Below are positions 1 through 64,000 of a stretch of 64,000 bases of DNA, piece after piece. The stretch lies in the NCBI GenBank assembly GCA_902800395.1, contig CADCEC010000006.1, forward strand, positions 1 through 64,000, in the 5' to 3' direction. The DNA is from an uncultured Bacteroidota bacterium. Its GTDB lineage: Bacteria; Bacteroidota; Bacteroidia; Bacteroidales; P3. Position 1 is the stretch's first letter; each line of letters opens with the position of its first letter. A program made the position numbers and the translations under genes. The notes below the pieces were generated by a model. It worked only from the letters and a program-made list of their open reading frames with translations. It had not been told where the DNA came from and made no database searches.

Positions 1-284
1 AAACATGATAGGCTAAACGGCTGTAAATCAGTGTCAAAGAGGGACCCTCTTCTTATCAAGTTTTAATCAAATTCTATTCCGATTTTAATCAACTTTTACG
101 AGGGTAAAAGAGGGTAAAAAGTGGATAGGAATTTAACAAAATTTAATATTTACAGACGGAATTATTTTACAAGATTTATGGATTTCGCGCAGCGGGAGAA
201 TAAAAACGGCCGTTTTTTTCATGTAACAATGTGTAATTCGGGTTTTTTATGTAAATTTGCAGCGTTAATTCAGTGCGATAAAAT
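1..284. other. AT-rich intergenic region upstream of pyrK
   Basis: No gene is visible. A short inverted repeat (AAGAGGG / CCCTCTT, about 38-54) could be the terminator of a gene off the left edge. Bases 95-150 hold AGGGTAAAAG-like runs and GAATTTAACAAAATTTAAT, which resemble, in opposite orientation, the gap near 37.95-38.09 kb. A -7-like box lies at 252-259. Confidence 0.6.
252..259 (+). promoter_or_regulatory. Putative -7 box for pyrK
   Basis: TAAATTTG matches the TAnnTTTG -7 consensus of Bacteroidota housekeeping promoters and lies 25 bases before the pyrK start. I see no convincing TTTG -33 box at the usual distance, so the call is tentative. Confidence 0.4.
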
Positions 285-1067
285 ATGAAAGAGATACACG
301 ATTTCAAGGTTTTAGAGCGTCGGCAGCTGGGTAGCCGCTACTTCGCGCTGGTGCTGGAGCACGGCGGACGGATGCAGCCCGTGGTTCCCGGACAGTTTGT
401 GGAGGTGCTGGTGGAGGGCTCGCGCGAGGTGATGCTGCGGCGTCCCATCTCGGTGCACGACGTGGACGAGGAGCGCGGAACGCTGACGCTGCTTATCCAG
501 ATTGTAGGCAACGGCACCCGCAAGCTTGCCGAACTGCAGGCGGGCGACAAGCTCAACATGGTCTACCCCCTTGGCCATGGGTTCAGTCTCCCACTTTCCA
601 CTTTCCACTCTCCACTTTCCACTCTCCTGGTGGGTGGCGGAGCGGGCATCGCGCCGCTGCTTCACCTGAGCAAGGTGCTGAAAGCGAAGGGTGTGAGTTG
701 TACCATCCTGCTGGGTGGCCGCACGGCGGAGCTTATCCCTGTGCGCGACGAGTTCGAGCCCTACGGCCGTCTCTGTATCGCCACCGACGACGGTTCGCTG
801 GGCCATAAAGGTCTTGTGGTGGAACATCCCGCCTTTGCGGAGCCTTACGACATGATTTACACCTGCGGTCCCACGCCGATGATGAAGGCGGTGGCCCGCA
901 GCGCCGCCGAGCGCGGCATCCGCTGCGAGGTGAGCCTGGAGAACATGATGGCCTGCGGCGTGGGCGCCTGCCTCTGCTGTGTCACCGACACCGACGAAGG
1001 GCACCGCTGCGTGTGCAAAGACGGCCCCGTGTTCGACATCAGCACGATGAAGAAATGGTACAAGTAA
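285..1067 (+). CDS. pyrK: Dihydroorotate dehydrogenase B electron transfer subunit
   Basis: PyrK passes electrons from dihydroorotate oxidation in PyrD to NAD+ through FAD and a [2Fe-2S] cluster, in de novo pyrimidine synthesis in the cytoplasm. The 260 residues are usual for the family. Visible features are an N-terminal FAD-binding beta-barrel with LRRPISVHD, the nucleotide-binding LLVGGGAGIAPLLHL, YTCGPTPMM, and a C-terminal cysteine cluster (ACGVGACLCCV followed by HRCVCKDGPVF) that binds the iron-sulphur centre. pyrD follows 126 bases downstream, as expected for the class 1B enzyme. One oddity: between GHGF and LLVGGG the protein carries a Ser/Leu/Pro-rich segment encoded by six copies of a 7-bp repeat (587-628). 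It probably forms a loop ahead of the NAD-binding domain, so the enzyme is expected to work. Confidence 0.96.
   Translation: MKEIHDFKVLERRQLGSRYFALVLEHGGRMQPVVPGQFVEVLVEGSREVMLRRPISVHDVDEERGTLTLLIQIVGNGTRKLAELQAGDKLNMVYPLGHGFSLPLSTFHSPLSTLLVGGGAGIAPLLHLSKVLKAKGVSCTILLGGRTAELIPVRDEFEPYGRLCIATDDGSLGHKGLVVEHPAFAEPYDMIYTCGPTPMMKAVARSAAERGIRCEVSLENMMACGVGACLCCVTDTDEGHRCVCKDGPVFDISTMKKWYK
587..628 (+). repeat. In-frame 7-bp tandem repeat (CTTTCCA family) inside pyrK
   Basis: Six heptamers in a row (variants of CTTTCCA) make exactly 42 bases, or 14 codons, inside pyrK. The same unit occurs in the same orientation in the next-but-one gene (2239-2273) and in reverse complement inside purB (63522-63563). 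Confidence 0.9.
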
Positions 1068-1070
1068 TAA

Positions 1071-1185
1071 TGGAAGTTAAAGAATTAAAGAAGTTATCGC
1101 GCTACGCGCTAGAAGTTAAAGAAAAAAGTGACAGACGATGCTATTGTCTTTAACTCCTTTATCTTCTTTAACTTCTATAACTCCC
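1071..1185 (+). repeat. Repeat-rich pyrK-pyrD spacer with long inverted repeat
   Basis: The spacer consists largely of GTTAAAGAA-like repeats followed by their complement. GAAGTTAAAGAA (1112-1123) and TTCTTTAACTTC (1164-1175) are a perfect 12-bp inverted repeat that could fold in the mRNA between pyrK and pyrD. Although an open frame runs through part of it into pyrD, the low complexity argues against it being translated. Confidence 0.6.
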
Positions 1186-1193
1186 CAAGAAAA

Positions 1194-2099
1194 ATGAATA
1201 TGTTAGCAGTTAAAGTACATAATCTCAGTTTGAAGAATCCGGTGATGACGGCCAGCGGGACGTTCGGTTACGGCGAGGAGTTCGCCGACTTCGTGGATCT
1301 GGAGCGTCTGGGCGGCTTCATCGTCAAAGGTACCACCGGCTCGCACCGCGAAGGCAACCCCTATCCCCGCATGGCGGAGACCCCCTCGGGCATGCTCAAC
1401 GCCGTAGGTCTCCAGAACGGCGGCGTGGAGAAGTTCTGCAAAGAGGTATATCTTAGAATCAAGCATTTAGACACCAATATCATCGTCAATGTCAGTGGCT
1501 CGAGCATCGAGGAATACTGCGACGTGGCATCACAGATTGACGAGTTGGAGAAGATTCCCGCTATCGAACTGAATATCTCGTGCCCCAATGTGAAGAAGGG
1601 CGGCATGGGCTTCGGCACGAACCCTGAGATGGCCGCGCAGGTGGTCGCGGAGGTGCGCAAGGTGTACCATAAGACGCTGATAGTGAAGCTGACGCCCAAT
1701 GTCACCAGTGTGGTGGATATCGCAAAAGCGGTGGAGGCGGCGGGAGCCGACAGCGTGAGCCTTATCAACACCATGCTGGGCATGGCCATCGACGTGGAGA
1801 AGCGGCGCCCCTACCTGAGCACCATCACCGGTGGATTGAGTGGTCCTGCGGTGAAGCCCGTGGCGGTGCGGATGGTGTGGCAAGTGGCTCATGCTGTGCA
1901 GATTCCCGTCATCGGACTCGGCGGCATCGCCTCGGCGGCCGACGCGCTGGAGTTTCTAATGGCCGGCGCAAAGGCCATACAGGTGGGTACGGCCAATTTC
2001 ATTGACCCCGCCGTCACGATGAAGATTGTCGACGGCCTGGAGGACTACTGCAAGAGGCATGGAATCAGTGATATCAACGAGATTATTGGAATTATATGA
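1194..2099 (+). CDS. pyrD: Dihydroorotate dehydrogenase B catalytic subunit
   Basis: This is the catalytic FMN-dependent subunit that oxidises dihydroorotate to orotate, paired with PyrK next door. The sequence shows the class 1 barrel: [15 protein letters not shown] near the N-terminus, GLQNGGVE, the catalytic-cysteine motif [30 protein letters not shown], and the phosphate-binding [19 protein letters not shown] near the C-terminus. I place the start at 1194 (MNMLAV...), because the frame upstream is repeat DNA; an ATG at 1200 is the alternative. With the 1194 start the protein is about 301 residues, typical of PyrDB. The stop overlaps the start of the following gene in an ATGA arrangement, so the two are probably translationally coupled. 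Confidence 0.95.
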
Positions 2100-2932
2100 T
2101 TCTGATTGCCGACAGCGGGAGCACGAAAACGACGTGGATGGAGGTGGAGACGGGTAACAAGGTGGTTACCGAAGGGCTCAACCCCCATTTCACCAGCGAC
2201 GAGGCGTTCCTCGCCGCCTGCGCTCTCGTCCGCCAGCACTTTCCGCTTTCCTCTTTCCACTTTCCACTTTTCTTCTACGGTGCCGGCTGCGGGAGCGAGG
2301 CGCAACGGGAACGTGTGGCCTCATTGCTGTATAAGGCTTTTGGAACCAGCGATATAGAGGTAAATACCGACATGCTGGGAGCCTGCCGCGCGGTGTGTAG
2401 AAGGGAAAATGGACTTGTGGGCATCCTCGGTACTGGCAGCAACGCCTGCTACTACGACGGCGACAGAATCGCCCTTCAGGCCGTCAGCACAGGCTTTATC
2501 CTCGGCGACCACGGGTCGGCGAACCATGTGGGGCGCCGCCTGCTGCAGGACTATCTCTCGGGGATGATGCCGAGGAATGTAAGTGGCAGGTTCCATGAAG
2601 CTTACCCGCAGAGCAAGGAAGAGTTTCTGGAGGCTGTCTACCACCAGCCCAATGCCAACCGCTTCCTGGCGTCGCTGGCACGATTCGCGGTGGAACATAT
2701 AGGCGATGACTATTGTTCGTCGGAGATACTCATCAGCCTCTACGAATGGTACAGCTACCAGCTGGAGGGTCTTCAGAAGTTGTCGTTCTGCGACAGGCTG
2801 TATCTCGTCGGTGGCTTTGCGGCGCGCATCAAGCCCCTGCTCGACACCGTGGCCAAAGACAAAGGACTTGTTATCAAGGAGGTGCTGGCCGACCCCATCG
2901 ACGGCCTGCGGCGCTACCACACGGCAAATTAG
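2096..2932 (+). CDS. BadF/BadG-family ATPase, N-acetylglucosamine-kinase-like
   Basis: The protein belongs to the ASKHA fold group. It shows a phosphate-1 loop ([10 protein letters not shown], residues 4-13), a second glycine-rich loop ([15 protein letters not shown]), [18 protein letters not shown], and a C-terminal adenosine loop ([15 protein letters not shown]). Relatives are annotated as BadF/BadG/BcrA/BcrD ATPases or GlcNAc kinases. At 278 residues with no radical-enzyme partner nearby, a small-sugar kinase is more likely than a benzoyl-CoA reductase activator, but the substrate cannot be read from sequence. It overlaps pyrD by four bases. A CTTTCCN heptamer repeat (2239-2273) encodes an odd Phe/Pro/Leu/Ser segment between residues 47 and 60. 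Confidence 0.8.
2239..2273 (+). repeat. In-frame 7-bp tandem repeat inside BadF-like gene
   Basis: Five heptamers (CTTTCCG, CTTTCCT, CTTTCCA twice, CTTTTCT) lie between QH and FYGAG of the encoded protein. The unit matches the pyrK repeat at 587-628, 1.6 kb upstream. Confidence 0.85.
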
Positions 2933-3016
2933 TCTTTATCGGCAAATTGTGCGAATTAAGCGAAAATTATTTCGCCGACAGAAACAATAATACTTATGCC
3001 GTTACGTTATTTTAAT

Positions 3017-3054
3017 TTAAACTTTTTGAACTTTTAAACTTTTGAACTTTTAAA
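3017..3054 (+). repeat. 8-9-bp tandem repeat just before the DUF5606 start
   Basis: About five copies of a TTTAAACT / TTTGAACT unit end immediately at the ATG at 3055. A comparable short repeat (TTTAAACGTTAAACGTT) precedes metG at 3480-3508. They take the place of a normal leader. Confidence 0.8.
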
Positions 3055-3477
3055 ATGGATTTGACAAACATCTTAGTGATTTCCGGTAAGCCGGATTTGA
3101 GTGAACTGGTGTCGCAGACCAAAGGCGGCGCAATCGTGAAGAACCTCGTCACGGGTCAGAAATACCCTGTCTTCAAGAACGACCGCATCAGCTCGTTGGG
3201 CGAGATACGTCTCTTCACCGACAGCGACGAGCGTCCTTTGGAGGAGGTGATGCAGGCCATCTACAAGCACCTCGACGGCAAGCCCACCACTTTCGAGCCC
3301 AAGAAGGCCGAGAGCAAGGAACTGGCCGACCTGCTGGCAGCAGTGCTGCCCGACTACGACCGCGACCGCGTCCACACCTCCGACATGAAGAAACTCTTCG
3401 CCTGGTACAATATCCTCTCCGCCGCCGGCAAGATTACTTTCGACGAGCTTGAGAGTGAGGCCGCAGAGGAGAAATAA
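3055..3477 (+). CDS. DUF5606 domain protein
   Basis: This 140-residue soluble protein has no signal peptide or membrane segment. It opens with NILVISGKPDLSELVSQT and continues with GGAIVKNLVTGQKYPVFKNDRISSLGEI, which I recognise as the DUF5606 family common in Bacteroidota and of unknown biochemical role. The N-terminal half looks like a small beta-rich barrel and the C-terminal half is helical (KELADLLAAVLPDYDRDRVHTSDMKK...). It lies 36 bases upstream of metG in the same direction and may be cotranscribed with it. No catalytic residues can be assigned. Confidence 0.8.
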   Translation: MDLTNILVISGKPDLSELVSQTKGGAIVKNLVTGQKYPVFKNDRISSLGEIRLFTDSDERPLEEVMQAIYKHLDGKPTTFEPKKAESKELADLLAAVLPDYDRDRVHTSDMKKLFAWYNILSAAGKITFDELESEAAEEK

Positions 3478-3513
3478 TCTTTAAACGTTAAACGTTAATC
3501 TTTAACCATTACT

Positions 3514-5592
3514 ATGGTTTACACTGACAAAGACAAGAAATACCGCCGTTACACCGTCACTTCGGCGCTGCCTTATGCCAACGGCCCCGTGCATATCGGC
3601 CACCTGGCCGGTGTCTATGTGCCTGCCGACGTCTATGTGCGCTACCTCCGTGCCCAGGGCGAGGAGGTGATGTTCATCGGCGGCAGCGACGAGCACGGCG
3701 TGCCCATCACCATTAAGGCCCGCAAGGAGGGCTGCACGCCGCAGGACATCGTCGACCGCTACCACAAGATTATCAAGGACTCGTTTGCCGAGTTGGGCAT
3801 CTCGTTCGACATCTACAGCCGCACCTCCAGCAAGGAGCACCATGAGACGGCAGCGGCCTACTTCAAAAAACTCTATGAGGAAGGCAAGTTCATAGAAAAG
3901 GTGTCGCAGCAGTACTACGACGAGGAGGCGGGGTGCTTCCTGGCCGACCGCTACATCACCGGCACCTGCCCCCACTGCGGAAACGAGCACGCCTATGGCG
4001 ACCAGTGCGAAGCCTGCGGCACGAGTCTTAACGCCACCGACCTCATCAATCCCAAGAGCGCCCTCAGCGGCTCGAAGCCGGTGTTGAAAGACACCAAGCA
4101 TTGGTTCCTTCCGCTGGATAAGGACGAACCGTGGCTGCGCGAGTGGATACTGGAGGGTCACAAGGGCGACTGGAAGACCAATGTCTACGGTCAGTGCAAA
4201 TCGTGGATTGATGCCGGATTGCAGCCCCGTGCTGTCACGCGCGACCTCGACTGGGGCGTGAAGGTGCCCTTAGAGGGTTCCGACGGCAAGGTGCTCTATG
4301 TCTGGTTCGACGCCCCCATCGGATATATCAGCTTCACCAAGCAGCTGAAAGGCGATGACTGGGAAAAATGGTGGAAAGACCAGGACACCAAGCTGGTACA
4401 TTTCATCGGGAAGGACAATATCGTCTTCCACTGCATCATCTTCCCCTCGATGCTCCATGCCGACGGCAGCTATATCCTGCCCGCCAACGTGCCCGCCAAC
4501 GAGTTCCTCAACCTCGAGGGCGACAAGATCTCGACCTCAAGGAACTGGGCCGTATGGCTGCACGAATACCTGAAGGAATTCCCCGGCAAGCAGGACGTGC
4601 TGCGCTATACCCTCTGCAGCAACGCCCCCGAAACCAAGGATAACGACTTTACCTGGAAAGACTTCCAGCTGAAAAACAACAGCGAGTTGGTGGCCATCTT
4701 GGGTAACTTCGTCAATAGGACACTGGTGCTGACGCACAAATTCTATGGCGGCAAGGTACCTGCCTGTACTCAAGCAATCAAGCAATCAGGCAATCAAGCA
4801 ATCGACGACGAAGTCGTCAAAGAGCTCGCCACCTTCCCCGAACGTATCGGCCGCTCGATTGAGACCTACCGCTTCCGCGAGGCGCTGAGTGAGATGATGA
4901 ATCTGGCCCGTCTGGGTAACAAATACCTCACCGACACGGAGCCTTGGAAACTCATCAAGACCGACCCCGAGCGTACCGCCACGGTAATGAACCTCTCGCT
5001 GCAGATTTGCGCCAACCTCGCCGTTCTCTGTGCCCCCTTCCTGCCTTTCACGGCCGACAAGATGCACCTGATGCTCAACCTCCCCGCCAAGGGCTGGCAA
5101 GATGCTGGAAAGGCCGACCTCCTGATGGAGGGCCACACCATCGGCACCCCCGAACTACTCTTCGAGCAGATTAGTGACGAGACCATTCAGGCACAGGTCG
5201 ACAAACTGCAGGCCACCAAGGAGCAGAACGCCCTCAACGCTTGGCAACCAGCTGAGGTGAAGGCGCCTGTGACCATCGACGACTTCGGCAAGATGGATAT
5301 ACGCGTGGGTACCATATTGGAATGCCAGAAGGTGCCGAAAGCCGACAAGCTGCTGCAGTTCAAGATTGAAGACGGTATGGGCACCCGCACCATCGTCAGC
5401 GGCATTGCCAAATACTATCCCGACCCGCAGGCGCTGGTGGGCAAGCAGGTATGCTTCATCGCCAACTTCCCGCCGAGGAAGCTGAAAGGCGTGGAGAGCC
5501 AGGGAATGATTCTCAGTGCCGAAGACAAAGACGGCCGTCTGGTGTTGCTGACGCCCAGCGATATCGTCACTCCCGGCTGCAACGTTGGCTAA
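3514..5592 (+). CDS. metG: Methionyl-tRNA synthetase
   Basis: The enzyme charges initiator and elongator tRNA-Met. Class I signatures are clear: the HIGH-type motif in [13 protein letters not shown] (residues 20-32), a zinc knuckle [27 protein letters not shown], and the KMSKS-type loop written KISTSRN. The 692 residues include the anticodon-binding helical domain and a C-terminal tRNA-binding OB fold ([25 protein letters not shown] through [11 protein letters not shown]), which makes this the long, dimer-type MetG. An 8-bp repeat at 4771-4803 adds a Gln/Ala/Ile/Ser-rich insert between the catalytic and anticodon domains, in a position where length variation is likely to be tolerated. A hairpin terminator follows the stop. 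Confidence 0.97.
4771..4803 (+). repeat. In-frame 8-bp tandem repeat (CAAGCAAT) inside metG
   Basis: Four octamers (CAAGCAAT twice, CAGGCAAT, CAAGCAAT) lie between VPACT and DDEVV of MetG. The unit recurs in the U32 peptidase gene (25136-25167) and in a BspA gene (48487-48518), each time with CAAGCAAT on the coding strand. Confidence 0.9.
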
Positions 5593-5634
5593 GATTATTT
5601 GTCGGCAAATTAAGCGAATTGGGAAAAATATTTT

Positions 5635-5672
5635 AACTCCGGGGAAATTTCCTCGGAGTTTCTTTCTATTTT
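5635..5672 (+). terminator. Terminator after metG
   Basis: An inverted repeat AACTCCG (5635-5641) / CGGAGTT (5654-5660) encloses GGAAATTTCC, itself self-complementary, and is followed by TTCTTTCTATTTTT. It looks like a rho-independent terminator that overlaps the promoter of the next gene. Confidence 0.65.
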
Positions 5673-5674
5673 TG
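5667..5674 (+). promoter_or_regulatory. Putative -7 box for the Gly/Ser-rich protein gene
   Basis: TATTTTTG fits TAnnTTTG and lies 47 bases before the ATG at 5722. No clear -33 TTTG is seen, since that position is occupied by the metG terminator stem. Confidence 0.5.
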
Positions 5675-5721
5675 CAGCAGAAACAGTAGACAACGAAAAT
5701 AAATAAGAAAGGAGTAAAGAT

Positions 5722-6762
5722 ATGAAAACCAGAAATTTAATTGTAATGGCAATGGTGGGCTTAGCCCTGAGTTTCACGCCGGCACTGGCACAGCGTGGCG
5801 GTGGCGGCAGCCGCGGTGGCGGTGGTGGTATGAGTCGCGGCGGCGGCAGCCACAGCTCCTCCATGAGCAGTAGCCGCGGCGGCGGTAGCAGCTTCAGCAG
5901 CAGCTCGTCGAGTCGCAGCAGTTCCTACAGCAGTCCCAGCACTTCCAGCAGGTCTAGCTATTCCAGTAGTCCTAGCAGCAGTGCTGTGAGGAACAGTGCT
6001 CCGGCCTCTTCCGGCCGCAGTTCGTACAGTGGCACTCCCGCTCCCGCCCGAGGCAGCTACAGCGGCACTCCTGCCACCCGTGGCTCCTACAATGGTGCTC
6101 CCGCCCGTGGATCCTATAGCGGCACGCGCGGTACCGCCTCCAGCGGGCGTCCTGCCGCCAAACCTGCCGACCGTGCCGGTGCCCCTGCCGGTGCTCCCAG
6201 CACCAGTTCGCATGGCGCGCCCGTACACAACACCCCTGGCAACCCCGGTCATCATGGCGGTGCCGGCACCGGCTATGCCCGTCCGGGTCACCCGGGTGTG
6301 CTGCCCCCCAGCCACCGTCCCATCCATCCGGCGCCCTACTTCTACCATCCTTGGCACGGCTATGTGGTGCACTGCCACCCCATCTACTGGGATCCCATCG
6401 TGCCGCGTGCATGGTACTGGCCTGGATTCTGGCACTATTGCAACAGCTACTGGTACGACTACCATGTGACGGATGTCATCGTGGTGCGCGACTATGTGCG
6501 CGACACCTACAAGGTGGACATCGTGACCTATGGCATCAGTGGCGACATCATGTATGCCATCGTGAAGGACGACGGCGACACCTACCTGCAGGTGTACGAC
6601 AACAACGACCACCTGTTGGCGGAGCAGAAAATCAACAAGAAATACTGCAACATGGTGATAGACCCGGAAAACGGCGGTTGCTGGATTTCGAAGCCCGGCG
6701 ACAAAGACCCGCTGCTCTTCATCTGGGCCGAAGGTCGCCTGCTCATCTACGAGGCCGATTAA
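5722..6762 (+). CDS. Secreted Gly/Ser-rich protein with aromatic C-terminal domain
   Basis: I do not recognise the family. The 346-residue product begins with a signal peptide (about 23 residues, ending ALAQ). Residues 24-190 are low complexity: Gly/Arg-rich, then Ser-rich with Tyr, then Ala/Pro/Gly-rich with recurring SYSGT-like units. The C-terminal 145 residues form a different, ordered domain rich in Trp, Tyr and His (YFYHPWHGYVVHCHPIYWD, WYWPGFWHYCNSYWYDYHV) followed by a beta-rich segment ending IWAEGRLLIYEAD. No lipobox or T9SS sorting tail is apparent. A disordered linker carrying a small outer-surface or periplasmic domain is my best guess. It is a single-gene unit, with its own promoter-like box and a strong terminator after it. 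Confidence 0.75.
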   Translation: MKTRNLIVMAMVGLALSFTPALAQRGGGGSRGGGGGMSRGGGSHSSSMSSSRGGGSSFSSSSSSRSSSYSSPSTSSRSSYSSSPSSSAVRNSAPASSGRSSYSGTPAPARGSYSGTPATRGSYNGAPARGSYSGTRGTASSGRPAAKPADRAGAPAGAPSTSSHGAPVHNTPGNPGHHGGAGTGYARPGHPGVLPPSHRPIHPAPYFYHPWHGYVVHCHPIYWDPIVPRAWYWPGFWHYCNSYWYDYHVTDVIVVRDYVRDTYKVDIVTYGISGDIMYAIVKDDGDTYLQVYDNNDHLLAEQKINKKYCNMVIDPENGGCWISKPGDKDPLLFIWAEGRLLIYEAD

Positions 6763-6783
6763 AAGCGTATGAAAAGTCCTTTG

Positions 6784-6821
6784 GCAGGGCGCCCCGTCGG
6801 GGCGCCCTGCAATTTTTTTTT
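6784..6821 (+). terminator. Strong rho-independent terminator
   Basis: A perfect 12-bp stem (6784-6795 with 6799-6810, GC-rich, loop GTC) is followed by AATTTTTTTTT. It ends the transcript of the Gly/Ser-rich protein gene. Confidence 0.92.
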
Positions 6822-6850
6822 GCATTTTTTTAAAATAATATTTATCTTTG
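6819..6850 (+). promoter_or_regulatory. Promoter of the giant secreted protein gene
   Basis: TTTG at 6819-6822 and TATCTTTG at 6843-6850, separated by 20 bases, match the Bacteroidota -33/-7 consensus. The -33 box overlaps the U-tract of the preceding terminator. The start codon follows 31 bases after the -7 box. Confidence 0.75.
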
Positions 6851-6881
6851 CACTTCGACATTAAAGATAACAACTTACGAC

Positions 6882-9800
6882 ATGAAACTGATACACAAAT
6901 ATATATCATTTTTCGTGCTGATGGTGGTGTCTACCATGGTGAGTGCACAGGGATGGACGATGGTGAATGGCGACACCCTCTTTATCAGCGTCTGCGAGCA
7001 TGACGGTGGCTTCATTTATGACAATGGAGGTCCTAATGGCAACTATATAAATAACTTCGACGGATGGGTGGTCATCACAGCCCCTTCGGGAGTGAATATC
7101 ACGCTTTCAGGGGATTATGCCACAGAGAATTGCTGCGACAAAATCAATGTCTGGGATGGTAATATTGCTACCGGTACACACTTGGTAGAGGCAGGAGGAG
7201 AGGGCTCCATCAATGTTGTCGCCACCAGTGGCCGAATGACCATTCAGTTTCATTCCGACGGTTCTGTCAATAATAGTGGATTCTCGCTACAGTGGGGACA
7301 CCAAGGCTATACCAACACTTGTACTTCGGGCATCACCTCCTTCGAGGTGACCTCCATCACCGCCACAACGGCGACACTCTCATGGACGGCCGCTGCTTCC
7401 TCCCTGATTCTCGACTACGGCCACGGTCCACAGACCGTTACAGGTTCCACCACCACCCTCACGGGCCTCAATCCCAGTACCCTCTACAATGTGATGCTTT
7501 ATGGCGAGGGTGAACTGGGCAGTCCTTGTTGCGTGGCACAGACCTCATTCCGCACCGGTTGCGGTCTGATGGCGGCACCCTTAGTGGAACGTTTCGACGA
7601 CCTCACTGTCGGTGTGATGCCTCCCTGTTGGGACAGTCGCACGAATCACGATCTGCCTGAGTACCAACCAAAAGTGACCTCGGCGCAAGCGCACAGCGGC
7701 AACAAATCGCTCCTCATTAGCAGCGGTTCTACGTCGGAGCCCAACCACTATGCTATCGTCATCGGTCCAAAGATGAGCACCCCCATCAACACCCTCAACC
7801 TCCGCTTCTCCCTTCGCAGCAGCCACTACTACACACACCTTGAGGTGGGTGTCTGCGACACGGTGGGAAACCAGTATAACTATTTCGGTTTCATTCCTAT
7901 CGATACCATATATGTCAGTTATCCCAACGAGTGGAATAGCTACACTGTCGACCTCTCTTCCTACTCCGGCAATGGCTGTCGTATTGCTTTCCGTATGACC
8001 CAGAGCATGCAGTCGTATAGCGGAAGCATCCTCTACCTCGACGACCTGATGGTGGAAGACTGTGGTGTCGACAGCCTGCAGGTGAGCCATCGTGCCACCG
8101 ACGCGCTAACGCTGCACTGGACCCTCGTGGGGAATCCCGCCGTCGACCTCACCGTCATGGGTGGTGGCAGCAGTAGCGTCTACACCAATGTCACCTCTCC
8201 CCAAACTCTCACGGGCCTCACCCCTTCCACCCCTTATACCCTTTCTTTGACGCCCCGTTGTGATGCCGCCTACGGTGCCGTGAAAACCCTCACCATCTCC
8301 ACGCTCGACAGCCTGCGAGTTCCTGCCACCTATTGCCAAGATTTCGACAATGGATGGCCTCAGGAGTGGTACAAGGCCGGTATCTACAGTGACGCTCCCA
8401 CCCTCTCGTCGGGGAGACTACTTTTGCGGTGTAGCGGCAACGAGCGTTCCACCGCTGTGCTGCCACGCACAGTCGACAACCTGTCGGGATTGACGTTGCA
8501 GTTCGACCTCTCCACCGACCAAGACAGTGGCGGTGTCATCGTGGGTGTGGTGAACTATGCTCTCGAACCCACCACTTTCATCCCCCTCGACACACTGATT
8601 ACACGTCAGCAGAAGACTTTCACTATCTCCCTCGCGAATTATACCGGTAGTGGTGGATACTTGGCCCTGCAAGCTGTCGAGAAGCGAGGCTGGAGTTGCT
8701 ATATCTATGTCGACAACCTGCGTCTCGGTCACTGCCTGCTGTCGGGTCTCACCATGAAGAGTGTCACAGGTTCTTCCATCACCTTGGCGTGGAACACCAC
8801 TTCGTCCGATGCCACCGACGGAGTTATCATCGAATACGGTCCTGAGAACTTCACCCTAGGCGAGGGCACTCAGGTCACGGTGCCTTCCGCTGCTATCACC
8901 ACGGAGGGCGGACGTTGCAGCTACACCCTTACGGGTCTTACCCTCGCCACCACCTACGATGTGGCCGTCTGGCACCCTTGTGGCGATGCCGTCTGTCAGC
9001 CCGACCGCATCACCGCCAGCACTCTGTTGCGCGACTACACGGTGCCCTTCTGCGAGAATTTCGACACTTACGGCAGCGGTGGATTTATGACCGACTGGAC
9101 ACGTCCCTCGATGGTCAGCGGCTATCCCCACATCTCTTACAGCAGCAATGCCCTTTCAGGGAACTATATCTTGGAGATGTATACCAACAGTTCCTCCGAG
9201 TACTCCACTGCTGTACTGCCAGTTCTCACTTATGGGGGCTCGATCTCCGACCTTGTCATCAGTTTCCACGCCTGGCGGGAAGGGAACCCCTCGTGGCTCG
9301 TTGTCGGTGTTGTCACCGATGCCAGCGATGCATCCACTTTCATCCCCATCGACAGTGTTCAGCCCGTCGGAGGCTCCTGGGGTCACTATGCCGTGAACCT
9401 CGCCTCCTACAACGGACCCTCAGGACATCTCGCCCTACGCCTTGCTTCCAGCAACGGCTACAGCTACTGCTATCTTGAGAACCTCCTTCTCCATACCGCA
9501 GGCATCGGCAGTCAGGAAGTCTACAGTACTTCGAGTACAGGTACCATACTCTCTTTCGAGACTGTGGGCGCGGTCTCCGATGTCACCCTGCGTATAATTG
9601 CCGACACCGACACCCTCACCTATGCCGGCATTTCCAGTCCCTACAACGTCTCCGGCCTCCAGCCCGGCACCAACTACCGCTACGAAATTATCGTCACGTC
9701 CACCAGTGGGACAGCAGCTTGTCAGCCAGCTACGGGATTCTTCACCACCTGTAGCAGCCCCATGCAGGCCGACTGGTGCTTTGGTTTCGAGACAGAATAC

Positions 9801-12800
9801 TCCAACTATCGCTTCCGTAACTGGAGCTATCCTTATGCCTATGGTATCGGTCGAGGAGACCGCCACAGCGGCAATTACGGATATTACCTTCAGAGCTATG
9901 GGGGGCAGCGCAGTGTGGCTGTCACCCCTTATATCGAAGAGACCGACTACACGGGTCTCCATCTCCGGTTCTGGCTCAAGGGCAACAATAATTCCGGCCG
10001 TAGTCGCACCCTCGTGGGACTCCTCTCCGACCCGCGCGACACTATTGGATTTGTACCCCTCGACACCATCACCGACAGTGACAATCAATGGCGCCGCTAC
10101 GACCTCGACCTCAGCGGCCATGAAATCCACGGCCACCATGTGGCATTTATCGGATATGTCGACACTTCGAATTGCGCGGGGTGTGGCGCTTATACCGACA
10201 TCGATGACCTACGCCTCTCGCGTGGCGGCCTCGATGCCGTCGCCATCTCCGCCGGTGCCACCACGGTAGAGGTGGAATGGACTATCTGGGGCTCTGTCGA
10301 CAGCGTCGCCCTCTTCCTCATACAGGGCAACGACACCGTGGCCGACACCACAGTAACCTCAGCAGTGGGCCTCTGGCAGGTGGCGGGTCTCACGCGCAAT
10401 AGCACCTACACCCTCCGCCTTTACACCCTCACCATCAGTGCCGGAGAAGGTTGTACTACAGAAGAATACACGGTGAGCACCCTCGACCACGATGTGGGCG
10501 ACGGCTACTGCGAGGATGCCTCAGGCAATTGGGATCCCATGCCTTGGGGTTGGAGCTACCTGCAGGAGAATGGGAGTACACCCTATCAATACTCTGAATA
10601 TTATGACGGGAACTACCATTACAGCATCCGCCTGCGTTCGCAGAATCCCGCCGATGCCTACACCATGGCCATCAGTCCCCGTGCCACCGAGCCCCTTTCG
10701 AACCTCGTGTTGAGTTTCGGTGCTTGGGAGAGCAGTTCAGACGACCGATTGCCTGCTATCCTTGTCGTGGGTGTCATTGAGAACCCCACCGATGCCTCCA
10801 CCTTCATTGCCCTCGACACCGTACGGCCGTCAAACTATCTCGACCATTACACTGTCGACCTGTCCACTTACACCGGCACTTCTCGCTATTTCGCCTTCAA
10901 GGCTATGAGCCTCGAGGGACGCGATATCTACACCTACCTCACCGATGTGAGTCTGAGTCACTGCCGTCCCGCCCACCTCCATGCCACCGAGATAACGCCA
11001 CAAGGCTTTACCCTCCACTGGCAGATGATGGGTACAGGTGACTCCCTGCGCATTGTCGTCGATGACCTCTTCGACACTATTGTCGATGCCACTCCAGGAC
11101 AGTGCCGCATCGAACGCTCCGACTGGACCTCGTCTTCATTGCAGGTACGCGTGGTGGCCACCTGCCAACAGATGTCCCTTGAATGCCAGTGGCAGACGGT
11201 GCATGTGGAATTGCCCTCGTCGCCGCTGAGGATACCCAGCTGTCTTACGCTCGACGATGTCAACACCACACGTGAGCGCAGCAGCAACAACATGCCCTAC
11301 GGTTGGACGCGTCCCTATGGCAACGACTACCCGCGTCGTTCTTCTTCTTATCGCTATGGCTCCACCGGCAATTCTCTTGAGTTTTATGCTGAGAACTACA
11401 GTTATAACCGCAGCTCTATGGTTGTCAGCCCTTATATCGACGACAACATCAGTTCCGCATGGCTTGAGTTCTATATTCGAAATGGCTATTCCCGCAGCTA
11501 TTTCCTTGTCGGCACGATGACCGATCCTATCGATACCGCCACCTTTGTTGCCCACGACACACTCCGCCAATACAACGACCTCACCTATGTCAGCCTCTCT
11601 TTGGCCAGCTATGGTGGTCATTATCTTGCTTTCCGCTATCAGGCAGACCCCACCAACAACTCGGGTTATGGCTATATCGACAACCTCTCACTGACCTCCT
11701 GCCCCATGCCCACGGCCTGGATTTCACAGCCTCAGGATACCACCCTCGGTATCAGCTGGGACACCCCCACTCCCGTGTGGATAGAGTACAAGCAGGGCAG
11801 TGACTTCCTGCCAGGCACGGGCACACGGGTGCTCGCCACCGAGAGTCCCACCACCATCGGAGGACTCCTCACAGCCACACCCTACACCTTCCATGTGTGG
11901 CCGCAATGTGAGGCTGGCGAGGAATTCTCCTGCAACTACCGCACCCTCGAATACACCACCCTCTATCCTCCTGTCGCCCCGCCCTATTGTGTCAATTTCG
12001 AGAACTACGACTACTACAATAACTATCCTGCTGAGTGGGATCGTTGGAATCCCTCCTATACCAATTGCTATGTCTATACATCTACTGGCCATGAGGACAG
12101 CAAGTCTCTCCGCCTTTCCACCTACACCACTGGTGGCATTACCTATCGTCCCGTGGCCATCCTTCCCCGCATCCTTCCCAGTTCCCTTTGCACCGACAGC
12201 CTCTATGTCAACTTTTGGTATAAAAGAGACTGGAGTAATTCCACTCTCGCTGTTGGTATTGTCACCGACCTGATGGACACCAATACCTTCGTCCCCTACG
12301 ACACCCTTGATGCTACCAACGAATGGCAGCACCACACCACGGCCCTCTCCACCGCCGTGCTCCATACGGGCCGCATCGCTGTAAAAGAACTCACGGGCGC
12401 GGCCTATATCGACAACCTCTGCATCGAGACCTGCATCGCCGCCGAGGTGGCTGTCACCGACCTCACCGAGCACTCCGCCACCGTCACCTGGACGGGCCAC
12501 GGTGCCAGTGCTCTCATCTGCGAATACGGTCCTCAGGGATTTGCACAAGGGACCGGTGCCAGTGTCGAGATGACCTCCTCGCCCTATACCATCACCGGCC
12601 TCGATGCCAGCACCACCTATGACTTCATTTTCCGTACCCAATGCCAGTGTCCAGAGGAGAACGGCATGGGCGTGGTATATTATGTAGGCGGTGGCTCTGG
12701 CGGTGGTTACATCTGGGGCAGTCACTCTGGATTCGACCCCATCGAGGTGGTTACCCATGCCGACCCCGTCCTCACCCCTTATTGTGAAGACTTCGACGAG

Positions 12801-15800
12801 TCCTCTTCCCGTCCTAACGGATGGCTCTTCCGCAGCGGCTCCATCCCTGGCTATCCGAAACTCAGCGACGACCCCGCTTGTAGCTCCCCCTATGCTCTTG
12901 ACCTCTATACTACCACCGGCTATTCCAACCACGCCATCCTGCCTCCCGTACCAAACCCCTCGCAGCTAGTGCTTTCTTTCTCGGCCTATTGTCCCAATGA
13001 CGAAGCCACCTACACCTCCTCGTATTACAATATTCTTACCATCGGTGTGATGACCGATCCCAACCACCCCGAGACCTTTACTTCCGTTCAGACCGTTCGC
13101 CTCACTTCGAAAAACAAATGGCAGCAGGTGTATGTCGACCTAAGCAGCTATGAGGGTACCGGCCAGTATATTGCCTTCCGCTTTGTACCCTATTCTTATT
13201 CCTATCACTACTATATCGACAATGTGTATCTCGGATCGTGCGTTGTCAATTCCTCCAGTGTCGCCACCACGGCTTCATCTGTGGAGGTAACCTATACCAC
13301 CCTCGGCAATGCCACGGGTGTCATTGTGGAAAAGGAGGACGGTGCCCAATATATCGCCACCTCTTCCCCATTCACAGTTCCCGGACTGAATGGGAACGAG
13401 TACCACCGACTGACTCTCCGTGCCTTCAGCACGCAGGACACGCAGTTGGACTGCCACCTGGTACCTCTCGTTGTAAACCACGTGATGACATTGCCCTACT
13501 GCGAGGATTTCGACGGTGTCGTCGAGAATTATCCCGAGGGCTGGAGCGCAAAACAGATTTATAGCAGTTCCTCCTCCAATGGTGTCATCGGTGGTGCGAT
13601 GCAGTTCTACATGAGTTCGAGCACTCCCGATGTCTACCTCCTGCCTCCGTTGGCCGCCGGCGACACCCTCGGAGGTCTGTGGGTGCAACTGACGTACAAT
13701 GCCAATAACCAATATACCTATAACACTACATCCCTTGAGCTTGGTTACATGACAGACACCAATGCAGTGTCGTCGTTTGTCCCCTTGACATCAATTAGCA
13801 ACACGTCAGTGGAGGAATTCCACCGCGTGCAGTTACCCAATTCCTCAGCCACACGTCTGGCGATACGGGCGGTGTCTACCTCGGGCAGCTATACCTTCGA
13901 CATCGACGACTTGGTCATCTCACGCACACCCCTGCCTACCGCTACAGAGTTCTCTCTACTCCTTTTGAATTCGACGAATGTTGTGCTGACCTGGAATACG
14001 GACACCCTTGCGGCCCACTATAGTTATCAACTCTCGGAAATCACAGGCGCTTCCGTATCTTCTGGAACTACCGACTCGTGCAAGTTGGCGCTCACGGGAC
14101 TTACTCCCAGTACCAGCTATGACTTGTACCTCACGGCTCCCGACGGCACCGCCGCCTGCCAATCCATCCGCATCACCACACCCACGCCGGTATCCATTCC
14201 TTATTGCGAAGATTTCGAGCAATGCGAGGTGAACCACATACCCGAAGGATGGCGGCGCATAGGCAGTGGCACCTATCCGCGTATCTACAACGACCACACC
14301 CACGACCTCGACTTCTGCGGCGACGGACTGCAGGTGTTCATACTCCCCGAACCTGATATTCCTTCGCTGCACAACCTCACCTTTTCGGCATTCTACAACT
14401 TCTTCGGAGACCGTAACCGCATGGAGGTAGGAGTCATGGAGGATCCCACCGACTTCTCCACCTTTATTCCTGTCGACACCGTGGTCTGCGGTACTTCCAC
14501 CTCTTTCCGTCACACCACCTCTTTTGCCAACTATACGGGCACCGGACGCTACATCGCCCTCCATTACCTCTGCTATTACAACGCCATCCACATGGACAAC
14601 GTGGTGCTAGACACGCTACCCGAAGTGACAGTGCGAGCAATTTCCTCCTCGCAAGTCATTTTGATTGGCGCCAAGGGTCTTTATGTGGAACTCTGCGCCA
14701 TTGGACAGACGCAGGGAATGGGACGTGTGTTCCGTGCGACGGGAGACACGTTGATAATCGATGGCCTCACTCCAGGTGCCACCTATGATTTCTACCACCG
14801 GGCCGACAGTCTCGGTTATACCTGTGCGCCAGCGGTCAGTGTCACCATGCCCATGCGACTCCTGCTGCCACACTGCGAGGAATTCGATACCTACGGCAGC
14901 GGCTGCGACAAGCGGCCGACAGCGTGGACTTTCTCGCATACCAGTTGCGACTGCTATACGACATCGTCAAATAATTGGTCCTTGCGTTTTTATAGTAGCT
15001 GGAGCGACAGTAGTTCTTTCTATGCCTCTATGCCCGATGTGGCTATCGAGGATATCGCAGACCTCTCCCTTCAGATGCGCTATCGTTTTCAGGACAATAT
15101 TTTTGATGTGGAGATAGGATTGGTGGAATCGCCGGGACAATGGGAGTCTTTCGTTCCTATCGACACCTTGCGGGGGGAGCGGACGGAGAGGTGGTACACG
15201 CAAAAGGTGAATATGGGACGCGGGCATCTTGCCGGCACACTGCCTGGCCGTTTCGTGGCCATCAGGATGAAAGGGCATCCGCAGCAGTACAACACCCTTT
15301 ATATTGACTACATAAGACTGCAGGGGTGCCCGATGCCGAAGTTCAGCTTGGCGGGGTATAACATGATTAGTTGCCAGCAAGATGTCGACACTCCTGTGGA
15401 TTATTGGATTCACCTCGCCTCCGATGGTCTCGACAGCCTCCTGCATGTGACGGAGACACCGTTCTTTATCACGGGTCTGCGGTCGCAGACGGAGTATACG
15501 CTCTCTGCGCAGTGCGATGCCTATTCCTACTCATGCATCCCACCCGACACGGTGACGACGGGTATCTTCATCACGCTGCCGCTGTGTGAGGAGTTCAGCG
15601 CTTACGGGAGCACCTCGGAATCCTATCCCGAGGGTTGGGGCAGGATGATTGACTGCAACAACGACGAGATTCATACGGTAGATTACTATGGCGACAGTGC
15701 GTTGATGATGTATTCGAGCTACTATGACGACTGCCCGATGGTGGCGGTGCTGCCGGATGTGGATGTGGAGAGTCTGCATGAGGTATCGGGCCAGATATGC

Positions 15801-18800
15801 TACCGCTGGAGAAACTGTTCGAGTGAGGCTGTGGTGGGTGTGATGAGTGACCCCAACGACATGTCGTCTTTCGACTCGTTACAAGTGCTGAGAGGCGGTA
15901 CGGATATCTGGTATACCGATGAGTTGGATTTCTCGTCCTACACTGGTGAAGGCCGTTATGTGGCCATCAGGATGAAAGGGGAGCGGTATTGTACAAACTA
16001 TCTCTATATCGGCCATCTGTATCTACGGCCGATACCGCTGGTGAAGCTGGAATTGGAGGAGGCGACGACGATTACTTGCCGGCAATATGCCGTCGCTCCT
16101 GACTATTGGTTGCATTATACAGTGTATCCGTACTCAGACACGACGCGGGTGCATGTGACGGCAGCGAGTTATGCGCTGGAGAATCTGTTGCCCGACACCA
16201 CCTACCGTCTGCTGACTACACCCACCGAGGACACCACAGGTTGCTGGGAATGGAAAGAGATAAGCACGTCGCACAAGGTGACGTTGCCCTACTGCGACGA
16301 CTTCTCGGCTTATGCCTCGGGGACTGTGCCAAGAGGATGGACTCGACATACGGAGAATACAGGCAACTATCCCAGAGTATATAACTATCGTTGGAGTGAC
16401 GACAGCTATTTGGAGTATTCGGGCAGCGGGGAGCAGATGATGGTGACACCCGATATGGGGGAAGTCCGTGGAGTGGCCATGAGGCTGAGTATGAGGGTGA
16501 ACGACACGAACACACGCCTGATAGTGGGGGTACTGACAGATGCGGCCGACGAGCACACATTCGTGGAGGTGGACACCCTGCGGGTGACGAGGACCAGCGA
16601 ATGGATAACGGTGTATACAAGTTTGCAGCCCTATACGGGCGGAGGCCATTACATAGGATTCAAACGCACAGGCAGCAGCAATTACGTTTACATAGACAAC
16701 TTGGTGGTTGATTCGTGCGACACGCGTGCGACGGTCACGCTGAACAGAAGCAATGTGGTGGTGATTGATGGCGAGTCGGGAGGCGGCTTCTATGTGGAAT
16801 ATGGTCCGCAGGGATTCGCTCAAGGCACCGGCACTTTTGTAAGGGTGGAGCAGACGCCGTACGAAATGGAATTGAACTATAGCAGCACGTATGACTTCTA
16901 TGTGAAGTGCGACTCGGGAGCTACTTGTAACGAACCGTACCGGGTGACGACATTGGCATCGCCGCAGGCACTGCCGCTCTGTATCGATTTCGAGGGTATG
17001 ACCTCGGTGCCGGAAGACTGGCCGCTGGAGTACTCCTCGTCGTACAGCAGGGAAGTGAGTGTGGTGACGACAGAGAGTCATAGTGGGAGCCGCTCGCTGA
17101 CGATGTACAAATATTCGAATTACCAGAACACCCTGACGCTGGGAGGATTGGCTGTTGACTCGCTGAGCGGGGTGACAATGTCGTTCTGGATGAAGGGTGA
17201 GAGCGGCAATCGGGGTACACTGACGGTGGGCGTGATGAGCGACCCCTGGGATGCGAGGACCTTTGTGCCCGTGAGGACCTTCTCGGTGTTCGACGGCAGC
17301 TGGCACCGCGAGCGGGCTGATTTCGCCGATGTGCCGGCGAGCCACCATTTCATCGCTTTCCGCATCGGCGAACCTTCGGGGTCGACACGGGTGTGGCTGG
17401 ACGATATCTACCTCTCTGAGTGCGGAACGCACAGCTTGGAGGTGAAGCAGATAGAGAGCGAGAGCGCGGTGCTGACATGGCGTCAGACGGGAAATCCGAC
17501 GTTGAGTGTGGAGGTGGTGCCGATGGGTGGTACGACGTGGACAGTACCCGGAGTGACGACGAGCCCATGTGTGATAGAGGGGCTGGAGGCGCTGACGAGC
17601 TATACGGTGATATTCAGCGCAGTATGCGACAACGGTAACGGTTATTGCACCAATGATTATAGGGACACGGTGCATTTCTTCACGCCTGCCGGCGGCACAG
17701 GATGTATAGACCCGACGAACCTGACGGCGGAATACACCACCTGTACCTACGGCACCTATGGGAATCCCTATGGAGCGGTGGGTGCGATAGACTCGGGGGC
17801 GGCGAGCGGGGCGAGCCGCCACACGGTGCACTACGATGCCAACGAGAGAGACCCACGGACGGGTGGACAGCTGCGCACGGTGGCACCGGGAGCTCCGGCA
17901 AGTGTGCGTCTCGGCAACTGGACTACCGGCGGTGCCTCGGACCCCCAGGCGGAGGCTATCACCTACGCACTGGTGCCCGACACCATGTCGTTCGACCTGC
18001 TCATCCTGAAATATGCCGCTGTGATGCAGGATCCCATGCACGGTGCCTCCGACCAGCCACGCTTCCGACTGGAGCTGCTGGATTCGACGATGAACCTCAT
18101 CGACCCGCAGTGTGGTACGGCAGACTTCGTGGCCAACCAAAACCTCGGATGGAACATCTATGGCGAGGATATCCTCTGGAAAGACTGGACGACGGTGGGC
18201 ATCGACGTGAGCGCCTATGCCGGCCAGACAATATATGTGCGTCTCACCACCTACGACTGCAACGAAGGGTCGCACTACGGCTACGCCTACTTCACCCTCA
18301 ACTGCCTACAGAAAACTATGGTCAGCGAACGCTGCGGTGAGGTGGACTCCAACCGCTTCTCGGCTCCCTCGGGCTTCGCTTACAGCTGGTACACCAACGA
18401 AAATCCCATGGTATTCAGCCACGAGCAGAGCATCGTCGTGCCGACGAACAACGACATCACCTACTACTGCAACTGTGCCTTCGTGGACAAGGAGAACTGC
18501 TACTTCACCCTCTCGGCCTTCGCTGGCACACGCTATCCGCTGGCGCAGATGGAATATGTGCAGATCGTGAAAGATTGCAAGATTCATGTGGACTTCAAGA
18601 ACACCAGCACCATCTCGTCCGACGGGGTGACTCCCATCGGCACGGGAGAGCCCTGCGAGACGGCTTGGTGGGACCTCGGCAACGGCGACACAGTGACGAC
18701 CTACAACGCCCAAGGGGTCTACGATGCACCGGGCACCTACACGGTGACGCTCGTCTCGGGTATCGCCGGCGATGCCTGCCTGGATACGGCAGTGTACACC

Positions 18801-21800
18801 ATCAACCTGACGATGAATGCCATACAGCCCGTAATCACAGGAACGAAAACTGCCTGTGAGGGCGACAGCATCGCTATGACGGTGGAACACGCGTTAAGCT
18901 ACCTCTGGAGCACCGGTGAGGAGGACAGCAGCATCGTGGTTCCCGTGGGCGAAATGACCAATTGGAGCTGCATGGTGACCGACAGCAACGGCTGCCCCGA
19001 TACACTCTATCATAGCGCTACCGTCTACCCCGTCTACGATGTCACACAAGATACCGCCGTCTACGAAGGCGACTTCCCCTACACCTGGCACGATAGCACC
19101 TTCACCTCCGTGCCCAACGACTCGGTCGGCGGCACCTTCCTGCGCCACTACCTCTCCATCCACGGCTGCGACAGCGCAGTACACTACCAACTCTCAGCAC
19201 TGTTCGACGTGGAAGTAACGTTCGACTCTACGGTGTGCGAAAGCGCACTGCCCTTTACATGGAACGACAGTGTCTTCACCGGGGCGGGCAGCAAGCATCT
19301 GGTGCTGCCGACATGGTATGGTGGCGACAGCACCATCACCATGCGCCTCACCGTGGAGCCTACCACCTACGACACCCTCACACAGATCATCGTAGAAAAC
19401 CAGCTGCCCTACACCTTCCTTGACACATCCTTCACCTCCGTGCCCGCCGACTCGGCCGGCAGGGCTATAGCCTCCGCCACCTTCAGGCTCACCAATGCCG
19501 GCGGTTGCGACAGCATCCTCACCTTCTTCCTACAGGTTTACGAGAACGTCGGCACGATGCTCTACGACACCGTGTGTGAAACAGAACTGCCACTACTATG
19601 GAATGGGCTTATTTTCAATGAAGCAGGTACTAAATTCGACACCCTCACAGCCTCTACCGGCGCCGACAGCATCCTCACCATGGTGCTGACGGTGATACCC
19701 ACCACCTACGGCTCCCTTACACAAACCATCGTGGAGAACCAGTTGCCCTACACCTTCCTCGACACATCCTTCACCTCCGTGCCCACAGACTCGGTCGGCG
19801 GGACTGTAGCCACTGCTACCTTTAGGCTCACCAATGCCGCTGGCTGCGATAGCATCCTCTCTTACACCTTGATAGTGTATGAGAACGTAGGGGCCCTGCT
19901 TTACGACACCGTCTGCGAGAGCGAACTGCCCTACACCTGGGGCGGCCGCACCTTCAACGCTGCCGGCATCCAATTCGACACCCTGCAGACCGTCGACGGC
20001 GCCGACAGCATCTTGACAATGCAACTCACGGTAATCCCAACCACTTATGCTTCCTACACCGAAGCCATCGTCGAGAACAGCCTGCCCCACACTTTCCTCG
20101 ACACCACCTTTACCACAGTGCCCGTCGACTCGGTTGGCGGGACAGCGTCCAGCGCTTCGGCCACTGCCACCTTCAGGCTCACCAACGCCGCCGGCTGCGA
20201 CAGCATCCTCTCCTACACCCTGGTGGTCCATCTCAATGTCGACACCACCTTATATGATACCATTTGCGAACATGTGTTGCCGTATACGTGGAATGATAGC
20301 ATCTTCTCCGCTGCTGGCAGTAACGTGACCACCATCCTCAATCATTTCGGTGCCGACAGCACCATCACCATGCATCTGGCGGTAATCCCCACCACCTACG
20401 GAACCTACCACGACACCATCGTCGAGAACCAGCTGCCCTACACTTTCTACCACCGCACCTTCGCCACCGTAATCGGTGATTCTGTCGCCGACACCCTCCA
20501 TATACTCAATGCCGCCGGCTGCGACAGCATCCTCTCCTACAGTCTCTTTGTCCACCGCAACGTCGATACCACCCTCTTCGACACCGTCTGCGAGGGTGCG
20601 CTGCCCTACACCTGGAACGGCCACACCTTCACCGCTGTGCCCGGCGATTCCACCCCAGGCCTCCTCATCGCTTACGACACCCTCCTGAACCAACATGGCG
20701 CCGACAGCGTGATAATTCTTCAGCTCACAGTAATCCCCACCACCTACGGCACCTATTCGGAGAGCATCGTCGAAAACAGCCTGCCCCACACCTTCCTCGA
20801 CACCACCTTTACAGACTCAGTTATCAATTTTCAATTCTCAATTCTCAATTCGAAAGGCTGCGACAGCATTCTCTCCTACACTTTGGTGGTCCACCGCAAT
20901 GTCGACACTACCTTATATGATACCGTCTGCGAGAGCACGATTCCCTATACTTGGAATGGTCATACCTTCGCCATTGCGGTCGACACTTCGACCGTCGACA
21001 CCTTCACCGACCGCTTCGGAGCCGACAGCACGGTGACGATGCACCTGACGGTAATTCCCACCACCTACGGCACCTACCGCGACACCATCGTCGAGAACCA
21101 GTTGCCCTACACCTTCTACCACCGCACCTTCGCCGCTATAATTGGCGATTCGGTCACCGACACCCTCCATATCCTCAACGTCGCCGGCTGCGACAGCATC
21201 CTCTCCTACAGTCTCTTCGTCCACCGCAACGTCTTCGTCACCCTATACGATACCGTTTGCGACAACCAGCTGCCCCTCCAGTGGAACCATGGCACCTTCG
21301 CCACTGTGCCCGCCGACTTCGTCGGCGGGGTCTTCACGCAGTTCGACACCCTACCGGCCCATACCGGCGCCGACAGCATTTTGACGATGGTTCTTACGGT
21401 ACACCCCACCTATCTGGTCACCGACACCGTCGGCCGATGCCAGCAGGACTTCCCCTACACCTGGCGCGACACCACCTTCACCACCGCACCTACCGGCTCG
21501 GCCAGCGGGCTCTTCCAGCGCCACCACCTCTCCATCCACGGCTGCGACAGCACCCATAGACTGCTGCTCACCGTCTACTATGCCGCTGCCACCATCGACA
21601 CCGTGATAGCCTGCGAACCCTACCTCTGGATTGACGGCATCGTCCATCAGCACCACGACTCCGCCACCTTCCTGCTGCACACCGTCCACGGCTGTGACAG
21701 CCTCGTCACCCTCGACCTGCAGATGCGCAGCCCCACAGAGACCTTCCTGGTGGACACCTTCTGTCTGGGCTCCACCTACCTCTTCGGCTCCTATGAACTC

Positions 21801-22658
21801 ACCACCGGAGGCCTCTATGTCGACTCCCTCTTCACCGTCGACCACTGCGACAGCCTCGTCCACCTCGACCTCACGGGTCTGGCGGCCCCCTCGCTCTCCA
21901 TCTCTTTCGAGCATGACTGCGAGACGCTCCTCTACCACGTCGTGGCTACCGCCGACGTGCCATATCTCGAGTGGACCCTTGCCGGCTTCGACTGGGATCC
22001 CCTCTGGGGCGGCCCCCACGGCACCGAGCTGTGGCTCAACCCCGACAGTGCCACGCTCCTCATCCTCTATGGCGACTACTACCCCGAACCCACCTGCCCC
22101 AGCACCGCTGAAGTCAGCCTCCGCCACCTCGTGAAGCCCGAGGCCGCCATCCATGTGTCGTCACTCCTCGTCACCCCGGAGAACCCGACCGCCACCCTCA
22201 CCGCCTCCGAGAGCCGCTGGGCCGACAACTTCGTCTGGTACATTGACGGTGAGCACTACTCCGACGGCGTCAGCACCGAATACACACTCCCCTACGATGC
22301 CGACTCCATCCTCGTTACCCTCGTGGCCGACAACGGCCTCTGTGCCGACACCGTCAGCCAGTATGTCCTCATGCGCAACGACAACATGTTCATCCCCAAC
22401 ATCTTTACACCTAGCGAATCCTCCAACAACCGCTTCTATATCGGCATGAAGGGAATCATCGAGTTCGAGATGTACATCTACAACCGCAGTGGCCTGCTGG
22501 TCTACGAAACCCACGACATCAACTCCTCATGGGATGGCACCGACCCCTCCGGAAAACCCTGTCCACAAGGCGCCTACGTCTACCGCATCCGCTACCGCAA
22601 CAACCTCCACCCCAAGGAGTGGCACTCGCGCTATGGCACCGTCACACTGCTCAGATAA
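6882..22658 (+). CDS. Giant modular surface protein with T9SS type B sorting domain
   Basis: An unbroken frame of 5258 residues. In order: signal peptide (about 1-22, ending VSAQ); a CUB-like domain (about 25-135, with CEHDGGFIYDN and NCCDKINVWDG); then 14 modules of about 240 residues (nt 7585-17690), each opening with a motif like PYCEDFD..PEGW, a jelly-roll part containing VVGVMTDP..TFVPVDT and closing YIDNL..SC, then an FN3-like part with SLTGLTPST.Y. Next come a related larger domain (17.7-18.3 kb), a PKD domain (WWDLGNGDTV), an Ig-like domain (YLWSTGEEDSS), about 17 short units built around GCDS/GADS and LPYTW, and a C-terminal gliding-motility-type (type B) sorting domain from NMFIPNIFTP to GTVTLLR. 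The type B tail implies export by T9SS; adhesion or extracellular scaffolding is inferred, not shown. Codon choice changes between about 14.6 and 17.7 kb from C-rich to G-rich and back. Relatives are adhesin-like proteins; no enzyme domain is seen. Confidence 0.9.
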   Translation: MKLIHKYISFFVLMVVSTMVSAQGWTMVNGDTLFISVCEHDGGFIYDNGGPNGNYINNFDGWVVITAPSGVNITLSGDYATENCCDKINVWDGNIATGTHLVEAGGEGSINVVATSGRMTIQFHSDGSVNNSGFSLQWGHQGYTNTCTSGITSFEVTSITATTATLSWTAAASSLILDYGHGPQTVTGSTTTLTGLNPSTLYNVMLYGEGELGSPCCVAQTSFRTGCGLMAAPLVERFDDLTVGVMPPCWDSRTNHDLPEYQPKVTSAQAHSGNKSLLISSGSTSEPNHYAIVIGPKMSTPINTLNLRFSLRSSHYYTHLEVGVCDTVGNQYNYFGFIPIDTIYVSYPNEWNSYTVDLSSYSGNGCRIAFRMTQSMQSYSGSILYLDDLMVEDCGVDSLQVSHRATDALTLHWTLVGNPAVDLTVMGGGSSSVYTNVTSPQTLTGLTPSTPYTLSLTPRCDAAYGAVKTLTISTLDSLRVPATYCQDFDNGWPQEWYKAGIYSDAPTLSSGRLLLRCSGNERSTAVLPRTVDNLSGLTLQFDLSTDQDSGGVIVGVVNYALEPTTFIPLDTLITRQQKTFTISLANYTGSGGYLALQAVEKRGWSCYIYVDNLRLGHCLLSGLTMKSVTGSSITLAWNTTSSDATDGVIIEYGPENFTLGEGTQVTVPSAAITTEGGRCSYTLTGLTLATTYDVAVWHPCGDAVCQPDRITASTLLRDYTVPFCENFDTYGSGGFMTDWTRPSMVSGYPHISYSSNALSGNYILEMYTNSSSEYSTAVLPVLTYGGSISDLVISFHAWREGNPSWLVVGVVTDASDASTFIPIDSVQPVGGSWGHYAVNLASYNGPSGHLALRLASSNGYSYCYLENLLLHTAGIGSQEVYSTSSTGTILSFETVGAVSDVTLRIIADTDTLTYAGISSPYNVSGLQPGTNYRYEIIVTSTSGTAACQPATGFFTTCSSPMQADWCFGFETEYSNYRFRNWSYPYAYGIGRGDRHSGNYGYYLQSYGGQRSVAVTPYIEETDYTGLHLRFWLKGNNNSGRSRTLVGLLSDPRDTIGFVPLDTITDSDNQWRRYDLDLSGHEIHGHHVAFIGYVDTSNCAGCGAYTDIDDLRLSRGGLDAVAISAGATTVEVEWTIWGSVDSVALFLIQGNDTVADTTVTSAVGLWQVAGLTRNSTYTLRLYTLTISAGEGCTTEEYTVSTLDHDVGDGYCEDASGNWDPMPWGWSYLQENGSTPYQYSEYYDGNYHYSIRLRSQNPADAYTMAISPRATEPLSNLVLSFGAWESSSDDRLPAILVVGVIENPTDASTFIALDTVRPSNYLDHYTVDLSTYTGTSRYFAFKAMSLEGRDIYTYLTDVSLSHCRPAHLHATEITPQGFTLHWQMMGTGDSLRIVVDDLFDTIVDATPGQCRIERSDWTSSSLQVRVVATCQQMSLECQWQTVHVELPSSPLRIPSCLTLDDVNTTRERSSNNMPYGWTRPYGNDYPRRSSSYRYGSTGNSLEFYAENYSYNRSSMVVSPYIDDNISSAWLEFYIRNGYSRSYFLVGTMTDPIDTATFVAHDTLRQYNDLTYVSLSLASYGGHYLAFRYQADPTNNSGYGYIDNLSLTSCPMPTAWISQPQDTTLGISWDTPTPVWIEYKQGSDFLPGTGTRVLATESPTTIGGLLTATPYTFHVWPQCEAGEEFSCNYRTLEYTTLYPPVAPPYCVNFENYDYYNNYPAEWDRWNPSYTNCYVYTSTGHEDSKSLRLSTYTTGGITYRPVAILPRILPSSLCTDSLYVNFWYKRDWSNSTLAVGIVTDLMDTNTFVPYDTLDATNEWQHHTTALSTAVLHTGRIAVKELTGAAYIDNLCIETCIAAEVAVTDLTEHSATVTWTGHGASALICEYGPQGFAQGTGASVEMTSSPYTITGLDASTTYDFIFRTQCQCPEENGMGVVYYVGGGSGGGYIWGSHSGFDPIEVVTHADPVLTPYCEDFDESSSRPNGWLFRSGSIPGYPKLSDDPACSSPYALDLYTTTGYSNHAILPPVPNPSQLVLSFSAYCPNDEATYTSSYYNILTIGVMTDPNHPETFTSVQTVRLTSKNKWQQVYVDLSSYEGTGQYIAFRFVPYSYSYHYYIDNVYLGSCVVNSSSVATTASSVEVTYTTLGNATGVIVEKEDGAQYIATSSPFTVPGLNGNEYHRLTLRAFSTQDTQLDCHLVPLVVNHVMTLPYCEDFDGVVENYPEGWSAKQIYSSSSSNGVIGGAMQFYMSSSTPDVYLLPPLAAGDTLGGLWVQLTYNANNQYTYNTTSLELGYMTDTNAVSSFVPLTSISNTSVEEFHRVQLPNSSATRLAIRAVSTSGSYTFDIDDLVISRTPLPTATEFSLLLLNSTNVVLTWNTDTLAAHYSYQLSEITGASVSSGTTDSCKLALTGLTPSTSYDLYLTAPDGTAACQSIRITTPTPVSIPYCEDFEQCEVNHIPEGWRRIGSGTYPRIYNDHTHDLDFCGDGLQVFILPEPDIPSLHNLTFSAFYNFFGDRNRMEVGVMEDPTDFSTFIPVDTVVCGTSTSFRHTTSFANYTGTGRYIALHYLCYYNAIHMDNVVLDTLPEVTVRAISSSQVILIGAKGLYVELCAIGQTQGMGRVFRATGDTLIIDGLTPGATYDFYHRADSLGYTCAPAVSVTMPMRLLLPHCEEFDTYGSGCDKRPTAWTFSHTSCDCYTTSSNNWSLRFYSSWSDSSSFYASMPDVAIEDIADLSLQMRYRFQDNIFDVEIGLVESPGQWESFVPIDTLRGERTERWYTQKVNMGRGHLAGTLPGRFVAIRMKGHPQQYNTLYIDYIRLQGCPMPKFSLAGYNMISCQQDVDTPVDYWIHLASDGLDSLLHVTETPFFITGLRSQTEYTLSAQCDAYSYSCIPPDTVTTGIFITLPLCEEFSAYGSTSESYPEGWGRMIDCNNDEIHTVDYYGDSALMMYSSYYDDCPMVAVLPDVDVESLHEVSGQICYRWRNCSSEAVVGVMSDPNDMSSFDSLQVLRGGTDIWYTDELDFSSYTGEGRYVAIRMKGERYCTNYLYIGHLYLRPIPLVKLELEEATTITCRQYAVAPDYWLHYTVYPYSDTTRVHVTAASYALENLLPDTTYRLLTTPTEDTTGCWEWKEISTSHKVTLPYCDDFSAYASGTVPRGWTRHTENTGNYPRVYNYRWSDDSYLEYSGSGEQMMVTPDMGEVRGVAMRLSMRVNDTNTRLIVGVLTDAADEHTFVEVDTLRVTRTSEWITVYTSLQPYTGGGHYIGFKRTGSSNYVYIDNLVVDSCDTRATVTLNRSNVVVIDGESGGGFYVEYGPQGFAQGTGTFVRVEQTPYEMELNYSSTYDFYVKCDSGATCNEPYRVTTLASPQALPLCIDFEGMTSVPEDWPLEYSSSYSREVSVVTTESHSGSRSLTMYKYSNYQNTLTLGGLAVDSLSGVTMSFWMKGESGNRGTLTVGVMSDPWDARTFVPVRTFSVFDGSWHRERADFADVPASHHFIAFRIGEPSGSTRVWLDDIYLSECGTHSLEVKQIESESAVLTWRQTGNPTLSVEVVPMGGTTWTVPGVTTSPCVIEGLEALTSYTVIFSAVCDNGNGYCTNDYRDTVHFFTPAGGTGCIDPTNLTAEYTTCTYGTYGNPYGAVGAIDSGAASGASRHTVHYDANERDPRTGGQLRTVAPGAPASVRLGNWTTGGASDPQAEAITYALVPDTMSFDLLILKYAAVMQDPMHGASDQPRFRLELLDSTMNLIDPQCGTADFVANQNLGWNIYGEDILWKDWTTVGIDVSAYAGQTIYVRLTTYDCNEGSHYGYAYFTLNCLQKTMVSERCGEVDSNRFSAPSGFAYSWYTNENPMVFSHEQSIVVPTNNDITYYCNCAFVDKENCYFTLSAFAGTRYPLAQMEYVQIVKDCKIHVDFKNTSTISSDGVTPIGTGEPCETAWWDLGNGDTVTTYNAQGVYDAPGTYTVTLVSGIAGDACLDTAVYTINLTMNAIQPVITGTKTACEGDSIAMTVEHALSYLWSTGEEDSSIVVPVGEMTNWSCMVTDSNGCPDTLYHSATVYPVYDVTQDTAVYEGDFPYTWHDSTFTSVPNDSVGGTFLRHYLSIHGCDSAVHYQLSALFDVEVTFDSTVCESALPFTWNDSVFTGAGSKHLVLPTWYGGDSTITMRLTVEPTTYDTLTQIIVENQLPYTFLDTSFTSVPADSAGRAIASATFRLTNAGGCDSILTFFLQVYENVGTMLYDTVCETELPLLWNGLIFNEAGTKFDTLTASTGADSILTMVLTVIPTTYGSLTQTIVENQLPYTFLDTSFTSVPTDSVGGTVATATFRLTNAAGCDSILSYTLIVYENVGALLYDTVCESELPYTWGGRTFNAAGIQFDTLQTVDGADSILTMQLTVIPTTYASYTEAIVENSLPHTFLDTTFTTVPVDSVGGTASSASATATFRLTNAAGCDSILSYTLVVHLNVDTTLYDTICEHVLPYTWNDSIFSAAGSNVTTILNHFGADSTITMHLAVIPTTYGTYHDTIVENQLPYTFYHRTFATVIGDSVADTLHILNAAGCDSILSYSLFVHRNVDTTLFDTVCEGALPYTWNGHTFTAVPGDSTPGLLIAYDTLLNQHGADSVIILQLTVIPTTYGTYSESIVENSLPHTFLDTTFTDSVINFQFSILNSKGCDSILSYTLVVHRNVDTTLYDTVCESTIPYTWNGHTFAIAVDTSTVDTFTDRFGADSTVTMHLTVIPTTYGTYRDTIVENQLPYTFYHRTFAAIIGDSVTDTLHILNVAGCDSILSYSLFVHRNVFVTLYDTVCDNQLPLQWNHGTFATVPADFVGGVFTQFDTLPAHTGADSILTMVLTVHPTYLVTDTVGRCQQDFPYTWRDTTFTTAPTGSASGLFQRHHLSIHGCDSTHRLLLTVYYAAATIDTVIACEPYLWIDGIVHQHHDSATFLLHTVHGCDSLVTLDLQMRSPTETFLVDTFCLGSTYLFGSYELTTGGLYVDSLFTVDHCDSLVHLDLTGLAAPSLSISFEHDCETLLYHVVATADVPYLEWTLAGFDWDPLWGGPHGTELWLNPDSATLLILYGDYYPEPTCPSTAEVSLRHLVKPEAAIHVSSLLVTPENPTATLTASESRWADNFVWYIDGEHYSDGVSTEYTLPYDADSILVTLVADNGLCADTVSQYVLMRNDNMFIPNIFTPSESSNNRFYIGMKGIIEFEMYIYNRSGLLVYETHDINSSWDGTDPSGKPCPQGAYVYRIRYRNNLHPKEWHSRYGTVTLLR
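19036..21880 (+). repeat. Tandem GCDS/GADS-type protein repeats in the giant gene
   Basis: About 17 half-units alternate between one ending GCDSILSY.L.V and one ending GADS..TM.LTVIPTTY. Some pairs are near-identical in DNA, for example the stretch from about 20395 to 20560 with that from about 21055 to 21225, an offset of 660 bases. Copy number is likely to vary between strains by recombination. Confidence 0.85.
20821..20848 (+). repeat. In-frame 7-bp tandem repeat in the giant gene
   Basis: Four heptamers (TTATCAA, TTTTCAA, TTCTCAA twice) replace the usual residues before KGCDSILSY in one GCDS unit. The AT-rich insert stands out in an otherwise GC-rich coding context. Confidence 0.85.
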
Positions 22659-22715
22659 CTTCGCCCATTTCGACGGCGAAAAGAAATTTCACTGTTAATG
22701 TTTATTAACATTCTC

Positions 22716-22743
22716 ACCGCGGTTCCAACACCGCGGTTTTTTT
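22716..22743 (+). terminator. Terminator after the giant gene
   Basis: ACCGCGG (22716-22722) pairs with CCGCGGT (22731-22737) and is followed by a run of T to 22743. A second inverted repeat, TGTTAAT / ATTAACA, lies just upstream at about 22693-22710. Confidence 0.85.
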
Positions 22744-22760
22744 CGATACGACAACTGGGA

Positions 22761-23801
22761 CTACTCAATAGTCAGCCTCATCAGCGCATCGCGAATCTCG
22801 TTGTCGGAGACCTCGACATCGATGACGGCGGCCCCAAGATCTTGCAGCAGAACGCAGCGGATGGCTCCTGATGCGTTCTTCTTGTCCTGCCGCATCAAAG
22901 GAAGCATCGATTCAATCTCCTTGAGATTGAAAGTTAAGAGTTGATAGTTAATAGATAATAGTTGTTTCTTTAGCCACCGCGAGTATGCGTTATATATCTC
23001 CTCCGGGAGCCCCGTCTTCTTCACGGAGAGGTACATGGCGGCCTGCATGCCTATGCCGACGGCGATACCATGGGGCAATCCACGGTAGACCTCGATGGCG
23101 TGGCCGAAGGTATGGCCGAAATTGAGTATTTTTCTGATACTATGGTCATAGGGGTCGGATTTCACCACACAGGCTTTGATTCTCGCCACCTCTTTGATAG
23201 CAGTAAGCGGTAAACGGTTATCGGTAAGCAGTTGCTGAAACAACTCGGGGTTGGTGACGGCGGCGGTCTTCACCATCTCCATCCGGCCATTGAGGAGCTC
23301 CTCCTGCGGAAGAGAGTCTAAAAAGGCTGGATCTATGACCGTTAAAGCCGACGGATAGAAATGGCCAATACTGTTTTTCACCCCGCCGAAGTTAATGGCC
23401 GTCTTGCCACCAATGGCGGCGTCAACCATTGACAACAAGGAGGTTGGCACATTGATATAACGGATACCGCGCTTGTAACCCGCCGCCACATAGCCACCAA
23501 GGTCACACACACAGCCGCCCCCGAGGTTGACAACCACGGCGTTGCGGTCGGCCTCGCCCTCCATAAGGGTCTGCCACACCTGCGCCGCCACCTCCAGGCT
23601 CTTGCACTCCTCTCCCACAGGCACCTCGATGAACTCGGCCTCCTGCAAGGCCTCCACCTGCGAGATAAGCAGTGGCAGACAATGCTGGAAGGTGTTCTCG
23701 TCCAACAGAATGGTGTATTTCGCATCCCGCCATTCCTCTTTGGCCAACTCTCGCCCCAGGGCCTGCAGGCCACCATACAGTATCTTCGATTTCATAGTCA
23801 T
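22761..23801 (-). CDS. aroB: 3-dehydroquinate synthase
   Basis: AroB converts DAHP to 3-dehydroquinate, the second step of the shikimate pathway. The 346-residue protein has the NAD-binding and metal-site motifs: GGGCVCDLGGYVAAGYKRG, YINVPTSLLSMVDAAIGGKT, the KNSIGHFYPSAL segment, LNGRMEMVKTAAV, and the metal ligands in FGHTFGHAIE and LPHGIAVGIGM. Two inserts made of 7-bp repeats are visible: one between WLKKQ and KEIESML (22923-22964) and one after FQQLL (23201-23235). Both lie between conserved helices. The start at 23801 (MTMKSK) is in an inverted repeat shared with the divergent gene; the second ATG at 23795 is possible. The stop is 102 bases from the giant gene, in convergent arrangement. 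Confidence 0.96.
   Translation of the reverse strand: MTMKSKILYGGLQALGRELAKEEWRDAKYTILLDENTFQHCLPLLISQVEALQEAEFIEVPVGEECKSLEVAAQVWQTLMEGEADRNAVVVNLGGGCVCDLGGYVAAGYKRGIRYINVPTSLLSMVDAAIGGKTAINFGGVKNSIGHFYPSALTVIDPAFLDSLPQEELLNGRMEMVKTAAVTNPELFQQLLTDNRLPLTAIKEVARIKACVVKSDPYDHSIRKILNFGHTFGHAIEVYRGLPHGIAVGIGMQAAMYLSVKKTGLPEEIYNAYSRWLKKQLLSINYQLLTFNLKEIESMLPLMRQDKKNASGAIRCVLLQDLGAAVIDVEVSDNEIRDALMRLTIE
22923..22964 (-). repeat. In-frame 7-bp tandem repeat inside aroB (first)
   Basis: Six related heptamers (coding strand AACTATT-like to AATCTC) span exactly 42 bases, the same size and copy number as the repeats in pyrK and purB. They encode an Ile/Asn/Tyr/Gln/Leu-rich stretch. Confidence 0.8.
23201..23235 (-). 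repeat. In-frame 7-bp tandem repeat inside aroB (second)
   Basis: Five heptamers read on the + strand as CAGTAAG, CGGTAAA, CGGTTAT, CGGTAAG, CAGTTGC. They encode a short Leu/Thr/Asn/Arg segment of AroB. Confidence 0.75.
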
Positions 23802-23838
23802 GCAATAATGAACGTGCTGATACGTTATTTATTGCATG
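23799..23838. promoter_or_regulatory. Inverted repeat covering both divergent start codons
   Basis: CATGCAATAA (23799-23808) and TTATTGCATG (23829-23838) form a perfect 10-bp inverted repeat with a 20-base spacer. Each arm contains the start codon of one of the divergent genes (aroB on -, U32 on +). Only 34 bases separate the two ATGs, too few for two ordinary leaders, so the arms may belong to overlapping promoters, leaderless transcripts or an operator. Confidence 0.7.
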
Positions 23839-25776
23839 AAATTGGAACTGCTCTCTCCCGCCAAGAACTTGGACTTCGGCCGCGAGGCCATCAATCACGG
23901 CGCCGACGCCCTTTATATCGGCGCGCCCGCCTACGGCGCCCGCGCCGCCGCCACCAACACCCTCGAAGACATCGAGGCGCTGGTGAACTACGCCCATCTC
24001 TATGGTTCCAAGGTCTTTGTAACTGTCAACACGCTGCTCTTCGACCACGAAATCGAACCCGCCGTAAAGCTGATACACCAACTCTACAATATCGGTGTCG
24101 ACGCCCTGCTCATCCAGGACTTGGGACTGCTGGAGTGCGACCTGCCACCCATCGAGCTGCACGCCAGCACCCAGTGCCACAACGCCTCCGTGGAACGCAT
24201 AAAGTTCTTGGAACAAGCAGGTTTCCGTCGCGTGGTGCTGGCCCGCGAGACATCCCTGGAGCAGATGCAGGAGATCCGACAGGCCACCCGTCTCGACCTC
24301 GAGGCCTTCGTCCACGGCGCCCTCTGTGTGAGCTACAGCGGTCAGTGCTACATGAGTCAGTACCTCAACAACCGCAGCGGCAACCGCGGATGCTGCTCAC
24401 AGCCCTGCCGCTCCACCTACGACCTCTACGACGGCGAGGGGCGCCTGCTCCTCAAGGAGAAGCACCTGCTGTCGCTCCGCGATTTCAACGCCAGCCAACA
24501 GCTTGAGAACATGATAGCTGCCGGCATCTCCTCGTTCAAGATAGAAGGGCGCCTGAAAGACCTCAGCTATGTGAAGAACATCACCGCCTACTACCGCCAA
24601 CTGCTTGACAGCATGATGGAAGGGCACGAGAAAGTCTCTTCTGGGAGCTGTACCTATACCTTCACCCCCGACCCTGACCGCACCTTCAACCGCGGATATA
24701 CCGACTACTTCCTCCGCGAGCGTCAGCCTATGGCCAATTTCGCCACCCAGAAGTCGCTCGGCAAGCTTATCGGCAAGGTGACCGCCGTGGGCCGCAACAG
24801 TCTTACTATCAGTGGTACCGAGCCTCTCGCCAACGGCGACGGACTCTGCTACTACGATGCCGACGGCCGCCTGCAGGGCTTCCTCGTCAACGGCGTGCAG
24901 GGACGTGCCGTCACCCCCAACCAGATGCCTGATATCAAGGTAGGTACCACCCTCTGGCGCAACCAGGACCAGCGGTTCGAGAAACTGCTGCAGGGCAAGA
25001 GCGCCGAGCGAAAGATAGGCGTGGAGATGCTTTTCAACGCCACCCCCGACGGCTTCGCGCTGCGGCTCACCGACGAGGAGGGCCTCACCGTGACCCACAG
25101 CGTGGCCGCCGAGCAACAGGAGGCCCGCAATAACTCAAGCAATCAAGCAATCTGGCAATCAGGCAATCTTCTCGACAACCCCATCGTCAAACAACTCAGT
25201 AAGCTGGGCAACACCCCCTTCATGGCCACCGCCATTGTCGACGAGACCCAGGGACGCTATTTCCTGCCCGCCGGCACCCTCAACCAGCTACGCCGTGAGG
25301 CCGTGGAGCAACTCGTCGCGCTGCGCATCGCCCACCACCGTCCCGCCGACAGCCCCCATAGCAACTCAAACAATCAAACAATCCTGCCTGACCGCAAGGG
25401 AACGGCCTTGAGCACCGCTGAAATAAAATCAAATCAAGCGAAAAAGCAATCAAGCATTCTCTCCCCCACTTTTGACTACCGCGCCAACGTCATCAACGAC
25501 AAGGCAGAAGCGTTCTACAGACGTCATGGAGCGAAAGAGATAGAACGCGGACTGGAGCAGACCGAGGACTATGACGGCAAGGCCTTGATGACCACCAAAT
25601 ACTGCCTGCGTTACGAGCTAGGCTGCTGCCTGCAGGGTAAAAACAGCAGCAAACCGCAACTCGACATCAAACCCACCACCTCCCTGCTATTAAGGAACAA
25701 CGACCGCCGCTTCCGCCTCCAGTTCGACTGCCGCAACTGCCAGATGCTCATCTACAAAGAAAATTTCATAATGTAA
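23836..25776 (+). CDS. Peptidase U32 family protein
   Basis: The 646-residue product starts MKLELLSPAKNLDFGREA, typical of the U32/YegQ-RlhA family. It shows GADALYIGAP, HASTQCHNASVE, RVVLARETSLEQMQEI, and the cysteine-rich centre CVSYSGQCYMSQ...GNRGCCSQPCRSTYD. Known members act in tRNA or 23S rRNA hydroxylation or as collagenase-like proteins, and the cysteines probably hold an iron-sulphur cluster. Which activity applies here is unclear. A C-terminal domain (FDYRANVINDKAEAFYRRHGA...ALMTTKYCLRYELGCC) is present, as in the long Bacteroidota version. Three stretches of 8-bp or related repeats (25136-25167, 25367-25383, about 25426-25458) sit in linkers between domains. Confidence 0.9.
   Translation: MKLELLSPAKNLDFGREAINHGADALYIGAPAYGARAAATNTLEDIEALVNYAHLYGSKVFVTVNTLLFDHEIEPAVKLIHQLYNIGVDALLIQDLGLLECDLPPIELHASTQCHNASVERIKFLEQAGFRRVVLARETSLEQMQEIRQATRLDLEAFVHGALCVSYSGQCYMSQYLNNRSGNRGCCSQPCRSTYDLYDGEGRLLLKEKHLLSLRDFNASQQLENMIAAGISSFKIEGRLKDLSYVKNITAYYRQLLDSMMEGHEKVSSGSCTYTFTPDPDRTFNRGYTDYFLRERQPMANFATQKSLGKLIGKVTAVGRNSLTISGTEPLANGDGLCYYDADGRLQGFLVNGVQGRAVTPNQMPDIKVGTTLWRNQDQRFEKLLQGKSAERKIGVEMLFNATPDGFALRLTDEEGLTVTHSVAAEQQEARNNSSNQAIWQSGNLLDNPIVKQLSKLGNTPFMATAIVDETQGRYFLPAGTLNQLRREAVEQLVALRIAHHRPADSPHSNSNNQTILPDRKGTALSTAEIKSNQAKKQSSILSPTFDYRANVINDKAEAFYRRHGAKEIERGLEQTEDYDGKALMTTKYCLRYELGCCLQGKNSSKPQLDIKPTTSLLLRNNDRRFRLQFDCRNCQMLIYKENFIM
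25136..25167 (+). repeat. In-frame CAAGCAAT repeat inside U32 gene
   Basis: Four octamers (CAAGCAAT twice, CTGGCAAT, CAGGCAAT), 32 bases, encode Ser/Asn/Gln/Ala residues. The unit and copy number equal those in metG. Confidence 0.88.
25367..25458 (+). repeat. Degenerate CAAACAAT / AATCAAG repeats in U32 linker
   Basis: Two CAAACAAT octamers (25367-25382) and a later cluster of AATCAA / GCAATCAAGC elements (about 25426-25458) encode a Ser/Asn/Gln/Lys-rich linker. They look like a decayed form of the CAAGCAAT family. Confidence 0.6.
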
Positions 25777-25802
25777 TACTCACGGATAGTTACCACCAAC
25801 TA

Positions 25803-25869
25803 CCTCTGTTCGACCATTGTTTAACCATTTTAATGAAAGAACAATGGGAGAACATTGAAAGAACAGAGG
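25803..25869. other. Nested inverted repeat in a convergent gap
   Basis: CCTCTGTTC (25803-25811) pairs with GAACAGAGG (25861-25869); inside it CCATTGTT (25814-25821) pairs with AACAATGG (25840-25847). It lies between the convergent U32 and MntP-like genes and may serve as a bidirectional terminator, although no long T tract follows. Confidence 0.5.
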
Positions 25870-25903
25870 GCAAAATGACTTAGGATGAGGGGGTTGACGA
25901 TTG

Positions 25904-26482
25904 TCAGAAGATGACCACGCAAAAGGCGGTGACGAAGAGGAGGAGGGAGGAGAGGGCCATCCAGCGGCGAGGGCGCAGGGGCACGTGCTGACGGCCGAAC
26001 ATGATGCCGAGCACAGAGAAAAGGAAGGTCATCACAAAGAGAGGCCAGAGGGCGGCATGGAGGCACTCTCCCAGTATGGCTACAAAGCCGACACCGAAGC
26101 CAAGCAGAAATCCGTTGGTGCCCGTGGCGATGGTGAAGAGGAACACCTGCAGGACACCAGCAATGAGGTCATAGGATGCAGGCTTGGTTCGACGACCCAT
26201 ATAAGGCAGCAACTGCTTGAGGGCGACAAAGATAGACAATCCCAAGAGCACCAATGCATTCTGCTTAGCATAGACTAACGGGTCGCCGTTCTCCATAAAA
26301 CAGAATTTATTGCCCAAAAAGATTCCCAGACAGAACAACGCCACATGCATCACCGCGGTGGCGAAGGAGACGAGCACGCCGGATGACAGCGGTATAGGAC
26401 GGGCGTCGGCACAACGGTGCATAAGCAGGAAAACACTGATTCCAAGTGCCAAAGAGAGTACGATGAAGAAGATGATGTACAT
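25904..26482 (-). CDS. MntP-like multipass membrane protein (putative manganese efflux pump)
   Basis: The 192-residue protein has about six hydrophobic segments: 1-19, 34-56, 75-92, 106-128, 133-158 and 172-192. Length, topology and the presence of two related three-helix halves fit the MntP/YtaF group of manganese exporters. The diagnostic acidic residues of that family are not obvious by eye, so the substrate is a guess; a generic LysE-type or other small transporter would also fit. It is a lone gene on -, followed on that strand by the convergent U32 gene. No metal-responsive leader was recognised upstream. Confidence 0.5.
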   Translation of the reverse strand: MYIIFFIVLSLALGISVFLLMHRCADARPIPLSSGVLVSFATAVMHVALFCLGIFLGNKFCFMENGDPLVYAKQNALVLLGLSIFVALKQLLPYMGRRTKPASYDLIAGVLQVFLFTIATGTNGFLLGFGVGFVAILGECLHAALWPLFVMTFLFSVLGIMFGRQHVPLRPRRWMALSSLLLFVTAFCVVIF

Positions 26483-26567
26483 GATTGTAAAGGTTTTTCG
26501 CTAGATTAAAAAATGATTCAGCGGTGCTCAAAGCCTGCAAGCAGGCAGAACGGTTAATGGTTAACGA

Positions 26568-27341
26568 CTATATGTTGCTTGATAATTGTATGGTTTTGGT
26601 GAGGGTAATAAATTCTGAAACAGCGAGTTGCTCTGCACGTTTGGAGAGGAGGGTCTCGTCGACGGCCTCGATGGGGAGGTTGGCAGAGCGGAGGGCGTTG
26701 CGGAGGGTTTTCCGACGCTGATTGAAGCCCGCTTTTACCACCCTAACGAAGAGTGTTTCATCACATTCCAAAGAAGTTACGTCGTTGCGAGTGAGTCGGA
26801 TAACGGCCGACTTGACCTTGGGAGGTGGGTTGAAGACATGCTCATGGACAGTGAAGAGATATTCTATGTTATAGAATGCTGATAGCAAGACAGATAGGAT
26901 TCCGTAGGTCTTGTTTCCAGGACCCGCGGCCACCCGCTCAGCCACCTCTTTCTGGAACATGCCGACTACCTCGACAGTCTGGTTGCGACACTCGAAGACA
27001 CGGAAGAGTATCTGCGACGAGATGTTGTAAGGGAAGTTGCCGATGACGGCGAAAGAATCATGGAACAAGGTGTTTAGGTCGAGTTTGAGGAAGTCACCCT
27101 CGATGACGCGGAGCGTGGGGTAGTGCTCGTGGAGCCAGGCTACCGACTCGCGGTCGATCTCGATGACGTGGAAGTTCAGCCCAGGCTTCTGTATCAGGTA
27201 TTTGGTAAGCACGCCCATTCCCGGACCAATCTCGATGAGATTGGGGGTGCGGCCGGAGAGGCTCTCGACGATGCGTTGGGCAATGCCCTCGTCGGTGAGG
27301 AAATGCTGGCCAAGGAATTTCTTTGCTTTTACTTCATTCAT
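26568..27341 (-). CDS. rsmA: 16S rRNA dimethyladenosine transferase
   Basis: RsmA (KsgA) dimethylates the two adjacent adenosines near the 3' end of 16S rRNA. The 257-residue sequence starts AKKFLGQHFLTDEGIAQRIV, has the SAM-binding motif LIEIGPGMGVLTKYL, the acidic VIEIDRES, the catalytic NFPYNISSQILF (N-F/L-P-Y), VGMFQKEVAERV and a C-terminal helical domain with FNQRRKTLRNAL. Its start overlaps the stop of the upstream TPR gene in a TAATG arrangement, which indicates coupled translation. A small GCCTGC-TT-GCAGGC hairpin lies downstream at about 26530-26545. Confidence 0.96.
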   Translation of the reverse strand: MNEVKAKKFLGQHFLTDEGIAQRIVESLSGRTPNLIEIGPGMGVLTKYLIQKPGLNFHVIEIDRESVAWLHEHYPTLRVIEGDFLKLDLNTLFHDSFAVIGNFPYNISSQILFRVFECRNQTVEVVGMFQKEVAERVAAGPGNKTYGILSVLLSAFYNIEYLFTVHEHVFNPPPKVKSAVIRLTRNDVTSLECDETLFVRVVKAGFNQRRKTLRNALRSANLPIEAVDETLLSKRAEQLAVSEFITLTKTIQLSSNI

Positions 27342-29164
27342 TACCTTACTTTCAATATGTTATAACGTTTGCGGGCGCGGTCGACATAGAGGGAGGTGGG
27401 GTAGTCGACAAGGAGTTTTTCGTAGCATTCGAGGGCTTTAGTGGGGTTACCAAGGTGATCCTCATTGAGTTGGGCCATCAGGAAGAGGGCATCGTCGGCC
27501 GTGATATCGGTGGGGTAGAAGTCTACGAGGCGCTGCAATAGTGAGTCGGCCTCAGCGTAACGTGCTTGTTTCATGCGTATTTGCGCCTTGCGCATAAGCA
27601 CCTCGTCAAAGAGGGGATGGGAGAGCATCTGACGCGTCACGTTGTCAAAGCCCTCCCAGGCGGAATCGAGCTGGTTGCGGTAGAGCAGCAGGTCGGCATC
27701 GGCGAAGAGCGAGAGCATGGTGTAGGTGCTGTCATCCTCCATGTTATCAGAGATTAAGAGCGAGAGCTCCATGGCGTCGTTGGCGATGAGTTTGGAAGTG
27801 GAGGCTCTCAGCACCTTGAGCTGTGAGTTGGCCCATTCGAAGTCGTGGTTGAAGTAAGAGAGGCGTGCATTCTTGAACTTGGCTTGTGCCCCGAGGATGT
27901 CGTTCTTGTTCTCCTTCTCGACCTGCATATAGAGCAGTGAGGCATCCCAGACGGAACCTGCAAAGAGCAGGATATCACCCAGTTCAAGCTTTACCTCGTT
28001 GCGGATATTTGACTTGATGCGCGGAATCTCAAGCACATCGTCGAGCATGCTGACAGCCGCCTGGGCCTCATTGGCGTGATAGGCCATCAGCTGGGCGTAG
28101 TTGCGCATGAGCGGTATGGTACGTTCGTTCTTCCCCAACTCGGCAATAGCGGATTCGTATTTCTGACGGAGTAGCGTCAAGCTGTCGGCATCGATGGCGT
28201 AGTGGTGGTTGATGCGGGCGAAATCGACCTTGAGCTCCCCTACCCTGCTGTCGAAATAATAGGGGCTTTCCTGCCCTTTGCGCTGCAGGTAGCGGTAGGC
28301 TTCGGAAGCCACGTCATAGTCCTCGTTATCAAAGGCTATCGCGGCCACGCGCAGCACCTGCTCGCCTCCTTTATCAGGAAAACGGGCGTCGACAGCTTCG
28401 GCTTGCATCAACGAAAACTGGAAGTCCTTCTGTTGGATGGCGAACCAAATCATCATCTCGAGATAGACCTGGTTATCAGGATGTTCGCGCACACGATCGA
28501 CCAATGCCTGACGGATGCCGTCGGCAAGACGGCTGTCGGGCGCTTCCAGCATGGCTTTCTGCATATTAAGCTGCACAGAGTTCTTCATGCCGGGTTGCTT
28601 GTCGAGGAGGTTGAAATACTCGTGCGTCATCGCCTGATAGTCACCCATCGCTTGGTAGACCCCCACCAACTCGCTGAAGTAGAGTTGCTGACTGCGGGTC
28701 TTTTCCCTGGCTGTCAGGTAGGTACGGACAGCATAATCGTAGCGGCCGATGTTGACGAAGGCCATAGCGAGATCCGGAACGGGCGCGAGGTCGGGGGTGA
28801 TGGCCTCGATGGCCTTATCGAAGCATTTCACGGCCTTCTTTTCGTTTTTCTGGAGGAGCTGGACATTCCCCTCGTCGACATAGAGAGCGAGCTCTTTGGG
28901 GGCCGTTTTACGCCTTTTCTCGACCAGCCGGATGGCATCCTTGAACTCGCCAAGTTTGAGATAAGAGTTGTAAAGTCGCTGATAGTAATATTTGTTAGGG
29001 TAGTTCTTATAGAGCGACTCATAGAGTTGTGCGGCCTGCTCGAACTCGCCGTTGTCGTAGTAATAGGCAGCCGTCTGCTCCTGCGACTGCTGCGCAGCGG
29101 CGGGACCCATCGGCATGAGCGCCGACAGGAAGCAGAATACCAGTATCTTGCCTATCTTTTTCAT
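27341..29164 (-). CDS. Secreted tetratricopeptide-repeat protein
   Basis: The 607-residue protein has an N-terminal signal peptide (MKKIGKILVFCFLSALM.. ending AAAQQ) and is then almost entirely helical with TPR-like pairs, for example AYYYDNGEFEQAAQLYESLYKNYP at the start and ADALFLMAQLNEDHLGNPTKALECYEKLL near the end. It is probably periplasmic and acts as a protein-interaction scaffold. The C-terminal four repeats resemble outer-membrane assembly lipoproteins of the BamD/YfgL-neighbour type, but there is no lipobox. The start at 29164 is chosen because the frame upstream runs through a tRNA gene and its terminator. The gene is coupled to rsmA. Confidence 0.85.
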   Translation of the reverse strand: MKKIGKILVFCFLSALMPMGPAAAQQSQEQTAAYYYDNGEFEQAAQLYESLYKNYPNKYYYQRLYNSYLKLGEFKDAIRLVEKRRKTAPKELALYVDEGNVQLLQKNEKKAVKCFDKAIEAITPDLAPVPDLAMAFVNIGRYDYAVRTYLTAREKTRSQQLYFSELVGVYQAMGDYQAMTHEYFNLLDKQPGMKNSVQLNMQKAMLEAPDSRLADGIRQALVDRVREHPDNQVYLEMMIWFAIQQKDFQFSLMQAEAVDARFPDKGGEQVLRVAAIAFDNEDYDVASEAYRYLQRKGQESPYYFDSRVGELKVDFARINHHYAIDADSLTLLRQKYESAIAELGKNERTIPLMRNYAQLMAYHANEAQAAVSMLDDVLEIPRIKSNIRNEVKLELGDILLFAGSVWDASLLYMQVEKENKNDILGAQAKFKNARLSYFNHDFEWANSQLKVLRASTSKLIANDAMELSLLISDNMEDDSTYTMLSLFADADLLLYRNQLDSAWEGFDNVTRQMLSHPLFDEVLMRKAQIRMKQARYAEADSLLQRLVDFYPTDITADDALFLMAQLNEDHLGNPTKALECYEKLLVDYPTSLYVDRARKRYNILKVR

Positions 29165-29166
29165 AC

Positions 29167-29193
29167 AAAAAAACCGGAAGTCAACGCTCCGGT
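29167..29193 (-). terminator. Terminator of the tRNA-Lys transcript
   Basis: Read on -, ACCGGA pairs with TCCGGT around a 9-base loop and is followed by seven T residues. It ends only two bases before the TPR gene's ATG, so that gene's expression must come from readthrough or from a promoter overlapping the tRNA region. Confidence 0.8.
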
Positions 29194-29205
29194 CCTTGTG
29201 TTGGT

Positions 29206-29281
29206 TGGTGACCCAGCTGGGGCTCGAACCCAGGACCCCAACATTAAAAGTGTTGTGCTCTACCTGCTGAGCTACTGAGTC
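29206..29281 (-). tRNA. tRNA-Lys (UUU), copy with encoded CCA
   Basis: The 76-base gene folds into a cloverleaf: acceptor GACTCAG / CTGGGTC, discriminator A and encoded CCA, D-arm containing AGCTCAGCAGGTAGAGC, anticodon loop CTTTTAA with anticodon TTT, and T-arm CTGGGTTCGAGCCCCAG. It is the downstream member of a tandem pair. Confidence 0.96.
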
Positions 29282-29302
29282 AGTCACTCACCTCATTATC
29301 GG

Positions 29303-29375
29303 TGACCCAGCTGGGGCTCGAACCCAGGACCCCAACATTAAAAGTGTTGTGCTCTACCTACTGAGCTACTGAGTC
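29303..29375 (-). tRNA. tRNA-Lys (UUU), copy without full encoded CCA
   Basis: Apart from one D-stem/loop base (AGCTCAGTAGG instead of AGCTCAGCAGG) it is identical to the neighbouring copy. After the discriminator the genome reads CCG, not CCA, so the 3' end needs tRNA nucleotidyltransferase. It is the promoter-proximal copy; 21 bases separate the two. Confidence 0.95.
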
Positions 29376-29408
29376 AACAAAAGGCGTTTTTCTCGCGATT
29401 TGAATTTG

Positions 29409-29439
29409 CAAAAGTACAACTTTTTTATAAAAGAGCAAA
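29409..29439 (-). promoter_or_regulatory. Promoter of the tRNA-Lys pair
   Basis: On the - strand TTTG (29436-29439) and TACTTTTG (29409-29416) are 19 bases apart, matching the Bacteroidota consensus; the first tRNA base lies 33 bases downstream. Confidence 0.75.
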
Positions 29440-29606
29440 ATATTTTCTGTACCAAAAGATTCATTTTGGCACAATATGATGATTATCAATAATATACATG
29501 CAAATGAAAATATTAGATAACTCGTTCTTTTCAAAGAAAAAAAAGCTGAACAGCGCCCATTCTTGGGCATTTTTGGCATGAAAAAGTGATAAGAAAGAAG
29601 AAAAAA

Positions 29607-29637
29607 TTTGTCATGTTAAAATTAAGTTGTATATTTG
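29607..29637 (+). promoter_or_regulatory. Promoter of the 29684 gene
   Basis: TTTG at 29607-29610 and TATATTTG at 29630-29637, spaced 19 bases, match the consensus. The start codon is 46 bases after the -7 box. Confidence 0.8.
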
Positions 29638-29683
29638 TAGAATTCAAACAACAGTATAGATACACCATAAAACAATATAAATC

Positions 29684-30097
29684 ATGGACTTAACTATAAA
29701 ATTGAAGGAAGGTCTAGGGGAAATAAAATTCGGGATGCCGGTGGAGGATATCGTCAAAATGCTAGGTACCGCCGACGAGGTGGAGAACATTGACAATGCC
29801 GCCGACGAGAGCACTACTGTCCTGAGATACAACGACGAAGGCCTGACGCTCTTCTGTGAAGGAGAAAACCCCATCCTAGCCTGCATCGATATCGCTAACG
29901 AGGACTGCACCCTGTTCGGAGAGAAGGTCTTCGACCTCGACGAACGGGCGCTGGTCAACCTGATGGTGAAGAACAACATCACCGAGCAAGATGTTGACGA
30001 CGAGGATTGGGGCGAGCGCCGCATCACCTTCAACGAAGGGAACATCGATTTCTACTACGATAACGAGGAACTGATTTCCATCATCTTGGGCGCATGA
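29684..30097 (+). CDS. Small acidic cytoplasmic protein of unknown function
   Basis: I do not recognise the family. The 137 residues are strongly acidic and mixed alpha/beta, with no signal peptide or membrane segment. The opening pattern LKEGLGEIKFGMPVEDIVKMLG resembles the start of small SmpA/OmlA-like or immunity-type folds, in which a glycine-containing turn precedes a helix, but this is only a shape resemblance. Strands such as TTVLRYNDEGLTLFCE and IDFYYDNEELISIILGA suggest an alpha+beta domain. Its stop overlaps the following WbqC-like gene by four bases (ATGA), so the two are very likely made together. A good promoter lies upstream. Confidence 0.75.
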   Translation: MDLTIKLKEGLGEIKFGMPVEDIVKMLGTADEVENIDNAADESTTVLRYNDEGLTLFCEGENPILACIDIANEDCTLFGEKVFDLDERALVNLMVKNNITEQDVDDEDWGERRITFNEGNIDFYYDNEELISIILGA

Positions 30098-30696
30098 CAC
30101 CCGTCTTCAGTACCGCCTATCTACCTCCTATTGTGTATGTTGCAAAAGCGTTGCAATATACGGAATTGTTGATAGAATCCAAAGAGACCTTTCCCAAACA
30201 GACCTACCGCAACCGGGCGGAAATTATGACCGCCGGAGGCGTACGGACACTGACGGTGCCCGTGATTCGTGACAACCATTCGCGTACCGAGGAGGTGGGT
30301 ATAGACTACAAAGAACGCTGGAACATCATCCACCTGCGCACCTTGGCGGCCGCCTATAGTGCATCTCCCTATTACCTTTATTACAAAGATGACCTGGAGG
30401 CGCTGCTGACGAAGCGTTATGAGAAGCTGATGGAGCTGAACGAAGCGATGTTGAAATGGATACTACGGTTGCTGAAAGCCGACTGCCGGTTGCAGCGGAC
30501 GGAAGACTACCAAAAAATGTACGAAGAAGACTTCCGCAACACCTTTTCACCCAAACACCCCTACCCTACCGAGGGGATGGAAAGTTACTATCAGGTGTTC
30601 TCCGACCGCCTTCCTTTCACCCCCAATCTGAGCATCATCGACCTACTGATGAATCTCGGTCCCGAGGCAAAAGATTACCTGAAAAGAATATCATAA
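30094..30696 (+). CDS. WbqC-like family protein
   Basis: The 200-residue cytoplasmic protein opens FSTAYLPPIVYVAKAL and has KQTYRNRAEIMTAGG, LTVPVIRDNHSRTEEVGIDYKERWNIIHLRTL, and YSASPYYLYYKDDLEALL, which together fit the WbqC-like family (PF08889 type). Family members occur in O-antigen clusters in Proteobacteria but are widespread single genes in Bacteroidota, where the role is not established. There are no other polysaccharide genes beside it. Translation is coupled with the upstream acidic protein, and a terminator that contains a parS-like sequence follows. Confidence 0.85.
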   Translation: MTPVFSTAYLPPIVYVAKALQYTELLIESKETFPKQTYRNRAEIMTAGGVRTLTVPVIRDNHSRTEEVGIDYKERWNIIHLRTLAAAYSASPYYLYYKDDLEALLTKRYEKLMELNEAMLKWILRLLKADCRLQRTEDYQKMYEEDFRNTFSPKHPYPTEGMESYYQVFSDRLPFTPNLSIIDLLMNLGPEAKDYLKRIS

Positions 30697-30719
30697 GTAT
30701 CATAGAATATGCAAAATAG

Positions 30720-30752
30720 GTCTGTTGTTCCACGCGAAACAGCAGACTTTTT
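30720..30752 (+). terminator. Terminator after WbqC-like gene, with parS-like core
   Basis: GTCTGTTGTT (30720-30729) pairs with AACAGCAGAC (30738-30747), with one G-U pair, and is followed by TTTTT. The hairpin contains TGTTCCACGCGAAACA (30726-30741), two mismatches from the parS consensus. Confidence 0.8.
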
Positions 30753-30761
30753 CACACACTA

Positions 30762-32639
30762 TTAACGAGCAAATGTTAGCAGAAGAACGGAGATGTCGGC
30801 AGGAGAAATACCACTGATACGGGAGGCCTGACCGATGGTGACAGGACGGTAGCGGTTGAGCTTCTCGCGACACTCATAGCTGAGTGCCGTGAGGGAGAAA
30901 TAGTCGAAATCCGCCGGCAAAGAGATGTCTTCAAACTTCAGAATCCGGTTGGCCACCTCCTGTTCCTTCTCGATATAACGCTGGTATTTTATCTGGGTTT
31001 CCACCTCCTGCTTCACCTCTTCCCGTAAGTCTTCGGGCATTTTCTTCACCTCAGCACCCAATTCTGTGGAGAGGGAGAGCAGCATATCGAGCGACAACTC
31101 CGGGCGCAAAAGCAGCGACGAAAGGCGGACGCGCTGACTGAGCGGTGCCGACTGATGCGCTTCGAGCCATTCATTCACCTCCGACGGAATAACAGACGTC
31201 TGTTCGATGGATTCCTTTAAGTCCGCTGAAAGACGCTGCTTCTCCTCTACCCTACGCATACGGGCATCATCGGCAAGGCCAAGGGCGTAGGCGAGAGGAG
31301 TGAGGCGTTGGTCGGCATTATCTTGCCGTAACAAGATGCGGTATTCGGCCCGAGAGGTGAACATACGGTAAGGCTCGTCGACACCTTTGATCACCAAGTC
31401 GTCAATCAGCACACCTATATATGCCTGCGAACGACCGAGGATGAAGGGTGCACGACCTTGGAGTTTAAGAGCGGCATTGGTACCCGCCACAAGACCCTGA
31501 CAGGCGGCCTCCTCGTAGCCCGTGGTGCCATTAATCTGTCCAGCAAAATAGAGGTTCTCTACTTTCTTGGTCTCAAGGGTATAGACCAACTGTGTCGGCG
31601 GAAAATAGTCATACTCGATGGCGTACCCCGGTTTGAAGATACGTGCCTGCTCGAAACCCTCAATGCTATGGAGTGCTTCGAGCTGCACCTCGAGAGGCAG
31701 CGACGAGGAGAAGCCATTGAGGTAATAGCTCTGCGACTGCCACCCTTCGGGCTCGACAAAAAGCTGGTGGTGGTCCTTGTCGGCGAAGCGGTCAATCTTG
31801 TCCTCGATGGAAGGACAGTAACGGGGGCCACGCCCCTGAATGCGACCAGTGAACATCGGCGAACGGGAGAATCCCGTACGCAGGATATCGTGGGTGCGAA
31901 GGTTGGTATTGGCAATATAGCAGGGTTTCTGCTCGGTAAGAGGCTTGGTATCAGAGAAGGAGAATTTGGCAGGATGCTCGTCACCCGGCTGCACCTGCAG
32001 ACGGGAGAAGTCGATGGTGCGACCATCAATGCGGACAGGGGTACCCGTCTTCAAACGCATCACCTCGAACCCCAAATCACGCAGCTGATCCGACAGTCCT
32101 ACTGCCGGGGCCTCCCCTACCCTGCCGCCATTCCAGGAATCTTCTCCGATATATATTTTTCCGTTAAGGAAAGTGCCGCTGGTGAGCACCACCGCCCGTG
32201 CGGGGATGATGTGACCCATACGGGTGACGACACCCGATACCACATGGCCGTCGAAAGTGAGCGACACCACCTCGTCCTGCCAGAGCGATAGATTAGGAAT
32301 GCTCTCCAGCACCTGACGCCAGTTGCGGGAGAACAGCATACGGTCACACTGTGCGCGGGGACTCCACATGGCGGGACCCTTAGAAAGGTTGAGCATGCGG
32401 AACTGGAGGGCCGAGCGATCGGTAACAATTCCCGACCAGCCACCGAGGGCATCTATCTCACGGACGATTTGTCCCTTGGCAACACCACCCATGGCGGGGT
32501 TGCATGACATCTGACAGATATTGTCGAGCATCTGGGTCACCAGAAGTACTTTGGAGCCCAGTTTGGCAGCGGCAGCGGCAGCTTCCGCTCCCGCATGTCC
32601 GGCACCCACCACAACGATATCGTATGCTTCAAATGTCAT
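30762..32639 (-). CDS. mnmG: tRNA uridine 5-carboxymethylaminomethyl modification enzyme
   Basis: MnmG (GidA), with MnmE, modifies the wobble uridine of several tRNAs, including tRNA-Lys(UUU), which is encoded 1.4 kb away. The 625-residue protein shows the FAD-binding VVVGAGHAGAEAAAAAAKLG, the family signatures CNPAMGGVAKGQIVREIDALGG and GPAMWSPRAQCDR, MRLKTGTPVRIDGRTIDFS, GRGPRYCPSIEDKI and GQINGTTGYEEAACQGL, and the C-terminal helical domain ending ISGISPADISVLLL. Length is standard. It follows ybeY with 12 bases between them, suggesting an operon for RNA maturation. Confidence 0.97.
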   Translation of the reverse strand: MTFEAYDIVVVGAGHAGAEAAAAAAKLGSKVLLVTQMLDNICQMSCNPAMGGVAKGQIVREIDALGGWSGIVTDRSALQFRMLNLSKGPAMWSPRAQCDRMLFSRNWRQVLESIPNLSLWQDEVVSLTFDGHVVSGVVTRMGHIIPARAVVLTSGTFLNGKIYIGEDSWNGGRVGEAPAVGLSDQLRDLGFEVMRLKTGTPVRIDGRTIDFSRLQVQPGDEHPAKFSFSDTKPLTEQKPCYIANTNLRTHDILRTGFSRSPMFTGRIQGRGPRYCPSIEDKIDRFADKDHHQLFVEPEGWQSQSYYLNGFSSSLPLEVQLEALHSIEGFEQARIFKPGYAIEYDYFPPTQLVYTLETKKVENLYFAGQINGTTGYEEAACQGLVAGTNAALKLQGRAPFILGRSQAYIGVLIDDLVIKGVDEPYRMFTSRAEYRILLRQDNADQRLTPLAYALGLADDARMRRVEEKQRLSADLKESIEQTSVIPSEVNEWLEAHQSAPLSQRVRLSSLLLRPELSLDMLLSLSTELGAEVKKMPEDLREEVKQEVETQIKYQRYIEKEQEVANRILKFEDISLPADFDYFSLTALSYECREKLNRYRPVTIGQASRISGISPADISVLLLTFAR

Positions 32640-32651
32640 AGAATATGATAT

Positions 32652-33095
32652 TTAGCCTATTTGTTCCACGGGAAACATTGTGTTCCACAACGAGAGAGCC
32701 TCCTCTTCTTGTCGACGCATCTCTGCCGCCTCAGGGTCGGTCTTGTCACCTTGTCCGAGGAGGTGGAGGACTCCATGAATGATGACGCGATACAGCTCCT
32801 GCTCAAACGGCACACCAAAGTTCTTTGCATTCTCCCCTACCCTATCGACACTAATCATGATGTCGCCCGAGATAAGGTCAGCTGCCACATAGTCGAAAGT
32901 GATGATGTCGGTATAAGTGTCATGATTCAGGTACTGCTGGTTGACTCCAAGAAGGTGTTCGTCGTCGCAGAAGAGGTAAGAAATGTTGCCGACCCGCTTT
33001 CCTCTCAGTTGAATCACTCGAGAGATCCAATTTTTCACTTTTTCGGCCTTCTGGAGCTCGAAATCTATATCCTGAGAAGCAAATCGGATTGACAT
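32652..33095 (-). CDS. ybeY: Endoribonuclease / rRNA maturation factor YbeY
   Basis: YbeY is a metal-dependent factor in 16S rRNA maturation and ribosome quality control. The core motif here is VIIHGVLHLLGQGDKTDPE, a variant of the HGxLHLxGyDH signature in which the third histidine position is replaced, as in other Bacteroidota versions. LNHDTYTDIITFDY and the following SGDIMISVDRV are also typical. I choose the start at 33095 (MSIRFASQDIDFEL), giving 147 residues; a longer open frame to 33203 lacks family character. The 3' end contains a parS-like sequence (32662-32677) encoding FPVEQ. mnmG follows 12 bases downstream. Confidence 0.92.
   Translation of the reverse strand: MSIRFASQDIDFELQKAEKVKNWISRVIQLRGKRVGNISYLFCDDEHLLGVNQQYLNHDTYTDIITFDYVAADLISGDIMISVDRVGENAKNFGVPFEQELYRVIIHGVLHLLGQGDKTDPEAAEMRRQEEEALSLWNTMFPVEQIG
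32662..32677. promoter_or_regulatory. parS-like site in ybeY 3' end
   Basis: TGTTCCACGGGAAACA differs from TGTTTCACGTGAAACA at two positions. It is within coding sequence and could be chance, but the window has three such near matches plus one perfect site. Confidence 0.35.
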
Positions 33096-33224
33096 ATATT
33101 TCTGTACTTGGTTGATTTTCTGATAATTAATTGCAAATTCACACACTCTTTCCTTAAAATCCTTGCGATATTTTCTCATAGGCAGTATAATTATACACCC
33201 CATGCGAAGGAAAAAGACGAATCA

Positions 33225-33680
33225 TTATGCTGCCACGAGTGAAAAATAAGCCTGAAGGACAGAAGCACGTTCGAGGGCATCGGAGGGGTCGATACCAGCC
33301 ACGTCGAATTCGAGTCGCACCTTGCGACCCTCGTCGGAAAAAGTCATCCGGTCGGCGAGCGACTTCATAATAAAGATACCTTCTCCCTGGGTCGACTCAC
33401 CCGATGGCAGATTGCCATACTGGCGGAAGTCGAATCCCCTACCCTCGTCACTCACCTCGGCACAGATACCTCCCCTGCAGGTGTCGAACATCAATGACAC
33501 CTTTTTAGACGAATCGGACTCGTTGCCGTGGACGATAGAATTCTCCACCGCCTGCATCACAGCTACCGACACAGCGGAATAGTAGTTGCCAATATTGTTC
33601 TCGTGGCAGAAATGAAACAAACGCTCCTCCACCTGTGGCAGATTCGCAATATCCGACTGTATAACAAACGATTCCGTCAT
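33225..33680 (-). CDS. RsbW-like ATP-binding protein (anti-sigma/HATPase type)
   Basis: The 151-residue protein is a single GHKL ATPase domain: the N-box AVMQAVENSIVHGNES, the G1 box VSDEGRGFDF and the G2 box TQGEGIFIMKSLADRM, with no sensor, dimerisation or membrane segment. Such stand-alone domains are anti-sigma kinases of the RsbW/SpoIIAB type in partner-switching systems. No anti-anti-sigma (STAS) or PP2C gene lies beside it. Whether it acts on any of the sigma factors 8-18 kb away is unknown, and those are ECF-type rather than the usual SigB-type partners. I choose the start at 33680 (MTESFVIQ) because the upstream extension is hydrophobic and atypical. Confidence 0.85.
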   Translation of the reverse strand: MTESFVIQSDIANLPQVEERLFHFCHENNIGNYYSAVSVAVMQAVENSIVHGNESDSSKKVSLMFDTCRGGICAEVSDEGRGFDFRQYGNLPSGESTQGEGIFIMKSLADRMTFSDEGRKVRLEFDVAGIDPSDALERASVLQAYFSLVAA

Positions 33681-33758
33681 TCTTCCTTGGGTCTTAAATG
33701 GATACAAATATACAAAAATATTTATAACCATCAGGAAAAAGAACGAGAAAAATGCTAA

Positions 33759-36700
33759 CTATCTGTAGAAGTAGTCATTAACCTTTTCGCGGTAGTACGG
33801 AGATAGGGTAGGGGGCACCGTGCGAAGCTGGTCGGAGGCAGGTTTGAGCTGCTTGTTGTATTTCTCAAGTTCGGCAGGCGACGGCTGACTGTAGAGATCT
33901 CCTGCCTCATGGCTCTCGCGACGTTCCTCTTTCTCACGCTGCATCTCGGCCTTCTCATGCTCGAGAAGACGCGTCATAATCTGCTGCTGCCGTTTGATGG
34001 TCTGCTGAGTGATGGTGCGGTTCACAAGGTCTGTCTCCGTCTGCTCCATCTGTCTCATCATCTGGTCTATCTCGCGCGCCAGCTTGGGATCACCACCGCT
34101 GGAAGACTTCATTTCCTTGCCATATTCCTGCATCATGCGACGTATCATTTCCTGCTGAGCAGCCATCTTGGCGAACTCCTCGCTCATCGTCTGACCTTGA
34201 CCCAACTGATGGCGGCCTCCTTGCTTATTACCTTGTTTATCAAGCTGTTTCTTGAGAGCCTCCATCTGCTTATTGAGTTCTTGCTGCATCTGCCGCATCG
34301 ACTTGGGAGAGGGCTTGCCCTTACCGGGATTTGAGCACTGCGACTGGCTCTTTCCCTTGTTTTTGCACTGTCCGTTTTTCTGCTTCTGGCTGTTCTGTCG
34401 CATCTGGTTCTGCATCTGGTCGAGACTCTCGGCAAGCACCAAAGCCAGATTGTTCAACGACGTCATGCTATACTGCATCGACTGTGAAGCTTGTGTGTTC
34501 TTGTAGGAGCCATAGAACGACTGATTCATCTCCAGAAGTCCTCGCATCGAGGCACTTATATTATTATTCACCGATGCCACTTCCTTCGTGATAGCCGATG
34601 CCACATTGATTTGTCGACGAGCCATCGAACGGAGAGAATCCTCCACATTGCGGAAGTCGTCCTTGATACGATTCTGACGGGTGATGATGGTCTGATACTT
34701 CGGATCCTGAATATATATAGTATTAAGGTCTCCTATCAGTTCCTCCTGATTAAACGACAGTTGCACGAGATTCTTCAGCAGTTGGCGCACCTGCTCGGCA
34801 TCCTCTGCGAGGTCCTCCTGCTCAGCCTCCATCTGCGCTTCTGCAAGCGCCTCGCTGAGTTTCTCCATATCGTCAGCTGCCTCTTTCTGCTGCTTTCCGG
34901 CATCCTTATTCTTGCCCTTCTGGAGGCTCTGCTGGGCCTCTTTTTGGTGCTGTTCCACCTGCTTTTCAAGCTCTGTGGGCACCTTGAAATCGGTCGAGGG
35001 GTCGAGACTCTTGTAATCCTCTTTAATCTGATTGATGTCCTTCTTCAGTTGCTGGAAACGGTCGTTCAACTGCTGCTGTTTTTGCTGTAACTGCTCGTTT
35101 TCCTTACCTTTAGACTGTTCCGTTTCACGCGAAACATTGCGCTGCTCCTCGGCCAGTTTGTCCATCTTCTGGATGGTCTGTTCCACCTTCTTTTCGATTT
35201 CCAGACGCTTCATCAGCTCGATATTCTGATCCAGCTGCTTCTCCAATTCGGCGTTGTCGAGCTTCAGCTGTTCCAGCTCCTGCTGCACCTTCTTCTTGTC
35301 GAGTTCTTGCATCATGCGGTCAATCTCCGCCATCGTTTCTTTCATCTTCTCGTCCATCACTTCATTCATCAGGCGGTCTAGCTCGCGCTGTTTCTCCATC
35401 AGCTGCTCGCTCTGTTCGCGGTATTTCTGCTCCAGACGGTTGTTCTCCTGGATTTGTTGCTGCATCTGCTGCATCATCTCACGCACCTGTTGCTGCTTCT
35501 TCTGAATCTCTTGCAAATCCTTCTTATCCTGCCAGTTAAGCTCTTTCTTATCCACCAGTCGGCGCATCATCTCGTTGATTTCCTCCTGCAGTTTCTGCAG
35601 CTCACTCATCTGTGTCTCGGCGCTTTCGCGCACCTCGTTGCTGCTGCGGTCAAGCAGTTGGTCGAGCTCTTCGGCAGAGGGAATCTTGATTTCGAACATC
35701 TGCGAGCGAGCCTTCTTCGGACCGTGGATGGCATCGTTGTCGGCCACCTCGAAATAGTAGGTCAACTCGTCGCCCGGGGCCAGCGTGAGTTCGGCGGTAT
35801 TAAAACTAAAGAAGAACTCCTGCGAAGATTCGCCATTGAGGGCTATTTTTGCCTCATTAGAGGCGCTTCTGGAGGCATCCGAGGGATTCGTCACCTTGTG
35901 CACAAAAACGAGGCCAGAGAAGCCGTAATCGTCCTTGATGCGGCCGCGGAAGAGGCGACGGTCAGGATGCAGCGAGTCCACTATCTCCTCAACGGCAATC
36001 ATGGGTACCGCGTCAGCGATAGCCGAAAGGCTATATTTCAATGTGTCCGCAACGGCGGAACCGTTACTCACAGAGAAGGCATAGTTGACCGTGTGCATCA
36101 CACGGAGGCTTGTCTCCACACGCCCTGAGGGGTCTGTCTCGAGCCATTTTGCCGTGCTGTCAATAATAAATGTCAGCTGCTGGGCATCCTGCGTCTGGAA
36201 GAGCCATTTCACCATTGTGCCTTCGGGCACAGCGGCGTCGCCCAGATTCACCACCGTCTCGGGCATACGTCCCGTGTAGGCAGGGTAGGAGAGGAGCATG
36301 CGGAACGAGACCACCGTAGGGTTGGGAAGCATCTCCAAACGATATTCCGGCGAGGTCACACCGCCACCCTCCATGTGGAAATCCATCGAATGGCGCACCT
36401 GTTTGAAGATATAGCCAAAGCGCTCTTTTGAGAGCTTGGTCATCCGATGGCGTTGGCCGTCAATAACAACGACCACCTCGTTGGGCAACGCGCTGCCTTC
36501 GATTTCCACCTCCAGCTCGTAATCAGCGCCCGACATCACCTGCAAAGAATCAGTGGCCACCACGAAACGGAACGGCGCCGGACGCTCGTAGACGGTGTTA
36601 TAGTCAGCGATGCGTTTCACCGGCTCGGTGATAACCGTAGGTGCCAGCAACAACAATAGCACAATCACCGCCAGCGGCGGCAGCGCATAACGCAGGTACC

Positions 36701-37175
36701 TGCGGTTGGCTTTCAAGTTGATGGCATTAAGGAAGGGGATGGGACGCAAAGCAGCGGTCTTCTGCTCGATAGCAGCAAAAAGAAGGTCTGACTGGTCAGA
36801 CTGGTCGGACCCGTCAGACTGGTCGGACATCAGCTGCAGGAGGTTCAACAACTTGTCGCTCACCTCGGGGAAATGGTGGCCGATGATGCGGGCGGCCTGA
36901 GGGTGGTCAATACGTTTGCCGAGACCGTTCATCTTCAGCAGTGGACGTACCACAAACCATGCCACCACAGCCACCACCACGGCCATTCCGCCCCAGAAAA
37001 GCAAGGCTCTCGCCGTTGGCGACAGCCAACCGAAATGCTCCAGAAGCACCACAGCCAGAAACAGTGTCAGCACGATGCCTACGGCATATAAAAGACCTCT
37101 CAGCAGGAGGTTCTTGTAGTACTTCCTGATGAAGGCGTCGAGGGCTTGCAATATATCCGTCTGCTGTTTCATCAA
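33759..37175 (-). CDS. DUF4175 family membrane protein with long coiled coil
   Basis: The 1138-residue protein has two or three membrane helices in the first 190 residues (about 20-43, 52-74 and 164-186), a large extracytoplasmic beta-rich part (about 190-480, with FRMLLSYPAYTGRMPETVV and LTYYFEVADNDAIHGPKKA), and then some 600 residues of Gln/Glu/Lys-rich coiled coil ending in a Met/Gln-rich low-complexity tail. This is the DUF4175 architecture seen in Bacteroidota; a role in envelope integrity is possible but not established. A 9-bp repeat (36790-36825) encodes an SDQ-type linker between the second and third hydrophobic segments. A parS-like sequence lies inside at 35121-35136. Confidence 0.85.
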   Translation of the reverse strand: MMKQQTDILQALDAFIRKYYKNLLLRGLLYAVGIVLTLFLAVVLLEHFGWLSPTARALLFWGGMAVVVAVVAWFVVRPLLKMNGLGKRIDHPQAARIIGHHFPEVSDKLLNLLQLMSDQSDGSDQSDQSDLLFAAIEQKTAALRPIPFLNAINLKANRRYLRYALPPLAVIVLLLLLAPTVITEPVKRIADYNTVYERPAPFRFVVATDSLQVMSGADYELEVEIEGSALPNEVVVVIDGQRHRMTKLSKERFGYIFKQVRHSMDFHMEGGGVTSPEYRLEMLPNPTVVSFRMLLSYPAYTGRMPETVVNLGDAAVPEGTMVKWLFQTQDAQQLTFIIDSTAKWLETDPSGRVETSLRVMHTVNYAFSVSNGSAVADTLKYSLSAIADAVPMIAVEEIVDSLHPDRRLFRGRIKDDYGFSGLVFVHKVTNPSDASRSASNEAKIALNGESSQEFFFSFNTAELTLAPGDELTYYFEVADNDAIHGPKKARSQMFEIKIPSAEELDQLLDRSSNEVRESAETQMSELQKLQEEINEMMRRLVDKKELNWQDKKDLQEIQKKQQQVREMMQQMQQQIQENNRLEQKYREQSEQLMEKQRELDRLMNEVMDEKMKETMAEIDRMMQELDKKKVQQELEQLKLDNAELEKQLDQNIELMKRLEIEKKVEQTIQKMDKLAEEQRNVSRETEQSKGKENEQLQQKQQQLNDRFQQLKKDINQIKEDYKSLDPSTDFKVPTELEKQVEQHQKEAQQSLQKGKNKDAGKQQKEAADDMEKLSEALAEAQMEAEQEDLAEDAEQVRQLLKNLVQLSFNQEELIGDLNTIYIQDPKYQTIITRQNRIKDDFRNVEDSLRSMARRQINVASAITKEVASVNNNISASMRGLLEMNQSFYGSYKNTQASQSMQYSMTSLNNLALVLAESLDQMQNQMRQNSQKQKNGQCKNKGKSQSQCSNPGKGKPSPKSMRQMQQELNKQMEALKKQLDKQGNKQGGRHQLGQGQTMSEEFAKMAAQQEMIRRMMQEYGKEMKSSSGGDPKLAREIDQMMRQMEQTETDLVNRTITQQTIKRQQQIMTRLLEHEKAEMQREKEERRESHEAGDLYSQPSPAELEKYNKQLKPASDQLRTVPPTLSPYYREKVNDYFYR
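35121..35136. promoter_or_regulatory. parS-like site within DUF4175 gene
   Basis: CGTTTCACGCGAAACA has 14 of 16 matches to the parS consensus. On the coding strand it gives the peptide VSRET. Confidence 0.35.
36790..36825 (-). repeat. In-frame 9-bp tandem repeat in DUF4175 gene
   Basis: Four nonamers on the + strand (GACTGGTCA, GACTGGTCG, GACCCGTCA, GACTGGTCG) encode SDQSDGSDQ-like residues in the cytoplasmic loop between hydrophobic segments. Confidence 0.88.
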
Positions 37176-37221
37176 TAAAGCATAGAACGCGGCAAGGCTC
37201 TTTTTATTATACTATACCATT

Positions 37222-37255
37222 AAAAATAACGAGAGCGCACTCTTGTGCGCCCTCG
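37222..37255 (-). terminator. Terminator after the 37279 lipoprotein gene
   Basis: On the - strand CGAGGGCGCAC pairs with GTGCGCTCTCG (one mismatch) around a 4-base loop, followed at a short distance by ATTTTTA. Confidence 0.75.
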
Positions 37256-37278
37256 TAAGTGTGAAAAACTCAAGTGGA

Positions 37279-37782
37279 TTATTCAGCAGCAGCCTCGGTG
37301 GTCTCCTCAGCAGCAGCCTCGGTGGTCTCCTCGGTGGCCTCATCCTGGGGCATGGCAGCCATCATGGCACCAAAAGCCTTCAGAGCGATAGCCTGAGCCT
37401 CTTCCTGATGCTCCTCAGCCCACTTGTCCCATTTGCCCTGGAGAGATTTCATCTTCTCTTCCATGGCTTTCTCGTCGGCATACTTGCTGTCGAACTCGGC
37501 AGCCACTTTGTTGATCTCTTCCTCGGAGATGTTGTCCATGTTGAGGGACATCATCTTCATGGTGGTGTTCATCATCATCTCGTAACCCTCAGCACTGGGC
37601 TCCTGCTCCATGATGTTGATGAGCTGGTCGGTGATTTTGACCATCTTCAGAGCGTCGCTGTCGCCCTCTTTGATTTCGTTTTTGCTGGTAACACCGTCTT
37701 TACCGGGTTTGTCATCGCCGTTGCAAGCAACCATCATACCCACGAGGGCAATCATTGCGAAGAAAGAAAAAATCTTTTTCAT
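37279..37782 (-). CDS. Small lipoprotein with EETTEAAA repeats
   Basis: The 167-residue protein has a lipoprotein signal (MKKIFSFFAMIALVGMMVAC, cysteine at 20), a helical middle rich in Met, Glu and Lys, and an acidic C-terminal tail of two EETTEAAA octapeptides. The tail is encoded by near-perfect 24-bp direct repeats, so its length probably varies. I do not recognise the helical domain. It has its own promoter (37853-37884 on -) and terminator, hence a monocistronic, probably well-expressed membrane-anchored lipoprotein. Confidence 0.82.
   Translation of the reverse strand: MKKIFSFFAMIALVGMMVACNGDDKPGKDGVTSKNEIKEGDSDALKMVKITDQLINIMEQEPSAEGYEMMMNTTMKMMSLNMDNISEEEINKVAAEFDSKYADEKAMEEKMKSLQGKWDKWAEEHQEEAQAIALKAFGAMMAAMPQDEATEETTEAAAEETTEAAAE
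37282..37332 (-). repeat. 24-bp direct repeats encoding the lipoprotein tail
   Basis: A CAGCAGCAGCCTCGGTGGTC-containing 24-bp unit is present twice with a partial third copy, in frame, encoding the EETTEAAA octapeptide. Confidence 0.9.
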
Positions 37783-37852
37783 TTTGTTGTTTTTAATGTT
37801 AATAAATTGGTTTCTAATGAATTATTATTTTTTTCCTTTACCTAATAAAATG

Positions 37853-37884
37853 CAAAGATACACATTTTCGCCGATATGACCAAA
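37853..37884 (-). promoter_or_regulatory. Promoter of the 37279 lipoprotein gene
   Basis: On the - strand TTTG (37881-37884) and TATCTTTG (37853-37860) are separated by 20 bases; the start codon is about 70 bases downstream. Confidence 0.78.
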
Positions 37885-38182
37885 AAAAACTCTTTATTAA
37901 ACGCAAATTATCATGAATTTCCCCCCTTTGGGCAGAGTGGGAAAAGCAGAATCTGAAATGTTAAAATTCTACTCCATTTATGTTAAATTCTTGTTAAATT
38001 CTACTCAAGAAAATAAGGGTAAGAAGAGGGGTAGAAGAGGGTAAGAAGAGGATAAGAAGAGGATAGCTTCTATATATTGATTATCAGTTGTTTAAGTACC
38101 AATGTTCTACCTAACGCCCAAATCACTGATTTTCAATGATATAATTTGTTAAAGAATGTTAAACGCAGATTTGAAGGAAAAC
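37885..38182. other. AT-rich intergenic region with GGGTAAGAAGAGG repeats
   Basis: No gene is supported. TTAAATTCTTGTTAAATTCTACTC (about 37981-38004, described by its repeated TTAAATTCT core) is followed by four GGGTAAGAAGAGG-like units to about 38065. The pattern is similar, in reverse orientation, to bases 50-150. Confidence 0.6.
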
Positions 38183-38210
38183 AAAAAAACCACGACTTTT
38201 GGGCCGTGGT
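38183..38210 (-). terminator. Terminator downstream of BspA-like gene
   Basis: On the - strand ACCACG pairs with CGTGGT around a 10-base loop, and a run of seven T residues follows. It lies 100 bases past the stop of the 38311 gene. Confidence 0.8.
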
Positions 38211-38310
38211 GAAATGTTAAAAACGGAGTGGTGTTTTAAACAGAAATTATCATCAATTGACCGATAATTAATATATGGTTAATTCATGGTAACTCATGTT
38301 TATGTCAGCG

Positions 38311-40119
38311 TCACTGTATGAGCAGTTTTTTGGTGGTGGGGCCGGCGGGGGTGAAGATGCGGAGGAGGTAGGTGCCGCGGGGCCAGGTGCTGATGTCGAG
38401 GTCGGCCTTGAGGCCCGAGGCGGGGAGGGTCTGGACGAGGCGGCCCTTGGCGTCATAGGTCTCAATGCGGGTGAGTCCGAAGCTGGAGGTCACCCTGACC
38501 TTGTTCGTCGCCGGATTGGGCATCACAGCGGTCTCTTCATCGGCCACCCCGTCAATGCCGTCACAATCTTCTTCGATTTGTATATTGGTCAGTCCCGGCT
38601 GGGCCTGATAGGCAGCACTGCATCCACAGGGTACATACACCAGAGAAGCATGCCAGAAAGCCTCTTCGAATATCACGGGGGGCTGCTCGCCGCGGAAGCG
38701 CACCTCACTCATGTTGTATGCCGACTTCCCGATGGTGTCGGGGGAACCGAGAAACTCTACATAATCAGCGCCATTTACTCCGTCGAATGCCTGTGTTCCA
38801 ACTGTCTTGAGCGATGCCGGCATCGGTGGTAAGGTGTCCAGGGAGGTAATACGAAAGGCTTTGGGGTGTATCTCCTCCAGCATGGAACCCCACTGCAAGT
38901 CGGTGAGCGACTGGCACGCATAGAAGGCTTCCTTCCCAATAATCTTCAGTGAATCGGGGAGGACGATGGAGGTGATGCTGCTTTCGGCGAAAGCCTGCCA
39001 GGAAATTTCACGCACACCTGCAGGAACGACCACCTCGCTAATGCCTGTATTACGCATAAAGGCCTGCAGGCCAATGACCCGCAGAGTGGAAGGGAGGTTG
39101 ACATTGCAACGGGTGCCAAAGAATGCCCCCTCGCCGATGTCGGTGAGCCCTTCGGGCAGGGTGACCGAGATAAGGTCCGTGTTGCCGGAGAAAAGTTCGT
39201 TGGACAATACTTTGACACCTTCGGGGACGCTGTAGTTACCACTGGCATTGGTGACTAAAAGCAGGGTGTCGCCGTCGACACTCGTCAGGCGACCGTCGGC
39301 AAAGGTGTAGTGGCTGTTGGCCGAATCGACAACCACCGAGAGCCATTCAGGAGGATACTCCCCCACGGGGTTGCCCTCGATGCGACAGACCGATGCCGGA
39401 AGATACAGGGTGCTGATGGAGGTGGGAATGGCACCCTCGCCAATCTCCTTGAGGTTCGGGGGCATGATGACGGCGATGGGGGTTCTTCTTCCGATGGACC
39501 ATGACTCGAGGCGCTGCAGGGTTGCGGGCAGAAACACCGTGTCAACCCTCTTTCCGGGAGGTGTGGATATGAGGACTGTAGTGTCTGCATTGCAGAGGAA
39601 CCCGTCAACAACACGGTAGTGGCTGTTGGCGCTGTCGACCGTGAAGGATGTGATGCCTGAAGAATGAAAGGCACAGGATCCGATGTGACTGACAGAAGCC
39701 GGCAGATGTATGGTATTCAGACGGCTGCAAAAGGCAAAGGCCCCGATGCCAATGGACTGCAGGGACGAGGGGAGCGCTATGCTCTGGAGTCGGGTTGATG
39801 AGAAGGCATCACGTCCTATTTCTTCGATGGTGGAGGGCAACGACACTCTCGTGACGGCACAGCCGTCAAAGGCTTTTTCACCAATGCGGGTTACCGTGTA
39901 GGTCGTCCCATTGCATTCCACTGTTGAGGGAACGACCACCGCACCAGAATACCAGGAACAAGTGGCCAGTTCTTGAAGCGATATTACCTCGACAGTGTTC
40001 GGCCCTGTGATGCTGTAGGCCACATTCCCCGACACGAAGCCTATCACTCCGAAGTTTTGTTGCGCGGAGACCGTCAGCACGACCATCGCACAGAAAAATA
40101 TGGATAATACTTTTTTCAT
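38311..40119 (-). CDS. BspA-like leucine-rich-repeat surface protein, T9SS type A tail
   Basis: The 602-residue protein has a signal peptide (to about residue 19, ending VSAQ), a short N-terminal domain ending YTVTRIGEKAFDGC, and then at least a dozen LRR_5/TpLRR-type repeats of about 23 residues with the pattern LPSSLQSIGIGAFAFCS. A linker (IEEDCDGIDGVAD) leads to a C-terminal type A sorting domain (AVMPNPATNKVRVTSS, IETYDAKGRLVQTLP, GTYLLRIFTPAGPTTKKLLIQ). It is therefore expected to cross the outer membrane by T9SS and be held at the surface; BspA relatives bind host proteins or other bacteria. Unlike the 48420 gene, it lacks the TGTCARATTT-N14-GTATTA module upstream. Confidence 0.92.
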   Translation of the reverse strand: MKKVLSIFFCAMVVLTVSAQQNFGVIGFVSGNVAYSITGPNTVEVISLQELATCSWYSGAVVVPSTVECNGTTYTVTRIGEKAFDGCAVTRVSLPSTIEEIGRDAFSSTRLQSIALPSSLQSIGIGAFAFCSRLNTIHLPASVSHIGSCAFHSSGITSFTVDSANSHYRVVDGFLCNADTTVLISTPPGKRVDTVFLPATLQRLESWSIGRRTPIAVIMPPNLKEIGEGAIPTSISTLYLPASVCRIEGNPVGEYPPEWLSVVVDSANSHYTFADGRLTSVDGDTLLLVTNASGNYSVPEGVKVLSNELFSGNTDLISVTLPEGLTDIGEGAFFGTRCNVNLPSTLRVIGLQAFMRNTGISEVVVPAGVREISWQAFAESSITSIVLPDSLKIIGKEAFYACQSLTDLQWGSMLEEIHPKAFRITSLDTLPPMPASLKTVGTQAFDGVNGADYVEFLGSPDTIGKSAYNMSEVRFRGEQPPVIFEEAFWHASLVYVPCGCSAAYQAQPGLTNIQIEEDCDGIDGVADEETAVMPNPATNKVRVTSSFGLTRIETYDAKGRLVQTLPASGLKADLDISTWPRGTYLLRIFTPAGPTTKKLLIQ

Positions 40120-40425
40120 ATTCTTGTTTTTTTAGTTGTTTTCTTTTAGTTTTTTTTCACTGCCAAAACAGGTGCTGTGTGATGGACGGCAGTTTTTCTC
40201 CGATGCAACACAATAAAGTCGGGCGATACACGTTATTCTTTACGTATAGGGTTCCGCTCTATGCCTTGGGTGCCGGGTGGCAGGGAAGAGTGTTTTTCCA
40301 AAACGTATTCATGGCACTCTTCCTGCGGGCACCCTTTCTTGTCCCTGCGAACGGCGCACCTCTATCGGCAGGGACAAAAATAGATGATTTTCATGGGTCC
40401 TTTCATTGTTTGGGGGTTAGACACT
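40120..40425. other. Intergenic region with two large hairpins
   Basis: Two adjacent stem-loops occupy 40268-40377. The first pairs GGGTGCC (40268-40274) and GCAGGGAAGAGTG with CACTCTTCCTGC and GGCACCC (ending 40334). The second is a perfect 10-bp stem TTGTCCCTGC (40339-40348) / GCAGGGACAA (40368-40377). No U-run follows on either strand, so these are not simple terminators. A short + frame here has no protein-like character. Confidence 0.65.
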
Positions 40426-40830
40426 CTATTTGATAGCTATGCAGGTGTATTCGCCTGTGGATTGATTATAGGTAATTGAGACAGTATAGCCTTGGTCTAT
40501 CATTGCACTAGACCAAGAATAGGCTTCTTCTTTGCTATTGGTGACAAAGGTGACTTTCTCCTTGCTCTGAGAAGTCAGGGAAGTGCGGTTTTTGGAGAAG
40601 GTGACTTCATATCCATCACGAGCAAGGGCGAGCATCCTTTCCATAAATGCGTCCCATTCCGATTCGCTGAGCGTGGCATGATACACCTCACCATTGATGG
40701 AATAAACCACATAGATAGAATCTGCTGTCTGTTCGGTACCAATAATCGGTAACACATCTTCTTTTTGGCAACTGACTGCTACCAAACTCAGCGCTGTGAG
40801 GAGCGCTACATTTTTGAAAGTTTTCTTCAT
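40426..40830 (-). CDS. Small lipoprotein, last gene of sigma-factor operon
   Basis: The 134-residue protein has a lipoprotein signal with cysteine at about residue 21 (LSLVAVSCQKED). The remainder contains YVVYSINGEVYHATLSESEWDAFMERMLALARDGYEVTF and a Thr/Ser-rich beta segment, with no family I can name. The spacing of one base from the upstream gene places it at the end of a four-gene operon headed by an ECF-type sigma factor. It may be a target or regulator of that sigma factor's signalling. Confidence 0.75.
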   Translation of the reverse strand: MKKTFKNVALLTALSLVAVSCQKEDVLPIIGTEQTADSIYVVYSINGEVYHATLSESEWDAFMERMLALARDGYEVTFSKNRTSLTSQSKEKVTFVTNSKEEAYSWSSAMIDQGYTVSITYNQSTGEYTCIAIK

Positions 40831-40831
40831 T

Positions 40832-41323
40832 TTAAAGTTTGTTTGTTTCTGTTAATAAAATTGATTCTTTGTCTTTTTTCTCTTCTGCCATGAAAATACA
40901 TAATGTCTTTTTTGCATGGGATCCTACCAACAAACGGCTATCCGGATCGTCTTTGGGCAAGTGTTTTTGGGGATTGTTCTTGTCAATGGAAAATGCCACG
41001 ATGGAACTGAGCGCATCTCCTACGAATGATTCTTTGTTTGACTTATATAACTCAATAAACTCTTCCGGCATACCAAAATCGAGCAGCAGCGCACACCATG
41101 CGGAGTCGGTGGTGGCCTGGAGGGTGGTGACATCGACGGCGAGGGTATCGTTGACGGGGAAGTCCTTGATGAAGGCTACGGCGATATGGGGGTTGTCGGC
41201 ATAGTCGCGGTAGATTTGGCTGCACTCCTCGACGGGCACCGTGCGCGGATGGTATTTCACCACCAGCACCAACGCCGCCACCACCAGACAGACCGCTACC
41301 GATATGACTCTACGTTTGTTCAT
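40832..41323 (-). CDS. Membrane-anchored protein in sigma-factor operon
   Basis: The 163-residue protein has an N-terminal hydrophobic segment (residues 5-24, RVISVAVCLVVAALVLVVKY) that could be a signal anchor, followed by an extracytoplasmic region with TDSAWCALLLDFGMPEEFIELYKS. No domain is recognised. It overlaps the gene before it by ATGA and the next gene begins one base after its stop, so all four genes of this cluster are likely to be made from one mRNA. Confidence 0.72.
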   Translation of the reverse strand: MNKRRVISVAVCLVVAALVLVVKYHPRTVPVEECSQIYRDYADNPHIAVAFIKDFPVNDTLAVDVTTLQATTDSAWCALLLDFGMPEEFIELYKSNKESFVGDALSSIVAFSIDKNNPQKHLPKDDPDSRLLVGSHAKKTLCIFMAEEKKDKESILLTETNKL

Positions 41324-41619
41324 TGGCGATGGAGGAGGTTGAAGGTGTCGTTGAAAGCCTGCTCGCGAGAGGCATAGCGCTCAAGGCGCATGGCGGTGTT
41401 GTCGGCCGCCGGAGAGCAGGAATAGGTGACCAGGACGACGAAGGCCGCCAGACAGGAGAGGCGGAAGGCAAAACCGTGCCGTTCGCGCCGCATCAGAGGG
41501 CCGACGGGCTCGTCGGTGAGCGTTGTCGCAAGACGCAGCTGTCCTTGTCGCAGCTCTTTGGCCAAAGAATGCTGGCACCGCAGCGTCGTCAATAGCGTTT
41601 CTTTGTCGTTATTTTTCAT
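41320..41619 (-). CDS. Small single-pass membrane protein, candidate anti-sigma factor
   Basis: The start at 41619 overlaps the sigma-factor stop (ATGA), giving 99 residues. A cytoplasmic N-terminal part of about 50 residues (MKNNDKETLLTTLRCQHSLA...) precedes one membrane helix (about 52-70, FRLSCLAAFVVLVTYSC) and a short outside tail. Position directly after an ECF sigma gene, size and topology all fit a minimal anti-sigma factor, but the sequence shows no ZAS zinc-binding motif, so this is an inference from context. The other three sigma factors in the island have a helix fused to the sigma protein itself, so this pair might be the split equivalent. Confidence 0.65.
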   Translation of the reverse strand: MKNNDKETLLTTLRCQHSLAKELRQGQLRLATTLTDEPVGPLMRRERHGFAFRLSCLAAFVVLVTYSCSPAADNTAMRLERYASREQAFNDTFNLLHRQ

Positions 41620-42143
41620 CGTTTGTTCAGTTTTTCGTTTATAATGCGGGCTTTTGTCATGACTCGGCGAAGCCTCTTGTATACGGCATTGGTGGAACAT
41701 TGGAGTTTTGCAGCCATCTCGTCGACATCCATCTCCTCGAGTTGCATCTCCATTAGGCGCCGCTCGTTGGGGGTGAGACGAACCATAATCTCCTCCAGCT
41801 GCTCGCGTCCCTCGTAGGTCTCCTCGACCAAAGTGTCGACTATCTCGCTGCTTAGCCGCTCGGGTGACGGAATCCGCTGGTGGAAGAAGTCGTTGATGAC
41901 CTTCCGTGCCCGCCAGTAGACCCATGTACCCTCCAGCCTGCCGGGACGGTAGCTGTCAAGATGTAGCCACAACCCTATGGAGACTTCCTGTATCAGTTCT
42001 TTGCAGAGCTCCTCGTCGCCTCCCGACCGACCCGCACACACATAGCGTATCAGCTTGGCGTGACGGCGCACCACAGCCTCATAGAGATGCTGCATCTGCA
42101 ACAACTCCTCACGAGAGAGTTTCCTGATGTCCTCGTTCTTCAT
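41616..42143 (-). CDS. ECF-type RNA polymerase sigma factor
   Basis: The 175-residue protein contains a sigma region 2 (YEAVVRRHAKLIRYVCAG to IQEVSIGLWLHLDSYRPGRLEGTWVYWRARKVIND) and a region 4 helix-turn-helix (LTPNERRLMEMQLEEMDVDEMAAKLQCSTNAVYKRLRRVMTKAR). The order and size are those of extracytoplasmic-function sigma factors. It resembles the sigma parts of the 43864, 44930 and 50340 genes (shared QEVSI.LWLH.D.. in region 2). The start at 42143 is the first ATG; the in-frame codon further upstream is TTG inside the promoter. It heads a four-gene operon. Confidence 0.9.
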   Translation of the reverse strand: MKNEDIRKLSREELLQMQHLYEAVVRRHAKLIRYVCAGRSGGDEELCKELIQEVSIGLWLHLDSYRPGRLEGTWVYWRARKVINDFFHQRIPSPERLSSEIVDTLVEETYEGREQLEEIMVRLTPNERRLMEMQLEEMDVDEMAAKLQCSTNAVYKRLRRVMTKARIINEKLNKR

Positions 42144-42165
42144 GGGTGGCAACCTTTCGAGGTGC

Positions 42166-42173
42166 AAAAATAA
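42166..42173 (-). promoter_or_regulatory. Putative -7 box for the stand-alone sigma gene
   Basis: TATTTTTG on the - strand, followed by CACCTC, is the same local sequence found before the sigma fusions at 44904-44911 and 47317-47324. The start codon is 22 bases downstream. Confidence 0.5.
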
Positions 42174-42318
42174 AATATTCTATATATAAATACCCCCTTT
42201 TTTGGCAAAAATTGGCCATAGGGGTGAAAATTTTTTTACACATTTTCTTAAACCGTTGATAACAAACACTCTGTTTTTAGCATACAATAAAAAAAATTTT
42301 TCGTCGTTATGAGAAATT

Positions 42319-43119
42319 ATGCAACAGGTTATCATCATCACCGGCGCTTCGTCGGGTTTCGGGAAGGCTACGGCCGAACTCTTGGCCCAGAAAGGGCATA
42401 TCGTCTACGGCCTCTGCCGCCGCGAGATGGAGCATCCCTCCATCCATTACCGCCAATGCGACGTGCGCAACCGCGCGCAGATAGCCACTGTGGTGGCGGA
42501 AATCGTCAAGAAGCAGGGTAGGGTGGACGTGCTGGTGAACAATGCCGGTATGGGCATCGGTGGTGCCCTGGAGCTGGCCACAGAGGAGGAGATAGACCTC
42601 CAGATGGGCACCAACTTCATGGGTTGTGTGAACATGTGCCAGGCTGTGCTGCCCTATATGCGCAAAGCGCGCAAGGGGAAGATTATCAACCTCAGCTCCA
42701 TCGGCGGTGTGATGGGATTGCCCTACCAGGGTTTCTATTCCGCCTCGAAGTTCGCCATCGAGGGCTTCACCGAGGCCCTCAGCGCCGAGGTGCGAGGCTT
42801 CGGCATCAAGGTCTCCATGGTGGAGCCTGGCGACTTCGCCACAGGCTTCACCGGCAGCCGCAAGAACAGCCAGGCCACCCTCGACGATCCCGACTACGGC
42901 CCCATCTTTCGCCGCTCGCTCTCCATCATCGAGAAGGAGGAGAACGGTGGCCTGCAGCCCGAGGTGCTGGCGCGACGCATCACCAAGATGGTGGAACAGA
43001 AGAACCCGCCACTGCGCAAAGTGGTGGCTAACCTCGAGCAAAAGCTCTCCGTGGTCATCAAGCGCGTGCTGACGGGCAACCAGATGGTGGGAATTCTGAG
43101 AGGATACTATAAATCTTGA
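42319..43119 (+). CDS. Short-chain dehydrogenase/reductase
   Basis: The 266-residue protein is a classical SDR: the NAD(P)-binding TGASSGFGKATAELL (residues 8-22), the acidic CDVRNRAQIAT, LVNNAGMGIGGALE, the catalytic serine region INLSSIGGV and the YxxxK motif in FYSASKFAIEGFTEAL. An Arg pair after the second strand (GLCRREME) hints at NADPH preference. The substrate is unknown. It is the only + strand gene in an otherwise - strand island and is followed by a 10-bp tandem repeat. Confidence 0.93.
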   Translation: MQQVIIITGASSGFGKATAELLAQKGHIVYGLCRREMEHPSIHYRQCDVRNRAQIATVVAEIVKKQGRVDVLVNNAGMGIGGALELATEEEIDLQMGTNFMGCVNMCQAVLPYMRKARKGKIINLSSIGGVMGLPYQGFYSASKFAIEGFTEALSAEVRGFGIKVSMVEPGDFATGFTGSRKNSQATLDDPDYGPIFRRSLSIIEKEENGGLQPEVLARRITKMVEQKNPPLRKVVANLEQKLSVVIKRVLTGNQMVGILRGYYKS

Positions 43120-43120
43120 G

Positions 43121-43160
43121 GAGTGAGAGGGAGTGAAAAGGAGTGAGAGGGAGTGAAAGG
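43121..43160. repeat. 10-bp tandem repeat in convergent gap
   Basis: Four decamers (GAGTGAGAGG and GAGTGAAAAG alternating) lie between the convergent SDR and CarboxypepD-type genes. Next to them GGACAATA (43159-43166) pairs with TATTGTCC (43175-43182). Confidence 0.85.
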
Positions 43161-43169
43161 ACAATAGCA

Positions 43170-43853
43170 TTAATTATTGTCCTCTTGAGACCGCTCTTCA
43201 TTATTATCTTCAGATTTCTCAGATTCTTTTTGGGCGACGGGCACGGGGTTCCAGGGTTCGTTGAATAATATCCATATCGGTGGAGTGCGGAGCATGGTAC
43301 GACGATATGGGTTTCTTCCTGTCGGTGTAGGCCACGAAAGGTCAACGTTGGCAGGACCAATGTCAATGAGTTCTTCTCGTCTGCTGAAGTTCCACAACCG
43401 CGGGTCGTTGGGGCTGGTGATGAGGAGGCCCATCTTGTAGAGCATGTTCCGCTTTGCATAGACGCTTACGGTGTTCAGCCACACCATGTCGGGATGCTCG
43501 GCAAGCATGGGGACGCGGGCGGCGGCGCCCGTAGGCGGAGCAACGATGCTGCGAAGCCAGCTGTCGCGTGTCAGACGTAGGTTCTTGTAGCACATCATGG
43601 TGTCACCGAACTGAGTGACCAGCAGGGTGTAGCTGCCCGCCGGCAGGGGCGGCAGTTCGAAGTATCCATCGTAGTCGGTGAGGGCGATACCCATGCTGCG
43701 CCCACCCTGCAGCAGTTGCACATGGCACATGGGAAGCACCCGGCCGTCGACGGTGTTGACGACAACACCCTCCACCGTCAGGCTGTCGGCCTGCGAACGG
43801 GCAGCGACCGCAACCGTCAGCGCTATCAAGGCTATAAGAAAACGTGACTTCAT
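43170..43853 (-). CDS. Exported protein with carboxypeptidase-regulatory-like domain
   Basis: The 227-residue protein has a signal peptide (about 1-20, ending AARSQ) and residues 22-105 form a CarboxypepD_reg-like beta sandwich: LTVEGVVVNTVDGRVLPMC, GIALTDYDGYFELPPLPAGSYTLLVTQFGD. The C-terminal half has PNDPRLWNFSRREELIDIGPANVDLSWPTP and is unassigned. Such domains plug or decorate outer-membrane receptors in Bacteroidota. It starts 10 bases after the stop of a sigma-TM-tail gene and is almost certainly cotranscribed with it, so it is a candidate partner or sensor component of that sigma factor. Confidence 0.8.
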   Translation of the reverse strand: MKSRFLIALIALTVAVAARSQADSLTVEGVVVNTVDGRVLPMCHVQLLQGGRSMGIALTDYDGYFELPPLPAGSYTLLVTQFGDTMMCYKNLRLTRDSWLRSIVAPPTGAAARVPMLAEHPDMVWLNTVSVYAKRNMLYKMGLLITSPNDPRLWNFSRREELIDIGPANVDLSWPTPTGRNPYRRTMLRTPPIWILFNEPWNPVPVAQKESEKSEDNNEERSQEDNN

Positions 43854-43863
43854 AATGGTATTT

Positions 43864-44853
43864 CTATATTCTCATCTTTATCCACAGGGTGTCGCCCACC
43901 GCGAGGTTGTATTGGTAGACGCCGTAGAAGCGGCCTAATTTGGAGGGGATTTCGAAGGTACACATCCCGCGGCAACACTTCGAAGAGACCACGCGGCCGT
44001 ACTTGTCGTAGAAGACCACCCATTCGCCATCCAGGCCGCTGACGGTGAGGATGGTGCCCGTGATGGCGATTGTCGCTGGACGCAGCTGCCTGTCGGAGGG
44101 CAGGATAGGGGCCTCGTCGAAGCTGACCAGTGGTTCTGTCGAGAAGTGGATATGCTCGACGGGGGGCTGCACCTCCCTTGCCTCGGGCGCAGCGACTACC
44201 TCCAAAGACGGCACACTGTCCACATCCTCTTTCACCACGGCGGAGACCGGCGCGGAGACACTGACAGGGACTGTATCCTCCGCCGCCGGCTCGCCGCCAT
44301 TGAAGACCCGATGGCGCCACTGCGGCACCACGGCGACGGCGACAGTGCTGGCCACAAGCAACAAAAGCGTCAGCAACATCGCCTTGCGAGCCTTCCCCAC
44401 CACACGATGCATGCGCTGGTAGACGGTGTCGTGGCTGAGATTCATCAGGTCGGCAATCTCCCTGGTTTTATAGCCATCGAGGTAAAGGCCCACCAGGCGT
44501 TGCTCCTCGGGGCTGAGTGCGGCCATCAGATGCTCTATCTCCTCCTGCCTATGCCTAGTGTCCTCGTCGGCCACAGTCTCCTCCAACAGGGTGGTCAGCG
44601 GCTGCATGGAAGGCTTCTGGAGACGGCGCTGGAGGTCGAGGGTGGAGCGGCACTGCCAGTAGATCCATGCGCGTTTCTCGGCGGGAGTGGCGTCGGGCCG
44701 CAGAGCGTCGAAATGGAGCCACAGGGCGATGGAGACCTCCTGCACCAGGTCGTTGCAGCGGTCCCAGTTGCCTCTGGCCCTGAACCAGCACATGCGCCAC
44801 ACCAACGGGCGGTAGCGCTCCAGCAGCTCGGTATATGCACTCTGTCTGTCCAT
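43864..44853 (-). CDS. ECF-type sigma factor fused to membrane helix and sorting-domain-like tail
   Basis: This 329-residue protein combines a sigma region 2 (YTELLERYRPLVWRMCW to LVQEVSIALWLHFD), a region 4 helix-turn-helix (LSPEEQRLVGLYLDGYKTREIADLMNLSHDTVYQRMHR), one membrane helix right after it (about 158-178, AMLLTLLLLVASTVAVAVVP), an acidic and Pro/Val-rich linker, and a small C-terminal beta domain (ITGTILTVSGLDGEWVVFYDKYGRVVSS...GVYQYNLAVGDTLWIKMRI) that resembles a T9SS type A sorting domain. Predicted topology: sigma part in the cytoplasm, tail in the periplasm. The start at 44853 aligns with the other fusions. The upstream module is at 44861-44894. I infer that release from the membrane is needed for activity. 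Confidence 0.87.
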   Translation of the reverse strand: MDRQSAYTELLERYRPLVWRMCWFRARGNWDRCNDLVQEVSIALWLHFDALRPDATPAEKRAWIYWQCRSTLDLQRRLQKPSMQPLTTLLEETVADEDTRHRQEEIEHLMAALSPEEQRLVGLYLDGYKTREIADLMNLSHDTVYQRMHRVVGKARKAMLLTLLLLVASTVAVAVVPQWRHRVFNGGEPAAEDTVPVSVSAPVSAVVKEDVDSVPSLEVVAAPEAREVQPPVEHIHFSTEPLVSFDEAPILPSDRQLRPATIAITGTILTVSGLDGEWVVFYDKYGRVVSSKCCRGMCTFEIPSKLGRFYGVYQYNLAVGDTLWIKMRI

Positions 44854-44860
44854 CTCTATA

Positions 44861-44911
44861 AATATAATACACATCCAACGCCGAAAATCTGACATTGGAT
44901 GTGCAAAAATA
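44861..44911 (-). promoter_or_regulatory. Shared sigma-regulon module A plus inverted repeat and -7 box
   Basis: On the - strand TGTCAGATTT (44885-44894), 14 bases, then GTATTATATT (44861-44870), ending 7 bases before the sigma ATG. The 9-bp arms CACATCCAA (44870-44878) and TTGGATGTG (44895-44903) flank the first box with a 16-base spacer. Further upstream, TATTTTTG (44904-44911) fits a housekeeping -7 box. Confidence 0.75.
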
Positions 44912-44929
44912 CGAAAAAAATCTTTTTCT

Positions 44930-46432
44930 CTACCTTATCACTATCACTTTCTGCAGCGGGCGGGTGTCGACTTTGACCAGGTAGACACCCGGGGCGGGAA
45001 CCCTCAGGTTGCAGCGACCACGGCCTATTTCCTCAACCACCTGGCGGCCCTCCTGGTCAAAGACCGTCACCGCCTCGCCGAAGACACCTTCGACAACGAT
45101 GCACCTATACCCTGTACTGATGGACACCGCAGGCTGCTCCACCTCGGGCACCGCATCGCAGTCGTCTTGGATATTCGCAAAATAGTTCCAGTAAGGGGCG
45201 TTGCGGTAAGCCGCGACGCTGCCACAGGGGACAATGAGGACAAGGTTGCGGTTCATCTGCTTAAAGGTGTTGGCGAAAGCCACGGGTGGCTCTGGGGCAA
45301 GGGAGACAAGGGTGTCTATGTTGCGGCACTGGAAGAAGGCGGCCTCGCCAATATGAGTGAGACCTGCAGGCAGCGTGAGTTTCGTCAACTCCCAACACTC
45401 GTGGAACGCCGCTGTGTCGATATATACCACCGAAGAGGGGATATTCACCTCCTCCAAGCCTGTGCAGCCGAAGAAGGTTTGGAAACGAATAGTGTCAAGT
45501 CCTTCGGGAAGCCTTATCTTCTTGATGCTTCCAGAATAGTTGTAGCAGAAAGCCATACGTCCGATATACTGCACCGAGTTGGGTACAATTATTGAGTCAA
45601 GATGAGTGCATGAATTGAAAGCCCCATTGTCAATGAATGTCACGCGGCTGCCGAGTTCAATCTTCTTCATGTTGCTATAGTAGAAAGCACCATTGCCGAT
45701 AGACAACTCGGCATCGTCGATGGTTACAGTGGCACTTGGCAAAAAGGCCGAATAGAACGCCGACTTGCCTATATGTTTTACCGTCGAAGGAATGGTAATT
45801 CCCTCCAACCCGTCGCATACTCCGAAAGCCTGATTTCCAATGGTGTCGAGCCCTTCGGGGAGCGTGACGGAGGTCAACGATGATTTGTAGTAGAAGGCTC
45901 GTGTCCCGATAACACGAACAGTTGCAGGCACCACCGCCGAGGTGATGTGACGGCTGGCAGTGAGGCGGGTCTTGCTGTTGTCGGAATAGAAAAGGCTGTC
46001 CTCCTCGTAGCCGTTCACCGTGTTGGCGCCCCAAGGGCTACCGGTGGCGGAGCCGTGATAGATAACATTGGGGACCAGCGAGAAAGCCTTGTCGCCAATG
46101 ACAGTAACCCCGTCGGGGACGGTTACCGTCTCAATCTCCAGATGGCTTTGAAAGGCTTCCTCGGCCACTTCCGTGACAGCGTATCTCACGCCCTCATGTT
46201 CCACGCTGTCGGGCAGCACAAGGTCGGCGTTGTAATGGATATAGTGCGTGTTGTATGACCAAGCGTCGCCACGCACGCTGACGTGGTGCTGCGCCGAGTC
46301 GACGATGGTGCAGAGGAGCGTGTCGCCCTGCGGGGTGACGCTTTGGAAATCGTAGGCCACCTGTGCCTGTGTGGCGGTGACCAAGGCCAACAATGCCGCT
46401 GTCGTAGCGGTCCGTTTCAATGAAATATTCAT
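44930..46432 (-). other. Probable internal translation unit: secreted BspA protein
   Basis: An ATG at 46432, in the frame of the sigma fusion, begins MNISLKRTATTAALLALV and would encode a 500-residue secreted LRR protein with an AQ cleavage site and a type A sorting tail. The sequence just before it (CTAAAAATCGACAGT) is AT-rich as at other starts here. I see no separate promoter, so it may depend on the sigma mRNA. Confidence 0.55.
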
Positions 46433-47269
46433 ACTGTCGATTTTTAGGGTGTCGTTCTCCACGAAGGCCTGCGGGAAGTGTCCCGTGGCCGTGACGGCGT
46501 AGTTGCCGGAGTTGCGGGTGTAGGTGATGGAGCTGTCGTTGCGGCACCAGGTGACGGACCAGCCCTCCATCCCCACGCCCACATACTCCCAGTTCACCAC
46601 CACGTCGGGATCCTGCTTTTCCTCGCTGACGCTGTCGGTCGCCGAGGGGAGGGCTGGGGAGACCGGCGCGGGGACACTGACAGGGACCGTGTCCTCCGCT
46701 GCCGAAAACCCGCTGCCGAAAACCCGCTGGCGCCACTGCGGCACCACGGCGATGGCGACAGTGCTGGCCACAAGCAACAGAAACAACGCCAGCAATGCCT
46801 TGCGAGCCTTCCCCAGGGCACGGTGCAGGCGCTGGTAGACAACCTCGCGGCTAAGGCCCATAATCGAGGCTATCTCCTTGGGGCGATAGCCCTCGATGTG
46901 AAGGCGCACCAACTCCTGTTCCGCGGGGCTGAGGGCGGCCATCAGGTGCTCCATCTCCTCTTTCTGCGCCAGCAGGTCGTCGGCAGCCACCGTGTCGGCC
47001 ACCATGGCCGTCAGCGGCAGCAGCGACGGGCGCTCCTTGCGCCGCTGCAGGTCGAGCACCGAGCGTGTCCACCAGCGGACCCAGGCCTTCTCCTCCTGGA
47101 GCACCGCGTCGGGCCGCAACTCGTCGAAGTGAATCCACAGCGTGATGGAGACCTCCTGCAGCAGGTCCTTGCAGCGGCTCCTGTTGCCGCGGGCGGACTT
47201 CCAGCACAAGGCCCACACCATCCTCCGGTGGCGCTCCAGCAGTTCGGTATATGCACTATGACGGCTCAT
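44930..47269 (-). CDS. Sigma factor-TM protein fused in frame to a BspA-like surface protein
   Basis: The 779-residue open frame has two parts. Residues 1-279: sigma region 2 (about 8-78), region 4 (about 113-152, LSPAEQELVRLHIEGYRPKEI), a membrane helix (about 158-177, ALLALFLLLVASTVAIAVVP) and a periplasmic linker with VVVNWEYVGVGMEGWSV. Residues 280-779 look like a complete BspA-like protein: its own Met and signal peptide (TTAALLALVTATQAQ), LRR_5 repeats (ALPNSVQYIGRMAF-type) and a T9SS type A tail (EAVTVFDQEGRQVV, GVYLVKVDTRPLQKVIVIR). A signal peptide in the middle of a protein is hard to reconcile with one chain: its orientation would be reversed after the first helix. Internal initiation at 46432 or a recent loss of a stop codon is more likely. 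The module upstream is at 47274-47307. Confidence 0.85.
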   Translation of the reverse strand: MSRHSAYTELLERHRRMVWALCWKSARGNRSRCKDLLQEVSITLWIHFDELRPDAVLQEEKAWVRWWTRSVLDLQRRKERPSLLPLTAMVADTVAADDLLAQKEEMEHLMAALSPAEQELVRLHIEGYRPKEIASIMGLSREVVYQRLHRALGKARKALLALFLLLVASTVAIAVVPQWRQRVFGSGFSAAEDTVPVSVPAPVSPALPSATDSVSEEKQDPDVVVNWEYVGVGMEGWSVTWCRNDSSITYTRNSGNYAVTATGHFPQAFVENDTLKIDSMNISLKRTATTAALLALVTATQAQVAYDFQSVTPQGDTLLCTIVDSAQHHVSVRGDAWSYNTHYIHYNADLVLPDSVEHEGVRYAVTEVAEEAFQSHLEIETVTVPDGVTVIGDKAFSLVPNVIYHGSATGSPWGANTVNGYEEDSLFYSDNSKTRLTASRHITSAVVPATVRVIGTRAFYYKSSLTSVTLPEGLDTIGNQAFGVCDGLEGITIPSTVKHIGKSAFYSAFLPSATVTIDDAELSIGNGAFYYSNMKKIELGSRVTFIDNGAFNSCTHLDSIIVPNSVQYIGRMAFCYNYSGSIKKIRLPEGLDTIRFQTFFGCTGLEEVNIPSSVVYIDTAAFHECWELTKLTLPAGLTHIGEAAFFQCRNIDTLVSLAPEPPVAFANTFKQMNRNLVLIVPCGSVAAYRNAPYWNYFANIQDDCDAVPEVEQPAVSISTGYRCIVVEGVFGEAVTVFDQEGRQVVEEIGRGRCNLRVPAPGVYLVKVDTRPLQKVIVIR

Positions 47270-47273
47270 ACAC

Positions 47274-47324
47274 TAACTAATACACCTCCGACACCCTAAA
47301 TCTGACATCGGAGGTGCAAAAATA
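47274..47324 (-). promoter_or_regulatory. Shared sigma-regulon module B plus inverted repeat and -7 box
   Basis: On the - strand TGTCAGATTT (47298-47307), 14 bases, then GTATTAGTTA (47274-47283), 4 bases before the sigma ATG. The arms CACCTCCGA (47283-47291) and TCGGAGGTG (47308-47316), spacer 16, are the counterpart of module A with two compensated base changes. TATTTTTG (47317-47324) lies upstream. Confidence 0.75.
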
Positions 47325-47336
47325 TGAAAAAAATTT

Positions 47337-48248
47337 CTATTTGTCCTGCACCAGGCGCAGCGAGAAGGCGTTGCTGCGGCCCTCGCCGTCGCTGGGATAA
47401 AGCATGTTGTCGTTGAAGAGGAGGCCAAGGGCACAATCGGGATATTCGGCACCGTATGGTGACACTGACCAATAGACCCCGTACTGGTTCTCATAGTTGA
47501 AGAAGGTGTACTGCCGGTATCCCGCCGCAGGCAGGAAGATGGCTCCGGCAGCCTCCAGGCGTTCCCACTGCTCCATGGTGTATACGTTGGAGTTGAAGCC
47601 ACTATGGGCAGGAGTGAAGCTGATGCCGTCGGGAGCCGTCCACTCGTCGGGCAGGAGGATGAGACCCTTGTAGCGGTCATCGATGGTGGCACGGCCCCAT
47701 TTGCTGGGGCGATTGCCGCCACCGAAGAGATAGGCCCACTCCACATTGGTAAGCGTACGCCACATGCCCGTCTGGTTGCCGCCATTCGCGATGGAGTTGT
47801 ACACGCCCCAGTCGGCATTGGCGTAATCGCCCGTAAGGCTGTTCTGCCAGCTGCCGCCGGGCTGGTAGTCGGCATCGTCGATACTGACAGACCACGGCTG
47901 GTAGGCGTTGGCACCGCTCTCCCATCCGCTGGTACCCCAGCCGAAACAGTCAATCCAGCCTTCGTTGCTTGGAGAGATTTGGGTGTTGGCCGCACCCATC
48001 ACCTCATACTGCTTCGCGGCGAAACGCCAGGTGTCGGTCGAGGCCTGATACTGCAGGTTGCCCCGCGAGATGCGCACCTGCCTGTTCGCCGCCACCGAGA
48101 AGAGCGCCTTGCTGGCACCGTTGGCATCGAAGGGGTCTGTCGTCTCTGTCTGGGTCGGCTCATCGATGTTTTTGTCTTTCTCGCAGCCCGTCAGCAGCAT
48201 TGCGCCCAGGGCGAGGACGGCGAGGGATTTGATGATGTTGTGTGTCAT
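47337..48248 (-). CDS. Lipoprotein of a Bacteroidales paralogous family
   Basis: The 303-residue protein carries a lipoprotein signal (LAVLALGAMLLTGC, cysteine at 22). The mature part has the pattern RQVRISRGNLQYQASTDTWRFA, YEVMGAANTQISPSNEGWIDCFGWGTSG, ADWGVYNSIANGGNQTGMWRTLTNVEWAYLF and a C-terminal YWSVSPYG...AFSLRLVQ. I recognise this as a common but unnamed cell-surface family in Bacteroidales, similar in layout to Fibrobacter major paralogous domains. Its function is unknown; it is likely surface-exposed. The upstream region contains the 24-bp hairpin array at 48288-48398 rather than a visible housekeeping promoter. Confidence 0.8.
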   Translation of the reverse strand: MTHNIIKSLAVLALGAMLLTGCEKDKNIDEPTQTETTDPFDANGASKALFSVAANRQVRISRGNLQYQASTDTWRFAAKQYEVMGAANTQISPSNEGWIDCFGWGTSGWESGANAYQPWSVSIDDADYQPGGSWQNSLTGDYANADWGVYNSIANGGNQTGMWRTLTNVEWAYLFGGGNRPSKWGRATIDDRYKGLILLPDEWTAPDGISFTPAHSGFNSNVYTMEQWERLEAAGAIFLPAAGYRQYTFFNYENQYGVYWSVSPYGAEYPDCALGLLFNDNMLYPSDGEGRSNAFSLRLVQDK

Positions 48249-48287
48249 ATTGAATCTGTTTTAAAGAGTGTGTTTTCAATCTTAAAA

Positions 48288-48398
48288 CGATACCTCGTAT
48301 CGTATGCCAATCGATACCTCGTATCGTATGGTAATCATTACCTCGTATCGTATGGGTATCGATACCTCGTATCGTATGGTGGTCGATACCTCGTATCG
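48288..48398. repeat. Array of five 24-bp hairpin repeats
   Basis: The unit CGATACCTCGTATCGTATG plus 5 variable bases recurs at 48288, 48312, 48336, 48360 and 48384 with an exact 24-base period. The core CGATAC-CTC-GTATCG is self-complementary; copy 3 starts CATTAC. The array lies in the 171-base gap between the 48420 gene and the start of the lipoprotein gene. Confidence 0.92.
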
Positions 48399-48419
48399 TT
48401 TCACATGCCCTTCTAATGC

Positions 48420-50231
48420 TTACTTCATTACTACGATTTTCCGCGCCGGGCGGTCGCCGACCTTCACTATATAGACCCCCGAGGGGATTGCCTGATTGCT
48501 TGATTGCTTGAATGTCTGAATGAGGCGGCCGGTGATGTCATAGATGCGGACGGTCTCGCCATCGGCTCCCTCGACGATGATGCGGTCACCGAGGGTATAG
48601 ATGTTGATGCTCTCCACGTCGGGGTCGCCGATGCCCACGCTGCAGTCCTCGACATAGCGGTCGGCAAATTCTTGCCAGTAGCTGTCGGACAGCCAGGCAT
48701 CGAGGTTGCCACAAATGGCGATGGTATCTATCCGGCCTATCATGTAGAGGGGCCCTTCGCCCTTGATGGCAGGGGGCAAACCGCCGGTGAAGCGTATCTT
48801 TTGGATGTTGGCGCTCTCGAAAACAGCGGTGCCCAGGGTGTCCACCTGTCCGTGGAAGGTCACCGAGCGCAGATTGTTGGTGCACGCACCGAAAGCACAA
48901 TCGCCAACCTTCCTCAGCGATGCCGGGAGGTCAAGATTGGTAACATGCGATTGACTCATTTGCGACAATGCCCAGAAAGCATAGTCGCCAATCTCCTCAA
49001 CGTCGTTGTTCCAGGTGACGGAGCTGAGTTTTATGCATGAGTTGAAGGCCTCTTTGGGGATGATGCGCAGCGAGTCGGGGATGACGATGGAGGTCAGCGC
49101 ATAGCAGTGCTCGAACGCACCCTGTCCCATCGAGAGCAGCGTCTGCGGCATGGTGACGCTGGCCAGCCGGTCGTTCTCCGAGAAAGCTTTCCGGCCTATC
49201 GACTTCATGTGCGTCGGCAGTGTGATGCTAGTAATCTTGCAGCCGTTGAAGCAGTTTTCGGTGATGTCGGTCACACTCTCGGGGATGGTGATATTCCGCA
49301 CCCAAGTGTTGTTCTCGAAGCCGCCCAAGACCTTCAGGTTGGGATTGAGAGTCACCGTGGCGCCCGACTTGTGGCACGAGACCAGCGTGTCGTAGTCGCT
49401 GCTGTATACCATCAGGCCGTCCATCACATAATGTGTGTTGCCGCTGGCGATGGAGAGGTTGCTCATCTGCGGACAGTAGGAGAAGGGGTTGACGCCGATA
49501 TGTGTCACCGTAGAGGGGACGACAATACCGTCGACCGTCGAGCAGCAGTTGAATGCGAAGTCGCCGATGGAAACCAATCCTTCGGGCAGTGTGACCGAGG
49601 TGATGTGGCTGCAAAAGCCGAAAGCCATCTTGCCAAGATGCTGCACGAATTGTGGCACCGCGACGGCTCCCGTCTCACCACTGGGCACGATGCAGAGCGT
49701 CAGGCTGTCCTTGCTGTAGAGCCAGCCGTCGATGGAACGGTAGCGGGGATTGCCCTCGTCCACCGTGATGCTGGTCAGGTTCCGTGCCCAGAAAGAGCAC
49801 TCGTCATACTCTTCAAAACAGGCAGGCAGGTGCAACGACGAGATGCTGGAGTAGAGGAAGGCGTGGTCGTCGATGCGGCGCAACGAGTCGGGCAGCTGCA
49901 GCGTCGTGAATGTGCAGTTGTAGAAACAATGCGACCCGATGCTACGAATGGTTGGCGGAAGCGTGAGGCTGGTCATGGTGGTGCAACTCTCGAAAGCAGT
50001 TTCAGCCAGTGCCGTCACTGTGTAGGTGTTGCCGTCATATTCCACCGTCTGTGGAATGACAATGGAGCCGCTGTAGGGGGTGTTGTGCAGATAATAGTTC
50101 GACAACACTTCGACGGTCTGCCCGGATGTGATGCCGTAGACGATACCGTCCGATTCGAAATACTGCGCCTTTGCCATTGCAGGCAACAGAAGGGCGGTGA
50201 AAGCGATGAATTTAATGATACGATGTTTCAT
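48420..50231 (-). CDS. BspA-like leucine-rich-repeat surface protein in the sigma regulon
   Basis: I start the gene at 50231 (MKHRIIKFIAFTALLLPAM, cleavage near AKAQ), giving 603 residues; an upstream in-frame ATG at 50258 is possible. After a short N-terminal domain with YTVTALAETAFESC come a dozen or more LRR_5 repeats (LPPTIRSIGSHCFYNC-like), then a type A sorting tail (INIYTLGDRIIVEGADGETVRIYDITGRLI, GVYIVKVGDRPARKIVV). It should be secreted by T9SS and surface-attached. The tail contains a CAAGCAAT-family insert (48487-48518). The module TGTCAAATTT-N14-GTATTATATT, shared with the three sigma fusions, lies 43-76 bases upstream, which makes this gene the best candidate target of those sigma factors. 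Confidence 0.9.
   Translation of the reverse strand: MKHRIIKFIAFTALLLPAMAKAQYFESDGIVYGITSGQTVEVLSNYYLHNTPYSGSIVIPQTVEYDGNTYTVTALAETAFESCTTMTSLTLPPTIRSIGSHCFYNCTFTTLQLPDSLRRIDDHAFLYSSISSLHLPACFEEYDECSFWARNLTSITVDEGNPRYRSIDGWLYSKDSLTLCIVPSGETGAVAVPQFVQHLGKMAFGFCSHITSVTLPEGLVSIGDFAFNCCSTVDGIVVPSTVTHIGVNPFSYCPQMSNLSIASGNTHYVMDGLMVYSSDYDTLVSCHKSGATVTLNPNLKVLGGFENNTWVRNITIPESVTDITENCFNGCKITSITLPTHMKSIGRKAFSENDRLASVTMPQTLLSMGQGAFEHCYALTSIVIPDSLRIIPKEAFNSCIKLSSVTWNNDVEEIGDYAFWALSQMSQSHVTNLDLPASLRKVGDCAFGACTNNLRSVTFHGQVDTLGTAVFESANIQKIRFTGGLPPAIKGEGPLYMIGRIDTIAICGNLDAWLSDSYWQEFADRYVEDCSVGIGDPDVESINIYTLGDRIIVEGADGETVRIYDITGRLIQTFKQSSNQAIPSGVYIVKVGDRPARKIVVMK
48487..48518 (-). repeat. In-frame CAAGCAAT-family repeat in BspA sorting domain
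   Basis: Four octamers (on the coding strand CAGACATT, CAAGCAAT twice, CAGGCAAT) encode KQSSNQAI-like residues in the turn before GVYIVKVGD of the sorting domain. It is the same unit as in metG and the U32 gene. Confidence 0.88.
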
Positions 50232-50273
50232 GATTTGTATGATTTTGTTGTTAATCATTTCAGCTCTTCTACA

Positions 50274-50307
50274 AATATAATACACCCCTAACACCCAAAA
50301 TTTGACA
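50274..50307 (-). promoter_or_regulatory. Shared sigma-regulon module C (before BspA gene)
   Basis: On the - strand TGTCAAATTT (50298-50307), 14 bases, then GTATTATATT (50274-50283) continuing TG, which makes TATATTTG. The BspA start is about 42 bases downstream, a normal promoter-to-start distance. The flanking inverted repeat of modules A and B is not preserved here. Confidence 0.75.
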
Positions 50308-50339
50308 TCGGATGAGAAAAAAGATTTAGATGATATCGT

Positions 50340-51482
50340 TTAGAACATGCGTATCCGCTGGGTCGAAGCAGGGATAGGATGTGTCGGATTCCCTCGGGGG
50401 AGTTGCTTGATGAAGACCTGCTGCCGCGGGCGGTCTCCCACTTGTACCCAGAAGGCGTTGGTTCCTGAAGTAGTGGTTGGGGAATAGGAATGGTCCTGCA
50501 TCCCTATGGTGAGCATGCAATGGTCGTTGCACCGCGCTGTGGCCACCAGGCGCCCTCGAGAATCGAAGACATCGACACGTTCGTCCCTAACGCCTTCCAC
50601 CACGATGTTGTTCCCCACCACCCGGATGGTCACATCGGCTTCCTCTTCCTGCAGCTCCTCGTCGGTGTCGTCGAAGGGAACGCAGTCGGCACGCTGCCCG
50701 CCACCGCGAGCGCTGTCGGGGCACCCGCAAGGTCCAGTAATGCCCGGCACAGGGATAGGCAACACCGTGTCGGCAACAGGGACGAGATGGGAAAGGGGCT
50801 CCGGCGGGATCCATGTGCGGCGTGTAACGACGGTGTCCCCTATGCTGTCGCCGACAACAGAAGGGGCAGGGGAGAGGGCGGCGGGGACACTGACAGGGAG
50901 CGTATCCTCCACCGCCGGCTCGCCGCCGCCGAAGACCCGCTGGCGCCACTGTGGCACCACAGCGATGGCGACAGTGCTGGCCACAAGCAACAAAAACAAC
51001 ACCAGCAACGCTTTGCGGGCCTTCCCCAAGGCGCGGTGCATGCGCTGATAGACAGTGTCGCGCCGGAGACCCAAGGTTTCCGCTATCTCGTCGGCACGGT
51101 AGCCCTCGATATGCAGCCGCATCAGCTGCTGCTCCTCGGGGCTGAGGGCCGCCATCAGTTCTTCAATATCCTCCTCCACAGCGCTATTGTCGGCATCGGG
51201 GATGGTCTCGGCCATCACCTCCGTCAAAGCCACCATCGGCGGCCGCTGGCTGCGGTGCAGGTGGTCGAGGGTGGTGCGTGTCATCCACCACACCCAGGCC
51301 TTCTCCTCTTTGGGGGAGACGTCCGTGCGCAGCTGGTCGAGATGCAGCCAGAGGGCGATGGAGACCTCCTGCACCAGGTCGCGGCAGCGCTCGTAGTTGC
51401 CCCGCGCCCGTACCCAGCACCCACGCCACACCATCGGGAGGTGACGCTTCAACAATTCGGTGTATCTACTTTGTCGGTCCAT
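50340..51482 (-). CDS. ECF-type sigma factor fused to membrane helix and sorting-domain-like tail
   Basis: The 380-residue protein has region 2 (YTELLKRHLPMVWRGCW to LVQEVSIALWLHLDQL), region 4 (LSPEEQQLMRLHIEGYRADEIAETLGLRRDTVYQRMHR), a membrane helix (about 158-178, LLVLFLLLVASTVAIAVVP), a Pro-rich linker with a conserved VPQWRQRVFGGGEPA start, and a C-terminal beta domain (IRVVGNNIVVEGVRDERVDVFDSRGRLVAT, FWVQVGDRPRQQVFIK) very like the sorting tails of the neighbouring BspA proteins (compare GVYIVKVGDRPARKIVV). Without a signal peptide it should stay in the inner membrane with the tail outside. It lies directly upstream of the BspA gene that shares its promoter module. Confidence 0.88.
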   Translation of the reverse strand: MDRQSRYTELLKRHLPMVWRGCWVRARGNYERCRDLVQEVSIALWLHLDQLRTDVSPKEEKAWVWWMTRTTLDHLHRSQRPPMVALTEVMAETIPDADNSAVEEDIEELMAALSPEEQQLMRLHIEGYRADEIAETLGLRRDTVYQRMHRALGKARKALLVLFLLLVASTVAIAVVPQWRQRVFGGGEPAVEDTLPVSVPAALSPAPSVVGDSIGDTVVTRRTWIPPEPLSHLVPVADTVLPIPVPGITGPCGCPDSARGGGQRADCVPFDDTDEELQEEEADVTIRVVGNNIVVEGVRDERVDVFDSRGRLVATARCNDHCMLTIGMQDHSYSPTTTSGTNAFWVQVGDRPRQQVFIKQLPRGNPTHPIPASTQRIRMF

Positions 51483-51487
51483 CTACC

Positions 51488-51521
51488 AATATAATACCCA
51501 CATTTTAGTCGAAATCTGACA
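51488..51521 (-). promoter_or_regulatory. Shared sigma-regulon module D
   Basis: On the - strand TGTCAGATTT (51512-51521), 14 bases, then GTATTATATT (51488-51497), 5 bases before the sigma ATG. The 14-base spacer bears no resemblance to those of A-C, yet both boxes and the distance are kept. Confidence 0.75.
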
Positions 51522-51606
51522 TCAAGGATAAATTTTTTTTACTTTATCTTGTAATAAAGCATTTACTTAATCATTTCCACAATATTTTCACGTTACTTCA
51601 ACGATA

Positions 51607-51665
51607 GTTCCACGATAAAATATCGTAATACAATCGTGGAACAATCGTAGAACAATCGTGGAACA
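51607..51665. repeat. 11-bp tandem repeat and inverted repeat
   Basis: Three 11-bp units CAATCGTGGAA / CAATCGTAGAA follow one another from 51631. GTTCCACGAT (51607-51616) is the perfect reverse complement of ATCGTGGAAC (51633-51642). The 244-base gap 51522-51765 otherwise holds no gene. Confidence 0.8.
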
Positions 51666-51705
51666 GCACTATAATACATTAACAAATAGGATTTTACATT
51701 GATAT

Positions 51706-51741
51706 TAAAAACAATAAGAGCCAACCGGTGGCGATTGGCTC
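51706..51741 (-). terminator. Terminator after GNAT-like gene
   Basis: GAGCCAA (51718-51724) pairs with TTGGCTC (51735-51741); on the - strand the stem is followed by TTATTGTTTTT. Confidence 0.75.
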
Positions 51742-51765
51742 ATTATATTATATAAATACATTCTA

Positions 51766-52887
51766 TTATAGGCTCTTGCCGAAGACGGCGCGCTGCATCA
51801 GGGGGGTGGTGTTGTACTGCGTCTCCCAGATTTTGACGGCCTCGTTGCCGATGATTTGGGGATTGGTGTAGGCGGTGTGGACATCGTAGCGGATGGCGGC
51901 CTCGTTCATGTCGCAGTAGTAGATGCTGTGGACACCGCGTTTCTGCCATTCGGGGAGGACTCCGTTGAGGAGGAGGTCGATGGTGTCGAAGTGGCGGAAA
52001 GCCTTGAGGATGTGGTACCATCCGAAGGGGAAGAGGCGACCGTTGGCTTTCTTGTAGGCCCCGTTGAGGTCGGGGATGGAGAGGCCGAAGCCGACAAGCT
52101 TGTCGTTTTCGTCGACGACAAACTGCACGAAGTCCATATTGACGAAGGGGAAGTATTCCTTGATATAGACGTCGATTTCCTTCTCCGTCATGGGGACAAA
52201 ATCGTAGAGGCCCTCGAAACTCTCGTTGATGGCGTGGAAGAACTGCCAGGCGTAGGGGATAAGTTCCTTGCGATGTTTTGTGCGGACGAGACGAAGATGG
52301 TATTTCTCCATGATGAGCTTGTTGAGACGTGCCACCTTGTCGGGGACAGGCTGGTTGGCCGGCATCTTGTACTGCTGCCATCTGCACTTGATCTCGTATC
52401 CGGCACGCTCAATAAACTTGATGTAGTATTCGGGGTTGTAGAGGGTGGAGATGTTCTGTCGGGCGTCGAAATTGTCGATGGCCCAGCACTCCTTGTCCAT
52501 GTCGGTGAAGCCGAAGGGACCCTCTATCTCGGTCATCCCGTTGCGCTTGCCGTATTCCACCACCTTATTGAGTAGGGCGGTGAAGACGGCGTAGTCCTCG
52601 ATGAAGTCAAACCATCCAAAGCGCACGGCTTTCTTGTTCCAATGTTCGTTGACGCTGCGGTTGATGATGGCGGCAACGCGGCCTACAATCTTTCCGTCAC
52701 GGTAGGCGAGGTAGAGCTCGCGCGAGCAGTGCTCCAACGACGGGTTCTTGTCGGTGAGGAGCTTGTATTCGTCGCTGTTCAGCGCGGGGATATAGGTGGG
52801 GACGTCTTTGAAGAGCTTGTTGGGGAAAGCAATGAACTTCCTGAGGTCGCCGCGTTTCTCTACCTTTTTGACAACGATTTCAGACAT
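51766..52887 (-). CDS. GNAT-fold acyltransferase-like protein next to serine palmitoyltransferase
   Basis: The 373-residue cytoplasmic protein has a double GNAT-like layout: an N-terminal half with REL YLAYRDGKIVGRVAAIINRSVNEHW and IEGPFGFTDMDKECW, and a C-terminal half with FVVDENDKLVGFGLSIPDLN and LLNGVLPEWQKRGVHSIYY. It begins 18 bases after the serine palmitoyltransferase stop, so the two form an operon. Bacterial ceramide synthases are reported to have a GNAT-like fold; that, with the operon context, makes an N-acylation step in sphingolipid synthesis a reasonable idea, but I cannot exclude an unrelated acetyltransferase. Confidence 0.7.
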   Translation of the reverse strand: MSEIVVKKVEKRGDLRKFIAFPNKLFKDVPTYIPALNSDEYKLLTDKNPSLEHCSRELYLAYRDGKIVGRVAAIINRSVNEHWNKKAVRFGWFDFIEDYAVFTALLNKVVEYGKRNGMTEIEGPFGFTDMDKECWAIDNFDARQNISTLYNPEYYIKFIERAGYEIKCRWQQYKMPANQPVPDKVARLNKLIMEKYHLRLVRTKHRKELIPYAWQFFHAINESFEGLYDFVPMTEKEIDVYIKEYFPFVNMDFVQFVVDENDKLVGFGLSIPDLNGAYKKANGRLFPFGWYHILKAFRHFDTIDLLLNGVLPEWQKRGVHSIYYCDMNEAAIRYDVHTAYTNPQIIGNEAVKIWETQYNTTPLMQRAVFGKSL

Positions 52888-52905
52888 GTACTCTTGTCTT
52901 AACTA

Positions 52906-54096
52906 CTATAAAACCTGATATTTCTTGAAGGATTTGTAGATCTTATCCACGGCGATGTCAATCTGCTCATGGGTATGGGTAGCCATCAGGGCGACGCGGA
53001 TGAGGGTCTCATCGCCAGGCACAGCGGGAGCGATAACGGGAGTCACGAAGACGCCGTTCTCCAGCAGGTCGTGGGTGATGGCGAAGGTCTTGGGATCGTC
53101 GCGGATGAAGAGGGGGATGATGGGGGTGGAGGTGTTGCCGATTTCGAATCCGAGGTCCTTGAAGGACTTGAAGGCATAGCGCTGATTGTCCCAGAGGGCG
53201 GCATTGCGTTCGGGCTCGCTGCGCATGATGTGGAGGGCTTCGAGTACCGAGGCGGTGCTGGCGGGAGTGATGGAAGCAGTGAAGATATAAGGCCGCACGG
53301 AGTGTTTCATCCAGTTGATGGTCTCCTTATCGGAGGCGATGAATCCGCCCACGGAGGCGAGGCTCTTGGAGAAGGTGCCCATGACGAGTTCCACATCCTT
53401 GAGCTTGCCGAAGTGGTCGCAGGTACCGCGGCCTTCGCGGCCGAAGACGCCGAGGCCGTGGGCCTCGTCGACCATCAGAGTAGCGTTGTACTTGTTGCAG
53501 ATGTCCACCATCTTGTCGACATGTGCCACGTCGCCTTCCATAGAGAAGACGCCGTCGGTGACGACGAGCTTGCAGGCCTCAAGGGGTACTTTCTGCAGCA
53601 CACGCTCCAAATCGGCCATGTCATTATGTTTATATTTCTGGGTGTTGGCGTAGGTGATGAGTTTACCTTCCATGATGGAAGCGTGGACGCGCTCGTCATA
53701 GAAGAGATAGTCGCCACGGGAGACCACATCGGGGATGACGCCGCTGTTGGCCAGGAAGCCTGCGGAGAAGAGCATGACTCCTTCCTTGCCAAGGAACTCG
53801 GCCAGTTCGTCCTGCAGTTGGATATGGATGTCGAGGGTGCCGTTGAGGAAGGGGGAACCAGCACAACCGGTACCATATTTGTCGATGGCACGCTTGGCAG
53901 CCTCCTTCAGACGGGGATCGTTTGTGAGACCGAGGTAGGAATTGGAACCGAACATAAGTACCTTTCCCTCACGTCCTTGCACGTAGACTTCGGTGTTCTG
54001 CTCAGAAGTGATGGGAGTAAAATAAGGATAAATCCCTGCAGCTTTGGCATCCTGCGGGGCTCTGTATTGCGCTAACTTTGCTTGTAACGGCTTCAT
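52906..54096 (-). CDS. spt: Serine palmitoyltransferase (alpha-oxoamine synthase family)
   Basis: The 396-residue PLP enzyme condenses serine with a fatty acyl-CoA or acyl-ACP to start sphingolipid synthesis. Features: FGSNSYLGLTNDPRL, GTGCAGSPFLNGTLDIHIQL, SAGFLANSGVIPDV, the PLP-stacking region DERVHASIMEG, DGVFSMEGDVAHVD, MVDEAHGLGVFGREGRG, and the lysine that binds PLP in GTFSKSLASVGGF. Glycine C-acetyltransferase (Kbl) and BioF are close relatives, but the N-terminal MKPLQAKLAQYRAPQDAKAAG and the lack of Kbl or biotin neighbours fit the Bacteroidota SPT. It is followed by the GNAT-like gene. Confidence 0.85.
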   Translation of the reverse strand: MKPLQAKLAQYRAPQDAKAAGIYPYFTPITSEQNTEVYVQGREGKVLMFGSNSYLGLTNDPRLKEAAKRAIDKYGTGCAGSPFLNGTLDIHIQLQDELAEFLGKEGVMLFSAGFLANSGVIPDVVSRGDYLFYDERVHASIMEGKLITYANTQKYKHNDMADLERVLQKVPLEACKLVVTDGVFSMEGDVAHVDKMVDICNKYNATLMVDEAHGLGVFGREGRGTCDHFGKLKDVELVMGTFSKSLASVGGFIASDKETINWMKHSVRPYIFTASITPASTASVLEALHIMRSEPERNAALWDNQRYAFKSFKDLGFEIGNTSTPIIPLFIRDDPKTFAITHDLLENGVFVTPVIAPAVPGDETLIRVALMATHTHEQIDIAVDKIYKSFKKYQVL

Positions 54097-54161
54097 AAAC
54101 TAAAAAATATATAATTTTAAAGTGCAAAATAACACAAAATTTCTTAAATATTAAAATAATT

Positions 54162-54896
54162 TTATGTTAAAATTGCATGCATGCGGTCTGTCAAGCGGCT
54201 TGCACCTATTCTAAAAGTCTGATTTTTAACGTAATCATCCCCCATAATTTTTTTTGCCATTTCTGCATACGCGAGGGCCTCTTCGGGGGTGGAGATGCCT
54301 CCTGCGGCCTTAAAGCCGACCCAATTTTTACCTTTTTTAACGTTTTCGTTAATGACCGTTAACATAATCTCCGCCACCTCGAGGGTGGCACCTACGCCAA
54401 TCTTGCCGGTGGAAGTCTTGATGAAGTCGGCACCGCCATCGATAGCCAGCTGTGATGCTTTTGCTATCAGGGTGGGGGAGGGGAGTTCTCCCGTTTCCAG
54501 GATGACCTTCAGGGTGCGTCCCTGGCAGGCCTCTTTCATCAGGGCCACTTCGTTGCGAACGAGGGTGTCCTCGCCTGCCAGCAAAGCCCCGCGGCTGAGC
54601 ACCATGTCAATCTCGTCGGCACCTTCTCCAATGGCATACTTCACCTCCTCTACTTTCAGCGCGATAGGCAGCTGCCCATGGGGAAAGGCACCTGCCACCG
54701 AAGCCACCTTGATTTCGCTGCCGGCAAGGGTTTTCCTCGCTACAGATACAAAACGCGGATAGACGCACACGGCTGCCACATGTCCCATCTCCATCGTATG
54801 CTTACAGAAGGTTGCCACATGTGCCTCGTTGTCGGTACCGTTGAGGGTGGTGTTGTCGATACACGAGAACACCCTACGTGCCAGTTCCTTATCCAT
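54162..54896 (-). CDS. deoC: Deoxyribose-phosphate aldolase
   Basis: DeoC splits 2-deoxyribose-5-phosphate into acetaldehyde and glyceraldehyde-3-phosphate. The TIM-barrel motifs are visible: CIDNTTLNGTD, VCVYPRFV, VASVAGAFPHGQ, DEIDMVLSRGALL, KVILETGEL, the Schiff-base lysine in DFIKTSTGKIG, and FKAAGGISTPEEAL. I use the ATG at 54896 (MDKELARR); the in-frame codon before it is GTG. It shares one base with the rpiB stop (TGATG), so the two are coupled, both serving pentose-phosphate metabolism. Confidence 0.95.
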   Translation of the reverse strand: MDKELARRVFSCIDNTTLNGTDNEAHVATFCKHTMEMGHVAAVCVYPRFVSVARKTLAGSEIKVASVAGAFPHGQLPIALKVEEVKYAIGEGADEIDMVLSRGALLAGEDTLVRNEVALMKEACQGRTLKVILETGELPSPTLIAKASQLAIDGGADFIKTSTGKIGVGATLEVAEIMLTVINENVKKGKNWVGFKAAGGISTPEEALAYAEMAKKIMGDDYVKNQTFRIGASRLTDRMHAILT

Positions 54897-55336
54897 CACA
54901 GCAGTTGGCTTATCTTTTCCACACGGCGGGTATGACGGCCTCCCTCAAATTCCGTGCCAAGATATTCGTCGACAATCTGCATGGCCGTCTCCTCGCTGAT
55001 GAAGCGGGCGGGCATGGAGATGCAGTTGCAGTCGTTGTGCTGGCGGCCTAAGTGGGCGATCTCGGGTGTCCAGCAGAGGGCGCAGCGCACATGGGGATAT
55101 TTGTTTACCGTCATCTGCACACCGTTGCCACTGCCACAAATCACGATGCCACGTTTGTATTCACCCTTCTCGAGGGCCGATCCTACCTGATGGGCGAAAT
55201 CGGGATAGTCACAACTGTCGGTGCTATGGGTTCCGAAATCCTTCACCTGAAAGCCTTTTTCTTTCAGATGTTCAATGACTTTCAACTTTAATTCATAGCC
55301 AGCATGGTCGCAGGCTATAGGAATAATTTCTTGCAT
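54896..55336 (-). CDS. rpiB: Ribose-5-phosphate isomerase B
   Basis: RpiB interconverts ribose-5-phosphate and ribulose-5-phosphate. The 146-residue protein has the RpiB/LacA signatures: IACDHAGYELKLKVIEHLKEKG, DFGTHSTDSCDYPDFAHQVG, the catalytic cysteine and loop in GIVICGSGNGVQMTVNKYPHVRCALCW, and ARQHND-like GRQHNDCNCISMPARFI. It is the first gene left of the AT-rich candidate origin and is transcribed away from it. TATTTTTG on the - strand at 55368-55375 is a plausible -7 box. Confidence 0.96.
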   Translation of the reverse strand: MQEIIPIACDHAGYELKLKVIEHLKEKGFQVKDFGTHSTDSCDYPDFAHQVGSALEKGEYKRGIVICGSGNGVQMTVNKYPHVRCALCWTPEIAHLGRQHNDCNCISMPARFISEETAMQIVDEYLGTEFEGGRHTRRVEKISQLL

Positions 55337-55375
55337 TTTCGTCGTTGTTTATATTTTTTTCTGACTGCAAAAATA

Positions 55376-55850
55376 CGACAAAAACAGAAGTCGCTGTGAA
55401 TGAACGGATGTAAATTATCAACATTTTATTACCGATTATGGCAAAAATAAGAGTATCAGAGAGGAACAAAATATCAACAAAGAAAAGTTAAAATCGATGT
55501 TAATTGTGGAGAATTACAATGTTGAAAAAAATTTCTGTTGTCTGAAATGTTGAAAAACCCTCATTTTTCAATCCTTTTTCAACACCTATTTCTCATCCTA
55601 AATGAAATCAAGTTTCTAAACAAAAAGCTGTTCAAACAGAATATCAACAGACTGTTTAAAAATCACCAATTTCATTATTCTGTAAGGAAAAAAGATGTGT
55701 AAAACCTGTGCAAAGAAAAATAATAACTTCTATGTCAAAAAGACACTTACAAAGTTATTCACCAAATGAACAAGCAAAAGAAAAAATAAAAATTAAAATA
55801 AAGAAAAGAAGAAATTTTTTAATGGAGCCTGATTTATGGAATTTTTTGTG
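55376..55850. other. Candidate chromosomal replication origin (oriC-like AT-rich region)
   Basis: No gene is present over almost 500 bases. DnaA-box-like nonamers occur at 55415-55423 (TTATCAACA), 55471-55479 and 55641-55649 (ATATCAACA), 55520-55528 and 55548-55556 (TGTTGAAAA, i.e. TTTTCAACA on -), 55576-55584 (TTTTCAACA), 55696-55704 (TTTTACACA on -) and 55755-55763 (TTATTCACC). The right half (55760-55830) is nearly pure A/T on one strand and could be the unwinding element. Genes on each side are transcribed outward. None of the boxes is a perfect TTATCCACA, and no dnaA gene is in view. Confidence 0.5.
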
Positions 55851-55858
55851 TATTTTTG
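55851..55858 (+). promoter_or_regulatory. Putative -7 box for the small ORF and nadA
   Basis: TATTTTTG fits the TAnnTTTG consensus and is 30 bases before the 23-codon ORF and 105 bases before nadA. Confidence 0.55.
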
Positions 55859-55888
55859 CAAATTGATTTAAAACCTAAAAAATAAGAG

Positions 55889-55960
55889 ATGGTTAGTTTC
55901 TTATTAATTTTTACAGCTTTATTTGCCTTTATTTTAGGTGATTTATCAAATATAGGTTGA
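55889..55960 (+). CDS. Small hydrophobic ORF upstream of nadA
   Basis: A 23-codon frame (MVSFLLIFTALFAFILGDL and four more residues) lies immediately behind a good -7 box and ends three bases before the nadA ATG. The product would be one membrane helix. It could be a real micro-protein, a leader peptide controlling nadA, or a chance frame. Its position, proper ATG and hydrophobic pattern favour translation, but there is no independent support. Confidence 0.35.
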   Translation: MVSFLLIFTALFAFILGDLSNIG

Positions 55961-55963
55961 TAT

Positions 55964-56911
55964 ATGAACGATACTGAACTCAAGCAGGAAATCCTGCGAC
56001 TGAAGAAAGAAAAGAACGCCGTCATTTTGGGACATTACTATCAGCGGCACGAGATACAGGAACTCTCCGACTATGTGGGAGACAGTTTGGCACTGGCACA
56101 GAAAGCACAGGAAGCAACTGCCGACATTATTGTCTTCTGCGGTGTTCATTTCATGGCAGAAACGGCAAAAATCCTCAATCCCAGTCGTAAGGTGCTGTTG
56201 CCAGACATGGAGGCCAGTTGCTCGCTAGCCGAGAGCTGTAAGGGTGAGGACTTTGCCAAATTCAAGGCCGAGCATCCCGACCACATGGTCATCAGTTATG
56301 TCAACTGTTCAGCCGAGATCAAGGCCCTCAGTGACCTCATCTGCACTTCCGGAAATGCCGAGAAATTGGTGCGATCGCTGCCTGAGGACCAGAAAATAAT
56401 CTTCGCTCCCGACAAGAACCTCGGCGGTTATATCAACCAGGTCACAGGACGCCAGATGGTGCTCTGGAACGGCGTCTGCACTGTCCACGATGCCATGCAG
56501 GCCGAGGCTGTGATACAGCTCAAGGCCGAGCATCCCGACGCTCCCGTCATTGCCCATCCTGAATGCAACCCTGCGCTCCTCAACGTAGCCGACTTCGTGG
56601 GATCTACCAAGGCCATGCTCAACTACATCAAGGCCAGCGACGCCAAGAAATTCATCGTGGCCACCGAGACGGGCATCCTCTACGAGATGAAGAAGGAAAA
56701 CCCCGGCAAGGAGTTCATCACTTTGCGCGACAACAAGAGCTGCGCCTGTGACGACTGCGCCTACATGAAGCTCAACACGCTCGAGAAACTCTACCGATGC
56801 CTCCGCGACGAGCAGCCCGAGATTCTTATGAGCCCCGAGAAGATTGAGGCTGCCAAGCGTCCCATCGTCCGTATGCTCGACATGAGCCGCCAGCTAGGCA
56901 TCATCAAATAG
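55964..56911 (+). CDS. nadA: Quinolinate synthase
   Basis: NadA condenses iminoaspartate with dihydroxyacetone phosphate to quinolinate in NAD biosynthesis, using a [4Fe-4S] cluster. The 315-residue protein shows AVILGHYYQRHEIQELSDYVGDS, IVFCGVHFMAETAKIL, the cluster cysteines in PDMEASCSLAESC, HPECNPALL and SCACDDCAYMKLNTLEKLYRCL, and PDKNLGGYI. The ligands and length match the family. No nadB or nadC is adjacent in this window. The next gene starts 7 bases after its stop. Confidence 0.97.
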   Translation: MNDTELKQEILRLKKEKNAVILGHYYQRHEIQELSDYVGDSLALAQKAQEATADIIVFCGVHFMAETAKILNPSRKVLLPDMEASCSLAESCKGEDFAKFKAEHPDHMVISYVNCSAEIKALSDLICTSGNAEKLVRSLPEDQKIIFAPDKNLGGYINQVTGRQMVLWNGVCTVHDAMQAEAVIQLKAEHPDAPVIAHPECNPALLNVADFVGSTKAMLNYIKASDAKKFIVATETGILYEMKKENPGKEFITLRDNKSCACDDCAYMKLNTLEKLYRCLRDEQPEILMSPEKIEAAKRPIVRMLDMSRQLGIIK

Positions 56912-56918
56912 CGAATAG

Positions 56919-57515
56919 ATGAAAAAAAAGAAGAAAGAAGAGCCGCTTCCACAGTTTGAGGGTTACGAACCGGAACAGAAAACCATCGGTATGCTTGCTG
57001 CCAACCTATGGGCGGTGCTTTTAATGGTGGTTGCTATAGTGGTTGGATGGTTTGCTTTAACAGGATTATACCCCTCTTTTTCCTTCGATATGGACGACCC
57101 AATGCTGATGGCCAAGAACTGTATGTGGTTTTGTATTTTGATGCTGTTAGGTATTGTGGTTCATGAACTGGTGCATGGTTTTACTTGGCTTCTTCTGTTG
57201 CACAAAGGTTTCAGCCATCTTTCCTTCGGCCTTATGGCCGGGGGAGGGTTCTACTGCCATATTGATGTGCCGATGGCAAAGAAGCCCTATGTCATAAGTG
57301 CCTTGATGCCGTTGTTGCTGGTGGGATTGGTTCCGTGGGTGTCAGGTATTGTTACAGGAAGTCTTCTATGGATGTTGGTGGGAGGAATTTTTATTGGAGC
57401 GGCTACAGGCGACCTGATGATTGTAAAGGCCATCCATAATGAACCTGCCGACACGCTGATTTACGATCATCCCACCTTGCCTGGCTGCTATGTCTACCAT
57501 CGGAAAGCAGAGTGA
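56919..57515 (+). CDS. DUF3267 putative membrane zinc metalloprotease
   Basis: The 198-residue protein has about four membrane segments (residues 27-48, 66-90, 120-143 and 146-166). The HELVHGFTW motif (about residues 83-91) in the second helix fits the HExxH zinc signature of the DUF3267 family, which is distantly related to site-2 proteases; GFSHLSFGLMAGGGFYCHIDVPM follows. The substrate is unknown. Its stop shares a base with the ATG of the RAYT gene (TGATG), and nadA is 7 bases upstream, so four or more genes appear to be one transcript. Confidence 0.8.
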   Translation: MKKKKKEEPLPQFEGYEPEQKTIGMLAANLWAVLLMVVAIVVGWFALTGLYPSFSFDMDDPMLMAKNCMWFCILMLLGIVVHELVHGFTWLLLLHKGFSHLSFGLMAGGGFYCHIDVPMAKKPYVISALMPLLLVGLVPWVSGIVTGSLLWMLVGGIFIGAATGDLMIVKAIHNEPADTLIYDHPTLPGCYVYHRKAE

Positions 57516-58576
57516 TGGACGCGTGGAAAATAGAAGAGAAGAAACGTTTCGCCGGCGAAAAAAAACCGTCGATGAAGCGCCGGAGTGAAATCAACAACTA
57601 CTACGGCAGGCATATCTATATGCTTACGTTGACGGTTGAGGGTCGTCGCCCCTTATTGGGAAAGTTGGAAGGAGACGAAAAAACAGCAAGGATTATCCCT
57701 ACACCTCTTGGGAAAGAGGTTGTCAGGTGTTGGGCGGTCATCCCGAAGTTTCATCCTGAGCTGAAATTGCTGGGGTTTCAGCTGATGCCCGACCATCTGC
57801 ATGGCCTCTTGTTTGTCCGTGAGGAGATGGAGGAACACCTGGGGCAGGTGGTCAGTGGGTTCAAGGCGGGGTGCAACAAGGCCTATAGAGGGGTTATGGG
57901 CGAGGCGGTGCCTCACCTTACGCCAACAGAGGCGCAGGACCCCTATGCCTATGCGTATGAAGCGGCATCGCCGCTTCCGTTGCCCTCCCAGTGTCGCCTG
58001 AAGAAAGACGATCGCTCCCACGGCCTCCTCTTCGAGCGTGGCTACAACGACCTTATCGCCAAAGGTTATGATATGCTCCCCCGCTTGACGGCCTATATCA
58101 ACGATAACCCCCGCCGCCTGGCCATCCGTCGCGCCCATCCCGATTTCTTCCGTGTCCGTTTCGGCATCGAGGTGGCGGGACAAAGCTACGCTGCCATCGG
58201 CAACCGTTTCCTCCTCCAGCATCCTGAGAAGGTGCAAGTGCAGCTCTCGCGCAGCCTCACTTCCGGACAGATAGTTGAGAAGGTGCAGCACTACTTGTCT
58301 TTGGCCCGTCAAGGTGCCATCCTTGTGTCGCCGACCATCTCCGAAGGAGAACAAGCCGTCATGCGTGCCACCCTCGATGAGCACCTGCCGCTCATCTTCC
58401 TTACCCCTTTGGGTTTCAACAAGTTCAGCAAGCCTGGCCACCAGTATTTCGAGGCCTGCAGCGAAGGCCGTTTCCTGATACTCGCCCCTTGGGAACACCA
58501 GAACGAACAGATGCCGCTGACCCGCGCAATGTGTTTGACTTTAAACAGAATGACAAAACAGATTTGTGAACTATGA
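57515..58576 (+). CDS. RAYT-type (REP-associated tyrosine) transposase
   Basis: The 353-residue protein has the Y1 (IS200-like) transposase core: IYMLTLTVEGRRPLLGKL, LKLLGFQLMPDHLHGLLFV with the HUH motif (HLH), and VVSGFKAGCNKAYRGVM with a candidate catalytic tyrosine. A C-terminal region of about 130 residues (from VAGQSYAAIGNRFLLQHP) with a Rossmann-like look is an extension seen in long Bacteroidales versions. RAYTs mobilise or maintain short palindromic repeats, and this one is not flanked by IS200-type ends. It overlaps genes on both sides (TGATG before, ATGA after), so it behaves as a resident operon gene. The ATG at 57515 is used; GTG at 57512 is an alternative. Confidence 0.85.
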   Translation: MDAWKIEEKKRFAGEKKPSMKRRSEINNYYGRHIYMLTLTVEGRRPLLGKLEGDEKTARIIPTPLGKEVVRCWAVIPKFHPELKLLGFQLMPDHLHGLLFVREEMEEHLGQVVSGFKAGCNKAYRGVMGEAVPHLTPTEAQDPYAYAYEAASPLPLPSQCRLKKDDRSHGLLFERGYNDLIAKGYDMLPRLTAYINDNPRRLAIRRAHPDFFRVRFGIEVAGQSYAAIGNRFLLQHPEKVQVQLSRSLTSGQIVEKVQHYLSLARQGAILVSPTISEGEQAVMRATLDEHLPLIFLTPLGFNKFSKPGHQYFEACSEGRFLILAPWEHQNEQMPLTRAMCLTLNRMTKQICEL

Positions 58577-59076
58577 TAGGACAACCACAGGTATATGATG
58601 CCCTTGAAAGGATGGGCATCTCTTTCGACTACTACGAGCACCCTGAGGCGCCGACCATCGAGATTGCTGCTCAGTTCTACCGCGGCGAGGGGACGACACT
58701 CTGTAAGAATCTCTTCTTCCGTAACCATAAGGGCAACCGTCACTACCTTGTCATCATGGACTCGCGATTTCCCATGGACATCCACGATATGGAACATCGC
58801 CTGCACCAGGGAAAACTAAGCTTCGCCAGTCCTGAGAGGATGATGAAATACCTCGGGGTAAAGCCTGGAAGTGTTTCGCTCTTCACCTTGGTCAACGACG
58901 CGAACCACGAGGTGACCTTGTTCGTCGACCGCAACCTTCTCAACGCCGAAAAGGTGAGCTTCCATCCCAACGACAACCGCGCCTCACTGGTGATAACTCG
59001 CGAAGAAATGTTGAAATTTATCGAACAAATTGGCAACCCTTACGAGATTGTTGATTTATACGACCCGAATTGTTGA
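58573..59076 (+). CDS. Prolyl-tRNA editing protein (YbaK/EbsC family)
   Basis: The 167-residue trans-editing domain hydrolyses mischarged aminoacyl-tRNA, most likely Ala-tRNA-Pro (ProX type). It shows ISFDYYEHPEAPTIEIAAQF, GTTLCKNLFFRNHKGNRHYLVIM with a conserved lysine-asparagine pair, GKLSFASPERMMKYLGVKPGSVSLFTLVND and the C-terminal VSFHPNDNRASLVITREEMLKF. Length and motifs match the Bacteroidota ProXp/YbaK group. It overlaps the RAYT gene by four bases. Confidence 0.92.
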   Translation: MIGQPQVYDALERMGISFDYYEHPEAPTIEIAAQFYRGEGTTLCKNLFFRNHKGNRHYLVIMDSRFPMDIHDMEHRLHQGKLSFASPERMMKYLGVKPGSVSLFTLVNDANHEVTLFVDRNLLNAEKVSFHPNDNRASLVITREEMLKFIEQIGNPYEIVDLYDPNC

Positions 59077-59093
59077 TAACGTAGTAAAATCAA

Positions 59094-59109
59094 TGTTTCA
59101 CGTGAAACA
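59094..59109. promoter_or_regulatory. parS centromere-like site (perfect consensus)
   Basis: TGTTTCACGTGAAACA matches the 16-bp ParB-binding parS consensus at every position and is a perfect palindrome, within a longer ATGTTTCACGTGAAACAT. It is in the 48-base gap before the RluA-type gene, 3.1 kb from the candidate origin. Confidence 0.85.
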
Positions 59110-59124
59110 TTAAGCCTGTTGAAA

Positions 59125-59994
59125 ATGAAGAAAAACGAAATCATAGTTTCAGAGCCGAAGGAGTTGTTGGAGTTCCTCTTTGAAGTGTTCCCTGAGACCT
59201 CGAAAAGCAAGGTAAAAGAACTGCTGGCACACAATGTTTATGTCGACGGACGCCGCACTTCGCAATTCAATTTTCCACTGCAGAAGGGGATGAAGGTCTC
59301 GATAGAGAAAGCCACCGGCAAGGACCGCCTGCGGCCGCGAGACCTTGATATTGTCTATGAGGATCAGCATCTCTTCGTGGTCAACAAGCATGAGGGTCTG
59401 CTCAGTTACAGTAAGAATCCCGCCGACAAGACCGTCATCACGGTCCTCAACCAGTACCTCGAAGCCTGCCATCAGCGCTGCCACGCCCATATCGTCCATC
59501 GACTTGACCGCGACACTTCCGGCCTCATGGTCGTCAGCAAAAGCAAAGAGGTCTCCCAGAAATTCGAGGAAGATTGGAAGGGAATGGTCTTCGACCGCCG
59601 CTATGTGGCCGTCGCCTGGGGACATCTGGAGCAGAGTAGGGGAGAGGTTCGCTCATGGTTCACCGACGGCGAGTACTGTGTTCTCTCGTCGCCTACCGAC
59701 AACGGGGGCAAACTGGCTGTCACTCACTACGAGGTGAAGGAGCTTTCGCGTCGCTATAGTCTCGTGGAGCTGAAGCTTGATACCGGCCGTCGCAACCAGA
59801 TTCGCGTCCACCTGCGCGACCTCAAGCACCCCGTGGTACATGACCCCATGTATGGCTACAAGGACGATGTGTCGCCCGTGAACCGTCTCTGCCTTCACGC
59901 ATTCCGACTCTGTTTCACGCATCCCGTTACCGGCAAGCGTCTCAAGTTCGAGACCCCCATCCCCGCCAGTTTCCTCAAGCTCATGGAGCTCTGA
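59125..59994 (+). CDS. RluA-family pseudouridine synthase
   Basis: The 289-residue protein converts uridine to pseudouridine in rRNA or tRNA. Residues 1-75 form an S4-like RNA-binding domain (SKSKVKELLAHNVYVDGRRTSQ). The catalytic motif is VHRLDRDTSGLMVVSKSKE with the essential aspartate. LLSYSKN, LDTGRRNQIRVHLRDLKHPVVHDPMYG and LCLHAFRLCFTHPVTGKRLKF are also typical of RluA/RluD. The exact target uridine cannot be read off. The start is taken at the ATG at 59125; an in-frame TTG at 59119 is less likely. Confidence 0.93.
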   Translation: MKKNEIIVSEPKELLEFLFEVFPETSKSKVKELLAHNVYVDGRRTSQFNFPLQKGMKVSIEKATGKDRLRPRDLDIVYEDQHLFVVNKHEGLLSYSKNPADKTVITVLNQYLEACHQRCHAHIVHRLDRDTSGLMVVSKSKEVSQKFEEDWKGMVFDRRYVAVAWGHLEQSRGEVRSWFTDGEYCVLSSPTDNGGKLAVTHYEVKELSRRYSLVELKLDTGRRNQIRVHLRDLKHPVVHDPMYGYKDDVSPVNRLCLHAFRLCFTHPVTGKRLKFETPIPASFLKLMEL

Positions 59995-60049
59995 AATTAT
60001 TTTTACGTTTCGCGCAATAATATCTATTATTCCGCGTTAGAAGTAGGTT

Positions 60050-60652
60050 ATGCATAAAAAGGTCATCTTTGTCATAGCCCTGCTGATGCTCAGTCTCTCC
60101 CTTCCGGCACAGAGGAAGGAAGTGAGCGACACGTCGCGATGGGATTTCCACCTCTCGACGGGTGTCACCGTAGGCACTGGCTGGGGCAAGACCGACGCGC
60201 TGATGTGGACAGCGCCGCGTGTGGAGTACCGCGCCAACGACCGCCTAACACTTCGTGGTGGTTTCGCTGCGGTGGGCTCCCTGCTGCCGGGTTATGAATT
60301 ACGGATGCCTGTGGCGAGTTATGCGCCGCGCCGCCAAGGGACACGTCTGCTCGCAGGGTTTGCCTCTGTGCGCTACCGTGTCAACGACCGGCTGAACATT
60401 TGGGCTTCGCTGCAACATGTGGGAGGCTGGCATGAGCCGCTGTGGACACCGCAAGGTGAGAGCTTCAACGTAGGCCTCACGGCCTTTAGCGGCGGCTTTG
60501 CCTACGAGCTGAGCGACCACTCACTTTTCGAGATGCACTTTAATATCGTGCATGACCACTATGGCAACGACGCCCTTGGCCTGCTGGGTCACCCCTATTA
60601 CGGATGGGGAGTTCCCAACTGGGAACTCTACCACGGCCCATGGCCTTATTGA
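60050..60652 (+). CDS. Exported beta-barrel-like protein of unknown function
   Basis: The 200-residue protein has a signal peptide (about 1-20, ending LPAQ) followed by alternating hydrophobic-polar strands with aromatic girdle residues (WDFHLSTGVTVGTGWG, VEYRANDRLTLRGGFA, ASVRYRVNDRLNIWASLQ, GGFAYELSDHSLFEMHFNI). The pattern suggests an eight-strand outer-membrane barrel. The C-terminus (YHGPWPY) lacks the usual terminal phenylalanine strand signal, so a periplasmic beta protein cannot be ruled out. No family is recognised. Confidence 0.75.
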   Translation: MHKKVIFVIALLMLSLSLPAQRKEVSDTSRWDFHLSTGVTVGTGWGKTDALMWTAPRVEYRANDRLTLRGGFAAVGSLLPGYELRMPVASYAPRRQGTRLLAGFASVRYRVNDRLNIWASLQHVGGWHEPLWTPQGESFNVGLTAFSGGFAYELSDHSLFEMHFNIVHDHYGNDALGLLGHPYYGWGVPNWELYHGPWPY

Positions 60653-60698
60653 GAAAGGTTATAGACACTGGACATTAAACACAGAACATTAAATAAAC

Positions 60699-61316
60699 GT
60701 GGAATACAATACACAACGAGAAACTCTGAAGATTAACGATTACGGGCGTAATGTCTGCAAGATGATAGACTACGCCAAAACCATAGAGGACCGTGCCGAG
60801 CGCACACAGATGGCCAACCTCATCATTGACGCGATGGCCTTGGTGAACCCCAAGGTGAAGGAGCGCACCGACTACCGCCGCATCTTGTGGGACCACCTGA
60901 TGGTTATGGCCGACTTCGATCTCGACGTGGACTGCCCCTATACCATCGTCCGCGGGGAGACCGAGGCACTCAAGCCCCAGCCCATGAAATACAGCGACAG
61001 CGAGATTCGCTACCGTCATTATGGCCGTGCGCTGGAAGACATGATCCGCGCTGTCGCTGAGATGCCGGAGGGCGAAGAGAAGAAAGTGCTGGTACAGCAG
61101 ATAGCGCACACCATGAAGCGGCAGTACCTGCAGTGGAACCGCGACTCGGTGGACGACGACCTTATCCGTGAGCAACTCAACGAACTTTCTGGCGGCCGTA
61201 TCACGCTGCCGGCCGACTTCCAGTTCCGCGACTCGAAGATATACATCGACGCAATGGCTGCTGTTGCCGCCAAGAAGGAGAGCAACGCAAAGAAAAAGAA
61301 AAAGAAGAAAAAATGA
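60699..61316 (+). CDS. DUF4290 family protein
   Basis: The 205-residue protein begins at a GTG codon (MEYNTQRETLKINDYGRNVCKMIDYA), the expected N-terminus of DUF4290, a helical family of Bacteroidota with unknown role. PKVKERTDYRRILWDHLMVMADFDLDVD and HYGRALEDMIRAVAEMPEGEEKKVLV are also characteristic. It ends in a long run of lysines. It overlaps murA by four bases (ATGA) and is often found in that position, which hints at a link with cell-wall growth but proves nothing. Confidence 0.87.
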   Translation: MEYNTQRETLKINDYGRNVCKMIDYAKTIEDRAERTQMANLIIDAMALVNPKVKERTDYRRILWDHLMVMADFDLDVDCPYTIVRGETEALKPQPMKYSDSEIRYRHYGRALEDMIRAVAEMPEGEEKKVLVQQIAHTMKRQYLQWNRDSVDDDLIREQLNELSGGRITLPADFQFRDSKIYIDAMAAVAAKKESNAKKKKKKKK

Positions 61317-62632
61317 GCAGTTTCGAAATCATAGGAGGCCACAAGCTGAAGGGCGAGATTGTGCCGCAGGGTGCCAAGAACGAGGCCCTGCAGGTGCTCT
61401 GTGCCGTGCTGCTGACCTCCGAGAAGGTACGCATCGAGCATGTGCCCGACATTCGTGATGTCAACAAGCTCATCGACCTGCTGAAACTCCTCGGCGTCAA
61501 TGTGCGCGAGGATGTGCCGTCGGCCTGCGAGAGTGGCCGCACCTTCGAGTTCCAGGCCGACCAGGTGAACCTCGAGGTGCTGCAGAGTCCGCAGTTCCGC
61601 GAGCAGGCCGGAGCCCTTCGTGGCAGCATCATGCTTGTGGGTCCGCTGCTGTCGCGCTATGGACAAGCCGTCGTTCCGCAACCTGGTGGCGACAAAATTG
61701 GCCGCCGCCGTTTAGACACCCATTTCATCGGCATGGAACGTCTCGGCGCCACCGTAGAGTACAAACGTGGTGCCTATTTGGTCAATGCCAAGAAGCTTAA
61801 GGGTTGCTATATGCTGCTCGACGAGGCCTCCGTCACCGGTACCGCCAATATCATCATGACTGCAGTCTTGGCCCGTGGTACCACCACTATCATGAATGCC
61901 GCCTGCGAGCCTTATGTCTATCAGCTCTGTAATATGCTCAACAGCATGGGTGCCCGCATCAGTGGTGTGGGGAGCAACCTGCTCACCATTCGCGGAGTGA
62001 AAGAGCTTCACGGATGCACCCATCGCTTGCTGCCCGATATGATTGAGGTAGGCTCGTTCATCGGTATGGCTGCAATGACCGAAGGCGATATCACCATCAA
62101 GAATGCACAGGTGCAACATCTGGGCCTCATCCCGCAGGTGTTCCGCCGGCTGGGTATCGAGGTGTGGCAGAAAGGCGATGACCTCTATGTCCCCGCGCAG
62201 GAGCACTATGAGATTGAACGCTTCATGGACGGCTCAATCATGACTGTCGCCGATGCCCCGTGGCCAGGATTCACACCCGACCTCATCTCTATTGCCCTCG
62301 TGGTGGCCACGCAGGCCAAAGGAAGTGTGCTCATCCACCAGAAGATGTTCGAGAGCCGCCTGTTCTTTGTCGATAAGCTTATCGACATGGGAGCCCAGAT
62401 TATCCTCTGCGACCCCCACCGCGCCACCGTCATCGGACTCGACCGTGAGCACAAGCTACGCGGAGTACGTATGACCTCGCCCGACATCCGTGCAGGTGTG
62501 GCGCTGCTCATCGCCGCCCTCAGCGCTGAAGGGAAGAGTCGCATCGACAACATCGAGCAGATTGACCGCGGATACCAGTTCATCGACAAGCGCCTGGTCA
62601 AACTGGGTGCTGAAATCCGTCGCGTAGACTAA
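61313..62632 (+). CDS. murA: UDP-N-acetylglucosamine 1-carboxyvinyltransferase
   Basis: MurA transfers enolpyruvate from PEP to UDP-GlcNAc, the first committed step of peptidoglycan synthesis. The 439 residues show GGHKLKGEIVPQGAKNEALQVL, QAGALRGSIMLVGPLLSRYGQA, the active-site loop PQPGGDKIGRRRLDTHF, and DMIEVGSFIGMAAM, plus the two-domain pseudo-repeat. In this loop the usual catalytic/fosfomycin-binding cysteine (Cys115 in E. coli) is replaced by Asp (D127), as in some naturally fosfomycin-insensitive MurA enzymes. It is the second gene of a tightly packed group (DUF4290, murA, CpsB-type, purB). Confidence 0.96.
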   Translation: MSSFEIIGGHKLKGEIVPQGAKNEALQVLCAVLLTSEKVRIEHVPDIRDVNKLIDLLKLLGVNVREDVPSACESGRTFEFQADQVNLEVLQSPQFREQAGALRGSIMLVGPLLSRYGQAVVPQPGGDKIGRRRLDTHFIGMERLGATVEYKRGAYLVNAKKLKGCYMLLDEASVTGTANIIMTAVLARGTTTIMNAACEPYVYQLCNMLNSMGARISGVGSNLLTIRGVKELHGCTHRLLPDMIEVGSFIGMAAMTEGDITIKNAQVQHLGLIPQVFRRLGIEVWQKGDDLYVPAQEHYEIERFMDGSIMTVADAPWPGFTPDLISIALVVATQAKGSVLIHQKMFESRLFFVDKLIDMGAQIILCDPHRATVIGLDREHKLRGVRMTSPDIRAGVALLIAALSAEGKSRIDNIEQIDRGYQFIDKRLVKLGAEIRRVD

Positions 62633-62636
62633 AGGT

Positions 62637-63380
62637 ATGATTATGTTCAACTTCTTCAGAAGAAAATACACTCCCCGTCCCATCTTCGAAGCCTTGGGCA
62701 CCGACATGCACTGTCACTTGGTGCCACAGGTCGACGACGGCTCCAAATGCTTTGAGGAAAGTGTCGAATGTCTTAAAACGTTGAAGGCAGTGGGATTCAA
62801 CAAGGTGTACATCACCCCCCACTTCCAGCATCCCCGTTTCGATAACGACGAAGAGGACATCCGTCGTCGCTATCAGGAAATGAAGTTGCGTGCAGTCGAA
62901 GCCGCTGTGGATATCGAGATGGCTGGCGTCGCCGGTGAGTACCGTATCGACAGTGGCTTCAAGAACCGTTTGGAGAACCCTCGTTTTCTTCAGGTGGCAG
63001 GCAAGTATGTCCTCGTTGAATTCTCGCTGCACCAGCAGATGATGGGATGCGACGAGATGATCTTTGACCTGCAGATGAAAGGCTACGACATCATTCTGGC
63101 GCATCCCGAACGCTATCCTTACCTCAATGTCCTGGGCTCCCGTATGGAGCAGCTGAAGAACCAAGGTGTCTTCTTCCAAATCAATGCCCTCTCGCTTGGC
63201 GGCTTCTACGGCGAAGAGCCTAAACGTCGCGCCTACCAGATGCTAGAGCGCGGATGGGTGGAGTTTATGGGCACCGACACCCACAACACCATGTATGCCC
63301 AAGCCCTCGTTGACCTCAGCAACGACCGCAAGGTGGAAAAAATCCTCAACAAATACGAATTCTTAAATAAAACCCTATGA
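62637..63380 (+). CDS. CpsB/CapC-type tyrosine-protein phosphatase (PHP domain)
   Basis: The 247-residue protein has the metal-binding PHP motifs: TDMHCHLVPQVDDGS near the N-terminus, YITPHFQHPRF, the conserved HPERYPYL near residue 158, and FMGTDTHN. This fits manganese-dependent phosphatases of the CpsB/YwqE type, which act on tyrosine kinases of capsule or exopolysaccharide systems. No Wzc-like kinase is in the window, so the target is unknown. The gap to murA is 4 bases, and its stop overlaps the purB start (ATGA). Confidence 0.88.
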   Translation: MIMFNFFRRKYTPRPIFEALGTDMHCHLVPQVDDGSKCFEESVECLKTLKAVGFNKVYITPHFQHPRFDNDEEDIRRRYQEMKLRAVEAAVDIEMAGVAGEYRIDSGFKNRLENPRFLQVAGKYVLVEFSLHQQMMGCDEMIFDLQMKGYDIILAHPERYPYLNVLGSRMEQLKNQGVFFQINALSLGGFYGEEPKRRAYQMLERGWVEFMGTDTHNTMYAQALVDLSNDRKVEKILNKYEFLNKTL

Positions 63381-64000
63381 ATAGTCTCAATGCCGTTTCA
63401 CCCATTGATGGGCGCTATCGTTCCAAATGCGAGCCTCTAGCCAAGTATTTTTCCGAAGGGGCTCTGATTAAATATCGTGTCCGCGTCGAAGTGGAGTATT
63501 TTATTGCTCTGAGCGAGCAATTAGTGGAAAGTGGAAAGTGGAAAGTGGAAAACGGGAAGCGGGTGGCTAACAACGCCGAAGCGCTGCGCAACATCTACCG
63601 CAATTTCACCGATGCCGACGCTCAGGCCATCAAGGACATCGAGAAGGTGACCAACCACGACGTAAAAGCCGTGGAATATTTCCTCAAAGGAAAGTTCGAC
63701 GAGATGGGGATGGCTGACCTCAAGGAGTTCATCCACTTCGGCCTCACCTCGCAGGACATCAACAACACCTCCGTGCCCCTTTCCATGAAAGAATGCCATG
63801 ATGAGGTGCTGCTGCCGGCCTACAAGAAAATCCTCGCCCTTCTCGACGAGCGCGCCGAAGAGTGGAAGGACATCCCCATGCTGGCTCACACCCACGGCCA
63901 GCCCGCCTCGCCCACCACACTGGGCAAGGAGTGGGGCGTTTTCGCCTACCGTCTGCGCCGCCAAATCGAAGAGTTGGAGCGCATTCCCTTCACTGCCAAG
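63377..64000 (+). CDS. purB: Adenylosuccinate lyase, N-terminal part (runs off the window)
   Basis: The frame opens MNSLNAVSPIDGRYRSKCEP and continues unbroken to the right edge (about 208 codons seen). HFGLTSQDINNTSVPLSMK, DIPMLAHTHGQPASPTTLGKEW and IEKVTNHDVKAVEYFLK identify PurB, which acts twice in purine nucleotide synthesis. The catalytic signature loop and C-terminal helix lie outside the window. Between ALSEQL and RVANNAEAL the protein carries a Glu/Ser/Gly/Lys/Trp-rich insert from a GGAAAGT-type repeat (63522-63563). Confidence 0.94.
   Translation, partial: MNSLNAVSPIDGRYRSKCEPLAKYFSEGALIKYRVRVEVEYFIALSEQLVESGKWKVENGKRVANNAEALRNIYRNFTDADAQAIKDIEKVTNHDVKAVEYFLKGKFDEMGMADLKEFIHFGLTSQDINNTSVPLSMKECHDEVLLPAYKKILALLDERAEEWKDIPMLAHTHGQPASPTTLGKEWGVFAYRLRRQIEELERIPFTAK
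63522..63563 (+). repeat. In-frame 7-bp tandem repeat inside purB
   Basis: Six heptamers (TAGTGGA, AAGTGGA three times, AAACGGG, AAGCGGG) make exactly 42 bases. The unit is the reverse complement of the pyrK and BadF-like repeats. Confidence 0.9.

Follow-up and report, generated by a model that had tools for sequence, protein, structure and literature searches.

Predicted ECF promoters shared by three membrane-fused sigma factor genes and a BspA gene in an uncultured Bacteroidales P3 bacterium

Gene cluster and four copies of a two-box motif

The sequence analysed is a stretch of 64,000 nt, here called the window, from an uncultured Bacteroidales P3 bacterium (GCA_902800395.1, contig CADCEC010000006.1; genome 2.4 Mb). 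Three paralogous sigma factor genes, sig1, sig2, and sig3, are located there together with bspA and a further gene:

43170..43853, minus strand: gene of a CarboxypepD_reg protein directly behind sig1, 10 bases from the sig1 stop to its ATG
43864..44853, minus strand: sig1 (P0001), ECF sigma domain, membrane helix and tail, 329 aa; Pfam r2 and r4_2 above cut-off
44930..47269, minus strand: sig2 (P0002), the same sigma-membrane module running on into a BspA LRR protein, 779 aa; Pfam
48420..50258, likely start 50231, minus strand: bspA, LRR_5 protein with a T9SS type A sorting tail; LRR_5, TIGR04183
50340..51482, minus strand: sig3 (P0004), ECF sigma domain, membrane helix and tail, 380 aa; Pfam

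The CarboxypepD_reg gene is probably co-transcribed with sig1. Of the sigma regions, all three proteins contain just 2 and 4 (PF04542 and PF08281 above cut-off), and scores of 71.1, 68.4, and 71.5 bits for sig1, sig2, and sig3 against TIGR02937 (cut-off 42.9 bits) assign them to the ECF sigma factors. The N-terminal ECF domain is followed by a single membrane helix, called by hydropathy, and a presumably periplasmic part. In the structure model of sig1, whose overall confidence is modest (pTM 0.33), the helix of region 4 extends into the membrane helix (H141-175). A scan of six neighbouring proteins recognised no anti-sigma family.

A FecR-like periplasmic domain was not found, the tails of sig1 and sig3 being without Pfam or NCBIfam match up to E 1. 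Neither of these two tails matched TIGR04183 or Por_Secre_tail above cut-off, and the far C-terminus of sig2 stayed below both sorting-tail cut-offs (17.0 versus 23 and 14.0 versus 27). By profile similarity, a weaker criterion than a family-model cut-off, the sigma tail appears to resemble the sorting tails of BspA-type T9SS cargo (hhalign probability 97.4-97.9%, E 1.3e-11 to 5.1e-13, 55 columns, from one comparison between two small alignments of low diversity). In the PDB, the tail profile matched designed propellers and WD40 repeats by sequence, and these matches were read as artefacts. The bspA product scores 30.1 bits against TIGR04183 (cut-off 23) and qualifies as T9SS cargo, the presence of T9SS in the genome being judged by a SprA_N match of E 3.2e-160. 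The genome also contains one Peptidase_M50 gene (site-2-protease family).

TGTCARATTT-N14-GTATTA occurs in the window in four exact copies, all on the minus strand with a gap of 14 bases each, and was absent from 100 dinucleotide-shuffled versions of the window:

44865..44894, minus strand: predicted ECF promoter of sig1, -35 box 44885-44894, -10 box 44865-44870; exact match
47278..47307, minus strand: predicted ECF promoter of sig2, -35 box 47298-47307, -10 box 47278-47283; exact match
50278..50307, minus strand: predicted ECF promoter of bspA, -35 box 50298-50307, -10 box 50278-50283; exact match
51492..51521, minus strand: predicted ECF promoter of sig3, -35 box 51512-51521, -10 box 51492-51497; exact match
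42187..42218, minus strand: weaker candidate promoter with other boxes, TGGCCAATTT-N15-GTATTTA, preceding the non-fused ECF gene 41616-42143

The initial annotation had described the two boxes before all three sigma fusions and one BspA gene, and the four exact copies confirm this; its coordinates of the -10 boxes were off by 4 bases. Its remark that the spacer of the last site (sig3) is unrelated in sequence was likewise borne out, the spacers of the sig1, sig2, and bspA sites resembling each other. The candidate at 42187..42218 reaches 11.3 bits, a level which shuffled sequences also reach at times.

In the whole genome, the exact boxes with any gap of 10-20 were found four times, all in this cluster (reversed control 0). 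The genome-wide count that had been proposed as a check thus places the exact motif only at these genes and not at random positions. With up to 3 mismatches, 39 sites compare with 27 in the reversed control; looser matches are therefore mostly noise, and a wider regulon in this genome was discarded. Six sites differ by 2 mismatches. C3:158748 precedes no convincing gene. The other five represent variant forms of two further types; two are found ahead of other ECF genes, another two ahead of genes for secreted proteins, and one near a contig end without called ORF. The second BspA gene of the window (38311-40119) lacks such a site, and sig2 and bspA are the only ones out of approximately 13 genomic LRR_5 frames above cut-off to carry the exact one. 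The ECF gene on C3 lies near a BspA gene, but the 4 kb read contained its box only once.

Occurrence in related genomes and association with the sigma phylogeny

Allowing at most one mismatch, 78 sites were detected in 31 out of 59 genomes of the genus, compared to 5 for the reversed pattern. The 76 distinct sites analysed are situated before ECF sigma genes (34), BspA-type genes (17), and other ORFs (15, by eye including lipoproteins and CarboxypepD-like proteins), or lack a callable ORF (10). All four sites occur in the same order in RUG12171. Sig1-type sites were found in G002 and RUG12171, sig2-type sites in G009, G036, and RUG12171, and sites before sig3 relatives at four loci (L007, L008, L122, and L208). 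Four related genomes have a counterpart of the bspA site, which in one case carries TGTAAG; the bspA boxes are kept in 5 genomes. The spacing of 14 bases, previously described as invariant, holds for all four sites of this cluster but not for the relatives: in the sig2 ortholog of G036 it is 13, and genus-wide 14 is preferred (67 out of 104), not absolute.

A pair of boxes that precedes its cognate sigma gene at a preferred spacing has the layout of an ECF promoter. The early ECF hallmark AAC is absent from the -35 box TGTCARATTT, and CGT at -10 occurs in some sites only. According to PMC8103513, AAC at -35 is no longer a defining ECF feature. A promoter matrix applied to 40 ECF genes selected from protein matches alone reached at least 8, 10, 12, and 14 bits for 34, 29, 25, and 21 genes, respectively; in the control, which covers all 116 genes, shuffled/reversed sequences gave approximately 30/27, 18/16, 9/8, and 5/2. 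For the 14 ECF loci of the own genome, only 10, 7, 5, and 4 reached these levels.

At protein-selected loci, the box type was observed for 14 out of 17 membrane-fused ECFs versus 2 out of 74 non-fused ones (Fisher P 7e-12, uncorrected for relatedness). Exceptions among the 17 are given by L015 without such a box, L018 with TGTAAG, and L012 with AGTCAG; L124, a fused ECF of the motif-selected group, is also devoid of it. The box type tracks the sigma tree, which was drawn without support values, and L102, a membrane fusion outside the main group, carries the TGTAAG of its own clade. The association is partly due to shared ancestry. Judged from sequence, the boxes most likely represent an ECF sigma promoter, and the corresponding reading in the initial annotation gains support from the genome count, the placement in relatives, and the box type tracking the sigma clade.

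Leaders, hairpins, and rival explanations

The end of the -10 box is separated from the ATG by 11 nt at sig1, 8 nt at sig2, and 9 nt at sig3, instead of the 4-7 bases assumed earlier. At such distances nearly leaderless mRNAs are expected. In case of bspA the distance is 19 nt to the first ATG or 46 nt to the second in-frame ATG, which by eye offers the better signal peptide. The earlier expectation of leaderless transcripts is hence likely to apply, as near-leaderless, to the sigma genes, but not to bspA, which should have a leader. Among the sites of the genus, 27 out of 34 sigma sites are located 5-11 nt from the start and the remaining 7 at 21-144 nt, whereas the 17 LRR sites span 19-118 nt. 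Short leaders were dropped as a speciality of sigma genes, because out of 7 targets judged CarboxypepD-like by eye, 5 likewise have their start 7-10 nt from the box and two have it at 26 and 31 nt. In B. thetaiotaomicron, leaders below 10 nt are rare (approximately 3.7%).

Two of the four sites coincide with hairpins, and next to these a further element was noticed in the sequence:

44868..44905, minus strand: 15-bp hairpin around the sig1 -35 box, whose TGTC lies in the stem and whose other bases lie in the loop, dG -22.6, z -5.05
47281..47318, minus strand: 15-bp hairpin enclosing the sig2 -35 box, dG -23.7, z -4.47
44904..44911, minus strand: TATTTTTG, TAnnTTTG match upstream of sig1
47317..47324, minus strand: TATTTTTG, the same TAnnTTTG element at sig2

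TAnnTTTG is the -7 box of Bacteroidetes housekeeping promoters, and it recurs at the same upstream place at 10 out of 34 sigma sites.

These hairpins raise the question of an RNA element which, in housekeeping or read-through transcripts, would control termination or translation, the boxes being its conserved loop. In line with this, the pairs of both hairpins are kept in the relatives (99% of pair cells paired versus 25-49% when slid), and two pairs are changed on both sides, the cells with such changes being unmatched in shuffles (0/500); stems with a score of at least 20 occur at 4 out of 82 promoters versus 0.22 with permuted arms (0/2000), and the sig1 hairpin was flagged as terminator-like. 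However, the count of such two-sided pair changes lies within shuffles (141/500) and mainly reflects one divergence, that of sig1 from sig2; terminator-like matches are not above shuffles (5 versus 6.3), and no Rfam match was obtained up to E 1. Moreover, the bspA and sig3 sites have neither a stable hairpin (z 0.25 and 0.87) nor a long inverted repeat, and the hairpin was rejected as a general promoter feature since most of the 82 promoters lack it. A terminator role at sig2 was likewise not supported, its hairpin being unflagged in the scan. We regard an RNA element as an improbable main function; the hairpin may rather be a second layer. The earlier suggestion of an action at another level therefore stands in part, and for sig1 and sig2 only, where the hairpin overlaps the site.

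Sequence alone cannot separate a promoter from an operator, and the location of the sig1 and sig2 sites in inverted repeats would suit an operator of a separate DNA-binding regulator controlling the sigma genes and bspA. Such a regulator, if unrelated to the sigma factors, would not explain box variants that track the phylogeny of the adjacent sigma; the spacing and the distance to the start are as expected for a promoter, and with the repeat missing at bspA and sig3 we consider an operator quite unlikely. Still less credit is given to a passive origin, in which a sigma gene was duplicated in tandem along with its upstream DNA and the four sites are leftover copies. The paralogy of the sigma genes and the similar spacers of sig1, sig2, and bspA agree with such an origin, but the sig3 spacer does not, both boxes persist in relatives despite differing spacers and flanks, and there they also precede the lipoprotein and CarboxypepD-like genes. 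Least probable of all is a reading of the sites as housekeeping promoters whose TAnnTTTG -7 element would be TATATTTG, immediately following the -10 box: bspA indeed reads GTATTATATTTG, but TAnnTTTG overlaps the -10 region in only 6 out of 66 ORF-linked sites (1/34 sigma, 4/17 LRR, 1/15 other), and TGTCARATTT would be left unexplained.

Proposed regulation and comparison with known systems

We thus favour, with high though not full confidence, an account in which TGTCARATTT and GTATTA are the -35 and -10 boxes of a promoter read by the ECF domains of sig1-3. Given that the box type tracks the sigma tree and is concentrated in the fused ECFs, sig1-3 probably activate themselves, each other, and bspA, along with co-transcribed genes; mutual activation is suggested by the one box common to all three. 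Going by the exact sites, this would be a small positive-feedback regulon confined to the cluster. Transcription would start at, or a few bases from, the sigma ATGs, yielding auto-induced mRNAs with no or hardly any leader, and the bspA transcript would carry a leader of roughly 15-45 nt. The TAnnTTTG box that closely precedes sig1 and sig2 probably provides a basal transcript that starts the loop. The sigma factor may be held inactive by the membrane helix that continues straight out of region 4, and, by analogy to IutY, may be released from the membrane by proteolysis, in which case an envelope signal would enter through the tail.

It is tempting to speculate, albeit as a rather unlikely extension, that these proteins are one-protein envelope sensors, in which a membrane helix tethers the ECF sigma to a periplasmic relative of the T9SS sorting tail. 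Through the tail, the sigma might then report whether cargo of the same class is in transit or backed up; proteolysis would free the sigma for the production of more sigma, from nearly leaderless mRNA, and more cargo, and at two genes the hairpin over the -35 box might block transcripts arriving from upstream as well as basal ones.

Nothing is unusual about the promoter type as such; its wiring is less ordinary. Among the genomes sampled, the membrane-fused ECF clade was seen in a single Bacteroidales genus, in which each ECF clade has its own promoter box, and the box of the fused clade precedes surface proteins with tails similar to that of the sigma itself. This would offer a readable promoter code for Bacteroidales ECFs, for which few motifs are known (for B. 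thetaiotaomicron none as of 2020), as well as a testable case in which cargo-type tails would act as sensors and auto-induced mRNAs would be nearly leaderless, in a phylum with few leaders this short.

In autoregulated ECF promoters, the sigma gene and its targets are preceded by a box pair with a preferred spacing, and positive autoregulation is common (PMC8103513). The box pair before sigma gene and targets and a -10 box with GTA or CGT are shared with these, and T9SS-related targets are shared, as far as bspA is concerned, with the SM6 motif of F. psychrophilum (PMC9723704). Different from known ECF promoters are the -35 box without AAC, the position of the sigma genes almost on the start point, the restriction of exact sites to the cluster, and the membrane anchor as part of the sigma protein. 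SigP of Porphyromonas gingivalis is also a Bacteroidales ECF sigma factor connected with type IX secretion, but, as described in PMC4800418, it is a protein of 193 aa with regions 2 and 4 that depends on PorX/PorY; a different motif has been suggested for it, and its role concerns the T9SS machinery, not the cargo. In architecture, sig1-3 resemble IutY of Pseudomonas putida, which unites sigma and anti-sigma in one polypeptide and undergoes processing by Prc and RseP, two proteases (PMC5411451, PMC9249621). Both types of protein combine a cytoplasmic ECF domain, one membrane helix, and a periplasmic part; the latter is FecR-like in IutY, which answers to a siderophore, whereas here the tail is like T9SS sorting tails, many paralogs occur in one genus, and some of them are continuous with BspA LRR proteins.

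Probable promoter sites in the window and in the genome

The initial annotation had reported four loci carrying both boxes of TGTCARATTT-N14-GTATTA, and exact copies were indeed recovered by pattern search at all four; shuffled windows contained none. The sites and their downstream genes are:

44865-44894, - strand: ECF-type site of sig1, exact match
47278-47307, - strand: ECF-type site of sig2, exact match
50278-50307, - strand: ECF-type site of bspA, exact match
51492-51521, - strand: ECF-type site of sig3, exact match
43864-44853: gene sig1, downstream of site 44865-44894
44930-47269: gene sig2, downstream of site 47278-47307
48420-50258: gene bspA, downstream of site 50278-50307
50340-51482: gene sig3, downstream of site 51492-51521

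The genome-wide count proposed at that stage returned, with gaps of 10-20, the same four loci as the only matches in the 2,405,839 bases (21 contigs) of the own genome, and 0 matches for the reversed pattern. All three sigma proteins exceed the Pfam cut-offs for sigma regions 2 and 4 as well as the ECF superfamily cut-off.

Further features were observed in the window. A further BspA gene (38311-40119), whose product bears a T9SS sorting tail, lacks the ECF site in its upstream region. Candidate boxes of another type, TGGCCAATTT-N15-GTATTTA at 42187-42218, precede a non-fused ECF gene (41616-42143); a search of the window allowing up to 3 mismatches gave no second copy of them. A tandem repeat with a 24-bp unit (CGATACCTCGTATCGTATGGTAAT, 4.7 copies, 48288-48399) adjoins the upstream side of gene 47337-48248, and repeats of 11/22 bp (ATCGTAGAACA type, 51622-51665) are situated upstream of sig3. 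An ORF of 5258 codons (6882-22658) contains fibronectin type III and CUB domains in its first 2499 residues.

Another ECF-like site of the own genome, TGTCACATTTTGCC...GTACTATTA, occurs in four near-identical copies, one of them with TTTCAC:

C15:4184: upstream of its ECF gene
C4:35229 and C17:35790: upstream of secreted-protein genes, the latter near a contig end
C10:155815: no ORF called, near a contig end

Occurrence across the genus and relation to the sigma domain

In a sample of 59 genomes of the genus (own genome included) taken from a larger group, the motif with at most one mismatch was detected at 78 sites in 31 genomes, compared to 5 for the backward pattern. Of the 76 distinct sites in the loci retrieved up to that point, 34 have an ECF sigma gene downstream and 17 a BspA-type LRR gene. 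Other ORFs follow at 15, by eye mostly secreted, lipoprotein or CarboxypepD-like with some doubtful cases (e.g., loci L078 and L115), and for 10 no ORF was found by the calling rule of the script. A matrix trained on 116 partly motif-selected ECF upstream regions gave the consensus TGT(C/A)AGATTT - 14 - GTATTATA; scored on this same training set, 78 of 116 regions reached at least 14 bits versus 5 shuffled and 2 reversed ones. At thresholds of at least 8, 10, 12, and 14 bits, 34, 29, 25, and 21 of 40 protein-selected ECF genes were retained, and only 10, 7, 5, and 4 of 14 own-genome ECF loci. The invariant spacing claimed initially applies to the four window loci, all with 14 bases, but not to the genus: of 104 regions analysed, 67 have a spacer of 14, which is therefore preferred rather than absolute, and a sig2 ortholog of genome G036 has 13.

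All four sites are present in the related genome RUG12171 in the same order as in the window. Five genomes retain the bspA boxes; three of them are near-identical throughout and two differ in the flanks, and the bspA counterpart of genome G071 has TGTAAG as -35 box. Six loci of near relatives of sig3 are titled as uncultured Bacteroidales or Bacteroidetes "RUG..." assemblies, RUG standing for rumen genomes.

In the set of loci retrieved through protein similarity (some of those from the own genome also through the motif), boxes of the class TGTCA(A/G)AT precede 14 of 17 fused ECFs, i.e., those with a membrane helix, versus 2 of 74 without it (Fisher P 7e-12, uncorrected for relatedness). Exceptions are L018 (TGTAAG), L012 (AGTCAG), and L015 (none); the fused ECF L124 of the motif-selected part also lacks the box. 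In a FastTree phylogeny of the sigmas (midpoint-rooted, drawn without support values), box types cluster: TGTAAG with a -10 box CGTATTA or CGTCTT marks a short sigma group of 166-167 aa and its neighbours, other variants are situated elsewhere, and L102, a membrane fusion nested in the TGTAAG group, likewise has TGTAAG. Due to this grouping the ECF box, judged by sequence, tracks the sigma domain rather than protein architecture, an association further backed by the conserved site positions in RUG12171 and at bspA. Two other own-genome ECFs have own box variants upstream of themselves and of secreted proteins. Given the genus-wide placement and the sigma tree, the original interpretation as an ECF-type promoter holds: it is most likely a new promoter of the ECF kind, and the sigmas presumably bind the four sites.

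Leader length, putative basal promoter, and hairpin

With start codons refined by a script rule, 27 of 34 sigma sites have 5-11 nt between the GTATTA end and the start codon and the other seven 21-144 nt, compared with 19-118 nt at every one of the 17 LRR sites (P 1.5e-6 in a one-sided rank test). Since transcription from ECF promoters usually starts a few bases downstream of the -10 box, sigma mRNAs would begin at or just upstream of the AUG and be nearly leaderless. The distance is also short in 5 of 7 CarboxypepD-like targets (assigned by eye) and thus not exclusive to sigma genes. In B. thetaiotaomicron, leaders below 10 nt are uncommon, at about 3.7% (PMC7366714), and 5.5% of F. psychrophilum mRNAs are leaderless (PMC9723704).

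TAnnTTTG, the housekeeping -7 box, begins 16-17 nt upstream of the -35 box at 10 of 34 sigma sites and 32 nt upstream at an eleventh (shuffled mean 0.61), versus 0 of 17 LRR and 1 of 15 other sites. At sig1 and sig2 it leads into a 15-bp hairpin around the -35 box with TGTC within the stem (dG -22.6, z -5.05 and dG -23.7, z -4.47, respectively); folding of the bspA and sig3 sites gave no notable hairpin (z 0.25 and 0.87). Eight sequences (seven distinct) from sig1, sig2, and one G071 sigma gene were aligned: pairing holds in 99% of pair cells (slid controls 25-49%), and two pairs are altered on both sides. Double-change cells and covariation score exceed all 500 shuffles, the count of doubly changed pairs lies within the shuffle range (141/500), and the double changes mainly reflect a single divergence, sig1 from sig2. 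Stems scoring at least 20 occur in 4 of 82 non-redundant promoters, two of them the sig1 and sig2 types, versus 0.22 with permuted arms (0/2000 permutations; mean stem score over the 82, P 0.016).

The hairpin may act as an insulator, through a leader effect, or as terminator of the upstream gene. Concerning the last, a terminator scan flagged the sig1 hairpin as terminator-like but not that of sig2, and such matches were no more frequent than in shuffles.

Membrane-fused sigma proteins and comparable designs

A hydrophobic stretch directly follows region 4 in 32 of 118 sigma genes and is closed by A-x-A-x-V-P-x-W-R in all or nearly all of 24 aligned fused proteins. The sig1 structure model (mean pLDDT 72.9, pTM 0.33) predicts a continuous helix 141-175 from region 4 across the membrane segment, followed by a linker of low confidence (190-256) and, last, a beta domain of small size. 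The sig1 and sig3 tails matched no Pfam or NCBIfam family and align to BspA tails with an hhalign probability of 97.4-97.9%, in a single comparison run without an unrelated control. The T9SS sorting-domain cut-off is passed by bspA; in the own genome 47 of 51 sorting-domain matches exceed it, and SprA is present. Among the matches listed from 198 genomes of the order, with the own one counted in, those from other genera reach no further than position 172 of 328 and thus cover the sigma part.

The sig2 frame (44930-47269) runs on without a break into a BspA protein and contains a signal-peptide-like stretch from an ATG near 46433. The recurrence of this layout in L046, L097, and L131, together with a similarly long frame in L035, makes an assembly error improbable.

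The sigma domain is presumably released from the membrane, and the tail may sense a signal. The arrangement as a whole, in which membrane-fused sigmas have tails resembling those of cargo and would control a private feedback regulon with some nearly leaderless mRNAs, is a new variation on a known design. C-terminal extensions are reported for many ECF groups (PMC8103513), thus membrane fusions may have been noticed earlier. The portion of the open-access literature covered contained no paper on this fused-sigma clade; the sole comparable design found there is IutY of Pseudomonas putida, likewise a single polypeptide, in its case joining sigma and anti-sigma.
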